Assembly: GCA_022605405.1 (NCBI GenBank)
Contig: JABYQQ010000003.1
Coordinates: 1,302,001 to 1,366,000 of the forward strand
Direction of reading: 5' to 3'
Length of the DNA stretch: 64,000 nt
Origin: Earliella scabrosa
Lineage: Eukaryota; Basidiomycota; Agaricomycetes; Polyporales; Polyporaceae
Shown: one piece after another, positions 1 to 64,000 of the stretch
Layout: each line of letters begins with the position of its first letter
Numbering within the stretch: the first letter of the stretch is position 1
The notes under the pieces: generated by a model
The model's input: the letters and a program-made list of their open reading frames with translations, nothing else
The model's database searches: none
What the model was told of the DNA's origin: nothing
Translations under genes and position numbers: made by a program

Positions 1-1
1 T

Positions 2-1078
2 ACGAGCGTGATCGAGATCACCCCGCGTTTGGGTTCGGAGGTTCGTGGCGTCAATCTCGCGACCCTCGATAACGATGGACGCGATCAGTTGGCTCTCGAG
101 GTACGTAGAACATCCAGCCCTTCCCATGGATGACGCACCTGCCCATTGTCCGTTGCTTATGGCTCCCCTCTTTTGTGTAACAACAGGTTGCCAGGAGGGG
201 CCTCGTGGTCTTCCGCGACCAGCAGGACTTCCTCGACAGCAGCGTGGAGTTTTACCGCGAGTGGGGCAGCTACTTCGGCCGCCTCCACATCCACCCTACC
301 TCGGGCCACCCCGACGGCGTCCCCGAGCTGCACCTCGTGTACCGCGACGGGAACACGACCTACAACTTCGAGCGCGAGGACAGGATCCGCTCGACCGTCT
401 GGCACTCGGATGTCTCCTACGAGCTCCAGCCGCCGGGCCTCACGACGTTCTTCCTGTTCGCCCAGCCCACCTCTGGAGGCGACACCCTCTTCACCTCGCA
501 GGTGTCGACGCTCAAGCGTCTCTCGCCCCAGTTCGTCGCCTTCCTCAGGACGCTGAAGGCGACCCACTCCGGCTTCGAGCAGGCCGAGTTCTCCCGTTCG
601 GGCCGTCGTGGAGGTGTCGTTCGCCGTGAGCCTGTGGAGAACGTCCACCCTGTCGTCCGTCGGCACCCAGTCACCGGAGAAGAGGCCTTGTACGTCAACC
701 GCCAGTTCACTCGTCGTATCGTCGGCCTCAAGTTCGAGGAGTCTGGTCAGTACCCGTTTACCCCGTGTGTGACGATGACTCACCGATGTCGCGCAACCTG
801 CAGAGGCCATCTTGAACTTCCTCTACGACCACATCGACAAGAGCGCCGACAACCAGGCTCGCGTCAAGTGGGAGCCCAACACCGTCGTGATCTGGGACAA
901 CCGTATCACCGCTCACGTATGCATTACTTCGCCTTCTCGTCTTATGGCTTGTTCTAACCGATTCATGTCTCAGTCCGCGATCGTGGACTTCGACAGCACG
1001 GGCGAGCGCCGTCACGGCGCCCGTATCACTCCTCAGGCCGAGCGACCCATCCCTGCTGACGAGAACTTGAAGTTGTAA
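2..1078 (+). CDS. TauD/TfdA-family Fe(II)/2-oxoglutarate dioxygenase, 5'-truncated
   Basis: Non-haem iron dioxygenase of the taurine-dioxygenase family, which oxidises small sulfonates or related acids using 2-oxoglutarate and O2. The first exon is cut by the window edge and opens in frame at base 2 with a TPRLGSEVRGVNL-like start typical of the family. Introns lie at about 100-186, 748-804 and 919-972. The iron ligands are visible: WHSDVSYE gives the HxD pair, the distal His is in ITAHSAIVDFD (joined across the third intron), and the 2-oxoglutarate-binding Arg is in RRHGARI. The reading frame ends ENLKL-stop. The exact substrate cannot be told from sequence, since fungi have many TauD paralogues. 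It is convergent with the next gene. Confidence 0.88.
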
Positions 1079-1202
1079 GGGGAAGGTGTCAACGGTATAT
1101 CTGGAGATGTAGACAGTTAAGCAATGTGTTATAGGTGTATGTATGTTGGAACTGGAAAAATCGTGCATGTACGCGTTGTCTTCAGATTCGAGAGTGAACA
1201 GA

Positions 1203-2198
1203 TCAACATGTCATATGTTGTCGGTGGAATCTTAGGACATATAAATGTTCTCTTCCTGCTCGACGCTCCAGTACGACCTGGATATGGGATGATTGGTTCA
1301 GATAGACGATACGAAACATTGTCCTGAATGAGCGGTACCTTTCCTTGCAAGCCATATTGCTCAAGCAACCTATGGCATATAGCCTGGATATCGTTTTGCT
1401 TCACAGCGACGAGGTAAAAGCGTCCTTGCGGAGACAGAAGGCTCTGCGATCATCAGCAGATTTGTCATTCCCGCGCATCACCTGCCATACCTCTACCTGG
1501 TCAAGCAGGATATTCGTTAGCTCCATGCCGTCACGGCCTCCTGCCCAAGCCCCTGAGATGTCTGCATCTTGCTGCGCGGAGTCCGCCTCCGCAGTGTCCG
1601 TAGGGACATACGGTGGATTGAAGAGCAGTATGTCAACCGCATGTTCTAGGCGCATACGCAGAGGTCCAACGAGAGACGTCAGAATTGGCTCAATGGGAAC
1701 CTACTAGAAGTGATTCAGTTTTCGCCCAATAAGTTCACGAGGATGACGAACTCGATTCTGCACGCCAGTCGCCTTCGTGCTTCGACATGCATAGGGATTG
1801 ATATCCGTCGTGAGATACACTTGGGGTGCTTGCGATAAGGACGGTCACCAGGTCATGGTGCTTATAGCGCGACGTACGAGACGAGGAGGACCCCAATATA
1901 CTTCCGGCAAATGCGCTGACGCATCCAGAACCTGACCTATACATTGCAAATCAGCACGCGCACATACATACGAAGCATGTCTCGTACCCTATCTCCAAGC
2001 ATATTGTGGGACTGAGCGCACGGAGCTCAGCAGCATCCTCCTCTAACGCGTCTAGGAGAACGAAGGTGTCTTCTACGGTTGATCGCGGTCTGGGTGTTCA
2101 ATATGTCGCCAAGAACTCTCCAGTCCCTTACCGGCTGGTTCATACACATGTTCGTAGTCTGCGCCTTTGAGATGCGAAAGATCTGGTGTCGGTATCAT
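1203..2198 (-). CDS. MTQ2: eRF1 glutamine N5-methyltransferase catalytic subunit (MTQ2/N6AMT1)
   Basis: SAM-dependent methyltransferase that, with its partner TRM112, methylates the GGQ glutamine of translation release factor eRF1. Exon 1 (2132-2198) begins MIPTPDLSHLKGADYEHVY and joins across an intron to EDTFVLLDALE, the characteristic family N-terminus. A glycine-rich SAM motif (GSGSGCVSAFA) follows at about 1900-1945, and the catalytic NPPYVPT motif lies in the exon near 1590-1640. The last exon, after an intron starting with GTACC at about 1342, gives VVLERRAGREHLYVLRF and a stop at 1203-1205. Several short introns interrupt it. The gene is divergent from ALG10 with only 157 bp between start codons. 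Confidence 0.92.
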
Positions 2199-2355
2199 GC
2201 TCGTCAGGAATGTGATCGCACGAACGAGGTGGAAGCAGGAGCTAACAACTCAAACGCGTGCGTCGCGTCGTCGCGTGCTAGCGCGCGCTGTGAGCGCATA
2301 CACTTTGCCGATCAAGTTGCCATTCCGGGAAACCCACACCTGGCAGTGGACCGCC
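2199..2355. promoter_or_regulatory. Bidirectional promoter between MTQ2 and ALG10
   Basis: This 157-bp gap between the two divergent start codons must hold both promoters. It is CpG-rich and contains an ACGCGT hexamer in the run of CG-rich sequence around 2255-2275. No clear TATA box is visible. Confidence 0.5.
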
Positions 2356-4203
2356 ATGTCCTCCACGTCGCCCACCCCGACTTGGTATGTGATCTTCTGC
2401 GCAGTTGCAGTTATCGTTTTGAAGGCGGTCAATGAGGAGGTTACGGAACCGTATATGGTGCGTGCATTGTCCGAGCTTGGGTGTGACCTGCGCTGACGCC
2501 ATGCAGGACGAGCCCTTCCATGTCCCTCAGGCGCAGGCGTACTGCAAGGGAGATTTCTGGGCTTGGGACCCGAAGATCACTACTCCTCCTGGACTGTGAG
2601 TGTAGTCAGACCGGTACATTAAGGCACCGCAATGACGTCCATGGCCTGTAGCTATGCTTTCAGTCTCCTTCTCAAGAAAGTCTTCCTGTTCAAGTGTAAC
2701 CTCTCGATGTTGCGCTTGACCACTATGCTATCCTTGCTTGCCCTTCCCATTGCTTTGACGCCTCTCATTTCCTACAACAAGCGCGAACGCCCCCCACCGT
2801 CCCTGGCGACCCCTCTGCTCGAGGCAGTGATCCTCGCCTCGTTCCCAATCGCCTGGTTCTTTGGGTTCCTGTATTACACAGAAGTTCCCAGCCTAGTCTC
2901 CGTGGTGTCAACCGTCGTACTTGCCTCGCAGGGGAGGCATTGGCTCGCCGCCCTGGTACGTGTTGATCTGCCTGTCGCAACAGAGAGGAGAGATTCACGT
3001 AGCACAAGCATGGCAGTTAGGCCTGGTCAGCTGCACATTCCGTCAGAACAACATCATCTGGGTGGTCTACGCATATGCCTCCAGTCAAGTCGTTTACCTT
3101 CGGTTCCGGCGCGCCCTACCGAATGCGCCTCCTCTTGCGAAGCTCCATGATCCACCCGCCTTGGAGGCACGTCCGGGTGTGTTCAGGTTGGAAGCTTATC
3201 TCCGTCTTCCAGACTGACACGAGGTTGCCTCTGAATGCTGCAGTTGATCTGCTGTGGTCCATCGCCAGCGCGCCGAAGGTCCTGCCGGATATTCTGCCCG
3301 CGTTGGTGCCCTATACCCTCGTCATCGCGACCTTTGGGGCTTTCGTAGTATGGAACGGAGGAATCGTCCTTGGTGAGCCCTCTTCGCCCCGAGAATCATA
3401 ATCGATCGTTGATCCGTGAGTTCAGGTGACAAGTCCAATCATGTCCCTGCATTCCATGTGCCGCAGCTATACTACTTCCTAGGCTTTGCGACTGCGTTTG
3501 GATGGCCTGCATTGCTGAGCGGCAAAGGCGGTCTGGTAGCTCTGCTGCACGACGTTCGCGCGAGGATGTTTGGGAGCAAGAGGTGATTACCCCTGACATG
3601 TGCTCCTTTGTACATGGCTGAAGTCGTCTACAGGAACGTCGTGGTGACCTGCGTGGCCTCCGCAATCATGTGTTTCACAATACACAAGTTCACGTTCGTA
3701 CTGACGGCCCGCTTCTAGCCTAAGACCACCGCTGACGTTACTGCATCAGGATTCAGCACCCATTCCTGCTGTCGGACAACCGCCATTACACCTTCTACAT
3801 CTGGCGCCGCGTCTTTCTGCTTCATCCGGTCGTGCCATACCTCCTCGTTCCAGGGTACATTGCGTGTGCATGGGCATGGTACATCCGCATTGGTGCGTCT
3901 GTGCCGGAGCATCGTCCGCTCGGAGCGCGAGCCGTAGTTGACCGACGTTCTCTCACAGGCCCCGACCAGACTCTGCTGCAGAGCCTGCTTCTCCCGGTAT
4001 TCGTGGTTCCGACGTTGCTTCCTACGCCACTTCTCGAGCCGCGCTACTTCCTGATCCCATACATTCTCCTGAGAGCACAGGTGAAGGACGTTCCTTTGTG
4101 GGGTTTGGGGCTGGAGTGTATGTGGTACGCGGCGATCAACGGGGTGACGATGTGGGTGTTCTTATACAAGGAGCGGGCGGGCGTAGGACGATTCATGTGG
4201 TAG
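2356..4203 (+). CDS. ALG10: Dolichyl-P-Glc alpha-1,2-glucosyltransferase (ALG10/DIE2)
   Basis: ER membrane enzyme that adds the third, terminal glucose to the lipid-linked oligosaccharide before N-glycosylation. Exon 1 ([14 protein letters not shown]..., one transmembrane helix) is followed across a 48-nt intron by [17 protein letters not shown], then [11 protein letters not shown], the lumenal signature of ALG10. Later exons give [29 protein letters not shown], and the diagnostic [18 protein letters not shown] around 3751-3812. The C-terminus [10 protein letters not shown]...GRFMW ends at the stop 4201-4203. There are many hydrophobic segments, as expected for a polytopic GT-C enzyme. The start was chosen because the ATG at 2356 directly precedes the first membrane segment. 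Confidence 0.93.
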
Positions 4204-4519
4204 CTACACTGCGCGGACGTAAGTTATTGCCGGCATTGGGCTTTGGCAGAGGCGTGTTTGCGGGGTGCTGAGAGGGCGTGCCCACAAAGGCGGCGCGTGA
4301 CGGCCGCGCTTGGGCGGACGGCGCGCGGTTGAGCCAAGTTGAAGTTGAACAAGGTTCACACGATGCCGACTTCACGACTGTAGCGACGATTCCCAACGAC
4401 CGCGCTGATCTGCCTCGCTCACGCTTGCTCCCATCCCTACACCCCCCGGCCACGGGCCACCACGATCCTCACGAACGCCCTAACCGCCTCCAACATATAT
4501 ACCGCTTCCATTCCCCGCC
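4204..4519. other. Intergenic: ALG10 3' region and promoter of the next gene
   Basis: No reading frame with coding character is seen. A TATA-like ACATATATACC lies at about 4492-4502, just upstream of the ATG at 4520, which is unusually close for a functional TATA box. Confidence 0.45.
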
Positions 4520-6682
4520 ATGTCCGCTGAGGTCGCGTCCAGCAGTGGCGCGTCTTTGCGATCCAAGCCAACCACACGCAGCTCTATCCGCCAGTCGTTC
4601 GGCCTCTCCTCCGTAGGCAAGGCCCTCGCAGACGTGATGCACAAGGAGTCGAAGGAGAACGACAAGGACAGGGAGAAGGCCTCGAAGAAGAAGGATGCCG
4701 CCCACCGCCGTACCAGCGCCATCAACGTTGCCCCTCCCTCGCGCCCCTCAACCGACAAACCACCAGCGAGGAAACTGACCGAGGACTCCCCCGAAGCCAA
4801 AACCATCACCCGTCACTCTCGCAGACAGTCCGCGCTCAAGAAGCTCGCGCCGCCCCCAGATGAACCGTCATCGTCGCCGTCGGACAGCGCGAGCCCGAAG
4901 GGCTCCATCAGTGCCCGATCCTCGGTGCGCAATCGCAACTCTCTTGTAGGCTCGGGCCTCCCCAAGTACAGACCTCGCTCCATGCTGGGTGAGTCTGCCA
5001 TCCCGCCTCCGAAGAAGTCGACATCGCCCTCTCGCCAGAGCAGCAGGCGGCGTCGGTTGAGCAGCTCGGATGACGAGACGGACGAAGTCAAGACTCCGAA
5101 GGACTCGCTGGAAGTCACTCCGGTCGATAAGTCAGCCCGTTCTATCTCTCCTCTTCCCCACCGCGGCGCGTTGAAGGTCAACTTGACCTCCGCGATCAAC
5201 GTGAGAGCTGCCACCCCAGACAAGAAGGACAAGGGAACTCCCCAGCCCAAGGGCTCCCCAGCATCCATTCGTACCACGTCCACCAAGGCGTCGAAAGTCA
5301 GTAAGACTTCTACTCCGGTCTCGGGCACGAATTCGGGTTCCGTTCGGTCTGGTCTTCCTCGTCCCCCATCATCTGCTTCATCCGTTTCCGCGTCATCACG
5401 TACCCCAAACACACCTCCTACCCCCACATTGTTCGGTAACATCCTTAAGGGGTCGAACTCCCTCCGCTTGAACGTGACAAACGGGGGGAGCCCCCTTCGC
5501 GGCGGTCTTCCCGCACCGCCAGAGTCGCCTCTCGGTCGGGTCTCTGCACGTAAGAATGGCAGTTCGAAGAGCGGCTTCATCCATATGCGGGGCGCATCAG
5601 TGCCCGCGACGCCCACACCCAGGGTCATCTCGGAGGAGAGCAGCATGGACAGCATCGATGCGGATGATGTGGAGTTTATGCTCGGTTCTGTCGCGTCACC
5701 CTCCGCGCCAACGCCCGCGATTCCCAGAATCCTACGCACGAAGAGCGACGATGACCCGCATACTCCCTCTCGCCCTGGGTTCTTGCCCAGCCGTGCCAAC
5801 CTCTCGTATCAGTCACCAGCCGCTCCGTCGTCCACAGACAATTCTCCCTTCTTGCGACCCAAAGCACGTCATCCGGGCAATGATCGTGGTTCTATTCTGT
5901 CATGGGAGCAGCTTGCGCAACATAGCAAGTCGCTCGACGACGAGGATGTCGAGCGCATGATTTCCGAAATCCCCGCGCCATTCCGCTCCGGGGCTGTCTC
6001 GCCCAGTCTAAGCGTGATAGACATTCCCGACAGTCCAAACCTCAGCACACTCCCTTCTCCCACTGCTTACGGTTCTATCTCCCAAGTGCTCCTTCCCGAT
6101 GTCACACCCTCACCCGCCATTCACAACACCACACACCTCTTTGATAACATGAAACACGAGACGCCCACAGCAGACAGCGGGGCCGTCACACTCCTCCGTT
6201 TGCAGCTCGCCGCTGCGGAGAACCGGGCGCAGGAGCGCCTCATGCAGATGCAGTCGCTCGAGGAGCAGCTGCACGCGGCGAAGGCCGCGCGCATGCGCGA
6301 CGCCGAGGAGCTCTCGCGTCAGATCGCCGAGCTTGAGCAGCAGGTCCACAGCAACCTGCTTGTAGAGAGCCAGCGCTCGGAGCAAATCGCAGTCCTCGAG
6401 GAGATGCTCCGCGATGCACAGGCAGCGCAGGACAAGTGTGTGAAGGAGGCTGCACGGAAGGCCGAGGATGCGGTGTGTGTCTCGAAGGCGGCTGCCCTTC
6501 AGACTCGCCAGCTCCAGGCCAGGTCGGAGATTACACTTGCTGCCCGCGAAGCCCGCTCCGCGTGGTTCTGTGTGAGGGAGACCGCGGAGAGCGAGCTGGA
6601 GCTCGTGCGCGGGAACCGGGAGATGCTTTCACTATTGCTTGCGGGGCTCGACCACAGTCTAGCACAGCTATCTCGCGTTTGA
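4520..6682 (+). CDS. Ser/Pro-rich protein with C-terminal coiled coil, function unknown
   Basis: A single uninterrupted 720-residue reading frame, unusual beside the intron-rich neighbours. Residues 1-480 or so are low-complexity, rich in Ser, Pro, Thr and Arg, and read as intrinsically disordered with many SP/TP sites. Around residues 550-700 the sequence becomes Ala/Glu/Gln/Leu-rich with heptad spacing (LLRLQLAAAENRAQERL, then EELSRQIAELEQQVHS), a long coiled coil. No enzyme motif is seen. The overall plan resembles cytoskeletal or cell-polarity scaffolds, but that is inference only and I do not recognise the family. It is convergent with the Spc7 gene. Confidence 0.8.
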   Translation: MSAEVASSSGASLRSKPTTRSSIRQSFGLSSVGKALADVMHKESKENDKDREKASKKKDAAHRRTSAINVAPPSRPSTDKPPARKLTEDSPEAKTITRHSRRQSALKKLAPPPDEPSSSPSDSASPKGSISARSSVRNRNSLVGSGLPKYRPRSMLGESAIPPPKKSTSPSRQSSRRRRLSSSDDETDEVKTPKDSLEVTPVDKSARSISPLPHRGALKVNLTSAINVRAATPDKKDKGTPQPKGSPASIRTTSTKASKVSKTSTPVSGTNSGSVRSGLPRPPSSASSVSASSRTPNTPPTPTLFGNILKGSNSLRLNVTNGGSPLRGGLPAPPESPLGRVSARKNGSSKSGFIHMRGASVPATPTPRVISEESSMDSIDADDVEFMLGSVASPSAPTPAIPRILRTKSDDDPHTPSRPGFLPSRANLSYQSPAAPSSTDNSPFLRPKARHPGNDRGSILSWEQLAQHSKSLDDEDVERMISEIPAPFRSGAVSPSLSVIDIPDSPNLSTLPSPTAYGSISQVLLPDVTPSPAIHNTTHLFDNMKHETPTADSGAVTLLRLQLAAAENRAQERLMQMQSLEEQLHAAKAARMRDAEELSRQIAELEQQVHSNLLVESQRSEQIAVLEEMLRDAQAAQDKCVKEAARKAEDAVCVSKAAALQTRQLQARSEITLAAREARSAWFCVRETAESELELVRGNREMLSLLLAGLDHSLAQLSRV

Positions 6683-6939
6683 ACGAGGTCCCCATTCGTT
6701 GTTTTGTGAGTATCTGCCGCGATCCGTTCGCTCTGCGTCGTACTGACGGCTCATTGTCAGGCCATCCATTTATCTGTTAATGCCCCGTCTCCCCAGCCCT
6801 GTAATCTCTTGGTATCTGTATCCCCATCTCATGCCCTTTTATGCTCCATCACGACCACCTCGGACTCGATAACATTACGCCCCCACGACGCGCTGGATTC
6901 CTTCGAGTTCTACTGTACAGCGTACACGATGTATATATC

Positions 6940-9900
6940 CTAATCAATATTGGGAACAAATTGGCTTGTAGCATCGACACAAGCATCCAAGAGACAACCA
7001 AATGTTCGGGCAGGCGTAACACCAGATAAGTTCTCAAGAAGCCCTTGCAAGATGACCTCATCCCTGTGGCGAGAACCGATGAGGAACGCATCCCGACGGT
7101 ACGAATAGAAGGAAGGACGTACTGTACGTCGCCGTATGCGACCTTCGCGTCCACCTTCAACCCGCGCACAGACAATGGCCAACGGGTGAACGTGTCCTTA
7201 TCCAAGATGAACGAGATATATGTCTTGCCCTTGACTCTGGGGAGCATCACTGTCGCTGTGGCCCTGAGGTAGTCATGCCCATGCTCGTCGGTGACGCCTT
7301 CCACTTGCAGCGGATACTTGATCCCGAGGAAGGTGAACTGCGAGCGGAGCTGCGCGCACGACGACCAGAAGTCGCTCAGGCGCTCGATGATCTGCCCCCA
7401 CTGCGTGAGCGTCGCACGAGTGCTGGTCAACGGGGAGGAACGCACCTGCTTCAAGTCGAGTTTCTCGTGGGCCTCGGTAATGAGGGCTTGGGCAGTCTTC
7501 ACGATCAATGAGGTGAAGTGCGGGAAGGAGTCGCGCTCTTTCAGCTTGGTCTGGGTGCTCTTCGTGACGCGGACATGAGGGCAGACCGGGGTGTATCTTT
7601 GACATGGTATCGACACATGGTACTTGTTCCCGTAGACGAACTCCACCAGGTCTGGCGAGAGTTTGAGCGTATGCCAGAGGTGCATCTCTTCCAGCGCCTC
7701 GAGTTCCGCTGGATGAATATGTCGGTAACAATTCACCGCCGGAAATAACGGTAGCATACCTTTCAACCTGAACACTTCGGCACTAGTGCTTTCCTTCTGG
7801 ATATAGACGACATGGCGTGCTTGATTGATCGCAGTCGTCGCCTCCTCCTTCTGCGACTCAATCTCGGCGAGTTTCTCCTCGAGTCGCTCGAGCTTGGCTT
7901 TCGCTTCAGACACGTCCGCTCTGAACACTTCGATCTCGGTGCTACACCCTCATCGTTAGTACACACATGTCGTTTCCAGGTACTGATAAGAGGTACCTTT
8001 GCTCAGCGATGGTAGCCTTGAGTTCGTTGAGGAAGTCCTTGTCGGAGTTCTCAATCTCGTCGATGTCGGCCTGTTCTTGCGCGAGCAGACGCGTCACTTC
8101 TTCATACTCCTGTCGGAGCTCTGGCAGCATGTCCTGCGCCTCTTTGATCACTCCGGCAAGATAAGTCGCATCCTACAACCATGTTTGAGCTCGGTCCATC
8201 ATTCCATATGAAACAGAGGAGACCTACACTCTCGAGGCTGGTGAAGCCCTGAGCTGCACTCTCGTACAGCTGCTCGACCCATTGCAGCTTCCAGTCGTAC
8301 CACTGTGACTTCGCAGTGCCGATGTTGTTCGCCTTGATGAGCTTGAGTTGATGCTGCAGCACTCTCCGTCAGTCGTGAACTCTCAGCGCGCGGAGCCTAC
8401 GCACAATCAACATCGCCTGCTCGCTCTCGTCGACACTCGCAAACTCGCGGAAGAGGCTAGGCGTATCCTTGAGCGCTTCCTCTTCGGCCTCCTTGTAGAT
8501 CTTCTTGCACTCCTGGATGTACGCGGTAAGGTCTCGCGCGATCGCCGTATACAAGTCGAGATGCGGCATATCGACTGCCATAGCGATCGCGAACTCGGAC
8601 AATGGGACGGGATCTTCATCAGCCGCACTCGCACCAAGGTCCTCGGTTGCAGATGAACGTCTTCGTGCGCGTGGTCGGAGCTGCCCAGGACCAACGGTCG
8701 AACGACGCGGCCGCGGCATGGTCAATTCGTCCATGAAACGAATGCCAGTCATCTGGAAGAATTGCTCGATCGAGATGGTGGGCTGCATAGTCATCGAAAT
8801 ACTATCAGAGCCTGATAGTCCGGACATGTTTTGTGTGCTCACCCCATCTTCATCCTGGATAGGCTCCTCGGGGACACCTTCACGCCAGCTCTGCGAGACA
8901 CCGGCTCCAACGGGAGGGGGAGGGTCCGAGGCGTCCAGGTCGACATCCATCGCCATTGAGACGTCAATGACACGCTGCGGACCCGACGGCTGACCAATGT
9001 GAGTGACCAACGGTCCGCGAACTGTAGAGACAGGAGCGGGTGAGGCAGGTCGCTGGAGCAGTGCTGGAGAACCCGCTCTGGGTGACGCGGGGGCAGGGGA
9101 GCCTCGCGTCGGGCTGGGAGCAGCTATAGCTTGTCGCGCTTCCTCCCTATCGCATGCTCTGCCTTTGCCCTTGTCTTGAGTTGCAATCGGAGCCGGACTC
9201 GTAGGACGTTGGTCTCCAGGTGCAAGCTGAGACAGGTCAGGGTACAGCGTTTGCGCATGGTTTGCAGCGGCAGGCCCGGGATCGCTGCTTGTTCGCGAGA
9301 GGGGAAGCCCAAGGCCTACGCCAGACGGATGCGCGCCCATGCTCGCGCGTGGTTTGCTCAAACCAGCGCCACCGGAGACCTTGTCGGGACTGCTGGCGCG
9401 AGCGGCGTTGGGGTTCGGAGGCAGCACACCTGCACCAAGGCTCTTCCTCTGCGCAAAGTAGCCCGAAGTCCGACGAACCGCACTGATGCTTGCGCGACGA
9501 TTCGCGTTCGCACCTGCAACTGGCTGGGAAGCTGTCTCCGCCGTAGCTTCGAACGCAGCAGTCCGAGAAGGGTCCAGCCTGCCAACTGACGGCCGTTGGA
9601 CCGAGCTCGGGCCAGCATTACCATCATTCGGTCGCTTCGGCGACTTGGGAACTGACGGCGGGGCAAACGCGGCAGTGCCGCGGTGGGGTTGAAGCTGGAT
9701 AGTGGGTTTACCCTGAGCCGGGGTCTTTGAAGGGGACCCAGCACGGGGAAGGCTGAAGGTAAAAGGCTTGGGAACTGTGGCAGGACCGGGTGACTTGGAG
9801 GGCGATCTTGGAGGATGACTGGAGGGCTTGGGAGCGGAGGTAGGAGGGGGCGCAGAAAATACAGTCGACGAGAGAGACGCAGAAGTGGGGGCACTGAAGA

Positions 9901-11978
9901 CACTGGATGAAAGAGGCGCAGAAGTGGGTGCACTAAAGACACTCGATGAAGCGGGAACAGATGACGTTGGCGCGCTGAACACGCTGCTACGCAGAGGTTC
10001 TGGAGCAGGGCCTTGTGATGATGTTGCCGCATGAGAGGAAGTTTCTCGCGCAGGAGCAGATCCGGGTGTGACGGATAACTTCACCACGCGATCTGCCTCG
10101 TCCGGTGCGTCCAGAGAAGTGTCTTCAAGAGTGCCTAGACTGGTGCGCTGGGTGAAGTTGATCGTCTGGTTGTTCAGATCCGCCGACTCGTTACCAAAAC
10201 TATCCTCCGTGCTGAACGTGTCGTCGTGCATGTCTTGCGCCTGGTCATCGCCGAAGCTATCATCGTCTACGGCCGGAAGCACACCAGTCCCTGGAGATGC
10301 GGGTAGACCGAGTGACGCCCGAGCTTGATGTAGACGGGTCATCGCCGAAGTAAGATCCATGTCCTGTTCGCCGTCATCGTCGTCACCTCGATACAGGCCC
10401 AAAGATGCCCGAGTTTGATGCAGGCGGGGCACTGCAGATGTAAGGTCCATATCTTCCTCACCATCATCATCCACATCGCGCAAACCAAGGGATGCGCGAG
10501 CTCGGTGCAAGCGAGTCACCGCCGACGTCAGGTCCATGTCTTGTGTGCCACCATCATCATCCTCGTCACCATGTGCCATCGCCTGGTTATGTTGAGGAGG
10601 CCCATACTGCCCTTGGCCAGGGGATGGTTGAATCAGCAGCGCATCATCGTCAGACTCGGGCGGTGGGGGTTCATATGGCTCGCTACCGGCGTGGGTCATC
10701 GCACGGAGCTGTAGCCACACAGGGTCTGGTTCCTTCGGCTGACGCATAGACTGGAGAACTGGGATTGTGAATTCCATCGGCTCGCCGGTGGAGTCTTCAG
10801 ATACATATGACGAGCCCGTATGAGCCGAGGATGTAGTCGCATCGTCCATATACGACTCCTCGTTCTCCACGCCGCCAGCGTCATCTTCGGGGACCATAGG
10901 AGGTTGATTCTCGCTCTGGTGCTGCGTCACCGTCACGACTGACGAGCGCCGATGACTGGGACCTGAGAGCGAGGCCCTGGCCCCTCCCATTGAGAGGGAT
11001 CGCTTGCGTTCGATGTTCCGTGCAATCGCTTCAGTGACCTCCATATCGGAGCCGTCGTCTTCCTCGTCGGTGAAATCGTCTTCCACAGCGGAACCATCAA
11101 CGGGTGCCCCTCGCTGGGGTAGGAAGTCCTGAGGGTATAGTGCTGTGTCGTCCGTGTCCATGTCCATCGAACGCTCGCCAAATTCGCTGAAAGCTCCAGA
11201 CGAACGCCGTCGCATCGAGCTACGTCTCGCTGCCTGCGATGGAATCGCATTCTCGTCATTCTCGGCACGACTGATGAAGGCTGGCGCATCAGCATCAGGA
11301 GAAGGCGCCGCAGGGGAGGAATTATCGCCATTGGGGCTCTGGATATGGAACAGACGGACATGGGTGTGCGCTGCAAAGCTGACGCGGCGAGCGAGGCTTT
11401 TGCGCGGGCCGTTCCCGTGCACTTCCGTGAAGTCCATGGTTTGGGTGAAATTAGCGTCGTCTGCGGCGCCGGAGCTCGATGATTCGCCTGCATCTGAGGG
11501 TCGACCATGCGGAAGATTGAGGGATGCTTTGAGAATGCTCTTCCGTGGAACCTGCAATGGGTCATGCAGGTCAGTTTGCTGCACGTACCACGAGAAGGGA
11601 GTGCACGACACAGAGACACGAGCGATCTCATGCTCAGCGCGTGCGACGGGCTAAATGTGTAGACAGTAATTGGGATACGAGACCGCTTCGAGGCACCTTG
11701 AGCTCTAGTAGACAGCTAGAAGCCTCGCTTTGCGCCGTTCCGGCAAGCATAAATCTCCCGATGCCCTCGCAGTTCCATCCCCAAGACCGTATACCCTGGA
11801 TAGAAGCAGTCACACGACAGGAAGAACTCACCAGGAGTCGACGCGCCTTCGCAGCGGGGCTGAGCCTTTCGCCTGGCGCAATACTATATGCACGTCGTCT
11901 GTGGCTGGTTGTACTCTTGGAGTACCCATGGCCGAGTGTTGCGATGGAACGCCGCCTGTTGGGAGAGTGTTTGGCCAT
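6940..11978 (-). CDS. SPC7: Kinetochore scaffold protein Spc7/Spc105/KNL1
   Basis: KNL1-family outer kinetochore protein that recruits PP1 and the Bub1/Bub3 checkpoint complex. Exon 1 (11832-11978) encodes MAKHSPNRRRSIATLGHGYS and joins across an intron (11552-11831) to VPRKSILKASLNL. Near the N-terminus are the PP1 motifs SILK and RRVSF. A central region carries MDFT once and three near-identical MDLT repeats, the Mps1-type phosphorylation sites. Then comes a Ser/Pro-rich linker with four SSVFSAPTS-like repeats, the conserved ISIEQFFQMTGIRFMDEL segment, long coiled coils (7800-8360), and a C-terminal RWD-type domain ending at 6940. Several short introns split the C-terminal third. The start was chosen for the conserved SPNRRRSIA N-terminus. 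Confidence 0.95.
9850..10005 (-). repeat. SSVFSAPTS tandem repeats in Spc7
   Basis: About four copies of a nine-residue unit (S-S-V-F-S-A-P-T-S with small variation), separated by Ser/Ala/Pro linkers, seen both in the protein and as repeated DNA of about 45 bp. Confidence 0.8.
10290..10560 (-). repeat. Three tandem MDLT (MELT-type) repeats in Spc7
   Basis: Three roughly 33-residue units follow one another, each reading DMDLTSAV or DMDLTSAM, then RLHxxRASLGL, then an acidic linker. MELT-type motifs are the Mps1 phosphorylation sites that dock Bub3-Bub1. Confidence 0.85.
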
Positions 11979-12257
11979 GATCAAAGCATACAGAAAGTAA
12001 GCAAGACAAGAAGGGTATCGGGCGGCAGCAAAGCTAATGGTGGACGGAGAGAACGCGGTGGCGTGTTGAAGCGCGACCGTGGTTGGACGCGTCGAGCACG
12101 TGACAGACGCGCTCCTCATGGGTTGTGGCCCAAGCCTTTAAACGGGCATCCTGGCATCGATCCTTTCTCTTGTTCCCGACAATCGATCTTCAGGGCCACG
12201 TTCGTCGTATCTTCTCTATAACTACCTCATCTTTGCTAGCGTGGGCCCCCACACACT
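11979..12257. promoter_or_regulatory. Shared promoter of Spc7 and kinesin-6
   Basis: The 279-bp gap between two divergent mitotic genes contains an ACGCGT hexamer (12087-12092, the MluI cell-cycle-box sequence bound by MBF-type factors in yeasts) and CACGTGAC (12097-12104), ten bases from start to start. Confidence 0.5.
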
Positions 12258-15200
12258 ATGGCGAGCAAACCCAAAGCCACTCGTTCCTCGACCCGGACGA
12301 AGACAGCCACTCAAACAGCCGACCTTCATGCACCGACGCGGACCACTCGTGCTTTGTCGAAGACAACCGCACCTACTCCTGCTGCAGCTCCTGCCAAGAA
12401 GGGTGCCACCAGGAAGCCGCTCGTAAATAGGGACAACTCCCCAGACGCAAAGCCGACCGGCCGAAATGCCACTCCGAAACCTGCAGCAGCCGCCTTGCAG
12501 CCCAGCAGCTCCTTTGAGTTACCCCCCGATACAGATAGAGAGCCTATAAAGGTATGTCCTCATGCAAGCGATATTCTTGATGTCCAGTCCTCGTTGCCAC
12601 CGCGGGCCTGTTACATCCCTATCCACTTGTGCTGGTTCTGTGATACTCCTGCTCAAGAAGGATGTGTAAGAATAGCGATTGATATGCATCACCGATGTGC
12701 AGCGGTACTCGGTTGTTCTGTGCTTTTGGTCGCTGGTGACTGTAATGTCACTGCGATACCAGAGTGCAAAATGCTCGTGGAGCCAGAGTATGCTGTCTGG
12801 GACACTCTTGCATTGTCGAACTATCCCTCTTACGATCATACAAATACTGACCCCATGGATACCTTGGTAGGCCTTCCTTCGCATCCGGCCCCATTTGGAC
12901 GATAGCGAGGCGAACTATGAACCCTACCTCGAGCCGCTCTCGGACACCTCGGTTCGGATGACCGACCCATCGTCATCTTCAGCACACTCTCGTATGTCAA
13001 CTATTAATCCATCATCCATCTATACGTTCTCGCACGTTTTCCCTCCGGACACGACACAATCGGATTTCTTCAGCAAGACCACTCTCCCGCTGGTACGGGA
13101 CGTTCTCGAGGGACAGAATGGATTGTTATTCGCGTACGGTGTGACGAACTCAGGGAAGACATACACAATGCAAGGGGGAGGTGCCGAAGGGAGTGCCGGC
13201 ATCATACCTCGGACATTGGACGTTATATTCAATAGCATCGAAGGTCTGCATGGCGATGGAAAGGTGAGTATTTCCATAATTGCCGTACACACCACGCTGA
13301 TTGTATTTATGGCCCGTAGTACAGACCAGTCCGTCTACAAGGCATCGAACTTGCGGCAGAGTCAGATGAACCGACGTCGATCCGTCTTCCAAATAAACTC
13401 GGGGCTCCTGCACTTGCTGATGTCCTTGAAGACGACATTCCTTCGTCGTCTACATCGAGTACCGACACCGATCCAACAATCTTGAAGCTCGACCGGAACT
13501 ATGAATACACTATCTGGCTCTCCTACGCTGAGGTCTACAACGAGAAAGCTTACGACCTATTCGGTGCTCTCGAGTCGTCGAACACAGCACAAGCACCATC
13601 AGGTATTCCTCGTCCAACGTCGTCCTTCCTAAACATGGCCATTCCATCCAACAAGGCTCCTCCATTGCTGCTCACCCGCAAAGCTCTGACCGTCAAGCCA
13701 AGTCCAGCGAGTGACGGGGACGGTGAACCGGCCAGTTCAGGCAAGTACATCGCAGGTCTGCGGCAAGTGCGCGTTCGCAGTGCTGCGGAGGCGAAAGAGC
13801 TACTACGCGTTGGCCAGCTTCATCGCAGAGTATTCGGAACGCTCGCAAACAGCCAGAGTAGCCGCAGTCATGCTCTCGTTACAATCAAGGTACTGCGGGT
13901 TCACCGCGGAGAGCGCAACGTGGGTTCACTATTCGTCACATCCGTGTAGCTCCCATCAGGCTAATGTGCACCGTAGGACCCGACCTGCATACAAACATCG
14001 CGGCTGACATTGGTTGACCTCGCCGGCTCAGAAAGGACGAAGCATACCCACACGTCCGGAGAACGTCTGCGCGAGGCCGGCAACATCAACAAGTCGCTCA
14101 TGGTCCTTGGACAGTGTATGGAGACGCTACGTGTCAACCAGCGTGCCGTGGCTCGTAGTCTACAACAAGGCGTCAAACCAGGAACACAGTTGGACACACG
14201 GGACGTCAAACGCGGCCTCGCCTTGGTACCTTTCCGCCACAGCAAGCTCACGGAGATCCTGATGGATTACTTTGTTGGCGACGGACGTGCAGTCATGATC
14301 GTGAACGTCAATCCGTACGATACAGGATTCGACGAGAACGTGCATGTGATGAAGTTCGCGGCGCTAGCAAAGGAAGTGTGCACAAACCCCGCGGCCGCCA
14401 TCTCCCGCATTCCTCCTTCCCCGACCAAACCGAAGACCAACGGTATACGGCCGAGTGCGCCATACCGTAGGAAGGTCACCATCTCGCTCGGTGGACCTGG
14501 CAGGAAGGCGAGCGAAGCGCACCTCGAAGTGCTCGAAGGTACGTCTCTCGCACCTGGATGTCACATGTCTTTCCAACAGCGGTCACACAGAGGATGAAGA
14601 GATCGACGACGGAGAGGAGACAAGTGTTGAGGATGATGAGCCAATCAACCCGCTTGTCAATGCCCTCTTCGACGAGGTGGAGGAGCTCCGCATGCAACTG
14701 TATGACGCCCATCTCCGCTGTGCACTCATCGAGGCCGAGGTCCGTGAGGAAGTCATGGTCGAGATGGAAGAGCGTATGCGCAGCATGGAAGACATGTTCA
14801 CGCGGCGACTCATGCGTGTGGTGAGCTCCATCTTTGTATTGTCGCCAACGAGGTCACCAATCGAGGTCACCAATCATGGCTTAGATGGAGCACAACGAGG
14901 AGAAGATGGACGCGAAGCTCGATATGATCCAGCGGTCACGCATACTCAACCGTGTCGCCGTCCCTCGCTCTGAAGGCGGTTACTCCGACTCCATCGCAGA
15001 CTCCATCGAGTCCGACGCCGTCGGCCCGCTGCAGATGAGCGATGGTGCTGAGGGCGAGTTCGACGAGGCCGCATCGTCCATCGCTGGCGTAAGACTCTGT
15101 CGCACTATTTCACCGAGCATGCGACTGATTGTTCATTATGTAGCGTGATGCCGACTACGAGAGCAACGACTCTGACGCATACATGCACTCCACGTCCGAC

Positions 15201-15917
15201 GCGCGCAGCCGCACCCCTTCCCCGCTCGCCCACAAGGGTAAGCGCGCACCACAGCGACAGTCGACCCTCAGACCGAACATGCGACCACAAGCCGATCGCG
15301 CAGTGGAGGACGACACGACGGAGACGGACGAGATCGAGACCGCGAGCCCGGACGAGGGCGAAGAGGGAGAGGAAGACTTCATCGACGACGAGGCATCCGA
15401 TGAATCCGAGTCTGATGAGTCTGGAGAGTCCATCGAAGATTGGACGGAGTCCGAAGCATCTGAGACTACCCCCGCGCGTCCGAATGCGAAGGGCAAGGGC
15501 AAGGCCGCACCTAAGGCCACCACGAGCAAGCCTCTGACCATCGCCAAGGCAAAACGCGCACAGCAACAGCAACAGACCCGCGGGCGGAGGTCGACGCGGA
15601 CCACATCCAAAGCTGTGGCAGAACTCGAGCAGGAGCTGGACGAGCTGTCCCTCGGAGACGGCGATGAGGATCCGGAGGACTCCACGGTCATCATTCCCAG
15701 CCGCAAGGCCCAGGAGGAGGCTGCTGCCAAAGGCTTGGAGTACGTTCCCGGCAAGGGTGAAGTTGATCCTGTCAAGAAGAAGAAACGGTGAGCGGCATGA
15801 AATTGATCACATAGCTGGTGTTGACGACGCTGTGTCAGGAACCTGGGCGCAGCAGGAAGCTCGCAGAGCACCGACAACGGGAGGCAATTGCGACGCAGCA
15901 CTCGAGGTACCAAGTAG
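12258..15917 (+). CDS. Kinesin-6 family motor (MKLP/KIF20/Klp9-like)
   Basis: Plus-end-directed microtubule motor of the kind acting at the anaphase spindle midzone. A basic Ser/Thr/Ala-rich N-terminal tail (residues 1-98) is followed, across an unusually long intron (12552-12870, 319 nt), by the motor start AFLRIRPHLDDSE. The P-loop AYGVTNSGKTYTMQG is at about 13132-13176, switch I NSQSSRSH near 13850, and switch II LVDLAGSE near 14010. Kinesin-6 traits are the long insertion between the motor's central strands (13560-13740) and INKSLMVLGQCMETLR. After the motor come acidic and coiled-coil segments, then a Lys-rich tail joined over an intron (15789-15839) to NLGAAGSSQSTDNG and the stop at 15915-15917. 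Confidence 0.92.
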
Positions 15918-16144
15918 ACGACCGATGCCCTTAGCAGACTGCTGGCGATGCTCTGCTACATGTATCCCATATTACCTGTACTTGACTGGATGGACCCCAC
16001 GTGTGATTTGTACCCTAGTGAGCTACACGTTAGACCTCATCATTAGCCCTCCTGTCTGAGATACAATATCGAAGCCATCCTTGTCGAAAACTCAAGAAGT
16101 ACATTCAAGTCATGGTCTCTACACTATATGCTACGTCTTGACTC

Positions 16145-17412
16145 TCACTGCCTAGGACCTGCACCCAACTGACTTGCACTGAAACGACATACGTGAGCAA
16201 GGTTGCACGTAAACAACAGTACGAGGACACTCACAGGTCGCGAAGGGAAGGGTCGGACATGAGCTCAGCCATAGACGGCATGCCGCCGCCAGATTGCATA
16301 CGGTTCATCTGCACGGCCGCGCTGAGTACGAAGCCACCCCATGAAGTGCCGTTCCGTGGGACGTACCATGTTCGCGACCGCAGGGTTCTGCATCATCCTA
16401 TCCAAACTGCCGTTTGCCATCATCTGCTGGGCCATCTGCATCATACCAGGGTTGCTCAAGATCGAGGCGAGGTCTGGCATTCCTCCCGCACCCCCAGCGC
16501 CGCCCCCGGCTCCACCCATGCCCATGTTGCGGAACATGTCTGCCATCCCCGCCATGTTCGGTGCACCACCCGCACCGGCGCCGGTGGGTCCGCTGGGTGG
16601 GTCCAGTGGTGGCATGTCGTCAAAGTTGTCCTCTGGAACGATACGAGCTTCGGCATTCTGCAGTCCGGTCTTGAGCGATGCGTTGGACGGGTCGACCTCG
16701 AGACCACGGCGGAACGCCGCGGCAGCAGACTTGAAGTCGCCCAGGGAGTATTGCGCGTGTCTGCAAGGGAAGTTGAGGACGCGCCTCTGACTGCGGAGGA
16801 GAGGGGCAGACTCACCCTAGCCGGTGGTACGCCTTGACGAACGATGGGTCGGCCTCGATCGCCTTCTCCGCGTCGAGAACGGCGGAGCTGTGCTCGCCCT
16901 TGCTCGAGTACGCCGCGGCCCGATTTGAGTAGTAGACGGCGTTGGTGGGATCGAGCTCAATCGCCTGGGTGTAGGACTTGATCGCGTCGTCGAACTTCTT
17001 CGCGGACATCTGTGCGTTTCCCGTCGCCTTGAACTTGTCCGCCGCCGCCTTGTCCGCTGCGGAGGGTGCGGCGGGCGCAGGCGTGGAGGAAGAGGAACCA
17101 GAAGGTGCCGCGAGCTTGTCTTTCGTCTTCAGGAAGACATCGAAGATGGAGAGGAGGGTAGCGGGCTTCACGGATAGGCGGTCAACTTGCGACTGGTCGC
17201 TGGGATCAACGCCAAAGGCCTCGCCGATGCATTGGACTGCGCGAGCCGGGAGGAAGGAGGGGATGGTCAAGACGTGCGCGCTCCGTGAGATGCCAGACTG
17301 ACGCACTGGCTACCTCCAAGCTCTCCTTGTCATCCTGCTTCACTGTGCCGTCCTGGATGGACTGGTTGAGGAATTCAATAACCGAGAGTACGAGGCGCTG
17401 TTTGTTGGACAT
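16145..17412 (-). CDS. SGT2: Small glutamine-rich TPR co-chaperone SGT2/SGTA
   Basis: Cytosolic co-chaperone that binds Hsp70/Hsp90 and hands tail-anchored proteins to the GET pathway. Exon 1 encodes MSNKQRLVLSVIEFLNQSIQ, the N-terminal dimerisation helices that bind Get5/Ubl4. Three TPR units follow (FKATGNAQMSAKKFDDAI, NAVYYSNRAAAYS, and HAQYSLGDFKSAAAAF after an intron). The C-terminal part is Gly/Met-rich (GGAGGGAGGAGGMP and MMQMAQQMM), the hydrophobic substrate-binding region. The last short exon after an intron at 16173 ends ASQLGAGPRQ with the stop at 16145-16147. It is convergent with the kinesin gene (227 bp) and divergent from PRP19. Confidence 0.94.
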
Positions 17413-17588
17413 GATGGTGTGCACAGGGATGAATGAAGTCGGGAGGAAAGCTCTGGCAACTCGGCCCTACAACACATAGCCGAGGCCCAAATTAGGGCGT
17501 GGGAACGCCCGCATATCTGCGCTTTCCAGCGTCAGTCCACGCCACGTTCAGTGGTTCATCGTTGTCGTCTGGTCGCCCATTCTCCAAA
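17413..17588. promoter_or_regulatory. Bidirectional promoter between SGT2 and PRP19
   Basis: 176 bp between divergent start codons; no clear TATA box or known operator is visible. Confidence 0.4.
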
Positions 17589-19224
17589 ATGTCTTTCTTC
17601 TGCTCTATCTCTGGAGAGCCACCACAGGACCCTGTTGTCTCGTCCAAGTCGGGTCATGTCTACGAGAGGAGACTGATCCTGAAGTACATTACCGAGAATG
17701 GGACGGATCCAATTACCGGAGACAAGTTGGAGGAGGCAGACCTCGTATCGGTCAAAGCCAGTACGTATTCCCCTTCCATGGACCCTTTTGGGCCTCCATG
17801 TGCTCTGAACTAACTGCTGCCACCCAGACCCAAAAGCAGCCCCGCCGCGGCCGCCAAATGCTAGCTCCATCCCTGCTCTTCTTCAGACCCTACAAAATGA
17901 ATGGGACGCGGCCATGCTGGAGACTTTCGCGCTCAGACAGCAGTACAACTCTCTCAGGCAGGAGCTGAGCTACGCCCTGTACGCGCAAGACGCGGCACAA
18001 CGCGTCGTAGCGCGTCTCATCAAGGAACGTGACGCGGCCCGGGAGTGAGTGCTCACCAGTCCTTAGTCGCGTTCGGGTTCTTATCATGCTCCACCCAGGG
18101 CACTGAGCAGCGTCGCTGCTACGATGAACGTCGAGGCCCCGTCGACATCAGGAGATGTAGAGATGGGAGAGGCTGCGCAGGACGCCGGAGGTCTACCTGG
18201 TGACGTACTCAAGCAAATTGACGAGACTCACCAAAAGCTGTCCGCGGCGCGCAAGAAGCGCAAGGCTCCCGAGGGTTACGCCACTGCCGCAGACGTCAAG
18301 GGCTACGCTGCCAAACACACCATCCCGTCTCTTCACTCCCCATCCCCTTCCGGTATCACGTCACTTGCCGTCTCAACTGCAAACCCTTCCCAATTCCTCA
18401 CCGGCGGCAACGACAAGATCGTGCAGCTCTATGATAGGAGCACGGACAAGGTACTTGCTTCGCTCAAGGGTCACACGAAGAAGGTCACCCACGTCGCATT
18501 GCGCGAGCGGGACGGTGAGCCCACGCTTGTCTTGTCCGCGAGCGCAGACAAGATTGCGAAAGCCTGGGCCCACGACTCTGCTTCCGGCGAGTACATCCCG
18601 AAAGCGACCATCCGAACCCACAAAGGCGAACTCACCGGTCTCGCCGTGCACCCTACCTCGACACTCATGGCCCTCAGCTCTGCAGACCGCACGTGGTCGC
18701 TTCACGAGCTCAACAGCTTCGCACAGGTGTATCGCTCGCCGGAGCACGACGAACCCTTCACTTCTCTCTCGGTACACCCAGATGGTACCCTCGTCGCAGT
18801 TGGCACGCCGGGTGGTAGTATCCAGGTGTTCGATGTCCGTACGGGCGCACTCGCAGCTTCGCTGACGCCCGACGGCGCTGCACCCTTCACGGTGAACACC
18901 CTCTCGTTCTCCGAGAACGGGTACCACCTCGCAGCACCTGACTCCTTGTCCTCCGTCGCGGTATGGGACCTGCGGAAGCCCAAGATCGCAAAGTCAATCG
19001 CTCTGGGCGACTCGTTCAAGGTGAACAAGGTCGTGTACGACTACAGCGCGAACTTCCTCGGGGTCGCGGGCAACGAGGGGCTCCGCGTCTTCGCGCACAA
19101 GAGCTGGGAGGAGCTCGCCAGGTTCGAGGAGGGCGGCGAGGTGTCGGACGTCGTGTTCGGCGCGGAAGGGAAGGAGATTTGGGGTGTTACCGGGCGGGAG
19201 GTGCGGATCTGGGGCCAGGCGTAA
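17589..19224 (+). CDS. PRP19: Pre-mRNA-processing factor 19, U-box E3 ubiquitin ligase
   Basis: Core subunit of the NineTeen complex needed for spliceosome activation. Exon 1 begins [20 protein letters not shown] and continues [13 protein letters not shown], the U-box that recruits E2 enzymes. An intron after LVSVKA leads to [19 protein letters not shown], the conserved linker. Then follow a coiled coil ([17 protein letters not shown] and on) that tetramerises the protein, a second intron near 18047-18098, and seven-bladed WD40 repeats ([14 protein letters not shown] through VWDLRKPK) ending WGQA at 19224. The length and domain order match the family. Confidence 0.95.
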
Positions 19225-19934
19225 AACCCACACCTGTACGCAGGTTTCAACTGTTGTCTGGTATGCTGCTTGACGTTGTTGTGTGTATTGCCTCTCTGCT
19301 CCTAGTTGTCCTCAATCTCTTGCATTCCCATCCTGTTCCCCGGTTGTCTGTTGGGACAATCATCAATGCAGGCTCGAGTTTTCGTTCCAGTTGCCGAGTT
19401 CTGTCATGGTTCGATCCCGAACTTGGCAGCTTGATCAGGGACAGGGCCACGTGCACGGGTAAACTTCATAAACTTGCTGAAGTCATCGAGATGATTCGAT
19501 GCCGCTCGTTCCTCGACGCCGTTCGCGCGATCGACGGACGACGTGCTTCGAGTGCGATACATTACCAGCTGTGAACACGTCATTTCACGCCTCGCCGTAG
19601 CTTCTCTCTTCACCCCTCCACGATGGCCTGCACAACCTGAAGAGTGCTCTGACCGCTGGTCTGTGTACCGCCAAGATGCGAAGAGAATGATCCAGAATGC
19701 CTTATGGACGTAGTAGAGACGCGCCGATCCGGGGCCCGAGGATACTGCAGTATTGCATCAGCACAAGCAGAACGTGCCGCCGGCGACCATGGCACAAAGG
19801 CCATGGACAGCGAGGGCGTTGGGCTCCCCCCTCCTCGCCTCCTCCAGGTCCTCCAGGATCGTTCCCCGTGCCTCCGTTCCGCCCACCAGCGGCTCAGCTG
19901 TCCCAATCCGCGCACAGCACGCTCGCGCTGAACG
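19225..19934. other. Intergenic region between PRP19 and the RTA1-like gene
   Basis: About 710 bp. The reverse-strand frame over 19610-20437 is an antisense shadow of the next gene's first exon and promoter. No conserved protein or RNA gene is recognisable. Confidence 0.4.
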
Positions 19935-19952
19935 TTGAACATCCGAACATCC

Positions 19953-21563
19953 ATGAACGGCGGACCTCTGGCTCTCCGGTCGATGGCGGCCTCCTGGCTC
20001 GGCGCGGCCCTCGTCTGTCTCGCGGGGTGCGCCGCGTCCGCGGAAGCGGCGTACATGCCCGTTCCGTGGGTGTTCACGGACCCCAAGAACGACCCGTTCA
20101 ACCCGCTGCGGTACATCGCGGACAACACGCTCACCGCGATCGCCTTCTGTGCGTGTTTCGTTTCCGTTTCTGTTTCTGGTCTGTGGTTTTCTATGCTCTG
20201 TGCGGCGCGGTGAATACTACGCCTGCCTTTCTGGGGGGAGGGGCGTGCTTCGGGGCCCGCGTGGGCTGGCGTGAGTGGGAACGGAGAAGGTCGCGAAGCG
20301 GGCGTTGGAACTTGGGAGTGCGGAGACGGCGCGGCATTATGGCAGGAGCGGGTCGTGGGCATTCCCGAAGACACTCTTCCATGCTTTACGCTTTCCCCTT
20401 GAATTGTCGCGTGTGCAGACACGAGACGTTCGAGCATTGTGCTGACAACGTGGATCTGCAGCGTTAGTGCTCTTCGTCGCGTTCATCCAGACATGGCTGT
20501 TTTGGCGGTACGGCGGAAGGTGTATGTTGCCTATGGTCATCGGCCAGTACAGTGCGTACTATTTCTATATCCGTGCTTCTGTTCGACGTCGCGAGCTTAA
20601 TCCCTGAATAGCGTGGGCTGTCGGCTTTGGCGTCCGCTTCGGCCTGCACTGGGATCCTGACCGGCAGAGCATATACATCGCCTATTATCTGTTCATCGTG
20701 CTCTCGGTACGTCGATCGCGTCAGTGAGATGTGCCTTGCATGTTCTGAATCGTCGTATGCAGCCATGCGCGTTCATCGCGTCCGAGTACATGCTCATGGG
20801 ACGCCTTGCGCGGTACATCAAGTCGAACAAGCATCTCCTCATCCCTCCGCAACGCATCACGGTTGTGTTCATCGTGTCCGATATCACCACGTTCCTTATC
20901 CAAGTGCGTACCCCTCTATATGCGCATACTTGCAGCGCGGTTGACCTCTTGTTGCGCAGGCAACTGGTGCAATCATTTCCATTTCCAAGGACCAGAACCT
21001 CTCCAAGATCGGAGAGAAGGTCAGTTTGTCGTGTTTGAACGCATTTGTGTGCTAGCTGCTTATTTTTATTGATAGATCTTCCTCACTGGTTTGGTGCTGC
21101 AATTGGTATCCTACGTTCTCTTCATCATGGTGTCGCTTCGGTTCCTGTACCGCGTCAAGACCATGGAGCCGAACACCTGGGCGATGGACGCGGACAAGCC
21201 GTGGCACCGTGATTGGCGTACGCTGTCAGGCGCTCTCCTCGTCAGCTCGGTCGGCATCTTTGTGAGTCTCCGCAATGGTCTTGAGATACCGGATGGCGTC
21301 CTTACTCGGTCGGATGATGTTTGCAGATCCGTTGCGTGTACCGTGTCATCGAGCTGTCTCAGGGCTACCACGGACACCTCGCGACGACGGAGGTGTACTT
21401 CTATGCGCTCGACTCGCTGCCGCTGTTCGTCGCCGTCGTGGTCTACACGCCGTTCTGGCCCGGGCGGATGATGCCCACCATCGACAAGCTCGCGAACGTG
21501 GACCACTTGGACGAATCCCCCGCGGAAGAGAGGAACAGCGGAAGCGAGGAGGTGAAGGCATAA
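19953..21563 (+). CDS. RTA1-like seven-transmembrane protein
   Basis: Fungal RTA1/RTM1/RSB1 family, plasma-membrane proteins linked to lipid translocation and resistance to aminocholesterol or other toxic compounds. The N-terminus has a signal-like hydrophobic stretch (ASWLGAALVCLAGCAASAEA). After the first exon, family segments appear in order across short introns: AFIQTWLFWRYGG, YLFIVLS, PCAFIASEYMLMGRLARYI, TVVFIVSDITTFLIQATG, FLTGLVLQLVSYVLFI, GIFIRCVYRVIELSQG, and YFYALDSLPLFVAVVVY. Conserved glutamine and serine/aspartate positions inside the membrane (SDxxTFLIQxxG) are present. An upstream in-frame ATG at 19935 would add six residues. Which substrate it moves cannot be judged. Confidence 0.9.
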
Positions 21564-22241
21564 CGTTAGGCGTCACGGACTTTTATGGTATACTTGGTCG
21601 TCGTTGGCAAGTTTGCTCTTCTTTATCAGCTCTGGAACGGTCTTTCTGCTGAGCTCGTATATGTGGGGCCTCCGTGGACGGATTAGTGTACTACTTTGTC
21701 TATTGGGACCGGAATGACATGAACATCTTTGTACTCGAGCGCGACGAGGCGGCTGGTCGATCTGTGTGTGCCTGTGTGCCTCTGACAGGCATCCCGTTAC
21801 TCATTTCCGAAGCAGTCATGCGTCCCTGCTCGGAAAGCAGTGTCCGTCACTGTTCACAGAACGTCCCGAGAGCTTCCTTGTCCGCTCGCGACGGGGCTCC
21901 TCGCACTCCGTTCGTCGCGGCCCCGCCCTGTGGATGTGTTTCGAGCACGATCATGGCCGCCTGGGGGCGGGGCGATCGACGGTTTCCCCGACCTCCTCCG
22001 TCACAGTGGCGGCGGCGCAGTCCCAGGGATTCCCATTTTGGGCAGATTGGGGAGAGGAGCGTGGGGTTAGGGGCAGCGGGACGCGGCGCGACGTCACATC
22101 CCCAACGAAATGGACGCGAAAATAGAGTTCACAGGTCGTCGAGCGCATCGGGGCGCCCGGACGACGCCTCGACTAATCTCAGCCCGCGTGTGGGGAACTC
22201 GCCCTCAGCCCTCTCTTCCCCCATCTCTTCCCCACACCACC
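21564..22241. other. Intergenic region between RTA1-like and NUDIX genes
   Basis: About 680 bp with no supported gene. The long forward frame starting at 21674 has no family character before it enters the NUDIX gene, so it is read as chance openness upstream of the real start. Confidence 0.4.
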
Positions 22242-23913
22242 ATGGCTGCCAACAAAGGTCCGTCCTCGTCGCTGCGCACCACAGCGGCCGCGCACACGAT
22301 ACTCACTTCTTCGCCCAGAGCCGAGCACCATTGTGCCTTTGCTGTCTCGTGCCCTACACCGAATCCGCTCGACTCCCCCGCGGATTATCGCCTCGCCCGC
22401 AACGCGTATGTATTCGTTGTACTCGGTTTGCCCGTGCCTTAAAGGTCACTTACACCCCATACGCTTGCACAGAACCGCGTCGCGCTGCAGTCGCGATCAT
22501 CATCCGCGTCACACCCCCGCCCTCTTACGTCCTCCCCTCCAACCCAGTGGGCGAACCTGGATCCCCCGCGAATGTCCCCCCACCCTCTTTGACGGAGTTC
22601 TTCCAGCTGGACTGGGTCAATGCTCCCGGCGCGCGTCCAGAGATCCTTTTCCTGCGGAGAGACAAGCCTGACGCAGCCACGGACGGTGGTCGTATGAGTG
22701 GAAGTGGCCCGAACACGCGCGAGGCGCATGTTGCGTTTCCCGGAGGAAAGACCGAAGAGGGGGACGAAGGCGGTCTGTATACCGGTGAGTTGCCTTCCGT
22801 TACACGGCACCACGCGCCTGGGTCCAGTCACCCGTGCCTATGACGCAGTTTTTGCGTCCTCGTCTTGCTTGCGCTCTATCTTCTCTTTGTTGGTACCGCC
22901 CTCTGAGCGTTAGGTGCTAAATTGGTCCCTTCTAGCAATGCGGCAGACATGGGAAGAAATCGGTCTGGACCTGGCAGAATCGTCATATACGCCTATCGGG
23001 CAGCTCGATGACCGCGAAATTACGACGTCCCTGGGCAAGCGTCTTCTGATGATCCTATCACCCTTCGTCTTCCTCCAATTGACACCCCAGACGACGCCTG
23101 TTGACCCGTCACCGGGCACGACCCTCCATTGGGTTCCTCTCGCCGCGCTGCTCCCTCGACCCGTCGGCGACGGTCCCCGCTGGTCGTCTGTCTCCGTTGA
23201 CGCTTCCTCAAGGCTTGCACCCCGTCACTCGACCGTTCTCCGTGTGCTCGTACGTCTCCTCGTCGGCGCCATGAAATTCCCCGCTATCCTCGTCCCCGCG
23301 TCACCAGCCTTCGCCGACACCGCCGACGAGAAAGCGATGGATGTGAAGCGCGCCCAACTCGAGTCTGCTGGTTCGACACCACCCCTCATGAAGAAGCAGC
23401 GTTCATTCCAGCTACGCTCAAGACATGCTGCGGATGAGACACTGAAGCTCTGGGGCCTGTCGCTCGGTATGACGCTCGACTTGCTGGCGCACATGGCGCC
23501 TCCGGAGGCACGACGAGGTGGTGCGGGCGCGCTGCTGTTACCGCCTGATGCAGAGGCAGAGCTGCTCAGGGTCCCGGTCATGGCGCCGAGCTTGGCTAGC
23601 GTTTTCCCTCGTTTCGGGTATCCCGACGTGAACTTCTGGATTTGGGTCTTCGGGAAGCGGTATCGTGCCGTGATCAGGGGGTGGGAGGCTAGCGTGCGCG
23701 CAGGTGGTACCAACGACCGCAGGTAAGAGCTACGTTCTCCACCGTGATATCTTGCCGTCTCACTTATTTCTGTTCAGGATCAACTGGACGGGATCCGCAC
23801 TCACGACGTTCTATGCTGCGGTGCGTAAGGCACTTGTGGTTGTGATTGTCGTTCGCGCTATCTTTGTCCTTCTGGGACTGCTGCTTGGCGGTTGGTTACT
23901 GTTCAAACGGTGA
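22242..23913 (+). CDS. NUDIX hydrolase with C-terminal membrane anchor, CoA-diphosphatase-like
   Basis: Hydrolase of nucleoside diphosphate-X compounds, most like CoA/ADP-sugar pyrophosphatases. Exon 1 (MAANK) joins to EPSTIVPLLSRALHRIR, then across a second intron to PRRAAVAIIIRVTPPPSY, the first strand of the NUDIX fold. The NUDIX helix is split by an intron: HVAFPGGKTEEGDEGG, then MRQTWEEIGLDLAE. The usual REUxEExGU reads RQTWEEIGL, so the first Glu is Gln. A long variable C-terminal part follows, and the last exon (from 23779) ends with one hydrophobic segment (VVVIVVRAIFVLLGLLLGG) and LFKR, a tail-anchor arrangement. The membrane anchor is unusual for the family. Confidence 0.85.
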
Positions 23914-24476
23914 ACGGTGATAGAGGGGCCTGTCTGTCTCATACTTGTCCCATCCCCCACTGTTCAGACCTGTGGGTATATACGCTGTTGTAGCATCTCC
24001 CCGTCACGGTGTTGGTTCCTGCCTGGTTGTCTTCCGCGTCGTTTCTGTTCACGTATCATTATCCTGGGAAAGCCTGCATACACACGTATAGTCTTGTTGC
24101 ATGTCATTGGTTGCGTGGGATGGACTTTGGCTATTGGAGGGTGGGGGCGGAGCGGGGACTTGTCATCGCGGTACTGTATGTTTAGACACACTGTAGAGTA
24201 GCTGCACTCTACAATCACGACCTTTGTTATGACCAACCTCTCGAGGCCTCAAGCTTCAGAATTCAAGGCTTCTTGCACATTTTCCTCACGAGTCACGACG
24301 ATCGAGGCCGCAAAGCGCGTCTCGAACACGTGACGGCACGCGACACGCGACGCGTTGCAATTGTGCCACCGCGTATAAATCCAGCACGCGGCATTGTGCT
24401 CCTTGCACTTCAACCACATCCTTCTCCCGACCACGCGTGCCTCCAGACCCTCCGACAGGTGTGTTAGTATATAAGT
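23914..24476. promoter_or_regulatory. Intergenic region with promoter of the PIF1-fusion gene
   Basis: It contains CACGTGAC at 24327-24334, an ACGCGT box at 24350-24355, and a TATAAA at 24374-24379, all within 150 bp of the ATG. No gene is seen in the rest. Confidence 0.55.
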
Positions 24477-27400
24477 ATGCCACAACAGAAGTACTACGCC
24501 GTCCACAATGGCCGGGAGGGCACACAGATCTATCTGACTTGGGATGAGGTGCGTGCGCCGCTGCTGCCTGTCTACAATTGCGCGTGTTCATCATAGTTGG
24601 ACGCGGCCCGTATGTGTTCCAGGCGAAAGTCAATGTGAGTCGATCTATATCGTGCGTCTTGTACGGACCCCTGACCCGCATGCAGGTTAACCGGGTTTCC
24701 GGCGTGATCTACAAGAGTTTTCGGCTGCCGGGGGAGGCGCAGGCATGGTTGCAGGGTATCGCGGACGCGATTCCGCCGAGGGGGCCACTTACGCAGCAGA
24801 GTGAGTCTACTCACCGTTTCTGAGCTTCCTGACAGGCGGATCTCATCACCCCCTCCTCCCTAACCAGACCCTAACCAGCCAGTGCAGCGCGCGCCTCCAG
24901 CTACACACGCCGCCGCGGGACCTTCGCAGGCCGGACCATCGCACGTCCTTGAGATAGATGATGATGATGACGATCTTGTTGAGCACGACGCAATGGAAGT
25001 AGACGACTCCTCCGATATCGAGATCCTTGACGGCCCGCCGCCCCACTTTGCGCAAGCCTCGCGTGCGCGCCCGTCTGCATACCGGCAGCCTGCGCCGCCT
25101 GCAGACGATGACGACGGCTCCTCGGACATTGAGATCTTGGAAGGCCCGCCGCCCAACTTCTCGAGGACTGCCTCGGCTGCTCGGTCCCCGGCACCCAAGC
25201 AAGAAGAAGACAGGCAGCGGACGCCCGCTGTGAACCTGCCGCAGCAAGCGCAAGTACAAGCACAAGCACAGGCGGAGATGCCCAACGGTGCACATGCACA
25301 CGACGCAGAGGAAGACCCTGCGCCGACTGCACCGGCGGGCATGCTCGAGGCGGGGCCGGTGCGCGACTTCCAGCTGTCGCCGGACCAGCTGTACGTGCTC
25401 TCGAAGGTCAAGAACGGCGAGAGCGTGTTCTTCACGGGGTCCGCGGGGACGGGCAAGTCCGTGCTCCTGCGGGAGATCATCAAGGCGTGCGGCGGGAGGC
25501 CGAGCATGAAGCTCGCCGTGACGGCCTCCACGGGGATCGCGTCCGTGAACATCGGCGGGTGCACGCTGCACTCGTGGGCGGGCATCCAGCTCGGGAAGGA
25601 AGATAAGGAGGTGCTCGTGGGCAAGATCCTGGGATTGGAACGCAAGGCGTACAAGGTGGACCAGGAAAGGCGCAAGCAGCTGTGGGCGAGAAAGGCCAGA
25701 GGGGAACAGCTAAGCGGGGAAGATGAGGCCTTCTTGAAGACGGACCCGAAGGACACTGCCAAGTCGAAGTACCTGAAGAGGTGGCAGCAGGTCAAGACGT
25801 TGATCATTGATGAGAGTGCGTGTTGAGCCTGTGTGGGGTGTGGTTTCAACTGACGGTCACGCAGTCTCCATGATTGATGGCAAGCTCTTCGACAAGCTGG
25901 TGAGTGGGCCGGACGGTGTGCGATTGAAGTGGACTGTTCTGATACTACTCGGGTGTTCAGGAATACATTGGACGAAAGCTCAGGGGCAATGGGGCACCTT
26001 TCGGTGGAATCCAGGTAGACAGCGGCCGACGTCTCACTTTCTTTCCTGCGTTGACTCTTGATTTTCACAGCTTGTGCTCTCGGGTGACTTCTGTCAGCTC
26101 CCGCCCGTGCCAGACAAGAGCGCAACCGGTGCTCAGATACCCGCGTGTTTCGCTTTCGATGCGGAGTCGTGGAATCGTTGTGTCGGTGCGCCGATTATCT
26201 TGAGGAGGGTCTTCCGACAGAAGGATCAGAGTGAGTCCCCGAGTACTTTTGGATGCGACATCCATCGTGACTTACCACCGTTGCTTCTTAGAATTCGTCG
26301 ACATGCTGAACGCTATGCGGTTTGGAGAGATGAACGAAGAGATCACCCGCGCCTTCCGTCTCCTCTCGCGCCCAGTCACGTATGACGATGGCATTCTTCC
26401 GACCGAACTGTGAGCCGCAGGCTTTGGTCCTTGGTGTGTTGTGCTCATCGCATATGATAGCTACCCTAAACGGGCCGACGTCGAGCGTGCCAATTCAGTC
26501 CGTCTTTCACAGCTTGAGGGGCGGCCGAGGAACTACAGGGGGACGGACGCCCCCGGTCGCGACGAGACAGGTCGCGAGTTATCCCCGGAGCGCGTCGAGC
26601 GTGCTCTCAAGGACGTCATCGCGCCCAAGGACCTGCCCCTAAAGGTCGGGGCCCAAGTCATGCTGCTGAAGGTGACCGCGTTTGCCATCTCTACCTCTAC
26701 CCGTAAAGGCCTAAGCTCACCTGTGTGTTCCGTCAGAACATCATCCAAGGCGTCCTTGTCAATGGGTCGATTGGCCGGGTCGTAGGCTTCTACCAGCCGC
26801 GCGATGCTGTCGCGATGGGTGCGCAGATTGCCCTTCCTGATAATCGTGACCAGGGCAGGAACGGAGGGGACGAGACCAATGGTCAGGCTCAACAGCAGCC
26901 GCAGCAGCAAGGCGCCCAGAAGAACGGTCACGCTCCAGCACCTGGAGGCGCAGCGCCAGAGCAAGACCCTCAGCGGGAGCAGAAACTGAAGGCGATTATG
27001 GGCCTACAATCTGTCTGGCCTGCCGTGCAGTTCCAGCAAGGACCGCTCATGCTGTGCGTGCCGCTTTCGTTCGAGGTCATCAACGCCGACGGGGACATCG
27101 AGGCGGTCCGCGAGCAGGTGAGCGGGTCCGAATTGTTGGTAGTGGCTGTCGAAGGTTGATGTGGACGTTGTCGAAGGTGCCCTTGATACTCGCATGGGCA
27201 TTGAGCATCCACAAGTCGCAAGGCCAGACGCTGGAGCGTGTCAAAGTCGATCTCAGCCAGATCTTCGAGAAGGGGCAGGGTGCGTGAAATCGTTCTTTCC
27301 CCGCGCGTGCACGCCATCTCAACCTTCGCGAAATTCGGATGCAGCTTACGTCGCGCTTTCGCGGGCGACGCGCATGGAGACCCTTCAAGTCCTCAACTTC

Positions 27401-27591
27401 GATCCGGCGAAGTGAGTCCGTGCTGTCAATGCGATGAGTTCATTGGTCCTGACCGAGTGTCTCGTAGGGTTCGTGCCCATCCTCGCGTTTTGGATTGGAT
27501 GTCCCAGCACATGGACACCATGCCCAGACTGCCATATATCCCGGACGACGACGTAGATGAAGAACTGGAGTTTTGGGGCGAGGATCTCTAG
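24477..27591 (+). CDS. PIF1-family DNA helicase with N-terminal RNase H1-type hybrid-binding domain
   Basis: Starts [20 protein letters not shown]; then come TWDE, a 12-nt micro-exon (24623-24634, AKVN) and [12 protein letters not shown]. This is the RNase H1 N-terminal/viroplasmin fold that binds RNA:DNA hybrids. An acidic linker has two near-identical [12 protein letters not shown] and [12 protein letters not shown] motifs that look like SUMO-interaction motifs. The helicase begins [14 protein letters not shown], with Walker [12 protein letters not shown] (about 25437-25469), [13 protein letters not shown], motif II LIIDE joined over an intron to [19 protein letters not shown], then [14 protein letters not shown] and [13 protein letters not shown]. 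The C-terminus ends FWGEDL. PIF1 enzymes unwind G-quadruplexes and hybrids and act at telomeres and replication forks. Many introns. Confidence 0.93.
25003..25160 (+). repeat. Two SIM-like SSDIEIL repeats
   Basis: Two copies of a 12-14-residue motif (SSDIEIL followed by D or E and GPPPxF) lie 36 codons apart in an Asp-rich linker. Hydrophobic I-E-I-L flanked by acidic residues matches the consensus of SUMO-interaction motifs; binding itself is inferred. Confidence 0.6.
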
Positions 27592-28316
27592 CGTTTTACC
27601 TCCTGGGTTCATGGATCTATACTTTGGTCTTGCTTTGATCAGCATCAGCTACCTCCGCTTTCCGCATCTACCGCGGCATCTCTGCATACATGTATTGTTG
27701 TTAGACTCTGTACCTCACTCTCAATGTGTACTCACCACGGTCACCGTGCAATCGAATCGAATTCTGCTCGAAGTTGGACATTCAGACTGGCATCCAAAGC
27801 TATATGCTACATACTCTTCCTCGTGGGTTTACCAAGTCGCAACGGGGCGAGGCGGTTGGAACCCTGGCGGAACGACCCTCTGCAGCAGAGCTAGCATCAC
27901 ATGAGGCAGTAGGCGGACGGACCAGTTATGGAGGAATGCAGCAATCACCCAGCAGAAGGATGCGACTCGCGGCCAGATGTACAAGCGAAACAAACAAGTC
28001 GGCGGTAGATTCGTACAACACATACGCTACTAAGTAAAGTACGAGTAACACAAGCCATTACATGGTATCATAGACCGAGATCGCGAACAGCCGCAAATAA
28101 CCCAACGCAGGCACCATCATCAGCGTCACAGCGCAGAAAAACCGCACCACATTCGTAGAGCTACAGTCCCGGAACAAACACCTACTCAAAACACCCCCAA
28201 ACGCCCGTTCGTCAAATCATCGTCGTCTCGCTCGTCAAAGTATTCGTCAGTGCAGTGAGATGTCCAAGAGAGATCAACAAAGGTTAAATATAAGAGTAGG
28301 TTTCGCGAACACAGAA
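27592..28316. other. Intergenic 3' flanks of the convergent PIF1-fusion and RhoGAP genes
   Basis: 725 bp between two convergent genes. It is less GC-rich than the coding DNA and presumably holds both 3' UTRs. No RNA gene or repeat is recognised. Confidence 0.4.
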
Positions 28317-31300
28317 TCAATCAGAGCCTTTCGGTCCGTGCACGGAACGCTTGCTGGGGCTCGACTGTCCTGAATGTCCTGAATGCGACGAGGATGGCGA
28401 CGGCGTCGCGGAGGCAAACGCTGCCGCCGCAGCTGTCGACGACATCTCCATGCCCGAGTCGTGAGACTGGCTGTGCACAGACGGGGGAGGGGAGAAAAGG
28501 TCGGTGGGCGCGCTGTCGGTAACCTTCTCCGGGAACTGGATATCCGACGAGGGTATCTGGCGAGAAGACCGCTTCGAAGACGGCTCTCGCGAGTGCGACT
28601 CCGGCGCGATCCCAGATGTCGGGGCTGTGCTCGTCGTGAACGTGGAAGTGCCGGAAGCAGAAGACAGAGAAGGCTCCTCGCCCAATCGTGGTGGTAGAGG
28701 TGGGGGTAACGAACTCGAGCTCCCGTTCACGCTTCCTTCTTGTGACGGTGCGGCGCTGGTTTGCGGGGTTGGGACGCGGACAACCTCGTCGAAGAACTGC
28801 CCTGCACGTATACTGGGAGGCTGCCGTGCGGGCGAGCTGGCATGCGGTCCGGCGCGGAGTGAAGGATGTATGCTGTTCGTGGGGCGGGGTGGGAGTTGGG
28901 GAGTGAAGTCCTGAGGCGGCTGAAGGATCGGGCGTGGTGCATCAACAGAGGATCGAGGAGTGGATGTGGAGGGCGTCTTCTGATGACCACGCTTGCGAGG
29001 TGATGTCGGCACAGGCGGAGGTGGCATGTTGGACACCTTCGTATGCGTCGATCCGTAGGTGACCGGAGCGGCAGGTTCATTGAGTGGCGCTGCAGGCAGT
29101 GGGGGCGACCCACTTCCACTCGGTTGGAAGAGTATATGCGCATGGGTGATGAGATCCTCCATCAATGAGTCCTAGAGCGGTGGTCAACCGGTGTAACTCC
29201 GACTATATTCGCAATCACCATACCTTCCAGGACTGTATGCTCAGAATATCAACGCTCTTTGGGATCTCGTCCTCACCGAAGATGACTGAGCCGAAGACAA
29301 TCGCAAGGTTCTTGGGATCCATCTTGTTCTTGTCAGAATGTGATGCTACTCGTGCAAGATGCTCGACGAGCGCCTTCAAAGTGGACTGATGGATCGCAGG
29401 CAATCGGCGAATCTTGGAACGGAGGAACGCAAAGTTGCTGGCAACATGTTCATCTAAACAGCGACATGAGGAATCATACACCCCGCGCGAAAGACAGGGG
29501 CTACTGACCAATTCCTTCAGTATGTTGTATCCGATCCTGGAGCGGGAACTTGAACACAGGCTCAGGCAAATCGCGTAGATACATCTGGAATAAGGGGTGA
29601 CATCACGACACCAGTGTGCGCGCACAGACGTGGCTACACACCTTCAGGAAGGACGACACACAATAAACATCATCGATGGCAGGGTTGAAAGTGAACGCTG
29701 ACTCGTTGCGTTCAATCTTGTGTTGTAGCTGAAGTTCTACGTCAGCTGCTGACGCTCGCTCGTTTGGGTCGATATCCACACACCTCTTGAACAGCTGCAT
29801 GCCTGCCCGATACCTGTAAGAATGTGTGATTAGTTGCTCGGTGAGAAACGAACTACCGTACGCACTCGATAGATCCCCTCGGCATCCAAGCCACGCTTAT
29901 CGATATCCTCGATGCAGATCCTGATGATCTTCGGGATATCGCCGTCCGATAGCCCTCGTGCAGTGGCATAGTCGACCAGACTGACTCCAAAGATCAAGTC
30001 CTTGCACTCGCCCACGTTGTAGTTGTAGTAGTATACGGGCTTGGGCGTGATCGCCGCAATCAGACGCGGGATGTTGGACGCTAATGCAGCGCTGTCCCTC
30101 TGAGGCGATATCTTCTCAACCATGACTCGGCCATGTTCACAGAGTTGGTTCTGCGTAGCTGCTGCAGCGCTATTTTGTAGGGACTGTCAGCGAAGCAGAG
30201 TGGGATATCGTATAGTGCAACTCACACCAGGCTGTCTGTATAAACCTCAAGAGCCTTCTTCATGGTCTCGGATGACTCGCGGACGAATGCTTCCAGCGAC
30301 TACGAATGTGCGTTCAGCATGTCGGGTTTCGATACGCACGGTGGATCAAATCGTACCTTGAAGCCCGACTCGAGGATCTTGACCCTCCGTATACGGAGGG
30401 TCTCCAAGAAATGGACGCCCTTGCGATACTCCTTGTCTGTTATCAGGCCAACTATGAGTAGGCAGGTAAGTGAGACGCAAGGTTCAGACTAACCAGCCTC
30501 ATCTGCCTCGCGCTTTGCGCGCACCTGGCGCAATGTGTTATCATTCCGAGCGCCATCTCGATCCAAGAAGGTCATGAGCTGGTTCAACTGCCGCTTGCCC
30601 TGGTGTGCCAGGTCTTGTAGGGCGGTGGAGGTCGCCGACGCCGAGGGAGATCGATTTCTGTGCGCGCTCTGGGATGGGCGGCGGTCGAGTGGGCGCAAAG
30701 GCTGAGGTCCGGTGACGACAGGCCGCGTCCCGTTTGCACCGTTTGAATGCGGCTTGTGCAAGGGATTCACGGTCTCTTGCGGGGACGTAGGAGATGTAGC
30801 GTTCGCGTTTGCTGCCGCTGCCGCCGCGGACTTGTACTCCTGCAACGGCGAGGGCGACGGAGATGGAGGACATGAACGGGGAATGGACACGGGCCGCCAC
30901 ATATCGGTACACGCACCTCAGCCTCCTGGCACTTCTTCAAGTACGTCCGCTTGAGCCTGGGGAGGACGTTATCTGCATAGTCTGAGTGAGCGGTCACCGC
31001 GTCCTTCACGTCCTCCCGGATGCGCTTGCGGATACGATCTTGCTCCTCCTGTTACATGGCCGTCTCGCACGCGGGACCCTACACACACGAAGCGGGACAC
31101 GCACCTTGAAGTTCGCAAGCGGCTCAATGACATGCGCCCCCAACGTCTCCAGAAACGCTGTGTGGGTACCGGCCTCTATCCGTCCCCGTCCGGTTGAATT
31201 GCAATCTCTCCGAAGAACGGCAGGTCGGACGCACCTCGCTCGACGTTGTCCGTTATCTCGTTCCACGTCACTCTGGTCGTGCTCAGCTCGATCCGGTCGT

Positions 31301-31615
31301 CCATGTATGCGTCGATGGACTTGGACTTGCGATGGAGCTTGAGCAAGGCCGCAACGCTGAAGTGCCCCGAGTTCAGGACGCCGCCACCTCTGGCGATCGG
31401 AGTGGACTCACTATTGCTCCTCAATTCGTTTCCTGTGCGGCTCTTCAGAGGCATGACGCAGCGAGCGAGGGCGCGAACACGTACCTTTCCTGAAAGAAGG
31501 CGAGATAGGACTCGCTAAGGACCTTAAGATGCATCTCGAAGAGCGCCGTCGCGCCCTGGGCCGCGTCCACAGACGGCGCCCTGGCGGCCGCGGCGGCCTC
31601 CGCGGTGGAGGACAT
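28317..31615 (-). CDS. F-BAR and RhoGAP domain protein (Rgd1-like)
   Basis: GTPase-activating protein for Rho-type GTPases, with a membrane-curving F-BAR domain; yeast homologues act in polarity and cell-wall signalling. Exon 1 begins MSSTAEAAAAARAPSVDAAQ and runs into F-BAR helices (LFEMHLKVLSESYLAFF; LETLGAHVIEPLANFK; KSIDAYMDDRIELSTTRVTW). The RhoGAP domain starts near 30020 (FGVSLVDYATARGLSDGDIP) and continues with RICIEDIDKRGLDAEGIYR (arginine-finger region), RYRAGMQLFKR, FLKMYLRDLPEPVFKFPL, NFAFLRSKIRRLPAIHQST and MDPKNLAIVFGSVIF. A Pro/Ser-rich tail of about 280 residues ends GPKGSD. At least eight short introns interrupt it. Confidence 0.93.
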
Positions 31616-32054
31616 GATTGCAGAGAATGTAGGGGTAGCAGGTGGATGGGGGGAGGGGAGAGAGGGAGTACGCGCACAGGGAAGGAGAGCTTAAGGAGCG
31701 AAGCAGCTGGAGCACAACTCGGACTGCCAAATGGGCGTCTCTGCGGAGATCAACGTGCACGTGGCAAGACGTCACATGCAGACGCACAACCCTTCGCCAA
31801 CAGAGGCGCCCGTGCTCTCCAACGCGTTTCGATACCGTTCGCGCTCAGCTACACTGCCCACAGTGCCCAGTGCCCAAGTACTCATACTCCCAGTACTCCG
31901 AGTGCCAAGGCATCGACAGCCTGCATTGCAATGTCATCGCTGTTTCGGTATGGGGCAATATGAACAAGCTGCGTGGGAGCTACAGGAGTAACAACGGAGA
32001 GGTGTGTACTATCACCGCGCGTGATGACTGGAGGAGAGCGTTGGAAACATGGAG
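31616..32054. other. Promoter side of the RhoGAP gene and left edge of the accessory region
   Basis: Contains a purine-rich stretch (31640-31670) upstream of the RhoGAP start. No supported gene. Homology to the duplicated segment starts at about 32055. Confidence 0.4.
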
Positions 32055-32256
32055 CAATGCGATATGTCCGTGGAACCACATAGGGATGTTTGCGTACTAA
32101 TGCCGCATGTGTCAGGTCATAAACTCGTCTGCTTGGATTCAATCTCTGCGGACGAGAAGGGGAGTATCAGCACAGCGATTCCGGAGTTCGTCGGACTTCA
32201 AGCTTCAAGTTCAACTTTCAACCTCAAGCACTTGCTGTCCGAACTGAATCAGCGCT
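32055..32256 (-). repeat. Copy 1 of the kinase 3'-end repeat
   Basis: About 200 bp related to 34088-34290, 54400-54600 and 56401-56603; the last is the true 3' end of the intact kinase gene. It keeps signatures such as the run ending CCGAAC-x-AAATCAGCGCT. Confidence 0.7.
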
Positions 32257-32598
32257 CTCTGCTTGGGAGTCCCCGTCGCTCAGGCGGGACGGAACAGTGT
32301 GGTACTTGGGTGTCCCGGTCGCTGCAGTCGGAGGGTACGTCTCAGTAAGTGTCAGTGCAGCCTGGCAGATCCAAATTGAGTCATTCCGCAGTGCAAGATC
32401 TAGAGGGGCAGCACAGCGTCGGATGCACGGGCAAATGTGATCAACGTTGCGGAATCGTCTGGATCCGCCATTCATCCTCGTACAACAGGAGCTCTCTCCT
32501 AGACGCCGTGGTATGTTGTATAGTATATAAGCAGCTCTAACGATCGCCGTTCATTACTTGAACAGCAAACTTGACGTCGCGCCTACACCATCGCTCCC
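32257..32598. other. Upstream region of the left HNH-like gene
   Basis: Shared with 54601-54910, so it is part of the duplicated unit. The left copy has about 50 extra bases near 32500-32550. It presumably contains the gene's promoter. A TATATAAG at about 32522-32530 lies about 70 bp upstream of the ATG. Confidence 0.45.
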
Positions 32599-33880
32599 AT
32601 GTCCTATCAGACTCACCCTCCGGCTCGTGAAGCAGCCTTGCGGCGCACGGTCCTCGAAGTCACAAAATCCGCCATCTTGGACAACACCTTGAGGCATCGG
32701 TATCACGCCTACCTCGCCGTGTTGGACCACCCCGATAACGCGGACTACCAACTACTCATGAATGAGCATGAACGCCGCGGCAAGTTCTACGGGCCGTCTT
32801 TCTTCCGGGGCAGGACCGAAGACGTATTCCACTTGATGCGCAGCGCTGCTTCGACGTTCGGGGCGACCGGTGGCTCACGCTACGTATGTGCAGCAGTTGC
32901 GGTACACGCATGGGCGGCTGGCGGCTCACCTCCGAAATTTGGGGAGACGGCGCGGAAGAGTATCGCGCGGGCACTGCATGGCCTTGCACGTCAATGGGTG
33001 CATGCTATGCTTCAATTGACTTGTAAAGCACTCTCCTCCTTCGCACCATACTAAGCACTGACACGACAAAACAGGTCTTTACAGCGACGCTGAAGTCGAC
33101 GCTGACTTCATCAGGTATGGCTCGGGACCTTCGAGTCGCCCAAGTAGCACGGATCGCGATCGCGAGCGCAAGGCAAATGCGTATGACGTGAGTATGAGCC
33201 TGGCTGCTCCGATGCAAGTGCTCACGGAATGTGGTGGTAGGTTATGGTACGAGACGGGTTCACTTGCCCTGTGACTGGGCAAGCACCGTCCAAGGGTGGC
33301 GGCACTCCAGTTCCAGTTTATATCCTCAAGAAACTTGTCACCCAAAGCATGGTACGATCTATAGTACCCACGAGTGAATGCCCTGTCCGGCTGACATCCG
33401 TCTATTCGAACAAGGACGACCCCTCCAACGCCCGTTGTATTGACTTGTTGTCACACTTCTGCCAGTGTAGCGATCCAACCTTCAACGTCATCAGCCCGCG
33501 TAATACGCTCCTGCTGGAGTCGAGCCTCCAATATCAATTCAAAATCGCTGGCTTCATATTTGTGGCCACTGAGGTACGCAGTCTCACACACCCGTATCTA
33601 TGCCTAAATTGACGTTCTGACTGTTTGACTGACTCCACAACGGCAGGTACCAAATCGGTACAAAATCGTCCCTACTCGGTCCACAGAGTACTTCATCACC
33701 ATGCTGAAAACCCGATGGAATAATCAAGGCTATGTCACCTTCACCGACCATACCTGCAAACCTGGCGCAAGCACACCCCTTCCCAGCGCCGAGCTCCTGC
33801 GAGCGCACGCGATGCTCACGACGGTGCTTAGAGGCACCGTCCTCCTCTCTGAGGAAGACCAGGACAAGTTTTTCGGGTAA
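32599..33880 (+). CDS. HNH-like (HNH_2-type) protein, catalytic histidines apparently lost, left copy
   Basis: Begins MSYQTHPPAREAALRRTVLE. Four introns are inferred: from about 33025, at 33188-33240, at 33356-33419, and one before VPNRYKIVPTRSTEYF. The core reads VMVRDGFTCPVTGQ, then PVPVYILKK, then FNVISPRNTLLLESSLQYQF and IFVATE. This spacing (Cys-x-Val-Thr-Gly; a hydrophobic block where AHI is usual; N-x-SPRN-LLL; then the L-H-x-x-F region) matches the fungal HNH_2 family. The expected His residues read Tyr and Gln, so nuclease activity is doubtful. The frame is otherwise intact, ending KFFG. The assignment is by pattern only and the role is unknown. Confidence 0.6.
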
Positions 33881-34087
33881 AGTTTTCGGGGGCCAACCCC
33901 GGCCAAGGTTGCCAAGCGTGGGTTGTTGCCCTGTCAGACAGTTTCCGGTTGTCTATGATGCAGCGATTCTACCACAGTTGCGTGTCCAGCGATAGCGACA
34001 TGAGTGAGTGGGGCATTGTAAATGTATGGTATTCTACTCCTACAAAAATACTGCGCGTGATTACCGGAGAGGTTGTGCCATAGAGTG

Positions 34088-34290
34088 ATAGGAAAGGTCC
34101 TTGGAGCTACATAGGGATGCTTGTGTACTGATACAGCGTATGTCAGGTCATAACTACGTTTGCTTGAATTCTGCGGGCGAGAAGGAAAGTATCAGCACAG
34201 CCATTTGCGGTGTCGTCAGAAGCAAAGTGCACTCATTGTGCACTCACGCGACATCGTCCGGCTCGCTGTCCGAACCAAATCAGCGCTTAT
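34088..34290 (-). repeat. Copy 2 of the kinase 3'-end repeat
   Basis: Aligns with 56401-56603 and leads directly into the decayed kinase copy; it marks the 3' end of that remnant. Confidence 0.75.
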
Positions 34291-35505
34291 ACAGCATGCA
34301 CTGTGTGACCCAAGACCGCCTCAAACGACCTCGCGCTCGTCGACGTCGGCATCAGCGGCTGCGCGCCCACGTCCGCCTTCTCCTTCTCGGTTTCCGACGT
34401 GTCCACTTTCCCCGCGGGTTTCCGGGCCGCCACCGCTTCCCAGGCTGCAACCTCAGGGACGCGGCTGGCAGCGGTGTGCAGCGCGACAGGGGCGAGCTCG
34501 ATGATGACGTCGCCGACACCGAGGACCAGGAGGACGTCGCGGGCGACGAGGACGGTGCTAGCGCCCGGGTCGTAGATGCAAGAGAGTAGTGCACGTTCAG
34601 TGTCGCAAACTGTGCGCTCTTAGGTTAAACACTAACTGCGATGATCCCGTTCGTGTCTGTTCCATAGGCGTGGTCTTGGTCCTAGTCGCGATCCGTGTCA
34701 GGGGACTCCTCGCCCGGCACTTCTTGCACGATGACCTCCTGTATCGAGTGCACGGTGGAGGAGCGGGGCGACTGACCTCGGGAATGGTGGAGAGACTGGT
34801 GCGACCTGAGTGCGACCCGGAACGGCTATGGGAGTGCCAGCTGCGCCCCCCGGACTCCAGTGTTGTCGTCTTCACCACGTATGCCAGACTCTTGCCTTCA
34901 ATACGAACGTGCTCATCGACAGATGATCTGCTGCACTCTCGGGGTCGGCACGGTCCTCTTGAATCTTCGCCCCTTCCGTCCTCCATCTCGAACACGCCGT
35001 CCTGCGGAAGAAGCTTCAATATGGCCGACGGTGATAGCTGTAGTAGACAGACGTCGTGGGCGACGCAGGCAAGCTGATCGAGAACTCCCAACTCTCCATC
35101 GTGGCATGTGTCAAGATCGAGGGCTGCTTCCTGCGCTCCTCGCGCTGCGTCAGCGGTGGCAGGCCCTTCAAGATCGTGCTGCACAGCCTATAGCTCGGCT
35201 TCCGCGCGCCCCGGAAGAAGCTCATCTGGAGCAGCTCCGAGTCCAACGCGCTCGGCCTCTTCGGCGGGTCCTAGCAAGTTGCAGCAAAGTTGCGGAGACA
35301 ATCTCCGCGAACGCGGCGCTTGAGTACCGATGGGGGCCGCTCGAGCTGCGCGGCGCCTACTAGGCCTCAGTGACTACACCAGGAGCCCGGCGCTCTCTCA
35401 GGCCTCAGGCCTCAGGCCTCAGCGCTCAAGCTGCAGGCCTCCGAGTCCTCGGCGAGCTCTATGATAGCTATCGCGGTGATCCCGAACAACCAGACACAGG
35501 ATAGA
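34231..35505 (-). pseudogene. Decayed, 5'-truncated copy of the STE20/FRAY-type kinase gene
   Basis: Reading leftward, the sequence parallels the C-terminal half of the intact kinase gene at 56535-57765: MSFFRGARKPSY, LPPLTQR, then the Arg/Ser/His-rich tail and EVIVQEVPGES-like segments can be followed, but in three different frames with stops. The catalytic loop, Gly-loop and exon 1 are absent. Homology ends at about 35505 inside the region encoding the ITAIELAQG helix. Small insertions include a roughly 50-bp stretch near 35350-35445 with short AGGCCTC repeats. It cannot encode an active kinase. Confidence 0.8.
35395..35445. repeat. Short AGGCCTC tandem repeat
   Basis: Four or more imperfect copies of a 7-bp unit (AGGCCTC) within the decayed kinase copy; absent from the intact copy. 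Confidence 0.7.
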
Positions 35506-36250
35506 TCTCAGCGTACCTGAACCGGAAGATGGTAAAACATCCTGGAAAATAACTCTGATTGTCTTTACAGGATCTGCATCGAGGTATGGCATGAAGCTCA
35601 CGAAAGCCCTTTGTACTAGTAGATACTAGAGATCACCAGACAAACACCATGAAGTCGCTGATGTGCAATACCTGTACGAAGAGTTTTACAGAATCTTGGT
35701 CAGAGTATGATAAACATAAGTTGTTTTAGTGTGATATTTACCGTACTCCGGCCAAGGTACTTATGCTGAGTCAGACCTGTCATACTACTTGCTTCCTTTG
35801 TCTCTACTGACGATCTTGCTATGGGTGGGCAACCTGACAACGTACAACCCGGCGCACATGGCCGACTAACAACTTCGGACACTGAGATGAACAGAGAACG
35901 GGGTGGAATATCGGCCCTCGCCGGTGAAGGCAAGGTGAAGGTCTGTCCCGAGGCTTCGCTGCTACGGTCACAGTTGAGCCCTTCAAATTGTGGCGGCGGC
36001 GCAGAAGGCATGTCAACCCAGGTCTCCCAGATGTTTATATAGCTACTCAATCTGCGTCTGATGCGAATCCCGTCTGTTCAGTGTCCCAGGACTGTCGAGC
36101 TCGCTGCCCTCCTGCCCCACTGTCACTCAGTACGTCACTGCGAGTCCCCGCCCGATGTTCACAGGACATCCACGCTGATGCTCCTTCGCATCGCCGTTCA
36201 GTACTTAGTCCTCGCCTACGAATCTCGACTCGTTGTCGCAGTCTAATAGT
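35506..36250. other. Region upstream of the disrupted MLKL-like gene
   Basis: 745 bp, lower GC than the surroundings, with no supported gene. It should contain the promoter of the following + strand gene; no convincing TATA box is identified. Confidence 0.4.
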
Positions 36251-37583
36251 ATGACAACAGTGACACCGCCGCTTGACGAGCAGGCCCAGGAGAGGGAGCA
36301 GCACCACGCACGCGTCCGTCAGGTGGGGTTAATCCATATTCTACTCCGAGCCTCCCTTAATATTGCTTTTGGGGACACCGGCGTGCATGGTGACGGGGTT
36401 GACCACATTTACCATTTCCTCTGCAGCGCGTGACAGATGCTCGCAACAAAGTCTTGCGCACGACTGGACAAGTCATGCACGAGGGGCTCGCAATAAGCGC
36501 TGAAGTGCTGAGCTTAGTCCCTATTCCGGGACTGCAACAGGCCGTGAAGACGCTTCTCGGCATGTGGGAGGCATTCGACAGGATCCAAGTAAGCTCCAAG
36601 TTTATCCCCTTGTCTTGAAGCCGTCTGAAGTTCCTCCCCTTCAGACGAATAGAGCATTTTGTCTGCATTTGATTGAGCTGTGCGCGAACAGTCTGGTCAC
36701 ACTCTGCGACCATTGCTCAACGTTAGGCCTCGTCCGTCAAGCGAAGAATGTGTTGGACCATCTGTTAGATGCCACTGTTACGCAAGTCTATCAATGCCCA
36801 TGGCTGTGTTCATTCATGCTGACTGGCCGATAGGTGCTACGGCAACATTCTCTTTCACCTTGAGAAGTTGTCAAATCAAGGTTTTTTGAAACAGTTTCTG
36901 CGACGAGAGACGATCCGAGACGATCTCAAGCAGTGCCGGCGAGAATTAGTTAACGTCCAGACGGCATTTCACGTGAGTAACTGAATCTACGCGACAGGAG
37001 AAAGTACTCACATAACTCACGGCGCCTTCATTGGCAGGTCTCACTCTCACTCGAAACGTTCAAGGCAACAACCGATATACAGAACACCTCCAAGGTTGAA
37101 GATGAGGGGCTGCAGGCGCAAGACGACATGCAAGGCGACGCGGACCTCGACACGCAAGACGCCGCGGAGCTGGAGGAGCTCGTCAGCAAGTCGCTCCGCA
37201 GCACCAGCGACGAGATGGCTTGCACGCTCCAGGTCACCCTCGAGGATCTACCGGAGACGTTCAAGACAATCCAGCGTGTATTGGAAGAGCATGTAGAGGA
37301 GGGTGAAGGCGAGTCGGCTGTACGCGTCTTTGTCTCCACAGCTACCGGTGCTGCATTCCCCCCCCCGCGCCGGAGTGGTGCAGAGCACGAGCAGCGCCTC
37401 CACAACTTCCAGTTCTGCAAGCAAACGAGGACGTCGTGCCTTACTCGAGCTCGAATACTTGGAGACCATAAGCCATCTAGTTCGCCGCTTGCTCAAAGAA
37501 TCCCAACAAGACGTAACGCTCCCGAGCTTCACGATCACTCAGTACGAGGTTGAATGGGACGAGAGCCTCGGCCTGAGCTCCGA
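36251..37583 (+). pseudogene. 5' half of an MLKL-like helical-domain/pseudokinase gene, cut by a retrotransposon
   Basis: Exon 1 starts MTTVTPPLDEQAQE. Later exons give EVLSLVPIPGLQQAVKTLLG, TNRAFCLHLIELCANSLVTL, CYGNILFHLEKLSNQGFL and LRRETIRDDLKQCRRELV, the four-helix pattern of the MLKL N-terminal/HeLo-like domain common in agaricomycete kinase-like proteins. A frame change near 37340 is explained by an intron (37278-37341 or 37293-37341), so it is not damage. The exon continues to FTITQYEVEWDESLGLSSD and stops where the LTR begins, inside the Asp codon context. As it stands the transcript would run into LTR sequence and stop after a few tens of codons at most. The 3' half lies at 50839-53241. 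Confidence 0.8.
37580..37583. repeat. Target-site duplication CCGA, left copy
   Basis: CCGA directly precedes the left LTR and recurs at 50839-50842 after the right LTR. Removing the element and one copy joins the two gene halves in frame. Confidence 0.8.
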
Positions 37584-38588
37584 TGATGGGTGTGCTCCGG
37601 CTCTGTGTGCGGAAAGAAACAACTAAACCACACTAAGAAACCAAGAACTCGAGAAGGTGGTGCGAGGTAGGGGATCTGGTTCCCGGGTTCGCAGGACGCG
37701 GACGCGGAGTCGACTCTCGAAAGGCTCTCGCGAAGGATCGCAGAGACCGCGGGGGAAGACTATGGAAGAGAGCTCGAAGGGGTGTGGCTAACTCAAGCTC
37801 TGCGGAGGGAACCCGCAGGACGGTGTTTCGAGATGAGAAGAACGCAAATCGCAGGCGCAAACGCAAGTCGCTGTCGCAGACGCAAACGCAGACGCAAACG
37901 CACGCGTATTCGCTGAGTCTCGATGGGTGGGGGATTCGATTCCCTGGGGCTCCTGCCCTCGCACTACTCTAACTACACGATCCTGCGACCGTCCGCAACT
38001 CCGGAACGCGACAACCGAAAAACTTCTCGTATCAACCCTTCCACCGCCCGCACCGTCCGCCTGATCCTCTCCCAACTGCGCGTGCCTTCGCCACATCCCC
38101 GTCCCGTCACCCTCAAACGCGGTCTTCGATCGCAATCTCGCCTCTCGACGAATCAGCCTCGAGGCTACCGGACGGTGGCTGTGCCCTCGATCCTCGGCAC
38201 GTCCCTCCGCACGATCGCGTCCTCGCGCTCCCAAGTCTCGTCCGTCGGTCGCGATAGCTCGCAAGCTCGTGAGTGGCCAGCTTCGCATGACTCGGCCGAA
38301 TGCCGCGCTCGCGACCCCCGCGCGCGATGTTCTTCCGCATCCTTGGCTCGCGGAACGTGCGTCCGAGGCTGCCTCGTCCCTCGCGTTGCGGAGCTCCGAC
38401 CGGACCGTCGGGGAAATGAAGGGGTCTCGAAGTCGCGCGTGTTTTCGTGTGGTAGGGCCGCGCGCAGTCGGAAGGCTGGTGGGGCGCGGCTGCCGTCCGC
38501 GGGAAGGTCGCGCGAAGGGTTCGCGCGAAGGCGCGTCGCAGAGCGCGGGTCGACGAAATCGGGGCATGGCCGGTGCAGGTGCACAACA
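37584..38588 (-). repeat. 3' LTR (left)
   Basis: On the minus strand it begins TGTTGTGCAC and ends CCCATCA, so it has standard TG...CA ends. It is offset from the right LTR by exactly 12,250 bp with no difference seen by eye. It contains CGCAAACGCAGA-type hexamer repeats at about 37848-37905. Confidence 0.95.
37848..37905. repeat. CGCAAA/CGCAGA hexamer array in the LTR
   Basis: Several alternating 6-bp units (CGCAAA, CGCAGA), present again at 50098-50155 in the other LTR. Such LTR-internal arrays are often enhancer-like; function here is unknown. Confidence 0.7.
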
Positions 38589-38604
38589 TCTCCCCCCCGC
38601 TAAT
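38589..38604 (-). other. Polypurine tract next to the 3' LTR
   Basis: On the element's coding strand the sequence reads ATTAGCGGGGGGGAGA immediately before the LTR's TGTTG. It is the expected primer site for plus-strand DNA synthesis. Confidence 0.8.
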
Positions 38605-38640
38605 ATCGGGACTGTCCCCAGTCCCTCGAAGACGGACGGG

Positions 38641-38648
38641 GATAAAAG
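38641..38648 (+). promoter_or_regulatory. TATA-like box of the antisense gene block
   Basis: GATAAAAG lies about 40 bp upstream of the ATG at 38684 and just inside the LTR. It is on the strand opposite to gag-pol and could drive the accessory genes. Confidence 0.45.
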
Positions 38649-38683
38649 GGGGGAACGCGCAGAAAGGGTTTCCGCACCTAACC

Positions 38684-39270
38684 ATGTCTTCGCCGCTTCC
38701 TCCGGACCTTCGCGAACGCGCCATCTCCGTCGCGATCCAAGCTCTCGAGCGAGCCGTCTTCGACCTCGAAACGCTCGCAGACGCCAACACCGAGTCGGAC
38801 GCGGGTCACATCGCGGACATGTACATCGGGATCATCCAGCTCCTGGTATGTCCTGTCTGTATTCCGTCTCGCGTGCGCTAACCCCGCACTCGTAGCGTCC
38901 GCTCATAGTCTTTTACTCCTCGCTTAACGCGGCGGCGCAATACGTGACTCGCACGCGCGACGCGCTTGAACGCGGTTGGCCCGACTTTGGGACGCGCTTC
39001 GCGAACGAGTTCTCGGACCAGGTTGTCGGGGTCCGCCGCAGCGCGCGTCTCGACAGCTTGATGACCGAGGTTGCCGCCGTCCGCGTTCGACTCCGCGAAG
39101 TTCGCCTCATCCGCCAGACCCTAGCCCGCGCCAACCAACACGACGTCCACTTCCTCATCCGCCTCGACGACGTCATCCTGGCCTTGGACCGCGAACAGAC
39201 GGGGCTCGACTTCGAAATAGCGGCGTTGCGCGACCAGAACAGGCGGGCGCTCCTTGCCGCGGACTGCTGA
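38684..39270 (+). CDS. Antisense accessory ORF 1, helical coiled-coil protein of unknown function
   Basis: Two exons (38684-38845 and 38896-39270) joined over a 50-nt GTATGT...TAG intron give a 178-residue protein starting MSSPLPPDLRERAISVAIQA. It is almost entirely predicted helix: LERAVFDLETLAD in exon 1, then RPLIVFYSSLNAAAQYV, VRRSARLDSLMTEVAAVR, and a C-terminal heptad stretch (RLDDVILALDREQTGLDF). No Cys/His cluster, signal peptide or enzyme motif is seen. It is transcribed against gag-pol and is the first of three genes in the block. Its plan (short helical protein ending in a coiled coil) resembles ORF 2. I do not recognise the family. Confidence 0.7.
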
Positions 39271-39448
39271 GGGATGTTCGCGATGGGCGGCCGCGGCATA
39301 GGGGTCGCGGGGAACGGTCCATAGAGGGGATAGGGTAGATCGCGATTGTCGTTGATACGGAAATTCTGTAGCCCTTGAGACGCCACCAGTGTCGAGGGAT
39401 TTAAGTCGTCGAGCGTCGCAAAGACGTCCCGCAACATCCTCTCGCACC

Positions 39449-40093
39449 ATGCCTTCACTGGGTTCCCAGATGGTTGAGCGCGCGATCTCGTACCGCGAAA
39501 TGATCTCGCGGTTCTACCCTCTCGTCCGCCTTCGCACTGAGCACCTGCTTGACGCCATCGACGCTCAAGTGGCCCGCGGCCCCGGTCCGGGTCCCGTTGG
39601 TGCCGGCACCGCTCTAGACTTCGCCCTTCTCGTCGACCAGCTTGCGGAGTGTTACGTGAGCGCTGCTTCCATTTTTGATCGCCGGCGCCGCTTAATGAAA
39701 TCGCAGATCATCCTCACCGCACTCCTCGAGGGCGACGGCGAATTCCACTCCGGCGTCAAGGATCGACTCCGCCTCGCGTTCGCGTCGGTCGAGGGCGGCC
39801 CCACGCTCGTCGAGCAGTTCAACAAGACCGTCGACGCCGCGCGCCCCGGTATCCGCTTGAGGTACCTCGAGGCGTACCGCGCTGTCTTCGCGTACGAGCA
39901 GGCCACCGTCGCTTCCATTCAACAGATCGCCGCGCGCCAGCTGTCACACGTCGCCGGAGAAGCCCGCGCGCGCGTCAAGTTGCTGCAGGACGACATCCAC
40001 CGAATTGACCAGGAGACTGCCCGACTTGGGGGCGCAGTCCCTCAGCGCAGGTCCCTGATTGACCGCCTCGACACTGGTTCTGAGGAGTTCTGA
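39449..40093 (+). CDS. Antisense accessory ORF 2, helical protein of unknown function
   Basis: An intronless 214-residue frame starting MPSLGSQMVERAISYREMIS, in a favourable context (CACCATGC). It contains helical segments LRTEHLLDAIDAQVARG, DFALLVDQLAECYVSAAS and FDRRRRLMKSQIILTALLE, then a C-terminal coiled coil (ARVKLLQDDIHRIDQETARL). The ERAIS motif near its start recurs in ORF 1, hinting that ORFs 1 and 2 may be distant paralogues; this is tentative. A TTTAAG box lies about 50 bp upstream of the ATG. It sits 178 bp after ORF 1 and 233 bp before ORF 3 on the same strand. No known domain is recognised. Confidence 0.7.
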   Translation: MPSLGSQMVERAISYREMISRFYPLVRLRTEHLLDAIDAQVARGPGPGPVGAGTALDFALLVDQLAECYVSAASIFDRRRRLMKSQIILTALLEGDGEFHSGVKDRLRLAFASVEGGPTLVEQFNKTVDAARPGIRLRYLEAYRAVFAYEQATVASIQQIAARQLSHVAGEARARVKLLQDDIHRIDQETARLGGAVPQRRSLIDRLDTGSEEF

Positions 40094-40326
40094 GGAGGAA
40101 GGGGCGGCGATGTAGCGTAGAAGCCCGCGACCCTGTACTTCGCCGTTCGTCGAGCTGAAATTGTAGTGCGCGCGCGCAGCTCTTGTCCGCCGCGCCCGAG
40201 TTCATAACGCGTGCCTTCCGTCCGGTTCGCCCTTCAGCCCCTCTTCTCGTTCCGCCTTCCGCCCCTCGCTCAACTCGTCCCTCGTCTTCTTCGTCTCAGC
40301 CCATCCCGCACACCCGCCTCGCCACC

Positions 40327-42357
40327 ATGTCCTCGCCTCCGCCTCCCGAGTCCTCCAACACCATGGACACCCGCGCCGACGATCCCGCGACCGACGCCGC
40401 CGAAGTTGAGCTCCAGTCCAACGACGAAGACCTGCGCGTCGGCACTCCGTACGCGCCCGACGAGCTGCAAGAGCTCCTCCGCCTGTACACGCCCGAGGAG
40501 CTCCAGTCTGGCGGCGAGGAGGCCGCGAAAGACTTCGCGCGCCGTTTCGTCCACATCGCCGTAAGTCCCGCGCCCCTTCGCGACTCCTGTCCGCAGCCAC
40601 TAACCGCTTCGCAGTACTCGCTCGAGGACCCGTTCCAGTCGGACGACCTCTTCCCGGAGTTTTGGGAGCGGTTCGCTCCGCACGCTTCCCCTCGCTTGCA
40701 GGAGGTCGTCCTCCTCGTCTTCTCGGTCCGCACTCGCGAGTCCCGGAGCGCCTCGCTCGAGGTGGAGCTCGCGGACTTGGAGACCAGCCGCCCGGACCAC
40801 ACGACCACGCCGCGCCAGGAGAAGGTGGTCAGGGCCCGCATGTTGGTGACCGACTGGGAGCGTAAGTCCTCGCGCGCCCCTCCTCTCTTGTCTTCTTCAG
40901 CTAACCGTCCCTCCTTTTGTCCCCCAGTCAAGCGCATCCGGGAGATCAAAGACTTCCGCCTGCTCAGGTCGGAGCCCATTCCCCTCCCGGTCGGCCTTGC
41001 CATCCTCGCCGGCGGCCTCTCTCGCCACTACCCTCGCCGCTCGACCGCGGAGCCGCCTAGCGCGCCCGTGACTCCCGGAGCGCCCTCGCGTGCACTGCTC
41101 CCTCCCGCGACGATCTCGACTCCGGTGCGCATCAAGAAGGAGAAGCCCGATCCCGCGCCGGCTAAGGGCAAGCGCCGCGCGGTCTCGCAAGATGTCTCCG
41201 CGGACGAGGCTGATGCGGCCGCTGACTCCGATGTCGTCGAGGTGAGCGAGGTCGTCCGTCCCCCTCCTGCCCACGGCACGCGCGCGCAACGCAAGGAGAA
41301 GATCGCCGCGCGGCCCGAGTCCGTCCGCAAGAGGGCCAAGGTCGTCGAGGTCTTGGAGTCCGAAGAGGAGGAGCTCGCGACCGCCGCAAAGCCCGATGAC
41401 GCCGCAGACGACCCGCCCGCTTCCACTACGCCCGCCGCCCCCGTCGCCATCCTTCCCAACTCGAAGTACGCGCTCGAGTTCTTCGAGCCCTGCGACGAGT
41501 GCAAGACGTGCAAGTTCCCCATCTGCGTCCGTACGCACGACGAGCGCGGCCTCTCCTGCGACTTCTGCGGGCACCGCTCGCGGAACATGCAGTGCACCCG
41601 CCGCGGCCTGAACTCGTACGGCGAGTTGAAGACCAAGAGTAGGTCGACCTCCGTCGCGCTTCGTCGGTTCTACGCTGACTCGTCCCTTGTCGCAGAGAAG
41701 GGCGGTCGGCTTCTCGCGCAGTACAACGGCGTCGGTTTCGTCTTCCGCTCCTTCAAGACTCAGCTGCCCGAGTACCGCGTGCAAGCTGTCCAGGCCGTCC
41801 GCGCGTTCGAGAACGACCCGCCCAAGATCCGCGTCGCGCGCCCGAAGGAGCTGGCCGCGCGCGCCGGGCCTCCCGCTCCCACCGCCTACCCCATCATCGA
41901 CCAGAACGGGTTCCTCCTTGAGGCCTACGATGGCGCCGCGCCCGAGAAGTCCGCGAAGGGCCCGCCGCTCCCGGAGTGCTACCCGCCGGAGAAGACCCCC
42001 GAGCCGACGCCTGCGCCCGCGAAGAAGAAGAAGGCCAAGACGTCGTCGGAGGGCGCGTCGGCTTCGGCTTCGAAGTCGTCTCGCGAGGTCGCCCCGCCTG
42101 CGGACCTCAGCCCGGCCGTGTCGAAGAAGGTCGCCGCATGCCGCAAGCGCGCGAACGTTTTGCTCGGCGAGATCGTCGAGCACGTCGAGGAACTCATTGC
42201 CGTCCGCGACCAGGAGGAGGAGTACACCGGCCAGGACTTCGGTGAGGCCGACCTGGACGATTCGGTTCGCGTTCCCGACCTGCTGACCTTCGCGGAGGTC
42301 GTCGACTCTCGCGAGTCCGACGCGCGGGTGTGGACCGTGCTCCGCAAGAATCAGTAG
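40327..42357 (+). CDS. Antisense accessory ORF 3, Cys-cluster protein with basic (NLS-like) stretches
   Basis: Start ATG at 40327 in a strong GCCACCATG context. Introns 40561-40614, 40862-40927 and 41639-41695, each with GT-AG ends and a multiple of three long, leave a 617-residue product; the frame also reads through without splicing. The N-terminal third has a conserved-looking helical part (DELQELLRLYTPEELQSG; FQSDDLFPEFWERFAPHAS). A disordered, Pro/Ala/Glu-rich middle has basic patches (KGKRR, RKRAK). Then follows a Cys cluster: CDECKTCKFPIC, and SCDFCGHRSRNMQC after a short spacer, which looks like a zinc-binding module. The tail has KKKKAK and a coiled coil near LLGEIVEHVEELIAVRD. A nuclear DNA- or chromatin-binding role is plausible but inferred. 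Confidence 0.75.
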   Translation: MSSPPPPESSNTMDTRADDPATDAAEVELQSNDEDLRVGTPYAPDELQELLRLYTPEELQSGGEEAAKDFARRFVHIAVSPAPLRDSCPQPLTASQYSLEDPFQSDDLFPEFWERFAPHASPRLQEVVLLVFSVRTRESRSASLEVELADLETSRPDHTTTPRQEKVVRARMLVTDWERKSSRAPPLLSSSANRPSFCPPVKRIREIKDFRLLRSEPIPLPVGLAILAGGLSRHYPRRSTAEPPSAPVTPGAPSRALLPPATISTPVRIKKEKPDPAPAKGKRRAVSQDVSADEADAAADSDVVEVSEVVRPPPAHGTRAQRKEKIAARPESVRKRAKVVEVLESEEEELATAAKPDDAADDPPASTTPAAPVAILPNSKYALEFFEPCDECKTCKFPICVRTHDERGLSCDFCGHRSRNMQCTRRGLNSYGELKTKSRSTSVALRRFYADSSLVAEKGGRLLAQYNGVGFVFRSFKTQLPEYRVQAVQAVRAFENDPPKIRVARPKELAARAGPPAPTAYPIIDQNGFLLEAYDGAAPEKSAKGPPLPECYPPEKTPEPTPAPAKKKKAKTSSEGASASASKSSREVAPPADLSPAVSKKVAACRKRANVLLGEIVEHVEELIAVRDQEEEYTGQDFGEADLDDSVRVPDLLTFAEVVDSRESDARVWTVLRKNQ

Positions 42358-43027
42358 GGGCCTCGCGCTCTCGTCGCGGGGCGCGCCTCAGTCGTGCCGC
42401 TATCGCAGCTCCGCTGTTGGCGCGCACATTCCGCGATCCTGGAGCTCGTGAATGCTGAGGCCGGTCCTCGCAGTCGCGCTTCGCGGGTCGCGGTCGCAGG
42501 CCGCTCCGCCGTGGTTCCCGGGCTTCCCTTTCTCGTCGTCTTCGTCCTCGCGCTCGCCCGTCTCGCTCTCCCTTCGCATCCCGCTCTCGCCATCGCTCTC
42601 GCCCGTCCCCCGCATCGCATCGCATCCCAGTCCCGTCCCGTCTCGAACTCGTGTCCCGTCGTCAAGTATCGTAAAAATGTATCGTAAAAGTAGTCGTAAG
42701 CTTCGTTTTGTGGCTGTTGTTTTGTAGTTTTTGTTTTCGTCATTTGCTTTCTTGTTTTATCAATAAACTGTGTGATAGAAAGAGTGTGTGATTGACTTAA
42801 GTAAAAGTGTGACTGGTCTTCGAAGTAGTAAGTAAAGGAATGTCCCGCAGGGAAGTCCCGCGGGACGGTTCTGCGGAAAGAGTTCGCGAAATGGGTATAT
42901 AGTAAGGAAAGTGTGTCGCAAAACAAGGCCGCGATAGGCGTTCGCGGGCTGTCGAAAGTCAGAGTTCGGAAATCGAAAAGAGCAAGTGATCGCAGGATAA
43001 CCGTGTCCGAGTCATGTATCGTACCTC
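42358..43027. other. Spacer between antisense ORF 3 and the internal polypurine motif, with AATAAA signal
   Basis: No gene is supported. T-rich sequence and an AATAAA (42772-42777) on the + strand about 415 bp after the ORF 3 stop look like its polyadenylation region. Pol ends on the other strand at 43089, so the two transcription units converge. Confidence 0.55.
42772..42777 (+). terminator. Polyadenylation signal AATAAA of the antisense block
   Basis: Canonical hexamer in T/A-rich sequence downstream of ORF 3; the only clear one in the spacer. Confidence 0.5.
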
Positions 43028-43042
43028 CTCCCCCCCGCTAAT
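43028..43042 (-). repeat. Second polypurine-tract-like motif next to pol
   Basis: The 15-mer CTCCCCCCCGCTAAT here is identical to 38590-38604 beside the 3' LTR. On the coding strand it is a G-run polypurine tract located just after the pol stop. The antisense block lies exactly between the two copies. Confidence 0.8.
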
Positions 43043-43088
43043 GTTGTCGACGTCCTCGTCGACGTCCCATCTTCGCGCACAAGAGCGC

Positions 43089-46000
43089 CTAATCTTCTTC
43101 GGCCTCCTCGGGCTCTCCCAGCCCTTCGTCCTCAAACGTCTCCTCGCTCTCCTCCATCTCGCGGATTCGTCTCGCGTCGACATCTAAGTCCTCCATCCTA
43201 AAAGGTATGGGGCTCTTCCTCGCGAGATACGGGATCAGTCGGAACGCGGCGATAGGGCGATCGTGCACGGCGCCGTCGAGTTCCGCGACGATGTAAGCGC
43301 CGCCCCGGTTGCGCGAGATGACCACCAGCGGACCCAAGTATCGCGCGCGCATCTTGCGGTTTAGCGACTTCTCGATCGCAGTATTCCGCATGAGAACCAA
43401 ACGACCGGGCTTGAAGTCGAAAGCCTTTGTCGTATATGCGTGGTGCTCCTCGTACAGTTCCGCGGCGCGAACTCGGCTCGCGTAGACCTTCGAGCGCAGT
43501 CGCGAGATTTGCTCGGGGCGCTTCTGCAGGGCGATCGCGCGCTGGGTGATGAGCTCGGTGGTCGAGATCATTTTGTTAGCCGTCGGCAAGAGGTAGGTTG
43601 CTTCCGCGATGTCGAGGGGCATGATCGGGTGCGTGCCTGTGACTGCATAGTACGGCGAGCAGCCCATTCGGCGTCGAACAGTGATCCGGTCCGCCCAGAG
43701 GACAGAGTAGACTCGCGAGACCCACTGACTCGGGTCTCCCTCGCAGGCCTTGTAGAGTGCGTCGCGTACGTGGAAGTGCGGGCGCTCGACGATTCCGTTC
43801 GCCTGCGAGTTGTAGCCTGAGATCCGAATGTGGTAGACGTGGTAGGTCTTCGCGATGTACTCGAGCGCGGCGACAAAGGGCGTCCCGTTGTCCGAGATGA
43901 TCTCGCAGACGGCGCCCCAGCGACAAAGCAAGTCCTGGTAGATCCAGTCGCCGATCGCCTTCGCGGTCTGCGCCGTGCTCGCGCGTCCTTCGCAGTAGGT
44001 CGTCATCGCGCAGCGCGCGTGGAAGAAGTATCGGTACCGCCCCGGCATCTCCATGCAGTCGACGTGCACACGCATCATCGGGGGCGCGGGGATGGGGACC
44101 GTTGGGGGAATGCGAACTTTGGTGGTCTGTCGCACTTGGCACTGATGGCACGACCGCACGTACCACGCGATGTCCGCCTTCATCTCGGGCCACCAGAAGC
44201 GGTCCGCGAGGAAAGAGGTTGTCGCGGCAATCCCGCGGTGTCCGACGTAGTCGTGCATCTCGACGAGCGCTTGAGGTCGCTTCTCCGCCTCGAGGACGCG
44301 ACGATGGTGCCCATCGCGTCCTACTTTCCACAGGCGGTCGTCGCGGAGGAAAAACTGGGAAGCGTACTTCGCGAACTTATCTGCCTCGCGTGATTCCATC
44401 GCGGGTTGTTCGCCAGTCGCGAGCCAGTGTTTGACTTCTTCGATTCTGAAGTCGAAGTCGCGCGCGATCGCGGTTCGCGGAAAGTCGCTGTACGGCGGCG
44501 GCGCGATCACAGGGAGCTTCGCGGCGGTTCCGCTCGTCTGCTGCATGAGAGTCTCGACTTCGTCGATGCTTCGCGGGACTGAGAAGTCGATCGCAGCGTC
44601 CCCGAGTCGCGGAGGAGGGTTTATAAGGTGCATGAAGCCGTACATATTGTCGACCCAGTCCTCAAACTCCTCCCCGTCGTCCTCGTCGGGCTTGTCGTCT
44701 GGCTGCGCGGGTCGTCTGCTGAGGCCGTCCGGGGTATGGCTCTTTCCCGGAACGTGCACGAGGTCGAAGTGGAACATCTTGATCGCGATGATCCAGCGAT
44801 TCATCACCGCAGATGGCGCGACGTCAGGGTTCGCGAGCATGTCCTTAATCGCGGTCGCGTCCGTCTCGACGACGAGCTTGCGCACGCCTACCAAGTGGAA
44901 GCGGAGCGCGCGAAGCGCGCGGAAAAGACCGTAGAGTTCGAGTTTCGGCTGCGAGAATCTCGCTTCGCGATCGTTCAGGGTGATGGAACAGAACCTGCTG
45001 TAGTAGCGCCTCCGCGGGTCCTCTTGGTCTTCTTGACATAAGTGGAAGCCGACCGCGATCTTAGACGTATCGACGGACAGAATCACGGGAGCGTCGGACT
45101 CGTAGTCGATCGCGCGGAGCGCCGGAGACGCGAGGAGCGCGTCCTTGAGGGTCTGCATTGCGAGCTCTTGTTCCGGGCCCCATTCGAACTGCGCGTCCTT
45201 TCGCAGAAGACGGTTGAGAGGGTGCGCCTTCGTCGCGTAGTCCTTGATAAAGATCCTCGCGACTCCGACGGTCCCTAGGAAAGCGCGAACCTCAGACACA
45301 TTGGCACACGGGCCCCAGTTCAGGACAGCCTCGACGCCTTTCGGTTCCGGGACGCGACCTTCCGGGGTGCAGTGGTGTCCGACCGCGGTGAACTCCGGCG
45401 CTGCGCACCGAATCTTCTTCCCGCTGAAGGTGCCTCCTGCGTGCTTGACTCGCTGAACGATCCGATTGACGTCCTGCAGATGCTCCCACACGTAGCGCCG
45501 AACTCCGGGATTCTCGGGGATCGTCTCGTAGGTTCCGTCCTCGCGGCGGTATGCGCTCGCGGGACCGATCACCGTAACGTCGTCGATGTAGGGGATAGTG
45601 TACGCGGGGATCTCGGGTTGTAGGATGAAGGTTACGTCGTCGTGGAATATGGGAACTGAGTTCGCCCAGCCCATAGGAAGTGTGGTGAGGCGCATCGCGC
45701 CGAAGGGTGTTTGGAAGGTGGTAAGGTCTCGCGACTCTTCTTCGAGCTCGCGTTCGTCATAGCCGACGTAGAGATCGAGCGTGGTTCCGCAGGCGCGTCC
45801 CGCGAATCTCTCCGCCATATGGTCGGGGATCGGGGGCACGCCGCTGTGCTGAATCGTGACCTTGTTCAGCGGCTCGAGCGAATGGACGATGCGGATGTTC
45901 CCGTCCTTCTTGAGCACGCAGAACCATCGCGACCGGTAGGACGCGTTTGACGGCTCGTAAACTCCGGAGTCGATCTTCTTGCGGATGAGCGCGATGACCT

Positions 46001-46874
46001 GATTGTAGATGCCGGGAGGGATGGGGAAGTTCTTCTCGATCCACGGAACATGCGGGATGACCGCGAGCTTAACCGGCGGGAACATGTCGCGACGGAAGTG
46101 CCCGCGCTCGGAGTCCTCCCAAGCGAAGCCCTCGTTCTGCTTGCACATCAAGTCGTCGAAGATCGCGAGTTCCTCGGGCGTCAGCCACTCCGCGTGATCC
46201 TCGTGCAGCTTCTCGCGACGCTCCGCGGTGTAACGTCCGGTGGGTTCGAAAGGTTTGGGGTTGGGGTCTAGTGTAGGCATGTTCTCGAGAGGGTCGCCGA
46301 CGTGGTTTCGGACGATGCGGAAGTGTTGTGGGAGCTCGGTCGGCTTAGGGTTGACCTTGAGCGCTACCGGTTTGTACTTCTTTTTCGTCTTCAGCAGTAC
46401 TTCGACCTCCTCCTCTTCGCATGTGGGAGTCGCAGGACGGCCGTCCGGCTTCGCTTCGCGGGGTCTCGAATACGAACCCGATCGCGAGCGCACCGGACGC
46501 CGTCCGAGAGATTTCGTAGGGTAGACAGGCCTGACGCGCCCACGTGACCGCGTCCCGCGGATCGCGTCTGTAGGCGCTCGGGTATCTGGTGTCGCGCGAC
46601 CGCGCTCCGGCTCGGAAGTCGTCGCATGAGGGGTATCGGTCGCGCGGGTAGAGTCGAGGGAAACCGAAACTCGAGACTGAGAGTTGAGATATGTATGGAT
46701 TTCTGGTTTTACGCTGGGGTCGTCGCTCGCTAATAAATACGCTTCTTGGATCGCGGTAGCTGAGGTATCTTCGAGGGCTCTATGCGCGGTGACGTATATC
46801 TGCCTCGTTTTCGCGTCGTAGTCCAGGACGAGGGCCACCTCTCCCTGACCGGAAATCAGATCATCGAAGTCCGA
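43089..46874 (-). CDS. pol: Pol polyprotein (reverse transcriptase, RNase H, integrase), -1 frame to gag
   Basis: The open frame is entered from gag by a -1 shift at 46874-46880; no ATG lies at its start and the first plausible codon at 46838 is GTG. Reverse transcriptase: PIPPGIYNQVIALIRKKID, FQTPFGAMRLTTLPMGWAN, and the catalytic YIDDV. RNase H begins with VILSVDTSKIAVGFHL. Integrase has the zinc domain (H...H...CHQC around HDYVGHRGIAATT and VRSCHQCQ), then the D,D,E residues in VHVDCMEMPG, ISDNGTPF and GIVERPHF. The C-terminus holds a GPY/F-like segment (ARYLGPLVVISRNRGGAY) and an acidic tail ending EEAEED. No chromodomain and no disabling mutation are seen. Confidence 0.95.
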   Translation of the reverse strand, partial: SDFDDLISGQGEVALVLDYDAKTRQIYVTAHRALEDTSATAIQEAYLLASDDPSVKPEIHTYLNSQSRVSVSLDSTRATDTPHATTSEPERGRATPDTRAPTDAIRGTRSRGRVRPVYPTKSLGRRPVRSRSGSYSRPREAKPDGRPATPTCEEEEVEVLLKTKKKYKPVALKVNPKPTELPQHFRIVRNHVGDPLENMPTLDPNPKPFEPTGRYTAERREKLHEDHAEWLTPEELAIFDDLMCKQNEGFAWEDSERGHFRRDMFPPVKLAVIPHVPWIEKNFPIPPGIYNQVIALIRKKIDSGVYEPSNASYRSRWFCVLKKDGNIRIVHSLEPLNKVTIQHSGVPPIPDHMAERFAGRACGTTLDLYVGYDERELEEESRDLTTFQTPFGAMRLTTLPMGWANSVPIFHDDVTFILQPEIPAYTIPYIDDVTVIGPASAYRREDGTYETIPENPGVRRYVWEHLQDVNRIVQRVKHAGGTFSGKKIRCAAPEFTAVGHHCTPEGRVPEPKGVEAVLNWGPCANVSEVRAFLGTVGVARIFIKDYATKAHPLNRLLRKDAQFEWGPEQELAMQTLKDALLASPALRAIDYESDAPVILSVDTSKIAVGFHLCQEDQEDPRRRYYSRFCSITLNDREARFSQPKLELYGLFRALRALRFHLVGVRKLVVETDATAIKDMLANPDVAPSAVMNRWIIAIKMFHFDLVHVPGKSHTPDGLSRRPAQPDDKPDEDDGEEFEDWVDNMYGFMHLINPPPRLGDAAIDFSVPRSIDEVETLMQQTSGTAAKLPVIAPPPYSDFPRTAIARDFDFRIEEVKHWLATGEQPAMESREADKFAKYASQFFLRDDRLWKVGRDGHHRRVLEAEKRPQALVEMHDYVGHRGIAATTSFLADRFWWPEMKADIAWYVRSCHQCQVRQTTKVRIPPTVPIPAPPMMRVHVDCMEMPGRYRYFFHARCAMTTYCEGRASTAQTAKAIGDWIYQDLLCRWGAVCEIISDNGTPFVAALEYIAKTYHVYHIRISGYNSQANGIVERPHFHVRDALYKACEGDPSQWVSRVYSVLWADRITVRRRMGCSPYYAVTGTHPIMPLDIAEATYLLPTANKMISTTELITQRAIALQKRPEQISRLRSKVYASRVRAAELYEEHHAYTTKAFDFKPGRLVLMRNTAIEKSLNRKMRARYLGPLVVISRNRGGAYIVAELDGAVHDRPIAAFRLIPYLARKSPIPFRMEDLDVDARRIREMEESEETFEDEGLGEPEEAEED

Positions 46875-49438
46875 AAACCCGCGCGCGACGTCTGCGATTG
46901 TTTCGGGCCTTCACCTCGCGCATACGTCGGTAGGGTGAGCTCGCGGCGCGAGTTCGGACAACGAACGGTGATCGTCTGACGACCGTCTGGCTTATTGACT
47001 ACGGTGCCGGAGACTAAGACGTCGAAGGGTCGACCGAGGAGGACGTCGTAAGAGGCGTTCCGCACGACGTGCATCTGTAGGTAGACGACGACTCCGGGGC
47101 CGAGTTCGACTGCGACGTTCCTCGCGAGACCGAGCGTAGGGTCGACTGTGCCGTTCGCGCTGACCATCCGCAGACTAGAGGACGGGTCGTAAGGGATCTT
47201 GAGCTCGAAGCACTTCGCCTCGCTGATCGCGACAATCTGCGAGCCCGGGTCGAGAACGCATTCGGTCGGGACGTCCGAGTTGTTGACATGCGCGAAGATA
47301 GACCTCAACTTGTGAGTCTTATCCCCGACGACGATGTCAGGTCCGACGTCCTCGTCCTCATCGCGCGAAAACGTTCCGCGGCGTACGCGGTACATCCCGC
47401 GGGGTAGCTCCTCGTCTTCATCATCCGACTCCGCCTCTTCGACCGTCTGGGACGCCTTCTTCTCCCGCGAAAGCTTGAAGGTCTCCGCTTCATCCCCGCT
47501 GTGCGTCCACACCGTCGGCTCGTCCTCCTCCGGACAGTCCTGCACGAACGTCTTGTACGTCCGTCCCTTCCCCTTATCCTCGCCCTTCTTCTTCGTCCTC
47601 TCATCTCCCTCGTCTTCTTCGTCCTCTCCCGCAGCCTTCTCCCGCGCGGCGCGAATCGCGAACCGCCGCGAAGATGTCGCGTCGTTCAGCATCTTCCGGA
47701 TCCCCGGAGACACGCTCAAGAGCTCGACCGGGGTCATGGTGACCGACTGCGCTTCGCCGAAGCTCCTCTGAAAGACTCGCTTCTCCGCGTTGGGGTCTAC
47801 GATCGCGGCGGTGTGACGGTACGCGGGCTCGGTTCGCGAAGGAGTGTCGGTCGCGCTGTTCGCGCGCCTGTGGTTCCCGAAGGCGAAGTCGCGCGCGATA
47901 GGCTCGGCTGTGACTGGGGGTCGCGTCTTCGAGTACGGGTGGATCGGGATGTTCTCGTCGTCCTTGTCGCGAGAAGGCCCTTCATCCCGCGCGACCCGCT
48001 GCATAGCCTCCGCCCGGTCTGACAGGTGCGGTGGCGCATCGCGCTTCCGCGGCTGCTCGCGATCCTTCTCAGACTCCTCCCGCGTGTGCTTCTTCGGACG
48101 CGTCGTGATCTCGACTCCGTCGAACCGGACCTTGCGCTTCTGTTTCTCGAGCTCCAGCTGACTCTTGAGCTCGCCCGCGCGCTGCATCAAGACTGCGAGT
48201 TCCTCCTCGATCGTGCTCTCGCTCTCCTTCGCGCCAGCGTAGTACGGGTCTTCTTCGGGCTCGACGACTAGCATCATGTGGCCGACTTGGGTAGGGTTCT
48301 TCTTGCCGGGATTGAGGTCGTGCCAGACTAGAACGCGCTCGCGCATGCAAGTCCCGGGAAGGTTCCGAGGGACGAAGGTGCCTTTCGGAAGGAAGATACG
48401 TCCTCCATCGCCGCGTTCGATGAGACCGTTCGCGAGATCTTCGCGAGCCGCCGGGCAGGTCTTAGAGTGGCACCCAGCGGTCCCGCAGTAGAAACAGTTT
48501 TGGTCCTCGCCTGCGAAGCCCAGTCCCGCATTGCTCAGCCGGACGTTCGCAGGGGGTCCTCGCGGTATGTCGTTCCGCTGCCAGCCTCCTCCTCGCGGCG
48601 CGTCGTCGCGCGGGAACCCTCGCTGTCCTCCGTTCTCATTGCGGAACAGGGTACGAAAGGTCTCCGTCATCGCGCTCAGCATCTCTTGCTTGAAGGACTC
48701 CAAAGCCGGCTCCTGCTTGACTTCGCGCGCGGGCGTCTGCGCGCTCTGGGTCGCGAACGCCGAAGTGCCTAAGAGAGACGACCCCGCGCCGGACCGAAAC
48801 CGATGGTCGGAGCCCTGAAGGAGTACGCCGAAAGGGCCTTGGTCTTCGAGGCAATAGGTCATAGCCTCGTGCACTTCCGCGACGGAAAAGGGGTCGCTCG
48901 GGTGCTTGTCGGGGACCTTGTTCGCGAGACGAGCGCTAACGGCTGCGGCCTTCTCGGGCGGGACAAGGCTGAGGAGCGCGGCTGCAGCGTCATCCTCTGC
49001 GATGCCGGGTCGCGGCTTCGTCGACAGGTATCGGAACATAGGATAGAACTTCCGGTAGAACTCGGAGTATTCCTCGAGGGTGTGAATCCCCTTTTCGCGG
49101 GTGTCGTTGACTAACTTGTTAAGCTGTGCCCGTGACCAGACGTGACTAGAGTCCGATCCGACGTAGAACCCCAAGACTTCATCGCGGAACTTCTCGTAGG
49201 TGTCGGTAGGTCCCTTGTTCGTGAACGTCTGCAAGACCTTCCAGGTTTTCGCGACGTCGATAGGCACGTATAGGAGCGCGGCCTTTTTCTTCTCTTCTTC
49301 GGATGTCACGCCCTCGCGCGCGAGTAGGCGCTCGAGCTCCTCGAAGTACTCCGCGACGGCATCTCGCGAAGACGGATCGTACCGCGGAGCCTCCTTGCTT
49401 CGCTTCAGGGGCAGCTTGTCGAATCCGGTTGAAGCCAT
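46856..49438 (-). CDS. gag: Gag-protease polyprotein of the retrotransposon
   Basis: 860 codons starting MASTGFDKLPLKRSKEAPRY. The N-terminal half is a Ty3-type capsid (DVAKTWKVLQTFTNKGPTDT; RAQLNKLVNDTREKGIHTL). A zinc knuckle follows: CFYCGTAGCHSKTC, a non-standard spacing. A charged, Arg/Glu-rich middle leads to a retropepsin-like aspartic protease: CVLDPGSQIVAIS holds the catalytic Asp (D-P-G-S in place of the usual D-T/S-G), and YDVLLGRPFDVLV is the second conserved block. The frame ends TSMI-stop at 46856-46858, 16 nt after the slippery heptamer, so the protease belongs to gag rather than to pol. Confidence 0.93.
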   Translation of the reverse strand: MASTGFDKLPLKRSKEAPRYDPSSRDAVAEYFEELERLLAREGVTSEEEKKKAALLYVPIDVAKTWKVLQTFTNKGPTDTYEKFRDEVLGFYVGSDSSHVWSRAQLNKLVNDTREKGIHTLEEYSEFYRKFYPMFRYLSTKPRPGIAEDDAAAALLSLVPPEKAAAVSARLANKVPDKHPSDPFSVAEVHEAMTYCLEDQGPFGVLLQGSDHRFRSGAGSSLLGTSAFATQSAQTPAREVKQEPALESFKQEMLSAMTETFRTLFRNENGGQRGFPRDDAPRGGGWQRNDIPRGPPANVRLSNAGLGFAGEDQNCFYCGTAGCHSKTCPAAREDLANGLIERGDGGRIFLPKGTFVPRNLPGTCMRERVLVWHDLNPGKKNPTQVGHMMLVVEPEEDPYYAGAKESESTIEEELAVLMQRAGELKSQLELEKQKRKVRFDGVEITTRPKKHTREESEKDREQPRKRDAPPHLSDRAEAMQRVARDEGPSRDKDDENIPIHPYSKTRPPVTAEPIARDFAFGNHRRANSATDTPSRTEPAYRHTAAIVDPNAEKRVFQRSFGEAQSVTMTPVELLSVSPGIRKMLNDATSSRRFAIRAAREKAAGEDEEDEGDERTKKKGEDKGKGRTYKTFVQDCPEEDEPTVWTHSGDEAETFKLSREKKASQTVEEAESDDEDEELPRGMYRVRRGTFSRDEDEDVGPDIVVGDKTHKLRSIFAHVNNSDVPTECVLDPGSQIVAISEAKCFELKIPYDPSSSLRMVSANGTVDPTLGLARNVAVELGPGVVVYLQMHVVRNASYDVLLGRPFDVLVSGTVVNKPDGRQTITVRCPNSRRELTLPTYARGEGPKQSQTSRAGFRTSMI
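46874..46880 (-). other. Slippery heptamer G GGT TTT for -1 ribosomal frameshifting
   Basis: In the gag frame the codons are GCG GGT TTT CGG. The heptamer G GGT TTT fits X XXY YYZ exactly in frame. A -1 shift here leads into the open pol frame and bypasses the gag stop 16 nt downstream. Confidence 0.75.
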
Positions 49439-49812
49439 GGGTGGCGTAGTTGCGATAGGAAGTGGATTGAAAGGGATAGGGGGTGGGATAGGGAAAGGGG
49501 GTGGAGATTGGGTTCGCGGGTTTGCTCGCGGAAGGATTTCGCGGAGAGGGGTATGGAACGAATCGCGGGGAGAGTCCTCGAGATCGGTAAGAGGAGACGA
49601 ACCGAAGATGTCTAAATCGATCCGCGTTCTAGGTGTGCGGGGGACCTCCAGCTGACTTCCGCGGGGCGGTGAGCCTGCGTCGGAGTCTTCGATGGGGGTT
49701 AATTCCGCGTCGAGTTCTTCGCGAAATTGTCGGAGGGCAGCGGCCGTCCTTTCGATGTAGATGTCGAGGGAATCGTCTAGGGACCTGTTACCGGCGGTGG
49801 CAGATTTACTCC
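49439..49812 (-). other. Retrotransposon leader (5' untranslated region)
   Basis: About 375 bp between the primer-binding site and the gag ATG with no coding frame of note; it would contain packaging signals. Confidence 0.5.
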
Positions 49813-49830
49813 CCCTCGCGGTGGGCTCCA
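49813..49830 (-). other. Primer-binding site
   Basis: On the coding strand, three bases after the 5' LTR, the sequence starts TGGAGCCCACCGCGAGG. It is complementary to a tRNA 3' end (...GGGCTCCA). The donor tRNA is not identified. Confidence 0.65.
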
Positions 49831-49833
49831 GAA

Positions 49834-50838
49834 TGATGGGTGTGCTCCGGCTCTGTGTGCGGAAAGAAACAACTAAACCACACTAAGAAACCAAGAACTC
49901 GAGAAGGTGGTGCGAGGTAGGGGATCTGGTTCCCGGGTTCGCAGGACGCGGACGCGGAGTCGACTCTCGAAAGGCTCTCGCGAAGGATCGCAGAGACCGC
50001 GGGGGAAGACTATGGAAGAGAGCTCGAAGGGGTGTGGCTAACTCAAGCTCTGCGGAGGGAACCCGCAGGACGGTGTTTCGAGATGAGAAGAACGCAAATC
50101 GCAGGCGCAAACGCAAGTCGCTGTCGCAGACGCAAACGCAGACGCAAACGCACGCGTATTCGCTGAGTCTCGATGGGTGGGGGATTCGATTCCCTGGGGC
50201 TCCTGCCCTCGCACTACTCTAACTACACGATCCTGCGACCGTCCGCAACTCCGGAACGCGACAACCGAAAAACTTCTCGTATCAACCCTTCCACCGCCCG
50301 CACCGTCCGCCTGATCCTCTCCCAACTGCGCGTGCCTTCGCCACATCCCCGTCCCGTCACCCTCAAACGCGGTCTTCGATCGCAATCTCGCCTCTCGACG
50401 AATCAGCCTCGAGGCTACCGGACGGTGGCTGTGCCCTCGATCCTCGGCACGTCCCTCCGCACGATCGCGTCCTCGCGCTCCCAAGTCTCGTCCGTCGGTC
50501 GCGATAGCTCGCAAGCTCGTGAGTGGCCAGCTTCGCATGACTCGGCCGAATGCCGCGCTCGCGACCCCCGCGCGCGATGTTCTTCCGCATCCTTGGCTCG
50601 CGGAACGTGCGTCCGAGGCTGCCTCGTCCCTCGCGTTGCGGAGCTCCGACCGGACCGTCGGGGAAATGAAGGGGTCTCGAAGTCGCGCGTGTTTTCGTGT
50701 GGTAGGGCCGCGCGCAGTCGGAAGGCTGGTGGGGCGCGGCTGCCGTCCGCGGGAAGGTCGCGCGAAGGGTTCGCGCGAAGGCGCGTCGCAGAGCGCGGGT
50801 CGACGAAATCGGGGCATGGCCGGTGCAGGTGCACAACA
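49834..50838 (-). repeat. 5' LTR (right)
   Basis: 1,005 bp, apparently identical to 37584-38588, with the same TG...CA ends and internal hexamer array. Promoter for gag-pol. Confidence 0.95.
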
Positions 50839-50842
50839 CCGA
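50839..50842. repeat. Target-site duplication CCGA, right copy
   Basis: Matches 37580-37583. Directly follows the right LTR and continues into the kinase-fold exon. Confidence 0.8.
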
Positions 50843-53241
50843 CCAATCCTTCTCCGATGTGTACAAGGGCAGGTGGAAGAAGAACGTGGTGGCAATCAGG
50901 ATGTTCAAACCAACGGTGCCCCGTTCATCATTTCTGGAACAGGTGAGTGGGCTATATACTCACGTCTTTCTTGGCGCCTTATATGATGCTGGTCCTCATC
51001 GGTACTGTAGGTCACCTTCTGGATGAACCTATCACATCCAAATGTGCTGAATCTGTTCGGCGCGTCGCTCGACGGGCGCTTCTGTGTTGTCCCGTTCTAT
51101 GGGAACGGGAGTCTCCTCCCGTACCTCAAGAGCCTCCCATCCCTTGAGTCGGTTGATATGCTCAAGATGGTGCACGAAATAGCGAGGGGGATGGCATACC
51201 TCCACTCGGAAGGTGTAGTACATGGTGCTCTCAAGGTGCGCTTGTGTACTATCAGGTAGTGGGTCTAAGCTAACAGACTCGCATTCGCATTCGCTACGTC
51301 TGGACGTACCTGTGTTCAATCTAGGCGGCGAATGTGCTGGTGGGCGACAGGATGCAATGCATTCTGACTGACTTTGACCTGAGTAAGATAAGACCTGCGC
51401 CGAACGGCCTCCCTCGTGCGTTCTACATTCCCTCTATGAGCTCAAAGCTTACGCCGGATGGATATGTCTCAGCTGCAGCAGGGTCCCTTCGGTGGCAGGC
51501 TCCGGAGCTCATGTCCAAGACCCGACTTCAACTGGGCAAATTCACACCCCAGAGCGATGTGTATTCATTCGCGATCACCGTTGTCGAGCTCCTCACCGTT
51601 GCTACTCACGAGTGGTTCACCCTTGACAACAACACGGTGCGAGATCGTGTCCTAGGTGAGTCAAGCCTGTCGCAGAGATTTCAGGCACCTAACAACAAAC
51701 TTTCGAAACTGATTGTTTATATACGCCCAGATTCGGATTTGCGTCCGGAACCACCACAGCTGCATGCGTGGTCAGATGGACTGGCTAGCATTCTCCAGTC
51801 ATGCTGGCCTTGCTGTCCCAACAAACGTCTGACGTCCAAGCAACTGGACTACCAAGTGCAGCAGCTTCGTTCCAAGTTCGGTGCAGGTCTTCAAGAAGAC
51901 GCAGACACTTCTGCGGCGGCATCTGATTTTCCGAGTTGGACATCGAGGACCGCAGCTGCATTGACAAACCTGCCAAGTTGCTCTGCTCTCCCTCAGGCTC
52001 TACCTCCCCGTGAGTCATGCATGGGCTTGTGTAAAACGGAAGACTGTTGATCACGGGCGTTCTCTAATACAGAGGCTGTGTCCACGTAAGTCTTTTCACG
52101 CTACGGAGTCCGAGGAGACCAACAATGCGAACAGCTCCAGAACTGCCAGTGGCAGTGTGAACAGCCTCTGGTCGGATGATGTCGAGTATCCCCGGCCTGC
52201 CTCCCCTCCACCGTCAAATGTAGCAGCACGTCAACGCCAACTTGAAGACGAACGTCGATACCGCTGGTTGCTCAAGCACAACTTTCACCCATCCTGTACG
52301 TCCACTGTCACTGCCAGTGCGAGTCATTTTGTGACTTCCCCAGTACTGAATGGACCTGCACGATAGTCAGACTCCCGCTTTGGGCACCGACGGAAGTCCT
52401 CCTTGGGGCCGTTGGTTACCACGACGACACAACGGGGGGACGATTTGTGACACTCTTCAACGCATTCGACCCCATCGAGTCCTCCGAGGATGGTAAAGCG
52501 AGGGACATTCCTTCACTGACGACTTACGGACCCGTGGACGTTGGTATGGAGTGTGACTCGGAGGACAAGTTACACCCGATCGGCCAGTCCTCAGGCTGGA
52601 GAGGCTGGACAACTAATATCATCAATTACTTGTGGCCAAATTGGTTTGTGGCGATGGTTTCTCATATTTGCCATACTAGAATTGGACTGACGTGGTATCT
52701 TGATGTAGTGGACAACGAGGCCAATTTGAGCTCCACGCGGGCCACAAGATCGCAAACCTCCTTACGGGACCGACGTGCGTCCATCAGATCAAGGACCTCA
52801 CGACGCCGGCCCAATGGTTCGAAAGGAATGTTAATGCCATTCTTTCGATATATGAAGACGAACATAGCCTAGTTAAAGAATCCTTATTCTTGGGTGCGTA
52901 CTTCGAGTCCTTTCTAACTTCTCACTGTGCTGGTATGCTCACGGTCCGCCGCGGGCTCAGTCACGGGCATGATCAAGGCCCGAGACTATGCTATGTTTAT
53001 CAGTCACGAACATCCGGACGGACACGTCTATTTCGACATCCCCTCCACCAGTCGCGCCAGCGCACCGTGGGGCGAATTCCGAGTCAATATCTCATCTCTG
53101 GACAAATCGCGGTCAGGGGAGGAGCAAACAGGAAACCTTCAGTTCTCGTCGAAGGTGTCGCAGCCGGGCGGCCGCGAGCAGAGCGTCCTGCTTGCACGGC
53201 TCCGATTCAAGCCTGACCATCCCAACCCGACGCTGCACTAA
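50839..53241 (+). pseudogene. 3' half of the disrupted MLKL-like gene: pseudokinase and C-terminal region
   Basis: The frame continues exactly where 37583 stopped: QSFSDVYKGRWKKN, then VVAIRMF, where the usual catalytic Lys of VAIK is Arg. After an intron come FWMNLSHPNVLNLFGASLDG and YLHSEGVVHGALK, with Ala replacing the catalytic Asp of the HRD/HGD loop; then AANVLV and LTDFDLSKI, which keeps the metal-binding Asp. The rest of the C-lobe (GSLRWQAPELMS; SDVYSFAITVVELLT) is normal. Loss of two key residues marks it as a pseudokinase. A Ser-rich linker and an unassigned C-terminal domain follow (FELHAGHKIANLLTGPTC; YAMFISHEHPDGHVYFDIP), ending NPTLH at 53241. It lacks a start because of the insertion. 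Confidence 0.82.
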
Positions 53242-54059
53242 GCGTCGTGATTGCGCAAGCCTTCATGCACATGATTGGGCCTTTCTTCCTTCTATCCATC
53301 AGGATTTGTCAACCTCGCCCGGTCATGACCCCTCTTCTTCTCCGTCATTGGCAGTCCTATCCTCCGATCAATCAAAGTTTCTCTCACATTTTCTCTTTCG
53401 CGTCATCCCTGGAACTGTTACCACAGCAGACTTCTGTACTACGTCTCCATAATACCGTCAAGTTATGATAGATCAGACTGCCACCCAGCCAAGTTCAACG
53501 CCATCAGGACTGTTCACTGGCACTTAGGCCGCTTGGGCCTCCTCCGTCTTGCAGAAGGACCGCAGTGTGATATAGCAAGCGAGGACGCTGTGTATGGATG
53601 TACTGGCATATGGAATTTTTTGTGGGTTGAATTTCAGCGCGGCTGCTGTTTCAGATCTCCGTCTCCCACTCTTGCTAGATAAGCCTGCGACTAACGCTGA
53701 AGGCGCAATCCTTGCCTCACATGGTCTGCAGCGAATGCTCAGGGCTCAGGACTCATCGATCATCACAGACCCGGAAGACTCATGGTGTGGCTTCGGAATG
53801 CAGCGAGGCTTGCGGGGGCGCTGACTCACCGGGTGAGTCTCCTCCACCACGGCATGTTGCTTTGATACACACCAACGTCGCCCTGTCCTCTCCAAGATGA
53901 TCTGCCCAGCATCTGACACACAGGTAGGCCGCACGACAGACAAGGTCGATGCTCAAGTGTACCGTGACAACTTCATCCGACTCGCGCCGCATACCCATCC
54001 CCGCCCCCGCTGCCCTACCAGTGCCCTACAAGGGCTTCTCAGCGTCGTCACACACAAGC
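53242..54059. other. Intergenic region between the disrupted gene and the right duplicated block
   Basis: 818 bp without a supported gene. Short frames here have no recognisable family character. Confidence 0.4.
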
Positions 54060-54399
54060 GTAAACAACATGATCACCCACAGCCGCCTGTTCACCACCTC
54101 CGCACATGTGCGCCCCACGATGGCTACTTCTGACTCCCTGATATCTCGCACATTCAGGACTATTCTTTCTGTCAGCTCCATTCTTAGATCCTGCTTACGA
54201 CTGACATAGTCTCAGTCTAATCTGCCGTACATCTCTTTCCCTATATACCCCGCGCCACGTCCCAACCTCGTCTAACCAGGGGCAACCATGAACGAGGAAG
54301 AGGATGAGTGGCAATTCTATCGGTGCGTCTGGTCTAACTCCTATACCTCTCGAATCTCTCCTAAGCTGAGTACCATTGCAGTCACAACAGCTCGAGCAA
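54060..54399 (+). pseudogene. Inverted fragment of the kinase gene's 5' end (promoter, exon 1, intron 1)
   Basis: It aligns in reverse orientation with 58490-58905. It includes an exon-1 copy (54288-54322, MNEEEDEWQFY), a GTGCGT...TTGCAG intron to 54381, and HNSSS at the start of exon 2, then breaks off at about 54400 into the kinase 3'-end repeat. The CCTATATACCC promoter motif is kept in both copies. Confidence 0.7.
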
Positions 54400-54600
54400 T
54401 GGGATAGGTCCGTGGAACTACATAGCGATGTTTGCGTACTCATGCCGCATGTGTCAGCGTCTGCTTGGATTCTGCGGACGAGAATGGGAGGATCAGCACA
54501 GCGATTCCGGAGTTCGTCGGACTTCAAGTTCAAATTTCAAGCATGGTGCACTCGCGCACCGCATCGTCCGGCTCGCTGTCCGAACTAAATCAGCGCTCAT
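54400..54600 (-). repeat. Copy 3 of the kinase 3'-end repeat
   Basis: About 200 bp related to the end of the intact kinase gene (56401-56603), lying upstream of the right HNH-like gene and abutting the inverted exon-1 fragment. Confidence 0.7.
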
Positions 54601-54910
54601 ATGTGCTCCTTGGGAGTCCCCGTCGCTCAGGCGGGACGGAGCAGTGTGGTGCTTGGGTGTCCCGGTCGCTGCAGTCGGAGGGTACGTCTCAGTAAGTCTC
54701 AGTGCAGCCTGGCAGATCCAAATTGAGTCATTCCGCAGTACTAGTGCGAGAGGGGCAGCACAGCGTCGGATGCACTGGCAAATGTGGTCAACGTTGCGGA
54801 ATCATCTGGATCCGCCATTCACCCTCGTATAGCAGGAGCTGCCTCCTAGAGACGGCGGTCGTTCATTACTAGAACAGCAAACTTGACGTCGCACCCGCAC
54901 CATCGCTCCC

Positions 54911-56156
54911 ATGTCCGACCAGACTTACCCTCCGGCTCTTGAGGCAGCCTTTCGGCGCATGGTCCTCGACATCATGAACTCTTCCATCTCGGACGACACT
55001 CTGAGACGCCGGTATAACACCTACCTCGCCATATTGGACCACCCCGACAATGCGGAATACCACCTACTCATGAACGAACAAGAACGCCCCAGCATCTACG
55101 GGGCGTCTTTCTTCCAGGGCAGGACCGAGGACGTGTTCCACTTGACGCGCAGCTCTGCTTCGACGTTCGGAGCGGCTCGCGGCTCGCGCTACGTATGCGC
55201 TGCAGTCGTCGTACACGGATGGGTGGCCGGCGGAGCACCTCCGTTCGGGAAGACAGCGCGGAGGAGCATCGGGCGGGCACTGCATGGCCTTGCACGTCGA
55301 TGGGTACATGCTATGCTTCAATTGATCTGTATAAAGCACTCTCCGCCTTCGCACCATACCGATTACTGACAAGGCAAACAGGTCTCTACCGCGACGCTGA
55401 TCTGAGCAGTTTCGGCTCGAAACCCTCGAGTCACCCGAGTAGCACTGATGATGATCGCGAGCGCAAGGCGAATGCGTTTGACGTGAGTATGACTAGTCTG
55501 GCTGCTCCAATGCAAGTGCTCACGGCATATGGCTGTAGGTTATGGTACGAGACGGATTTACTTGCCCTGTGACTGGGCAAACACCGTCCAAGGGCGGTGC
55601 CGCCCTAGTACCAGTTCCCATCCTCCAGAAACCTGTCGCCCGAAGCACGGTGCGATCCGTATACCCGAGTCAGTGCTGTTGTCCGGCTGACTCTTTCCGT
55701 GATATTCGAACAGGACGACGCCTTCCACGCGCGTTGTATAGACTTGTTGACACACGTCTGCCAGTGTACCGATACAACGTTTAACGTCATAAGCCCGCGC
55801 AATACGCTCCTGCTGGAGTCGAGCCTTGAATATCAATTCGAAATTGGGGGTTTCATATTTGTGGCCACTCAGGTAGTCAATTCCACACACCCGTGACTGT
55901 TTGGCTGACTGCGCAACGGCAGGTACCAGACCGGTACAAAATCGTCCCTACTCGGTCCACGGACCACTTCATGAACAAGCTGAAAACCCAATGGAACAAT
56001 GATGGCTATGTCACCTTCACCGACCATACCCGCAAACCTGGCGCGAGCACACCCCTTCCCAGCGCAGAGCTCCTGCGAGCGCACGCGATGCTCACGACGG
56101 TGCTTAGAGGCACCGTCCTCCTCTCTGAGGAAGACCAGTACAAGTATTTCGGGTAG
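54911..56156 (+). CDS. HNH-like (HNH_2-type) protein, right copy
   Basis: Paralogue of the gene at 32599, starting MSDQTYPPALEAAFRRMVLD with the same exon order. Core: VMVRDGFTCPVTGQ, then VPVPILQK where the family has an AHI-type His (Pro here), then FNVISPRNTLLLESSLEYQF (Gln/Glu/Tyr where a His is expected) and FIFVATQVPDRYKIVPTRST. An apparent frameshift near 55650-55715 disappears if the GTGCGA...AACAG intron is removed, as in the left copy. The frame ends YKYFG at 56156. Conservation of frame and introns in both copies suggests selection on a non-catalytic or altered function. The gene is convergent with the kinase gene (378 bp). Confidence 0.6.
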
Positions 56157-56400
56157 AGCTTTGGGGAGGCGAGACCGACAATGGTGGATCGCTGCAAGCT
56201 TTCGCCAGCCTTGCGGTGCGACCTGTCGGACAATTTCTGGTTGTTTCTAATGAATGTGCCACACTCATGTGCCTAGCGACATGAGCGAGTGAAGCAATGT
56301 AAAAGTATGGCATTCTACTACACGGATAGATGATGATGTATAGATCCTACATCGCGCGTCATTACTGCGAAGATGTCCGATGGATTTGAAAACATGGGGT

Positions 56401-56603
56401 GATAGGATAGGTCCGTGGAGCTACATAGCAATGTGTGCGTACTCATACAGCATGTGTCAGGTCATGACCGCGCCTGCTTGGATTCTGCGGACGAGAAGAG
56501 AAGAATCAGCACAACGCTTCATAGTCGTCAGACTTCAACCTCGAAGCACGGCGCACTCACGCGACATCGTCCGGCTCGCCGTCCGAACCAAATCAGCGCT
56601 CAT
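56401..56603 (-). repeat. Copy 4 (parent) of the kinase 3'-end repeat
   Basis: Contains the real C-terminus and stop of the kinase gene (stop at 56535-56537). The other three copies (32055, 34088, 54400) derive from this region or a shared ancestor. Confidence 0.7.
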
Positions 56604-58638
56604 ATGCGCTGTGCGACCCAGGACCGCCCCAAACGACCTCTTGCGTGCGCTCGTCGATGTCGGCGTCGGCGGCTGCGCGCCCGCGTCCGCCTTCTCCTTC
56701 TCGGTCTCCGACGCGTCCACTTTCCCCGCGAGTTTCCGCCACAGCTTCCCAGGCTGCAGCCTCAGGGACGCACCTGGGGGCGGTGTGGAGGGCGACAGGG
56801 GCGAGCTCGACGATGACGTTGCCGACGCCGAGGACCGGGAGGACGTCGCGGGCGAGGAGGACGGTGCTGGTCCGGTCGTAGACGCAAGAGAGGGCACGTT
56901 CAGCGTCGCGAACTGCGCGCTCTTGGGTGAAACGCCGACTGGGATCCCGTTCGCGTCTGTTCCATGCGCGTGGTCTTGGTCCTGGTCGCGATCCGTGTCA
57001 GAGGACTCCGACTCGCCCGGCACTTCTTGCACGATGACCTCCTGTATCGAGTGCACGGTGGAGGAGCGGGGCTCGTCGTGCGACTGCCCTCGCGAGTGGT
57101 GGCGCGAGTGGTGAGAGTGCAGGGACTGGTGCGACCCGGAACGGCTATGCGAGTGCCAGCTCCGTCCCCCTGCGCTCCGGTGTTGCCGTTCTCGAATCTT
57201 CGCCACGTACGACTCTGCGTCGCTCTTCCCATCGATACGAACGTGCTCATCGGGAGCATCTCCGCTGCCCTCTGGCTCGCCACGGTCCTCGTCTCCACTT
57301 CCGTCCTCCATCTCAAACACGCCGTCCTGTGGAAGAAGGTTCATTGGGCGCCGGTGATGGCTGTAGACAGACGTCGTGGGCGACGCAGGCAAGCTGAGCG
57401 AGAAGTCCCAGCTCTCCATCGTGGCATGTGTCAAGATCGAAGGCTGCTTCCTGCGTTCCTGGCGCTGCGTCAGCGGCGGCAGGCCCTTCAGGATCGTGCT
57501 GCACAGATAGCTCGGCTTCCGCGCGCCCCGGAAGAAACTCATCTGGAGCAGCTCCGACGCGCTCGGCCGCTTCGACGGGTCCTTGCACAGACACATCGCC
57601 ACAATCTCCGCGAACGCGCTCGAGTACCGGTGGGGCCCGCCGTTCCGCTCGAGCTGCGGCGGCGCCTCCGTGACGGTCTTGACGAGCACCTGGTGCGGGT
57701 TCAATCGGGAGCGCGGCGCGCGGCCCTGCGCGAGCTCGATCGCGGTGATCCCGAACGACCAGATGTCCGCGGACGCGTCGTACTGCTTCCCGTTGATCAC
57801 TTCGGGTGCCATCCAACACGGGGTGCCGACGAAGGACTTGCGCTTGCCTAGAATGGACGGTCGTTGCGGCGCTGCGGGGGCGGCAGCGCTTCGCTGGTGG
57901 TTACTGGGTCGAGAAGAGGAATCGAAGTTGACGGTACGGGGCTTGTTGGAAGGTCCCGCCTGCGAGGTCTCAGAGTCCCACAAGAAGGCCGCGACGCCCA
58001 GGTCTCCAAGGAGCACAGTTCCGTCGTCGTCTATGAGCAGGTTAGCCGCCTTTACGTCGCGATGAATCAGCCCATTGATGTGGAAATAGCTACAGTCGGT
58101 ATTCATGAGCGGGAACAAGAAGGTGATAGCTCCGGACGTGCTTACTTGAGCCCTTGTAACGCCTGGTTGAGGATACAGCGGATGACCTCCTCCTCAAGTC
58201 CGCCGGGCCATGCATACCGCATGACATCTGCAATACTCCCTGCGTTCATAAGTCGCATAGCGATGTAGAGCTTGTGGCCGTCAACCCAGGTGCCACGGAC
58301 GCGGAGGACGTTAGGATGCTTGGAGAGAGACATAAGTTGGGTTTCGTTCTGTAAGAGGCGGAGAGCACTGGGTGGGAGGCGATCGAGGTCGAGGACTTTC
58401 AGGGCGCATGGAATGGGAGACCCTCCATCCGAAGGCTGGTACTTGGCAGCATACACGATAGAAGACGCGCCGAAGCCAATGGGAAGCCCGATCGTATAGT
58501 CGGACGAGTTGTTACTGGGATGCGTACTCAACTTCGGAGAGAAGCATAGGAGCTAGATACAACGCACCTGTAAAGTTGCCACTCATCCTCCACAGCCCCG
58601 ATAAACTTCCGGGATAGTGAACTTGCCACCGCGTTCAT
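56535..58638 (-). CDS. STE20-family Ser/Thr kinase, FRAY/OSR1-like
   Basis: Exon 1 (58568-58638) encodes MNAVASSLSRKFIGAVEDEW; an intron 58515-58567 joins to NNSSDYTIGLPIGFGASSIV, the Gly-loop. The catalytic Lys is in PCALKVLDL, followed by LLQNETQLMSLSKHPNVLRV and the catalytic loop LIHRDVKAANLLI (split by an intron before YFHING). The metal motif is DLG in place of DFG (LLGDLGVAAFLWD). The activation segment is KSFVGTPCWMAPEVI; the C-lobe includes DIWSFGITAIELAQG and FFRGARKPSY. All catalytic residues are present. The C-terminal 270 residues are Ser/His/Arg-rich and disordered. OSR1/SPAK-type kinases act in ion and stress signalling in animals; the fungal role is less clear. Confidence 0.9.
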
Positions 58639-58905
58639 GGTTGCTCCTGGTTAGACTGGGTTGGGAGGCGGCGCCGGGTATATAGGGAAAGAGATGTACG
58701 GCAGAATTGCAGAAGGGAGGCTTAGAATAGACTGAGACTATGTCAGTCGTAAGCAGGAAACACAGGGCCAAGAATAGCGCTGAAAGAATAGGACTGAATG
58801 TGCAAGATATTCAGGGAGCCAGAAGTAGCGGTCGTGGGGCGCACATGTGCGGAGGTGGTGGAAAGAAAGCAACAGACGGCCATGGATGATCAGCCACACG
58901 CAACA
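58639..58905 (-). promoter_or_regulatory. Kinase gene promoter, duplicated in inverted form at 54060
   Basis: The CCTATATACCC TATA-like motif (58676-58686 on the minus strand) is about 40 bp upstream of the ATG and is kept in the inverted fragment. Confidence 0.5.
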
Positions 58906-59200
58906 CAGTGGCCGGTCGGCTTTTCCGCCCTTGGCGCTGTTTCTCCTGTTCTGGCGGTGGCTCACTGATGGCTTGGATTACGAACATCCGCCGCTGGCCC
59001 GCACGGATGATCATTCCCAAGTCGCAATTAGGGTACATACGTGCCCTTCGCCGTGAAAGGACGGTCGCGCGTGGTGAGGGTGTCGATGAGGTCAACGTCG
59101 CTAGCCAAGAGGACGCCCCACATTCCGGACCGGACTGGGGTCTTCGCGGCCACGCAGCCCATATTTGGGGCGTCGTAGCCTTGTGATTCTCACCCATTGT
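58906..59200 (-). other. Possible small gene or gene fragment, unidentified
   Basis: On the minus strand one frame reads GMWGVLLASDVDLIDTLTTR and RDRPFTAKGT, which looks like real protein, followed by a GTATGT...CAG intron and a Glu/Gln/Arg-rich exon. No start or family can be assigned. It may be a decayed remnant. Confidence 0.25.
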
Positions 59201-59876
59201 CTCGGTCCATTCCTTCTGATTTGACCACTCAACGCCTACCGAACATGTAGCGCCTAGCTATGTAGTCGTGCTGTGCATGACGCCTGCAGCTGCTAAGACG
59301 GTACACTCCGCGACGCGCCCAAGTGGGTTGATATAGGAGTGAATACAGTCCTTTGGGCTGCTTCGTGCCTCCTTTGTATTGCAGGCACAAACAAGGTTAC
59401 CACACACCACCGAGGGAAACGCCTTGAAATATCTTCCTTTCTGTCCTGGGTAACTGTATGCCAGAGAATGTTATGTGCCGTACCTATCTTAGGCGACAAA
59501 TGGGGATCGAAAGTGTTTCTGGAACGGTACCGCGCTAGACCGCAGCATGACGAGCACCTTACCAGCCAACCGTCGCAATGAATACCATGGCGCTGAGTGA
59601 TGTGTGAACGGGAGAAGGGGCTTATGGTAATATGGCCTCACGCGGCCGTGTTAAGTATATCAGCTCACAAGCAACTGTCATGCTCAAGCTCAAGCTCCCG
59701 CGGCGCCTGAAGCTTTCGAAGGCGTGAAGAGCGCTAGCGTATAGCCGCCGACGACTTGGGTTTATCAGATAAGTCAGTTGGACCTCCACATCGTCGACGT
59801 CGCTGACGCGCTGACGAAGAAAGCCAAATCATGGAGTGACAATCAGGAGCTCAAGCGCTCAAGATCCTGCCGATGA
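59201..59876. other. Intergenic sequence left of the inverted-repeat element
   Basis: About 680 bp. No gene, RNA or repeat is recognised. Confidence 0.4.
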
Positions 59877-60857
59877 CTAGTCAGTCCCGGTGAAAAATGC
59901 CTCCGCCACCCTCCGCCAATATCTGCAAATTTCTGCAGTGGCCTATCGCGGCGGAGAATGGCAGAAAAACGTGCAATGGCGCAGATGAGATCTGTGCTAT
60001 TCTGCCACCGTCTGCATCTCTCCGCCAGCCTGTCAATCCTTCTGCCAATTTCCGCCACGGTAGGTTTACGGGCGCACTTGGTTCTCATCGCATTTGGTAG
60101 GGCGTACGTCGGCTGGTATTCCCAAATTTAGCTACGTATACGGTACATCGCGGCCGACGTCTGCGCCTATCGCGCCCCGCCCCTCCTATGCCCTCTGCCC
60201 TCGTCCACGCCCCGCCCCGCTCCCTGCCTCGCCGCGCGCCCGCCGTTCCCGCCCTCTTGCCTCTGTGTCTCAACGGCTCGTCGTCGTCTCCCTCCAGGGC
60301 CCCCTCCCAACACCGTGCCATGCCACCTGCAACTCATGCCTGCACCCGCCCCGTCCATCCCCGCCCATCCCCGCCCCGTCCCCATCTCCCTACTATCGCT
60401 CTCCTAATACAATCAATGATTTATACTTATAGAGGAGTGCTCACCTAATATATGCGGCTGACAGGGCGAGGGAACATTAGTGGGAGGACGGTAGAGCAAG
60501 ATGATGGTAATAGTGAAAGAAGCGAGAGGAGGGCGACGGCGCGCGTGCACATATGTAGCAAGTCCGCGCGCGATGACATCATCATCGTGCTCGAGACAGT
60601 GTCAGAGCACGGGCGCTCGTCATTGGGTTTGTCTTGAGGGAGCAGGTCAATGGCCAGGACATGTCAAACGAGCGAGCGTTAGAGCCAAGTCAGAGCAAAA
60701 CGAGCGTCAACTTACTTGTCTTGTCTCACGTTTGCACGAAGTTCTGACGCCCCCGCATCCACCGGCGGAAATTGGCAGATAGTTTGACATCTGGCCTATC
60801 GTGGCAGATAGCGGCGGAGGGGCGCAGACGGATTTTTCACCGGGAGTCAGTCCTAGT
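59877..60857. mobile_element. Non-autonomous element with long inverted terminal repeats
   Basis: About 980 bp. The left end CCCGGTGAAAAAT (from 59887) is matched in reverse at the right end (ATTTTTCACCGGG to 60844). Both ends carry sub-terminal CTCCGCC, ATCTGCC and CTGCCAATTTCCGCC motifs over about 190 bp. CTAGT flanks both sides (59877-59881 and 60853-60857), a candidate target-site duplication. No transposase frame is present inside, so it would depend on an enzyme from elsewhere. The superfamily is not assigned. Confidence 0.65.
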
Positions 60858-61631
60858 AGGAACGGAGTCCGATCGCATTGCGTATGCACGAGTCAACCAC
60901 AGCCCGCCACAGTCACAACTTACTCCAACAGCCGTGTCTGCAGAGGTAACGTGCAGTGCACGAGTACGCTAGATGCGAGCATGGCGGAACAGCCGTTCCG
61001 CTGCGCACCATGAGCCGTTCGGCGAGAATGACCAGACGCGTTCGGACGATGTGAGGAAGAGTTTCGGGGGCTTTGCACATCCGGCTAAATATTGAGAATA
61101 GGGATGGTGAGTCGGGGCAAGTACTTGCGGGCCAATCGAGCACTGGGGTCCATGTGCAAGTGACTCGAGGAACAACCGATGAGCAGGAACGACAGAGGGT
61201 GGAGAGACGATCACCGATCGCGTCGCAGAGGTTGAAGGGGTCAGAGCGAGGCCCTGGTCGCTGGGATCACGGGTGAGTCGCTGGATGAGTGCAATGTGCG
61301 CATGTAGAAGGGTGCTGTGAGAGAGACGGCGAATTCTGTGCTTCGGGGCGAGACGGAGGAGGGCTGGACGCGCGGGGAGGCGAAGCAGGCGCAGGCTGGC
61401 CACGTTTACGTAAAAGGAGCCATTGGAGGCGGGGCGGCAATTCCCCGGGCTAATCGCTGGGCGGTGATTGGCTGGAGGGGCCGCGATAAGGGCTGGCCGC
61501 ACAAGGGGCGCTGATGTAAGGCCCAGCGGTGGATGGACTCGGGTCGGGCGAGCGAGGTTGATATCTCTCTGAGCTGCCACATCGCTGCACCAGCCCTCGG
61601 TGCTTCCTCTCCTTTCTCTCCCATCCCTTAC
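60858..61631. other. Upstream region of the SRPK gene
   Basis: 774 bp. A long reverse frame (60969-61664) lacks any family character and is not called as a gene. It should include the kinase promoter and 5' UTR. Confidence 0.4.

Positions 61632-64000
<2,369 letters not shown>

What the first reader, a model, noticed from the sequence alone, without database searches (positions are those of the whole stretch)
38684..42357. LTR retrotransposon carrying three genes on the strand opposite to gag-pol
Between pol and the 3' LTR, where simple gypsy elements have nothing, this element has three + strand genes in tandem: two helical coiled-coil proteins (178 and 214 aa) and a 617-aa protein with a Cys cluster and basic stretches. 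Each has its own ATG in a good context, and none resembles gag, pol or env. A retrotransposon that carries a conserved antisense module could use it for self-regulation, targeting or host interaction. Seen: open frames, splice sites and order. Inferred: function and expression.
Basis: partly seen in the sequence, partly recalled or inferred. Interest (0 to 1): 0.9.

Follow-up and report, generated by a model that had tools for sequence, protein, structure and literature searches.

The report
Retrotransposon with three backward intron-bearing genes
A jumping element in the wood-rotting fungus Earliella scabrosa carries three extra genes with predicted introns, written backwards relative to its own replication genes; the genes travel with the element, are kept by natural selection, and likely help it control its own activity in the nucleus.

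Summary
A Ty3/gypsy element (37584-50838; identical 1,005-nt LTRs; 4-bp target duplication) carries three genes (178, 214 or 197, and 617 aa) on the strand opposite gag-pol, between pol and the 3' LTR. A genome search found 17 copies of this module; each gene is intact in 15 of 17. Changes among copies show purifying selection (pN/pS 0.08, 0.07, 0.18; pol 0.08-0.12). A second family in the same genome, with pol 64-69% identical, has a three-gene module in the same place, orientation and order. Genes 3 and 1 are homologous across the families; gene 2 is not recognisably so. Three more distant relatives lack the module. All genome hits lie in such elements (20 of 21 beside pol; one at a contig end). 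Each edge of the module carries a polypurine tract next to a hairpin. Antisense extra genes of unknown function are known in plant elements and in fungal Boty, so this is a new variant of a known kind: three genes, introns, a mushroom host, a doubled polypurine tract. Most likely, though inferred, the proteins are nuclear regulators of the element. Expression was not tested, and conservation in other species could not be shown.

The parts
37584..38588 (-). 3' LTR (1,005 nt, TG..CA), 100% identical to the 5' LTR
   Evidence: ends
38589..38625 (-). Polypurine tract abutting the 3' LTR, with a 7-bp hairpin on its inner side
   Evidence: tract identical in 14 of 14 copies whose alignment covers it
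38640..38649 (+). TATA-like box (predicted promoter of gene 1), 42 nt before the ATG
   Evidence: similar boxes 51 nt (B) and 45 nt (C) before gene 1; function inferred
38684..39270 (+). Gene 1, exons 38684-38845 and 38896-39270, 178 aa
   Evidence: pN/pS 0.079; homologue in the second family
39449..40093 (+). Gene 2, 214 aa (197 aa if 39656-39706 is an intron)
   Evidence: pN/pS 0.070; helical low-confidence model
40327..42357 (+). Gene 3, four exons, 617 aa, Cys cluster and basic stretches
   Evidence: pN/pS 0.183; homologue in the second family, E 4.7e-11
43027..43063 (-). Second polypurine tract with a 7-bp hairpin, just 3' of pol
   Evidence: both tracts present in 8 of 8 copies held with this flank
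43089..46910 (-). pol open frame: RT, RNase H, integrase zinc-binding domain
46856..49882 (-). gag open frame with aspartic protease domain (first ATG listed at 49438)
49834..50838 (-). 5' LTR

Best explanation
This is a Ty3/gypsy retrotransposon lineage of Earliella scabrosa that carries, between pol and the 3' LTR and on the opposite strand, a conserved set of three accessory genes with predicted introns, whose proteins likely act in the nucleus as regulators of the element itself. Shown: the structure, the presence of the module inside independently inserted copies (own LTRs, own target duplications), homology of genes 1 and 3 across two families, and purifying selection. Follows from the anatomy: introns on this strand are antisense in the genomic RNA, so they would not be spliced out on the way through RNA, and they persist in the copies; an intron-bearing gene can ride a retrotransposon only this way round. 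Inferred: the genes would be transcribed from their own TATA-type promoters inside the element, independently of gag-pol. The gene 3 protein (Cys cluster, basic nuclear-localisation-like stretches) would bind the element's DNA or chromatin, and the gene 1 and gene 2 proteins would be its partners, together setting LTR transcription or countering silencing, much as accessory proteins do in retroviruses. I put about 0.45 on the nuclear regulatory role and over 0.95 on a conserved, selected gene set.
For: Genes intact in 15 of 17 copies each, splice borders kept; copies L033, L034, L035 have a gene 3 intron 2 of 67, 68, 64 nt yet an intact spliced frame, which supports splicing. pN/pS 0.079, 0.070, 0.183 over 16 copies against W, pol 0.075-0.123 over 5. 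Second family with the same layout. An NCBI protein of Earliella scabrosa is identical to my spliced reading of relative B's gene 1. 10 of 10 copies with both ends read have perfect 4-bp duplications. TATA-like boxes 42-51 nt before gene 1 in W, B, C. Basic stretches and 6 or more Cys in gene 3, no strongly hydrophobic segment in the seven products measured. Analogy: Grande's antisense protein is nuclear and has its own promoter (PMC7264820, passages).
Against: No expression data. No Pfam or PDB family supports DNA binding; the Zn(2)-Cys(6) model stays below its cut-off. Gene 3 varies most between B and C (40% identity, dN/dS 0.66 with dS near 1). Gene 2 is not recognisably related between families. 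One gene 3 donor is changed in copy A. No homologue from a clearly different species was found.
Confidence: 0.45

Rival explanations
1. The proteins are replication or particle cofactors: they would help packaging, nuclear import of the pre-integration complex or reverse transcription, with the doubled polypurine tract as a second plus-strand start.
For: A second tract with a hairpin lies just 3' of pol in W, A, B and C and changes its letters together with the LTR-side tract between families. Selection on genes 1 and 2 is as strong as on pol.
Against: Three relatives with intact pol frames and identical LTRs have no module, so the module is not needed for replication in general.
Confidence: 0.22
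2. The module is an integration-targeting set: gene 3 would tether the integration complex to chosen chromatin.
For: Cys cluster and basic stretches; no chromodomain hit in pol; 4 pairs of the 21 module loci lie within 60 kb, 0.49 expected under uniform placement; CG core in 12 of 12 target duplications (10 W copies, B, C).
Against: The CG core also occurs in 2 of 3 relatives without the module, so it is not due to the module. Clustering may only reflect tolerance of repeat-rich regions.
Confidence: 0.18
3. The antisense transcript itself matters: it would pair with genomic RNA and limit copy number, the proteins being incidental.
For: Antisense transcription is discussed in this sense for plant elements (PMC7264820, passages).
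Against: Changes avoid altering the amino acids and shifted frames of genes 1 and 2 do not show this (dN/dS 0.9-3.2).
Confidence: 0.07
4. A one-off capture of host genes or a nested passenger element without function for the retrotransposon.
For: Introns fit uptake as DNA rather than from mRNA.
Against: Present and selected in two diverged families; every own-genome hit of the five queries is in such elements; Pfam shows no transposase.
Confidence: 0.04

Closest known systems
Antisense additional ORFs (aORF-3R) of plant Ty3/gypsy elements: maize Grande gene23, rice RIRE2, Silene Retand, bean PvRetro13 (PMC7264820, PMC11963269; passages read)
   Same: Position between pol and 3' LTR, antisense, in most copies of a family, conserved, function unknown; Grande's protein is nuclear with its own promoter
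   Different: Here three genes in a row with introns, in a basidiomycete; no TRP28 domain in the products scanned; sequence comparison with the plant proteins was not made
Boty-like elements of Botrytis cinerea with the antisense gene brtn (Zhao 2011, seen only as cited in PMC7264820 and PMC8365987)
   Same: Fungal Ty3/gypsy element with an antisense gene between pol and 3' LTR
   Different: One gene reported, ascomycete host; relation to the present proteins not tested
Antisense genes of HTLV-type retroviruses (named in PMC11963269; details recalled)
   Same: Antisense gene near the 3' end of a retroelement, regulatory role
   Different: No sequence relation claimed; different host, three genes here, predicted promoter outside the LTR

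Membership tests
Ty3/gypsy LTR retrotransposon | Paired LTRs with TG..CA ends and a target duplication | tested here: met
Ty3/gypsy LTR retrotransposon | gag with protease, pol in the order RT, RNase H, integrase | tested here: met
   (integrase by its H2C2 zinc-binding domain; the catalytic core did not reach the table)
Ty3/gypsy LTR retrotransposon | Primer binding site matching a host tRNA | not tested
   TGGAGCCCA starts 4 bases inside the 5' LTR in W and B; no tRNA compared
Chromovirus | Chromodomain after the integrase | tested here: not met
   no chromodomain among Pfam hits of pol
Antisense aORF-3R class | Gene antisense to gag-pol between pol and 3' LTR | tested here: met
   relatives A, B, C
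Antisense aORF-3R class | Present in most copies and as conserved as other element proteins | tested here: met
   15 of 17 copies intact for each gene; pN/pS against pol. Copies were found through the module, so copies that lost it would be missed; pol matches of at least 90% identity all lie by a module copy
Antisense aORF-3R class | Own promoter and transcript | not testable with these tools
   TATA-like boxes only
Retand TRP28 (PF04195) protein | PF04195 match | tested here: not met
   no such match at E <= 1 in seven products scanned
Fungal Zn(2)-Cys(6) factor | Zn_clus (PF00172) above gathering score | tested here: not met
   14.1 bits (B) and 10.8 bits (C) against a cut-off of 21; not listed for W. 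Resemblance of the six-Cys spacing is by eye

The most novel reading that the evidence does not exclude
A mushroom retrotransposon lineage has evolved a complete antisense accessory cassette: three intron-bearing genes with their own promoters, framed by two polypurine tract-hairpin signals, encoding a nuclear regulatory complex for the element. The antisense orientation is the device that lets intron-bearing genes survive passage through RNA, and the inner tract is a second plus-strand start.
Probability: 0.3. Interest if true: 0.8.

Novelty: new variant of a known kind. Interest (0 to 1): 0.62.

Why it matters
Antisense extra genes of LTR retrotransposons have been described for years without a known function. 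Here are three at once, under selection close to that on pol, in two diverged families of one species with recent insertions (LTR pairs 100% identical in W and B, 99.6% in C). That makes the question testable by RNA-seq, localisation and DNA-binding assays. The introns would be a clear natural case of the rule that an intron-bearing gene can ride a retrotransposon only in antisense.

Tried and rejected
One-off capture of a host gene: rejected, as all own-genome hits of the three window proteins (E <= 0.001) and of relative C's genes 3 and 1 (E <= 1) lie in these elements. The search is not deep: the window's own proteins did not pick up relatives A-C there, so a remote host homologue could be missed. 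Env-like protein: no strongly hydrophobic stretch (highest 19-residue mean 1.5 in the seven products measured). Module as cause of the CG-core target sites: weakened by the same core in 2 of 3 module-less relatives. Genes 1 and 2 as paralogues: clear in the second family (hhalign E 1e-30), weak in the window element (5 of 500 shuffles as good; hhalign E 0.19). Structure: one single-sequence model, too weak for a fold search, so no fold search was run. Wider protein search: gene 3 found one protein, nearly identical in its exons; the gene 3 alignment found none; the gene 1/2 alignment found five, one named (E. scabrosa) and four unnamed short-contig pieces closely matching the second family. 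Two viral-contig scans gave no relative. PDB profile searches: two matches at E 0.18 and 0.36, none convincing.
Full report
What is there. The window lies in a 51.7-Mb genome (G000, contig C3). Contig C1, which holds relative B, is 5,425,013 bases long. A database protein identical to B's spliced gene 1 product is named as Earliella scabrosa C8Q76DRAFT_789739, with a longest contig of that same length. So the host is Earliella scabrosa, Polyporales. The element has 1,005-nt LTRs at 37584-38588 and 49834-50838 without a difference between them; the repeat finder had shown only 300 nt. gag with an aspartic protease and pol with RT, RNase H and integrase zinc-binding domain run on the minus strand. 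The target duplication is CCGA.

The antisense genes. Gene 1 has one predicted intron, gene 3 has three. Gene 2 contains a 51-nt in-frame GT..AG stretch that may or may not be spliced; read as coding, it shows 6 synonymous and 2 non-synonymous changes among copies. In the window all three gene 3 introns (54, 66, 57 nt) are multiples of three without stops, hence the 676-aa frame. Intron 2 is 66 nt in 12 of 17 copies; in L033, L034 and L035 it is 67, 68 and 64 nt, and their spliced gene 3 frame is intact. This supports splicing. Pfam shows no family above its cut-off in the three products of the window, the three of B, and gene 3 of C; C's genes 1 and 2 and A's genes were not scanned.

Copies and mobility. 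A DNA search of the own genome found 17 copies of the module (a lower bound): 15 near full length, the window's included, and 2 partial. Each gene is intact in 15 of 17, gene 2 tested as the unspliced frame. A pol match lies beside each of the 17 on the opposite strand. Both outer ends were read for 10 copies, and 10 of 10 have perfect 4-bp duplications at their own places. For an eleventh (L008) only the left flank was read; it ends in ccat. The other six were not read at the ends.

Selection. Against the window copy, 16 copies pooled: gene 1 has 111 synonymous and 26 non-synonymous changes (pN/pS 0.079), gene 2 spliced 114 and 23 (0.070), gene 3 399.7 and 219.3 (0.183). Copies share history, so these counts are not independent; two copies are truncated and add little. 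Polymorphic sites by codon position 1/2/3, in 15 sequences (the two truncated copies left out), are 7/6/36, 8/4/32 and 47/31/130. pol of five fetched copies, one partial, gave dN/dS 0.075-0.123.

The second family. Elements with pol 64-69% identical over their main stretches (53% over one N-terminal piece of B) turned up in the same genome. Three were studied: A on C11, B on C1 and C on C23. Their LTRs are 742 nt and 100% alike in B, 762 nt and 99.6% alike in C; A's other LTR was not in the fetched piece. A, B and C hold three genes in the same antisense place and order. Genes 1 and 2 are paralogues of each other there. A's gene 3 has a changed first splice donor. A fourth module lies at the end of contig C42, where pol would be off the contig. 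Window gene 3 matches that of B and C (hhalign E 4.7e-11, probability 97%; 0 of 200 shuffles each). Gene 1 matches more weakly (E 1.3e-4, probability 53%; 0 of 500 shuffles against each of four proteins). Gene 2 does not: 179, 174, 257 and 251 of 500 shuffles score as well. The gene 1 intron and gene 3 intron 2 agree in place and phase; gene 3 intron 1 agrees in phase and neighbouring residues but was not aligned in one column; intron 3 does not agree. Between B and C dN/dS is 0.20, 0.08 and 0.66, with dS 0.95-1.46 and so rough; shifted frames of genes 1 and 2 give 0.9-3.2.

Relatives without the module. Three elements with pol 36-38% identical (C19, C2, C20) have their 3' LTR 111, 90 and 90 bases after the pol stop codon, and identical LTR pairs. 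The module is thus a feature of one branch. Fragmented relatives on C3 and C27 gave no module hit but are incomplete.

Edges of the module. A G-rich polypurine tract abuts the 3' LTR, as expected. A second copy lies just 3' of pol. On the + strand both read CTCCCCCCCGCTAAT in the window family (both present in 8 of 8 copies held with that flank) and CTCCTCCCCACCGAAAT in A, B and C. Next to each of the 8 tracts of W, A, B and C is a 7-bp perfect hairpin whose letters differ (GGGACTG, GTCGACG, TGGACTG, ATCGACT) but still pair. In each case 1 to 10 of 2,000 shuffles of the 30 bases reach 7 bp; A and B are near copies, so the 8 are not independent. In two window-family copies the outermost pair of the inner hairpin is lost. 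This suggests a constrained signal, possibly a second plus-strand start, or the scar of how the module was joined. Central polypurine tracts are used by HIV-1 (PMC4393142, start of abstract in a search listing).

How it likely works. Because the genomic RNA is the other strand, the introns of these genes would not be recognised in it and are copied intact; the orientation therefore fits intron-bearing genes taken up as DNA. TATA-like boxes stand 42, 51 and 45 nt before gene 1 in W, B and C, and 55 and 56 nt before genes 2 and 3 in B. Gene 3 has a Cys cluster (C-x2-C-x7-C-x10-C-x2-C-x8-C in W with one further Cys inside; C-x2-C-x8-C-x8-C-x2-C-x6-C in B and C; read) and several basic stretches. 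I infer nuclear accessory regulators; every step from expression onward is untested.

What is known. A review describes antisense additional ORFs between pol and the 3' LTR in plant elements and in Boty, function unknown (PMC7264820, passages). A 2025 paper describes them in Retand (PMC11963269, passages). The Botrytis paper mentions brtn (PMC8365987, passages). The word intron does not occur in the main text of the two plant papers. My nine answered searches listed no paper whose title or abstract start describes such a three-gene set or a doubled tract in a mushroom element. The library is partial, so this is not proof of novelty.

Limits. One genome only; no RNA evidence; database hits outside the genome closely match its own sequences, so they are probably the same or a very near species. 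Confidence in the anatomy is high, in the mechanism moderate.

Noticed in passing
37580-37584 and 50839-50842; flanks in L001-L007, L044-L055, L011-L015, L022-L027: The 4-bp target duplications have CG in the middle in 12 of 12 module-bearing elements read at both ends (10 window-family copies, B, C) and in 2 of 3 module-less relatives; CG makes up 9.6% of dinucleotides. The only other flank read on one side in the window family (L008) lacks it. A CpG-preferring integrase would explain this.
   Followed up: partly
38589-38625 and 43027-43063: A polypurine tract with an adjoining hairpin is doubled, one on each side of the antisense module, in both families; hairpin letters differ but pairing is kept.
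   Followed up: partly
G000 C1 2.78-2.85 Mb and C11 1.52-1.57 Mb: Module-bearing elements cluster: 4 pairs within 60 kb among 21 loci, 0.49 expected under uniform placement. Possibly centromeric or other repeat-rich regions.
   Followed up: partly
32052-32687 and 54394-54999: Direct repeats (86-92% identical) about 22.3 kb apart flank the element; the element may sit inside another repeat or between tandem gene copies.
   Followed up: no
46856-46910: The gag and pol open frames overlap by about 55 nt, so pol would need a frameshift or a restart.
   Followed up: no
40561-41695: All three gene 3 introns of the window copy are multiples of three without stops, leaving a 676-aa frame even unspliced.
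   Followed up: partly
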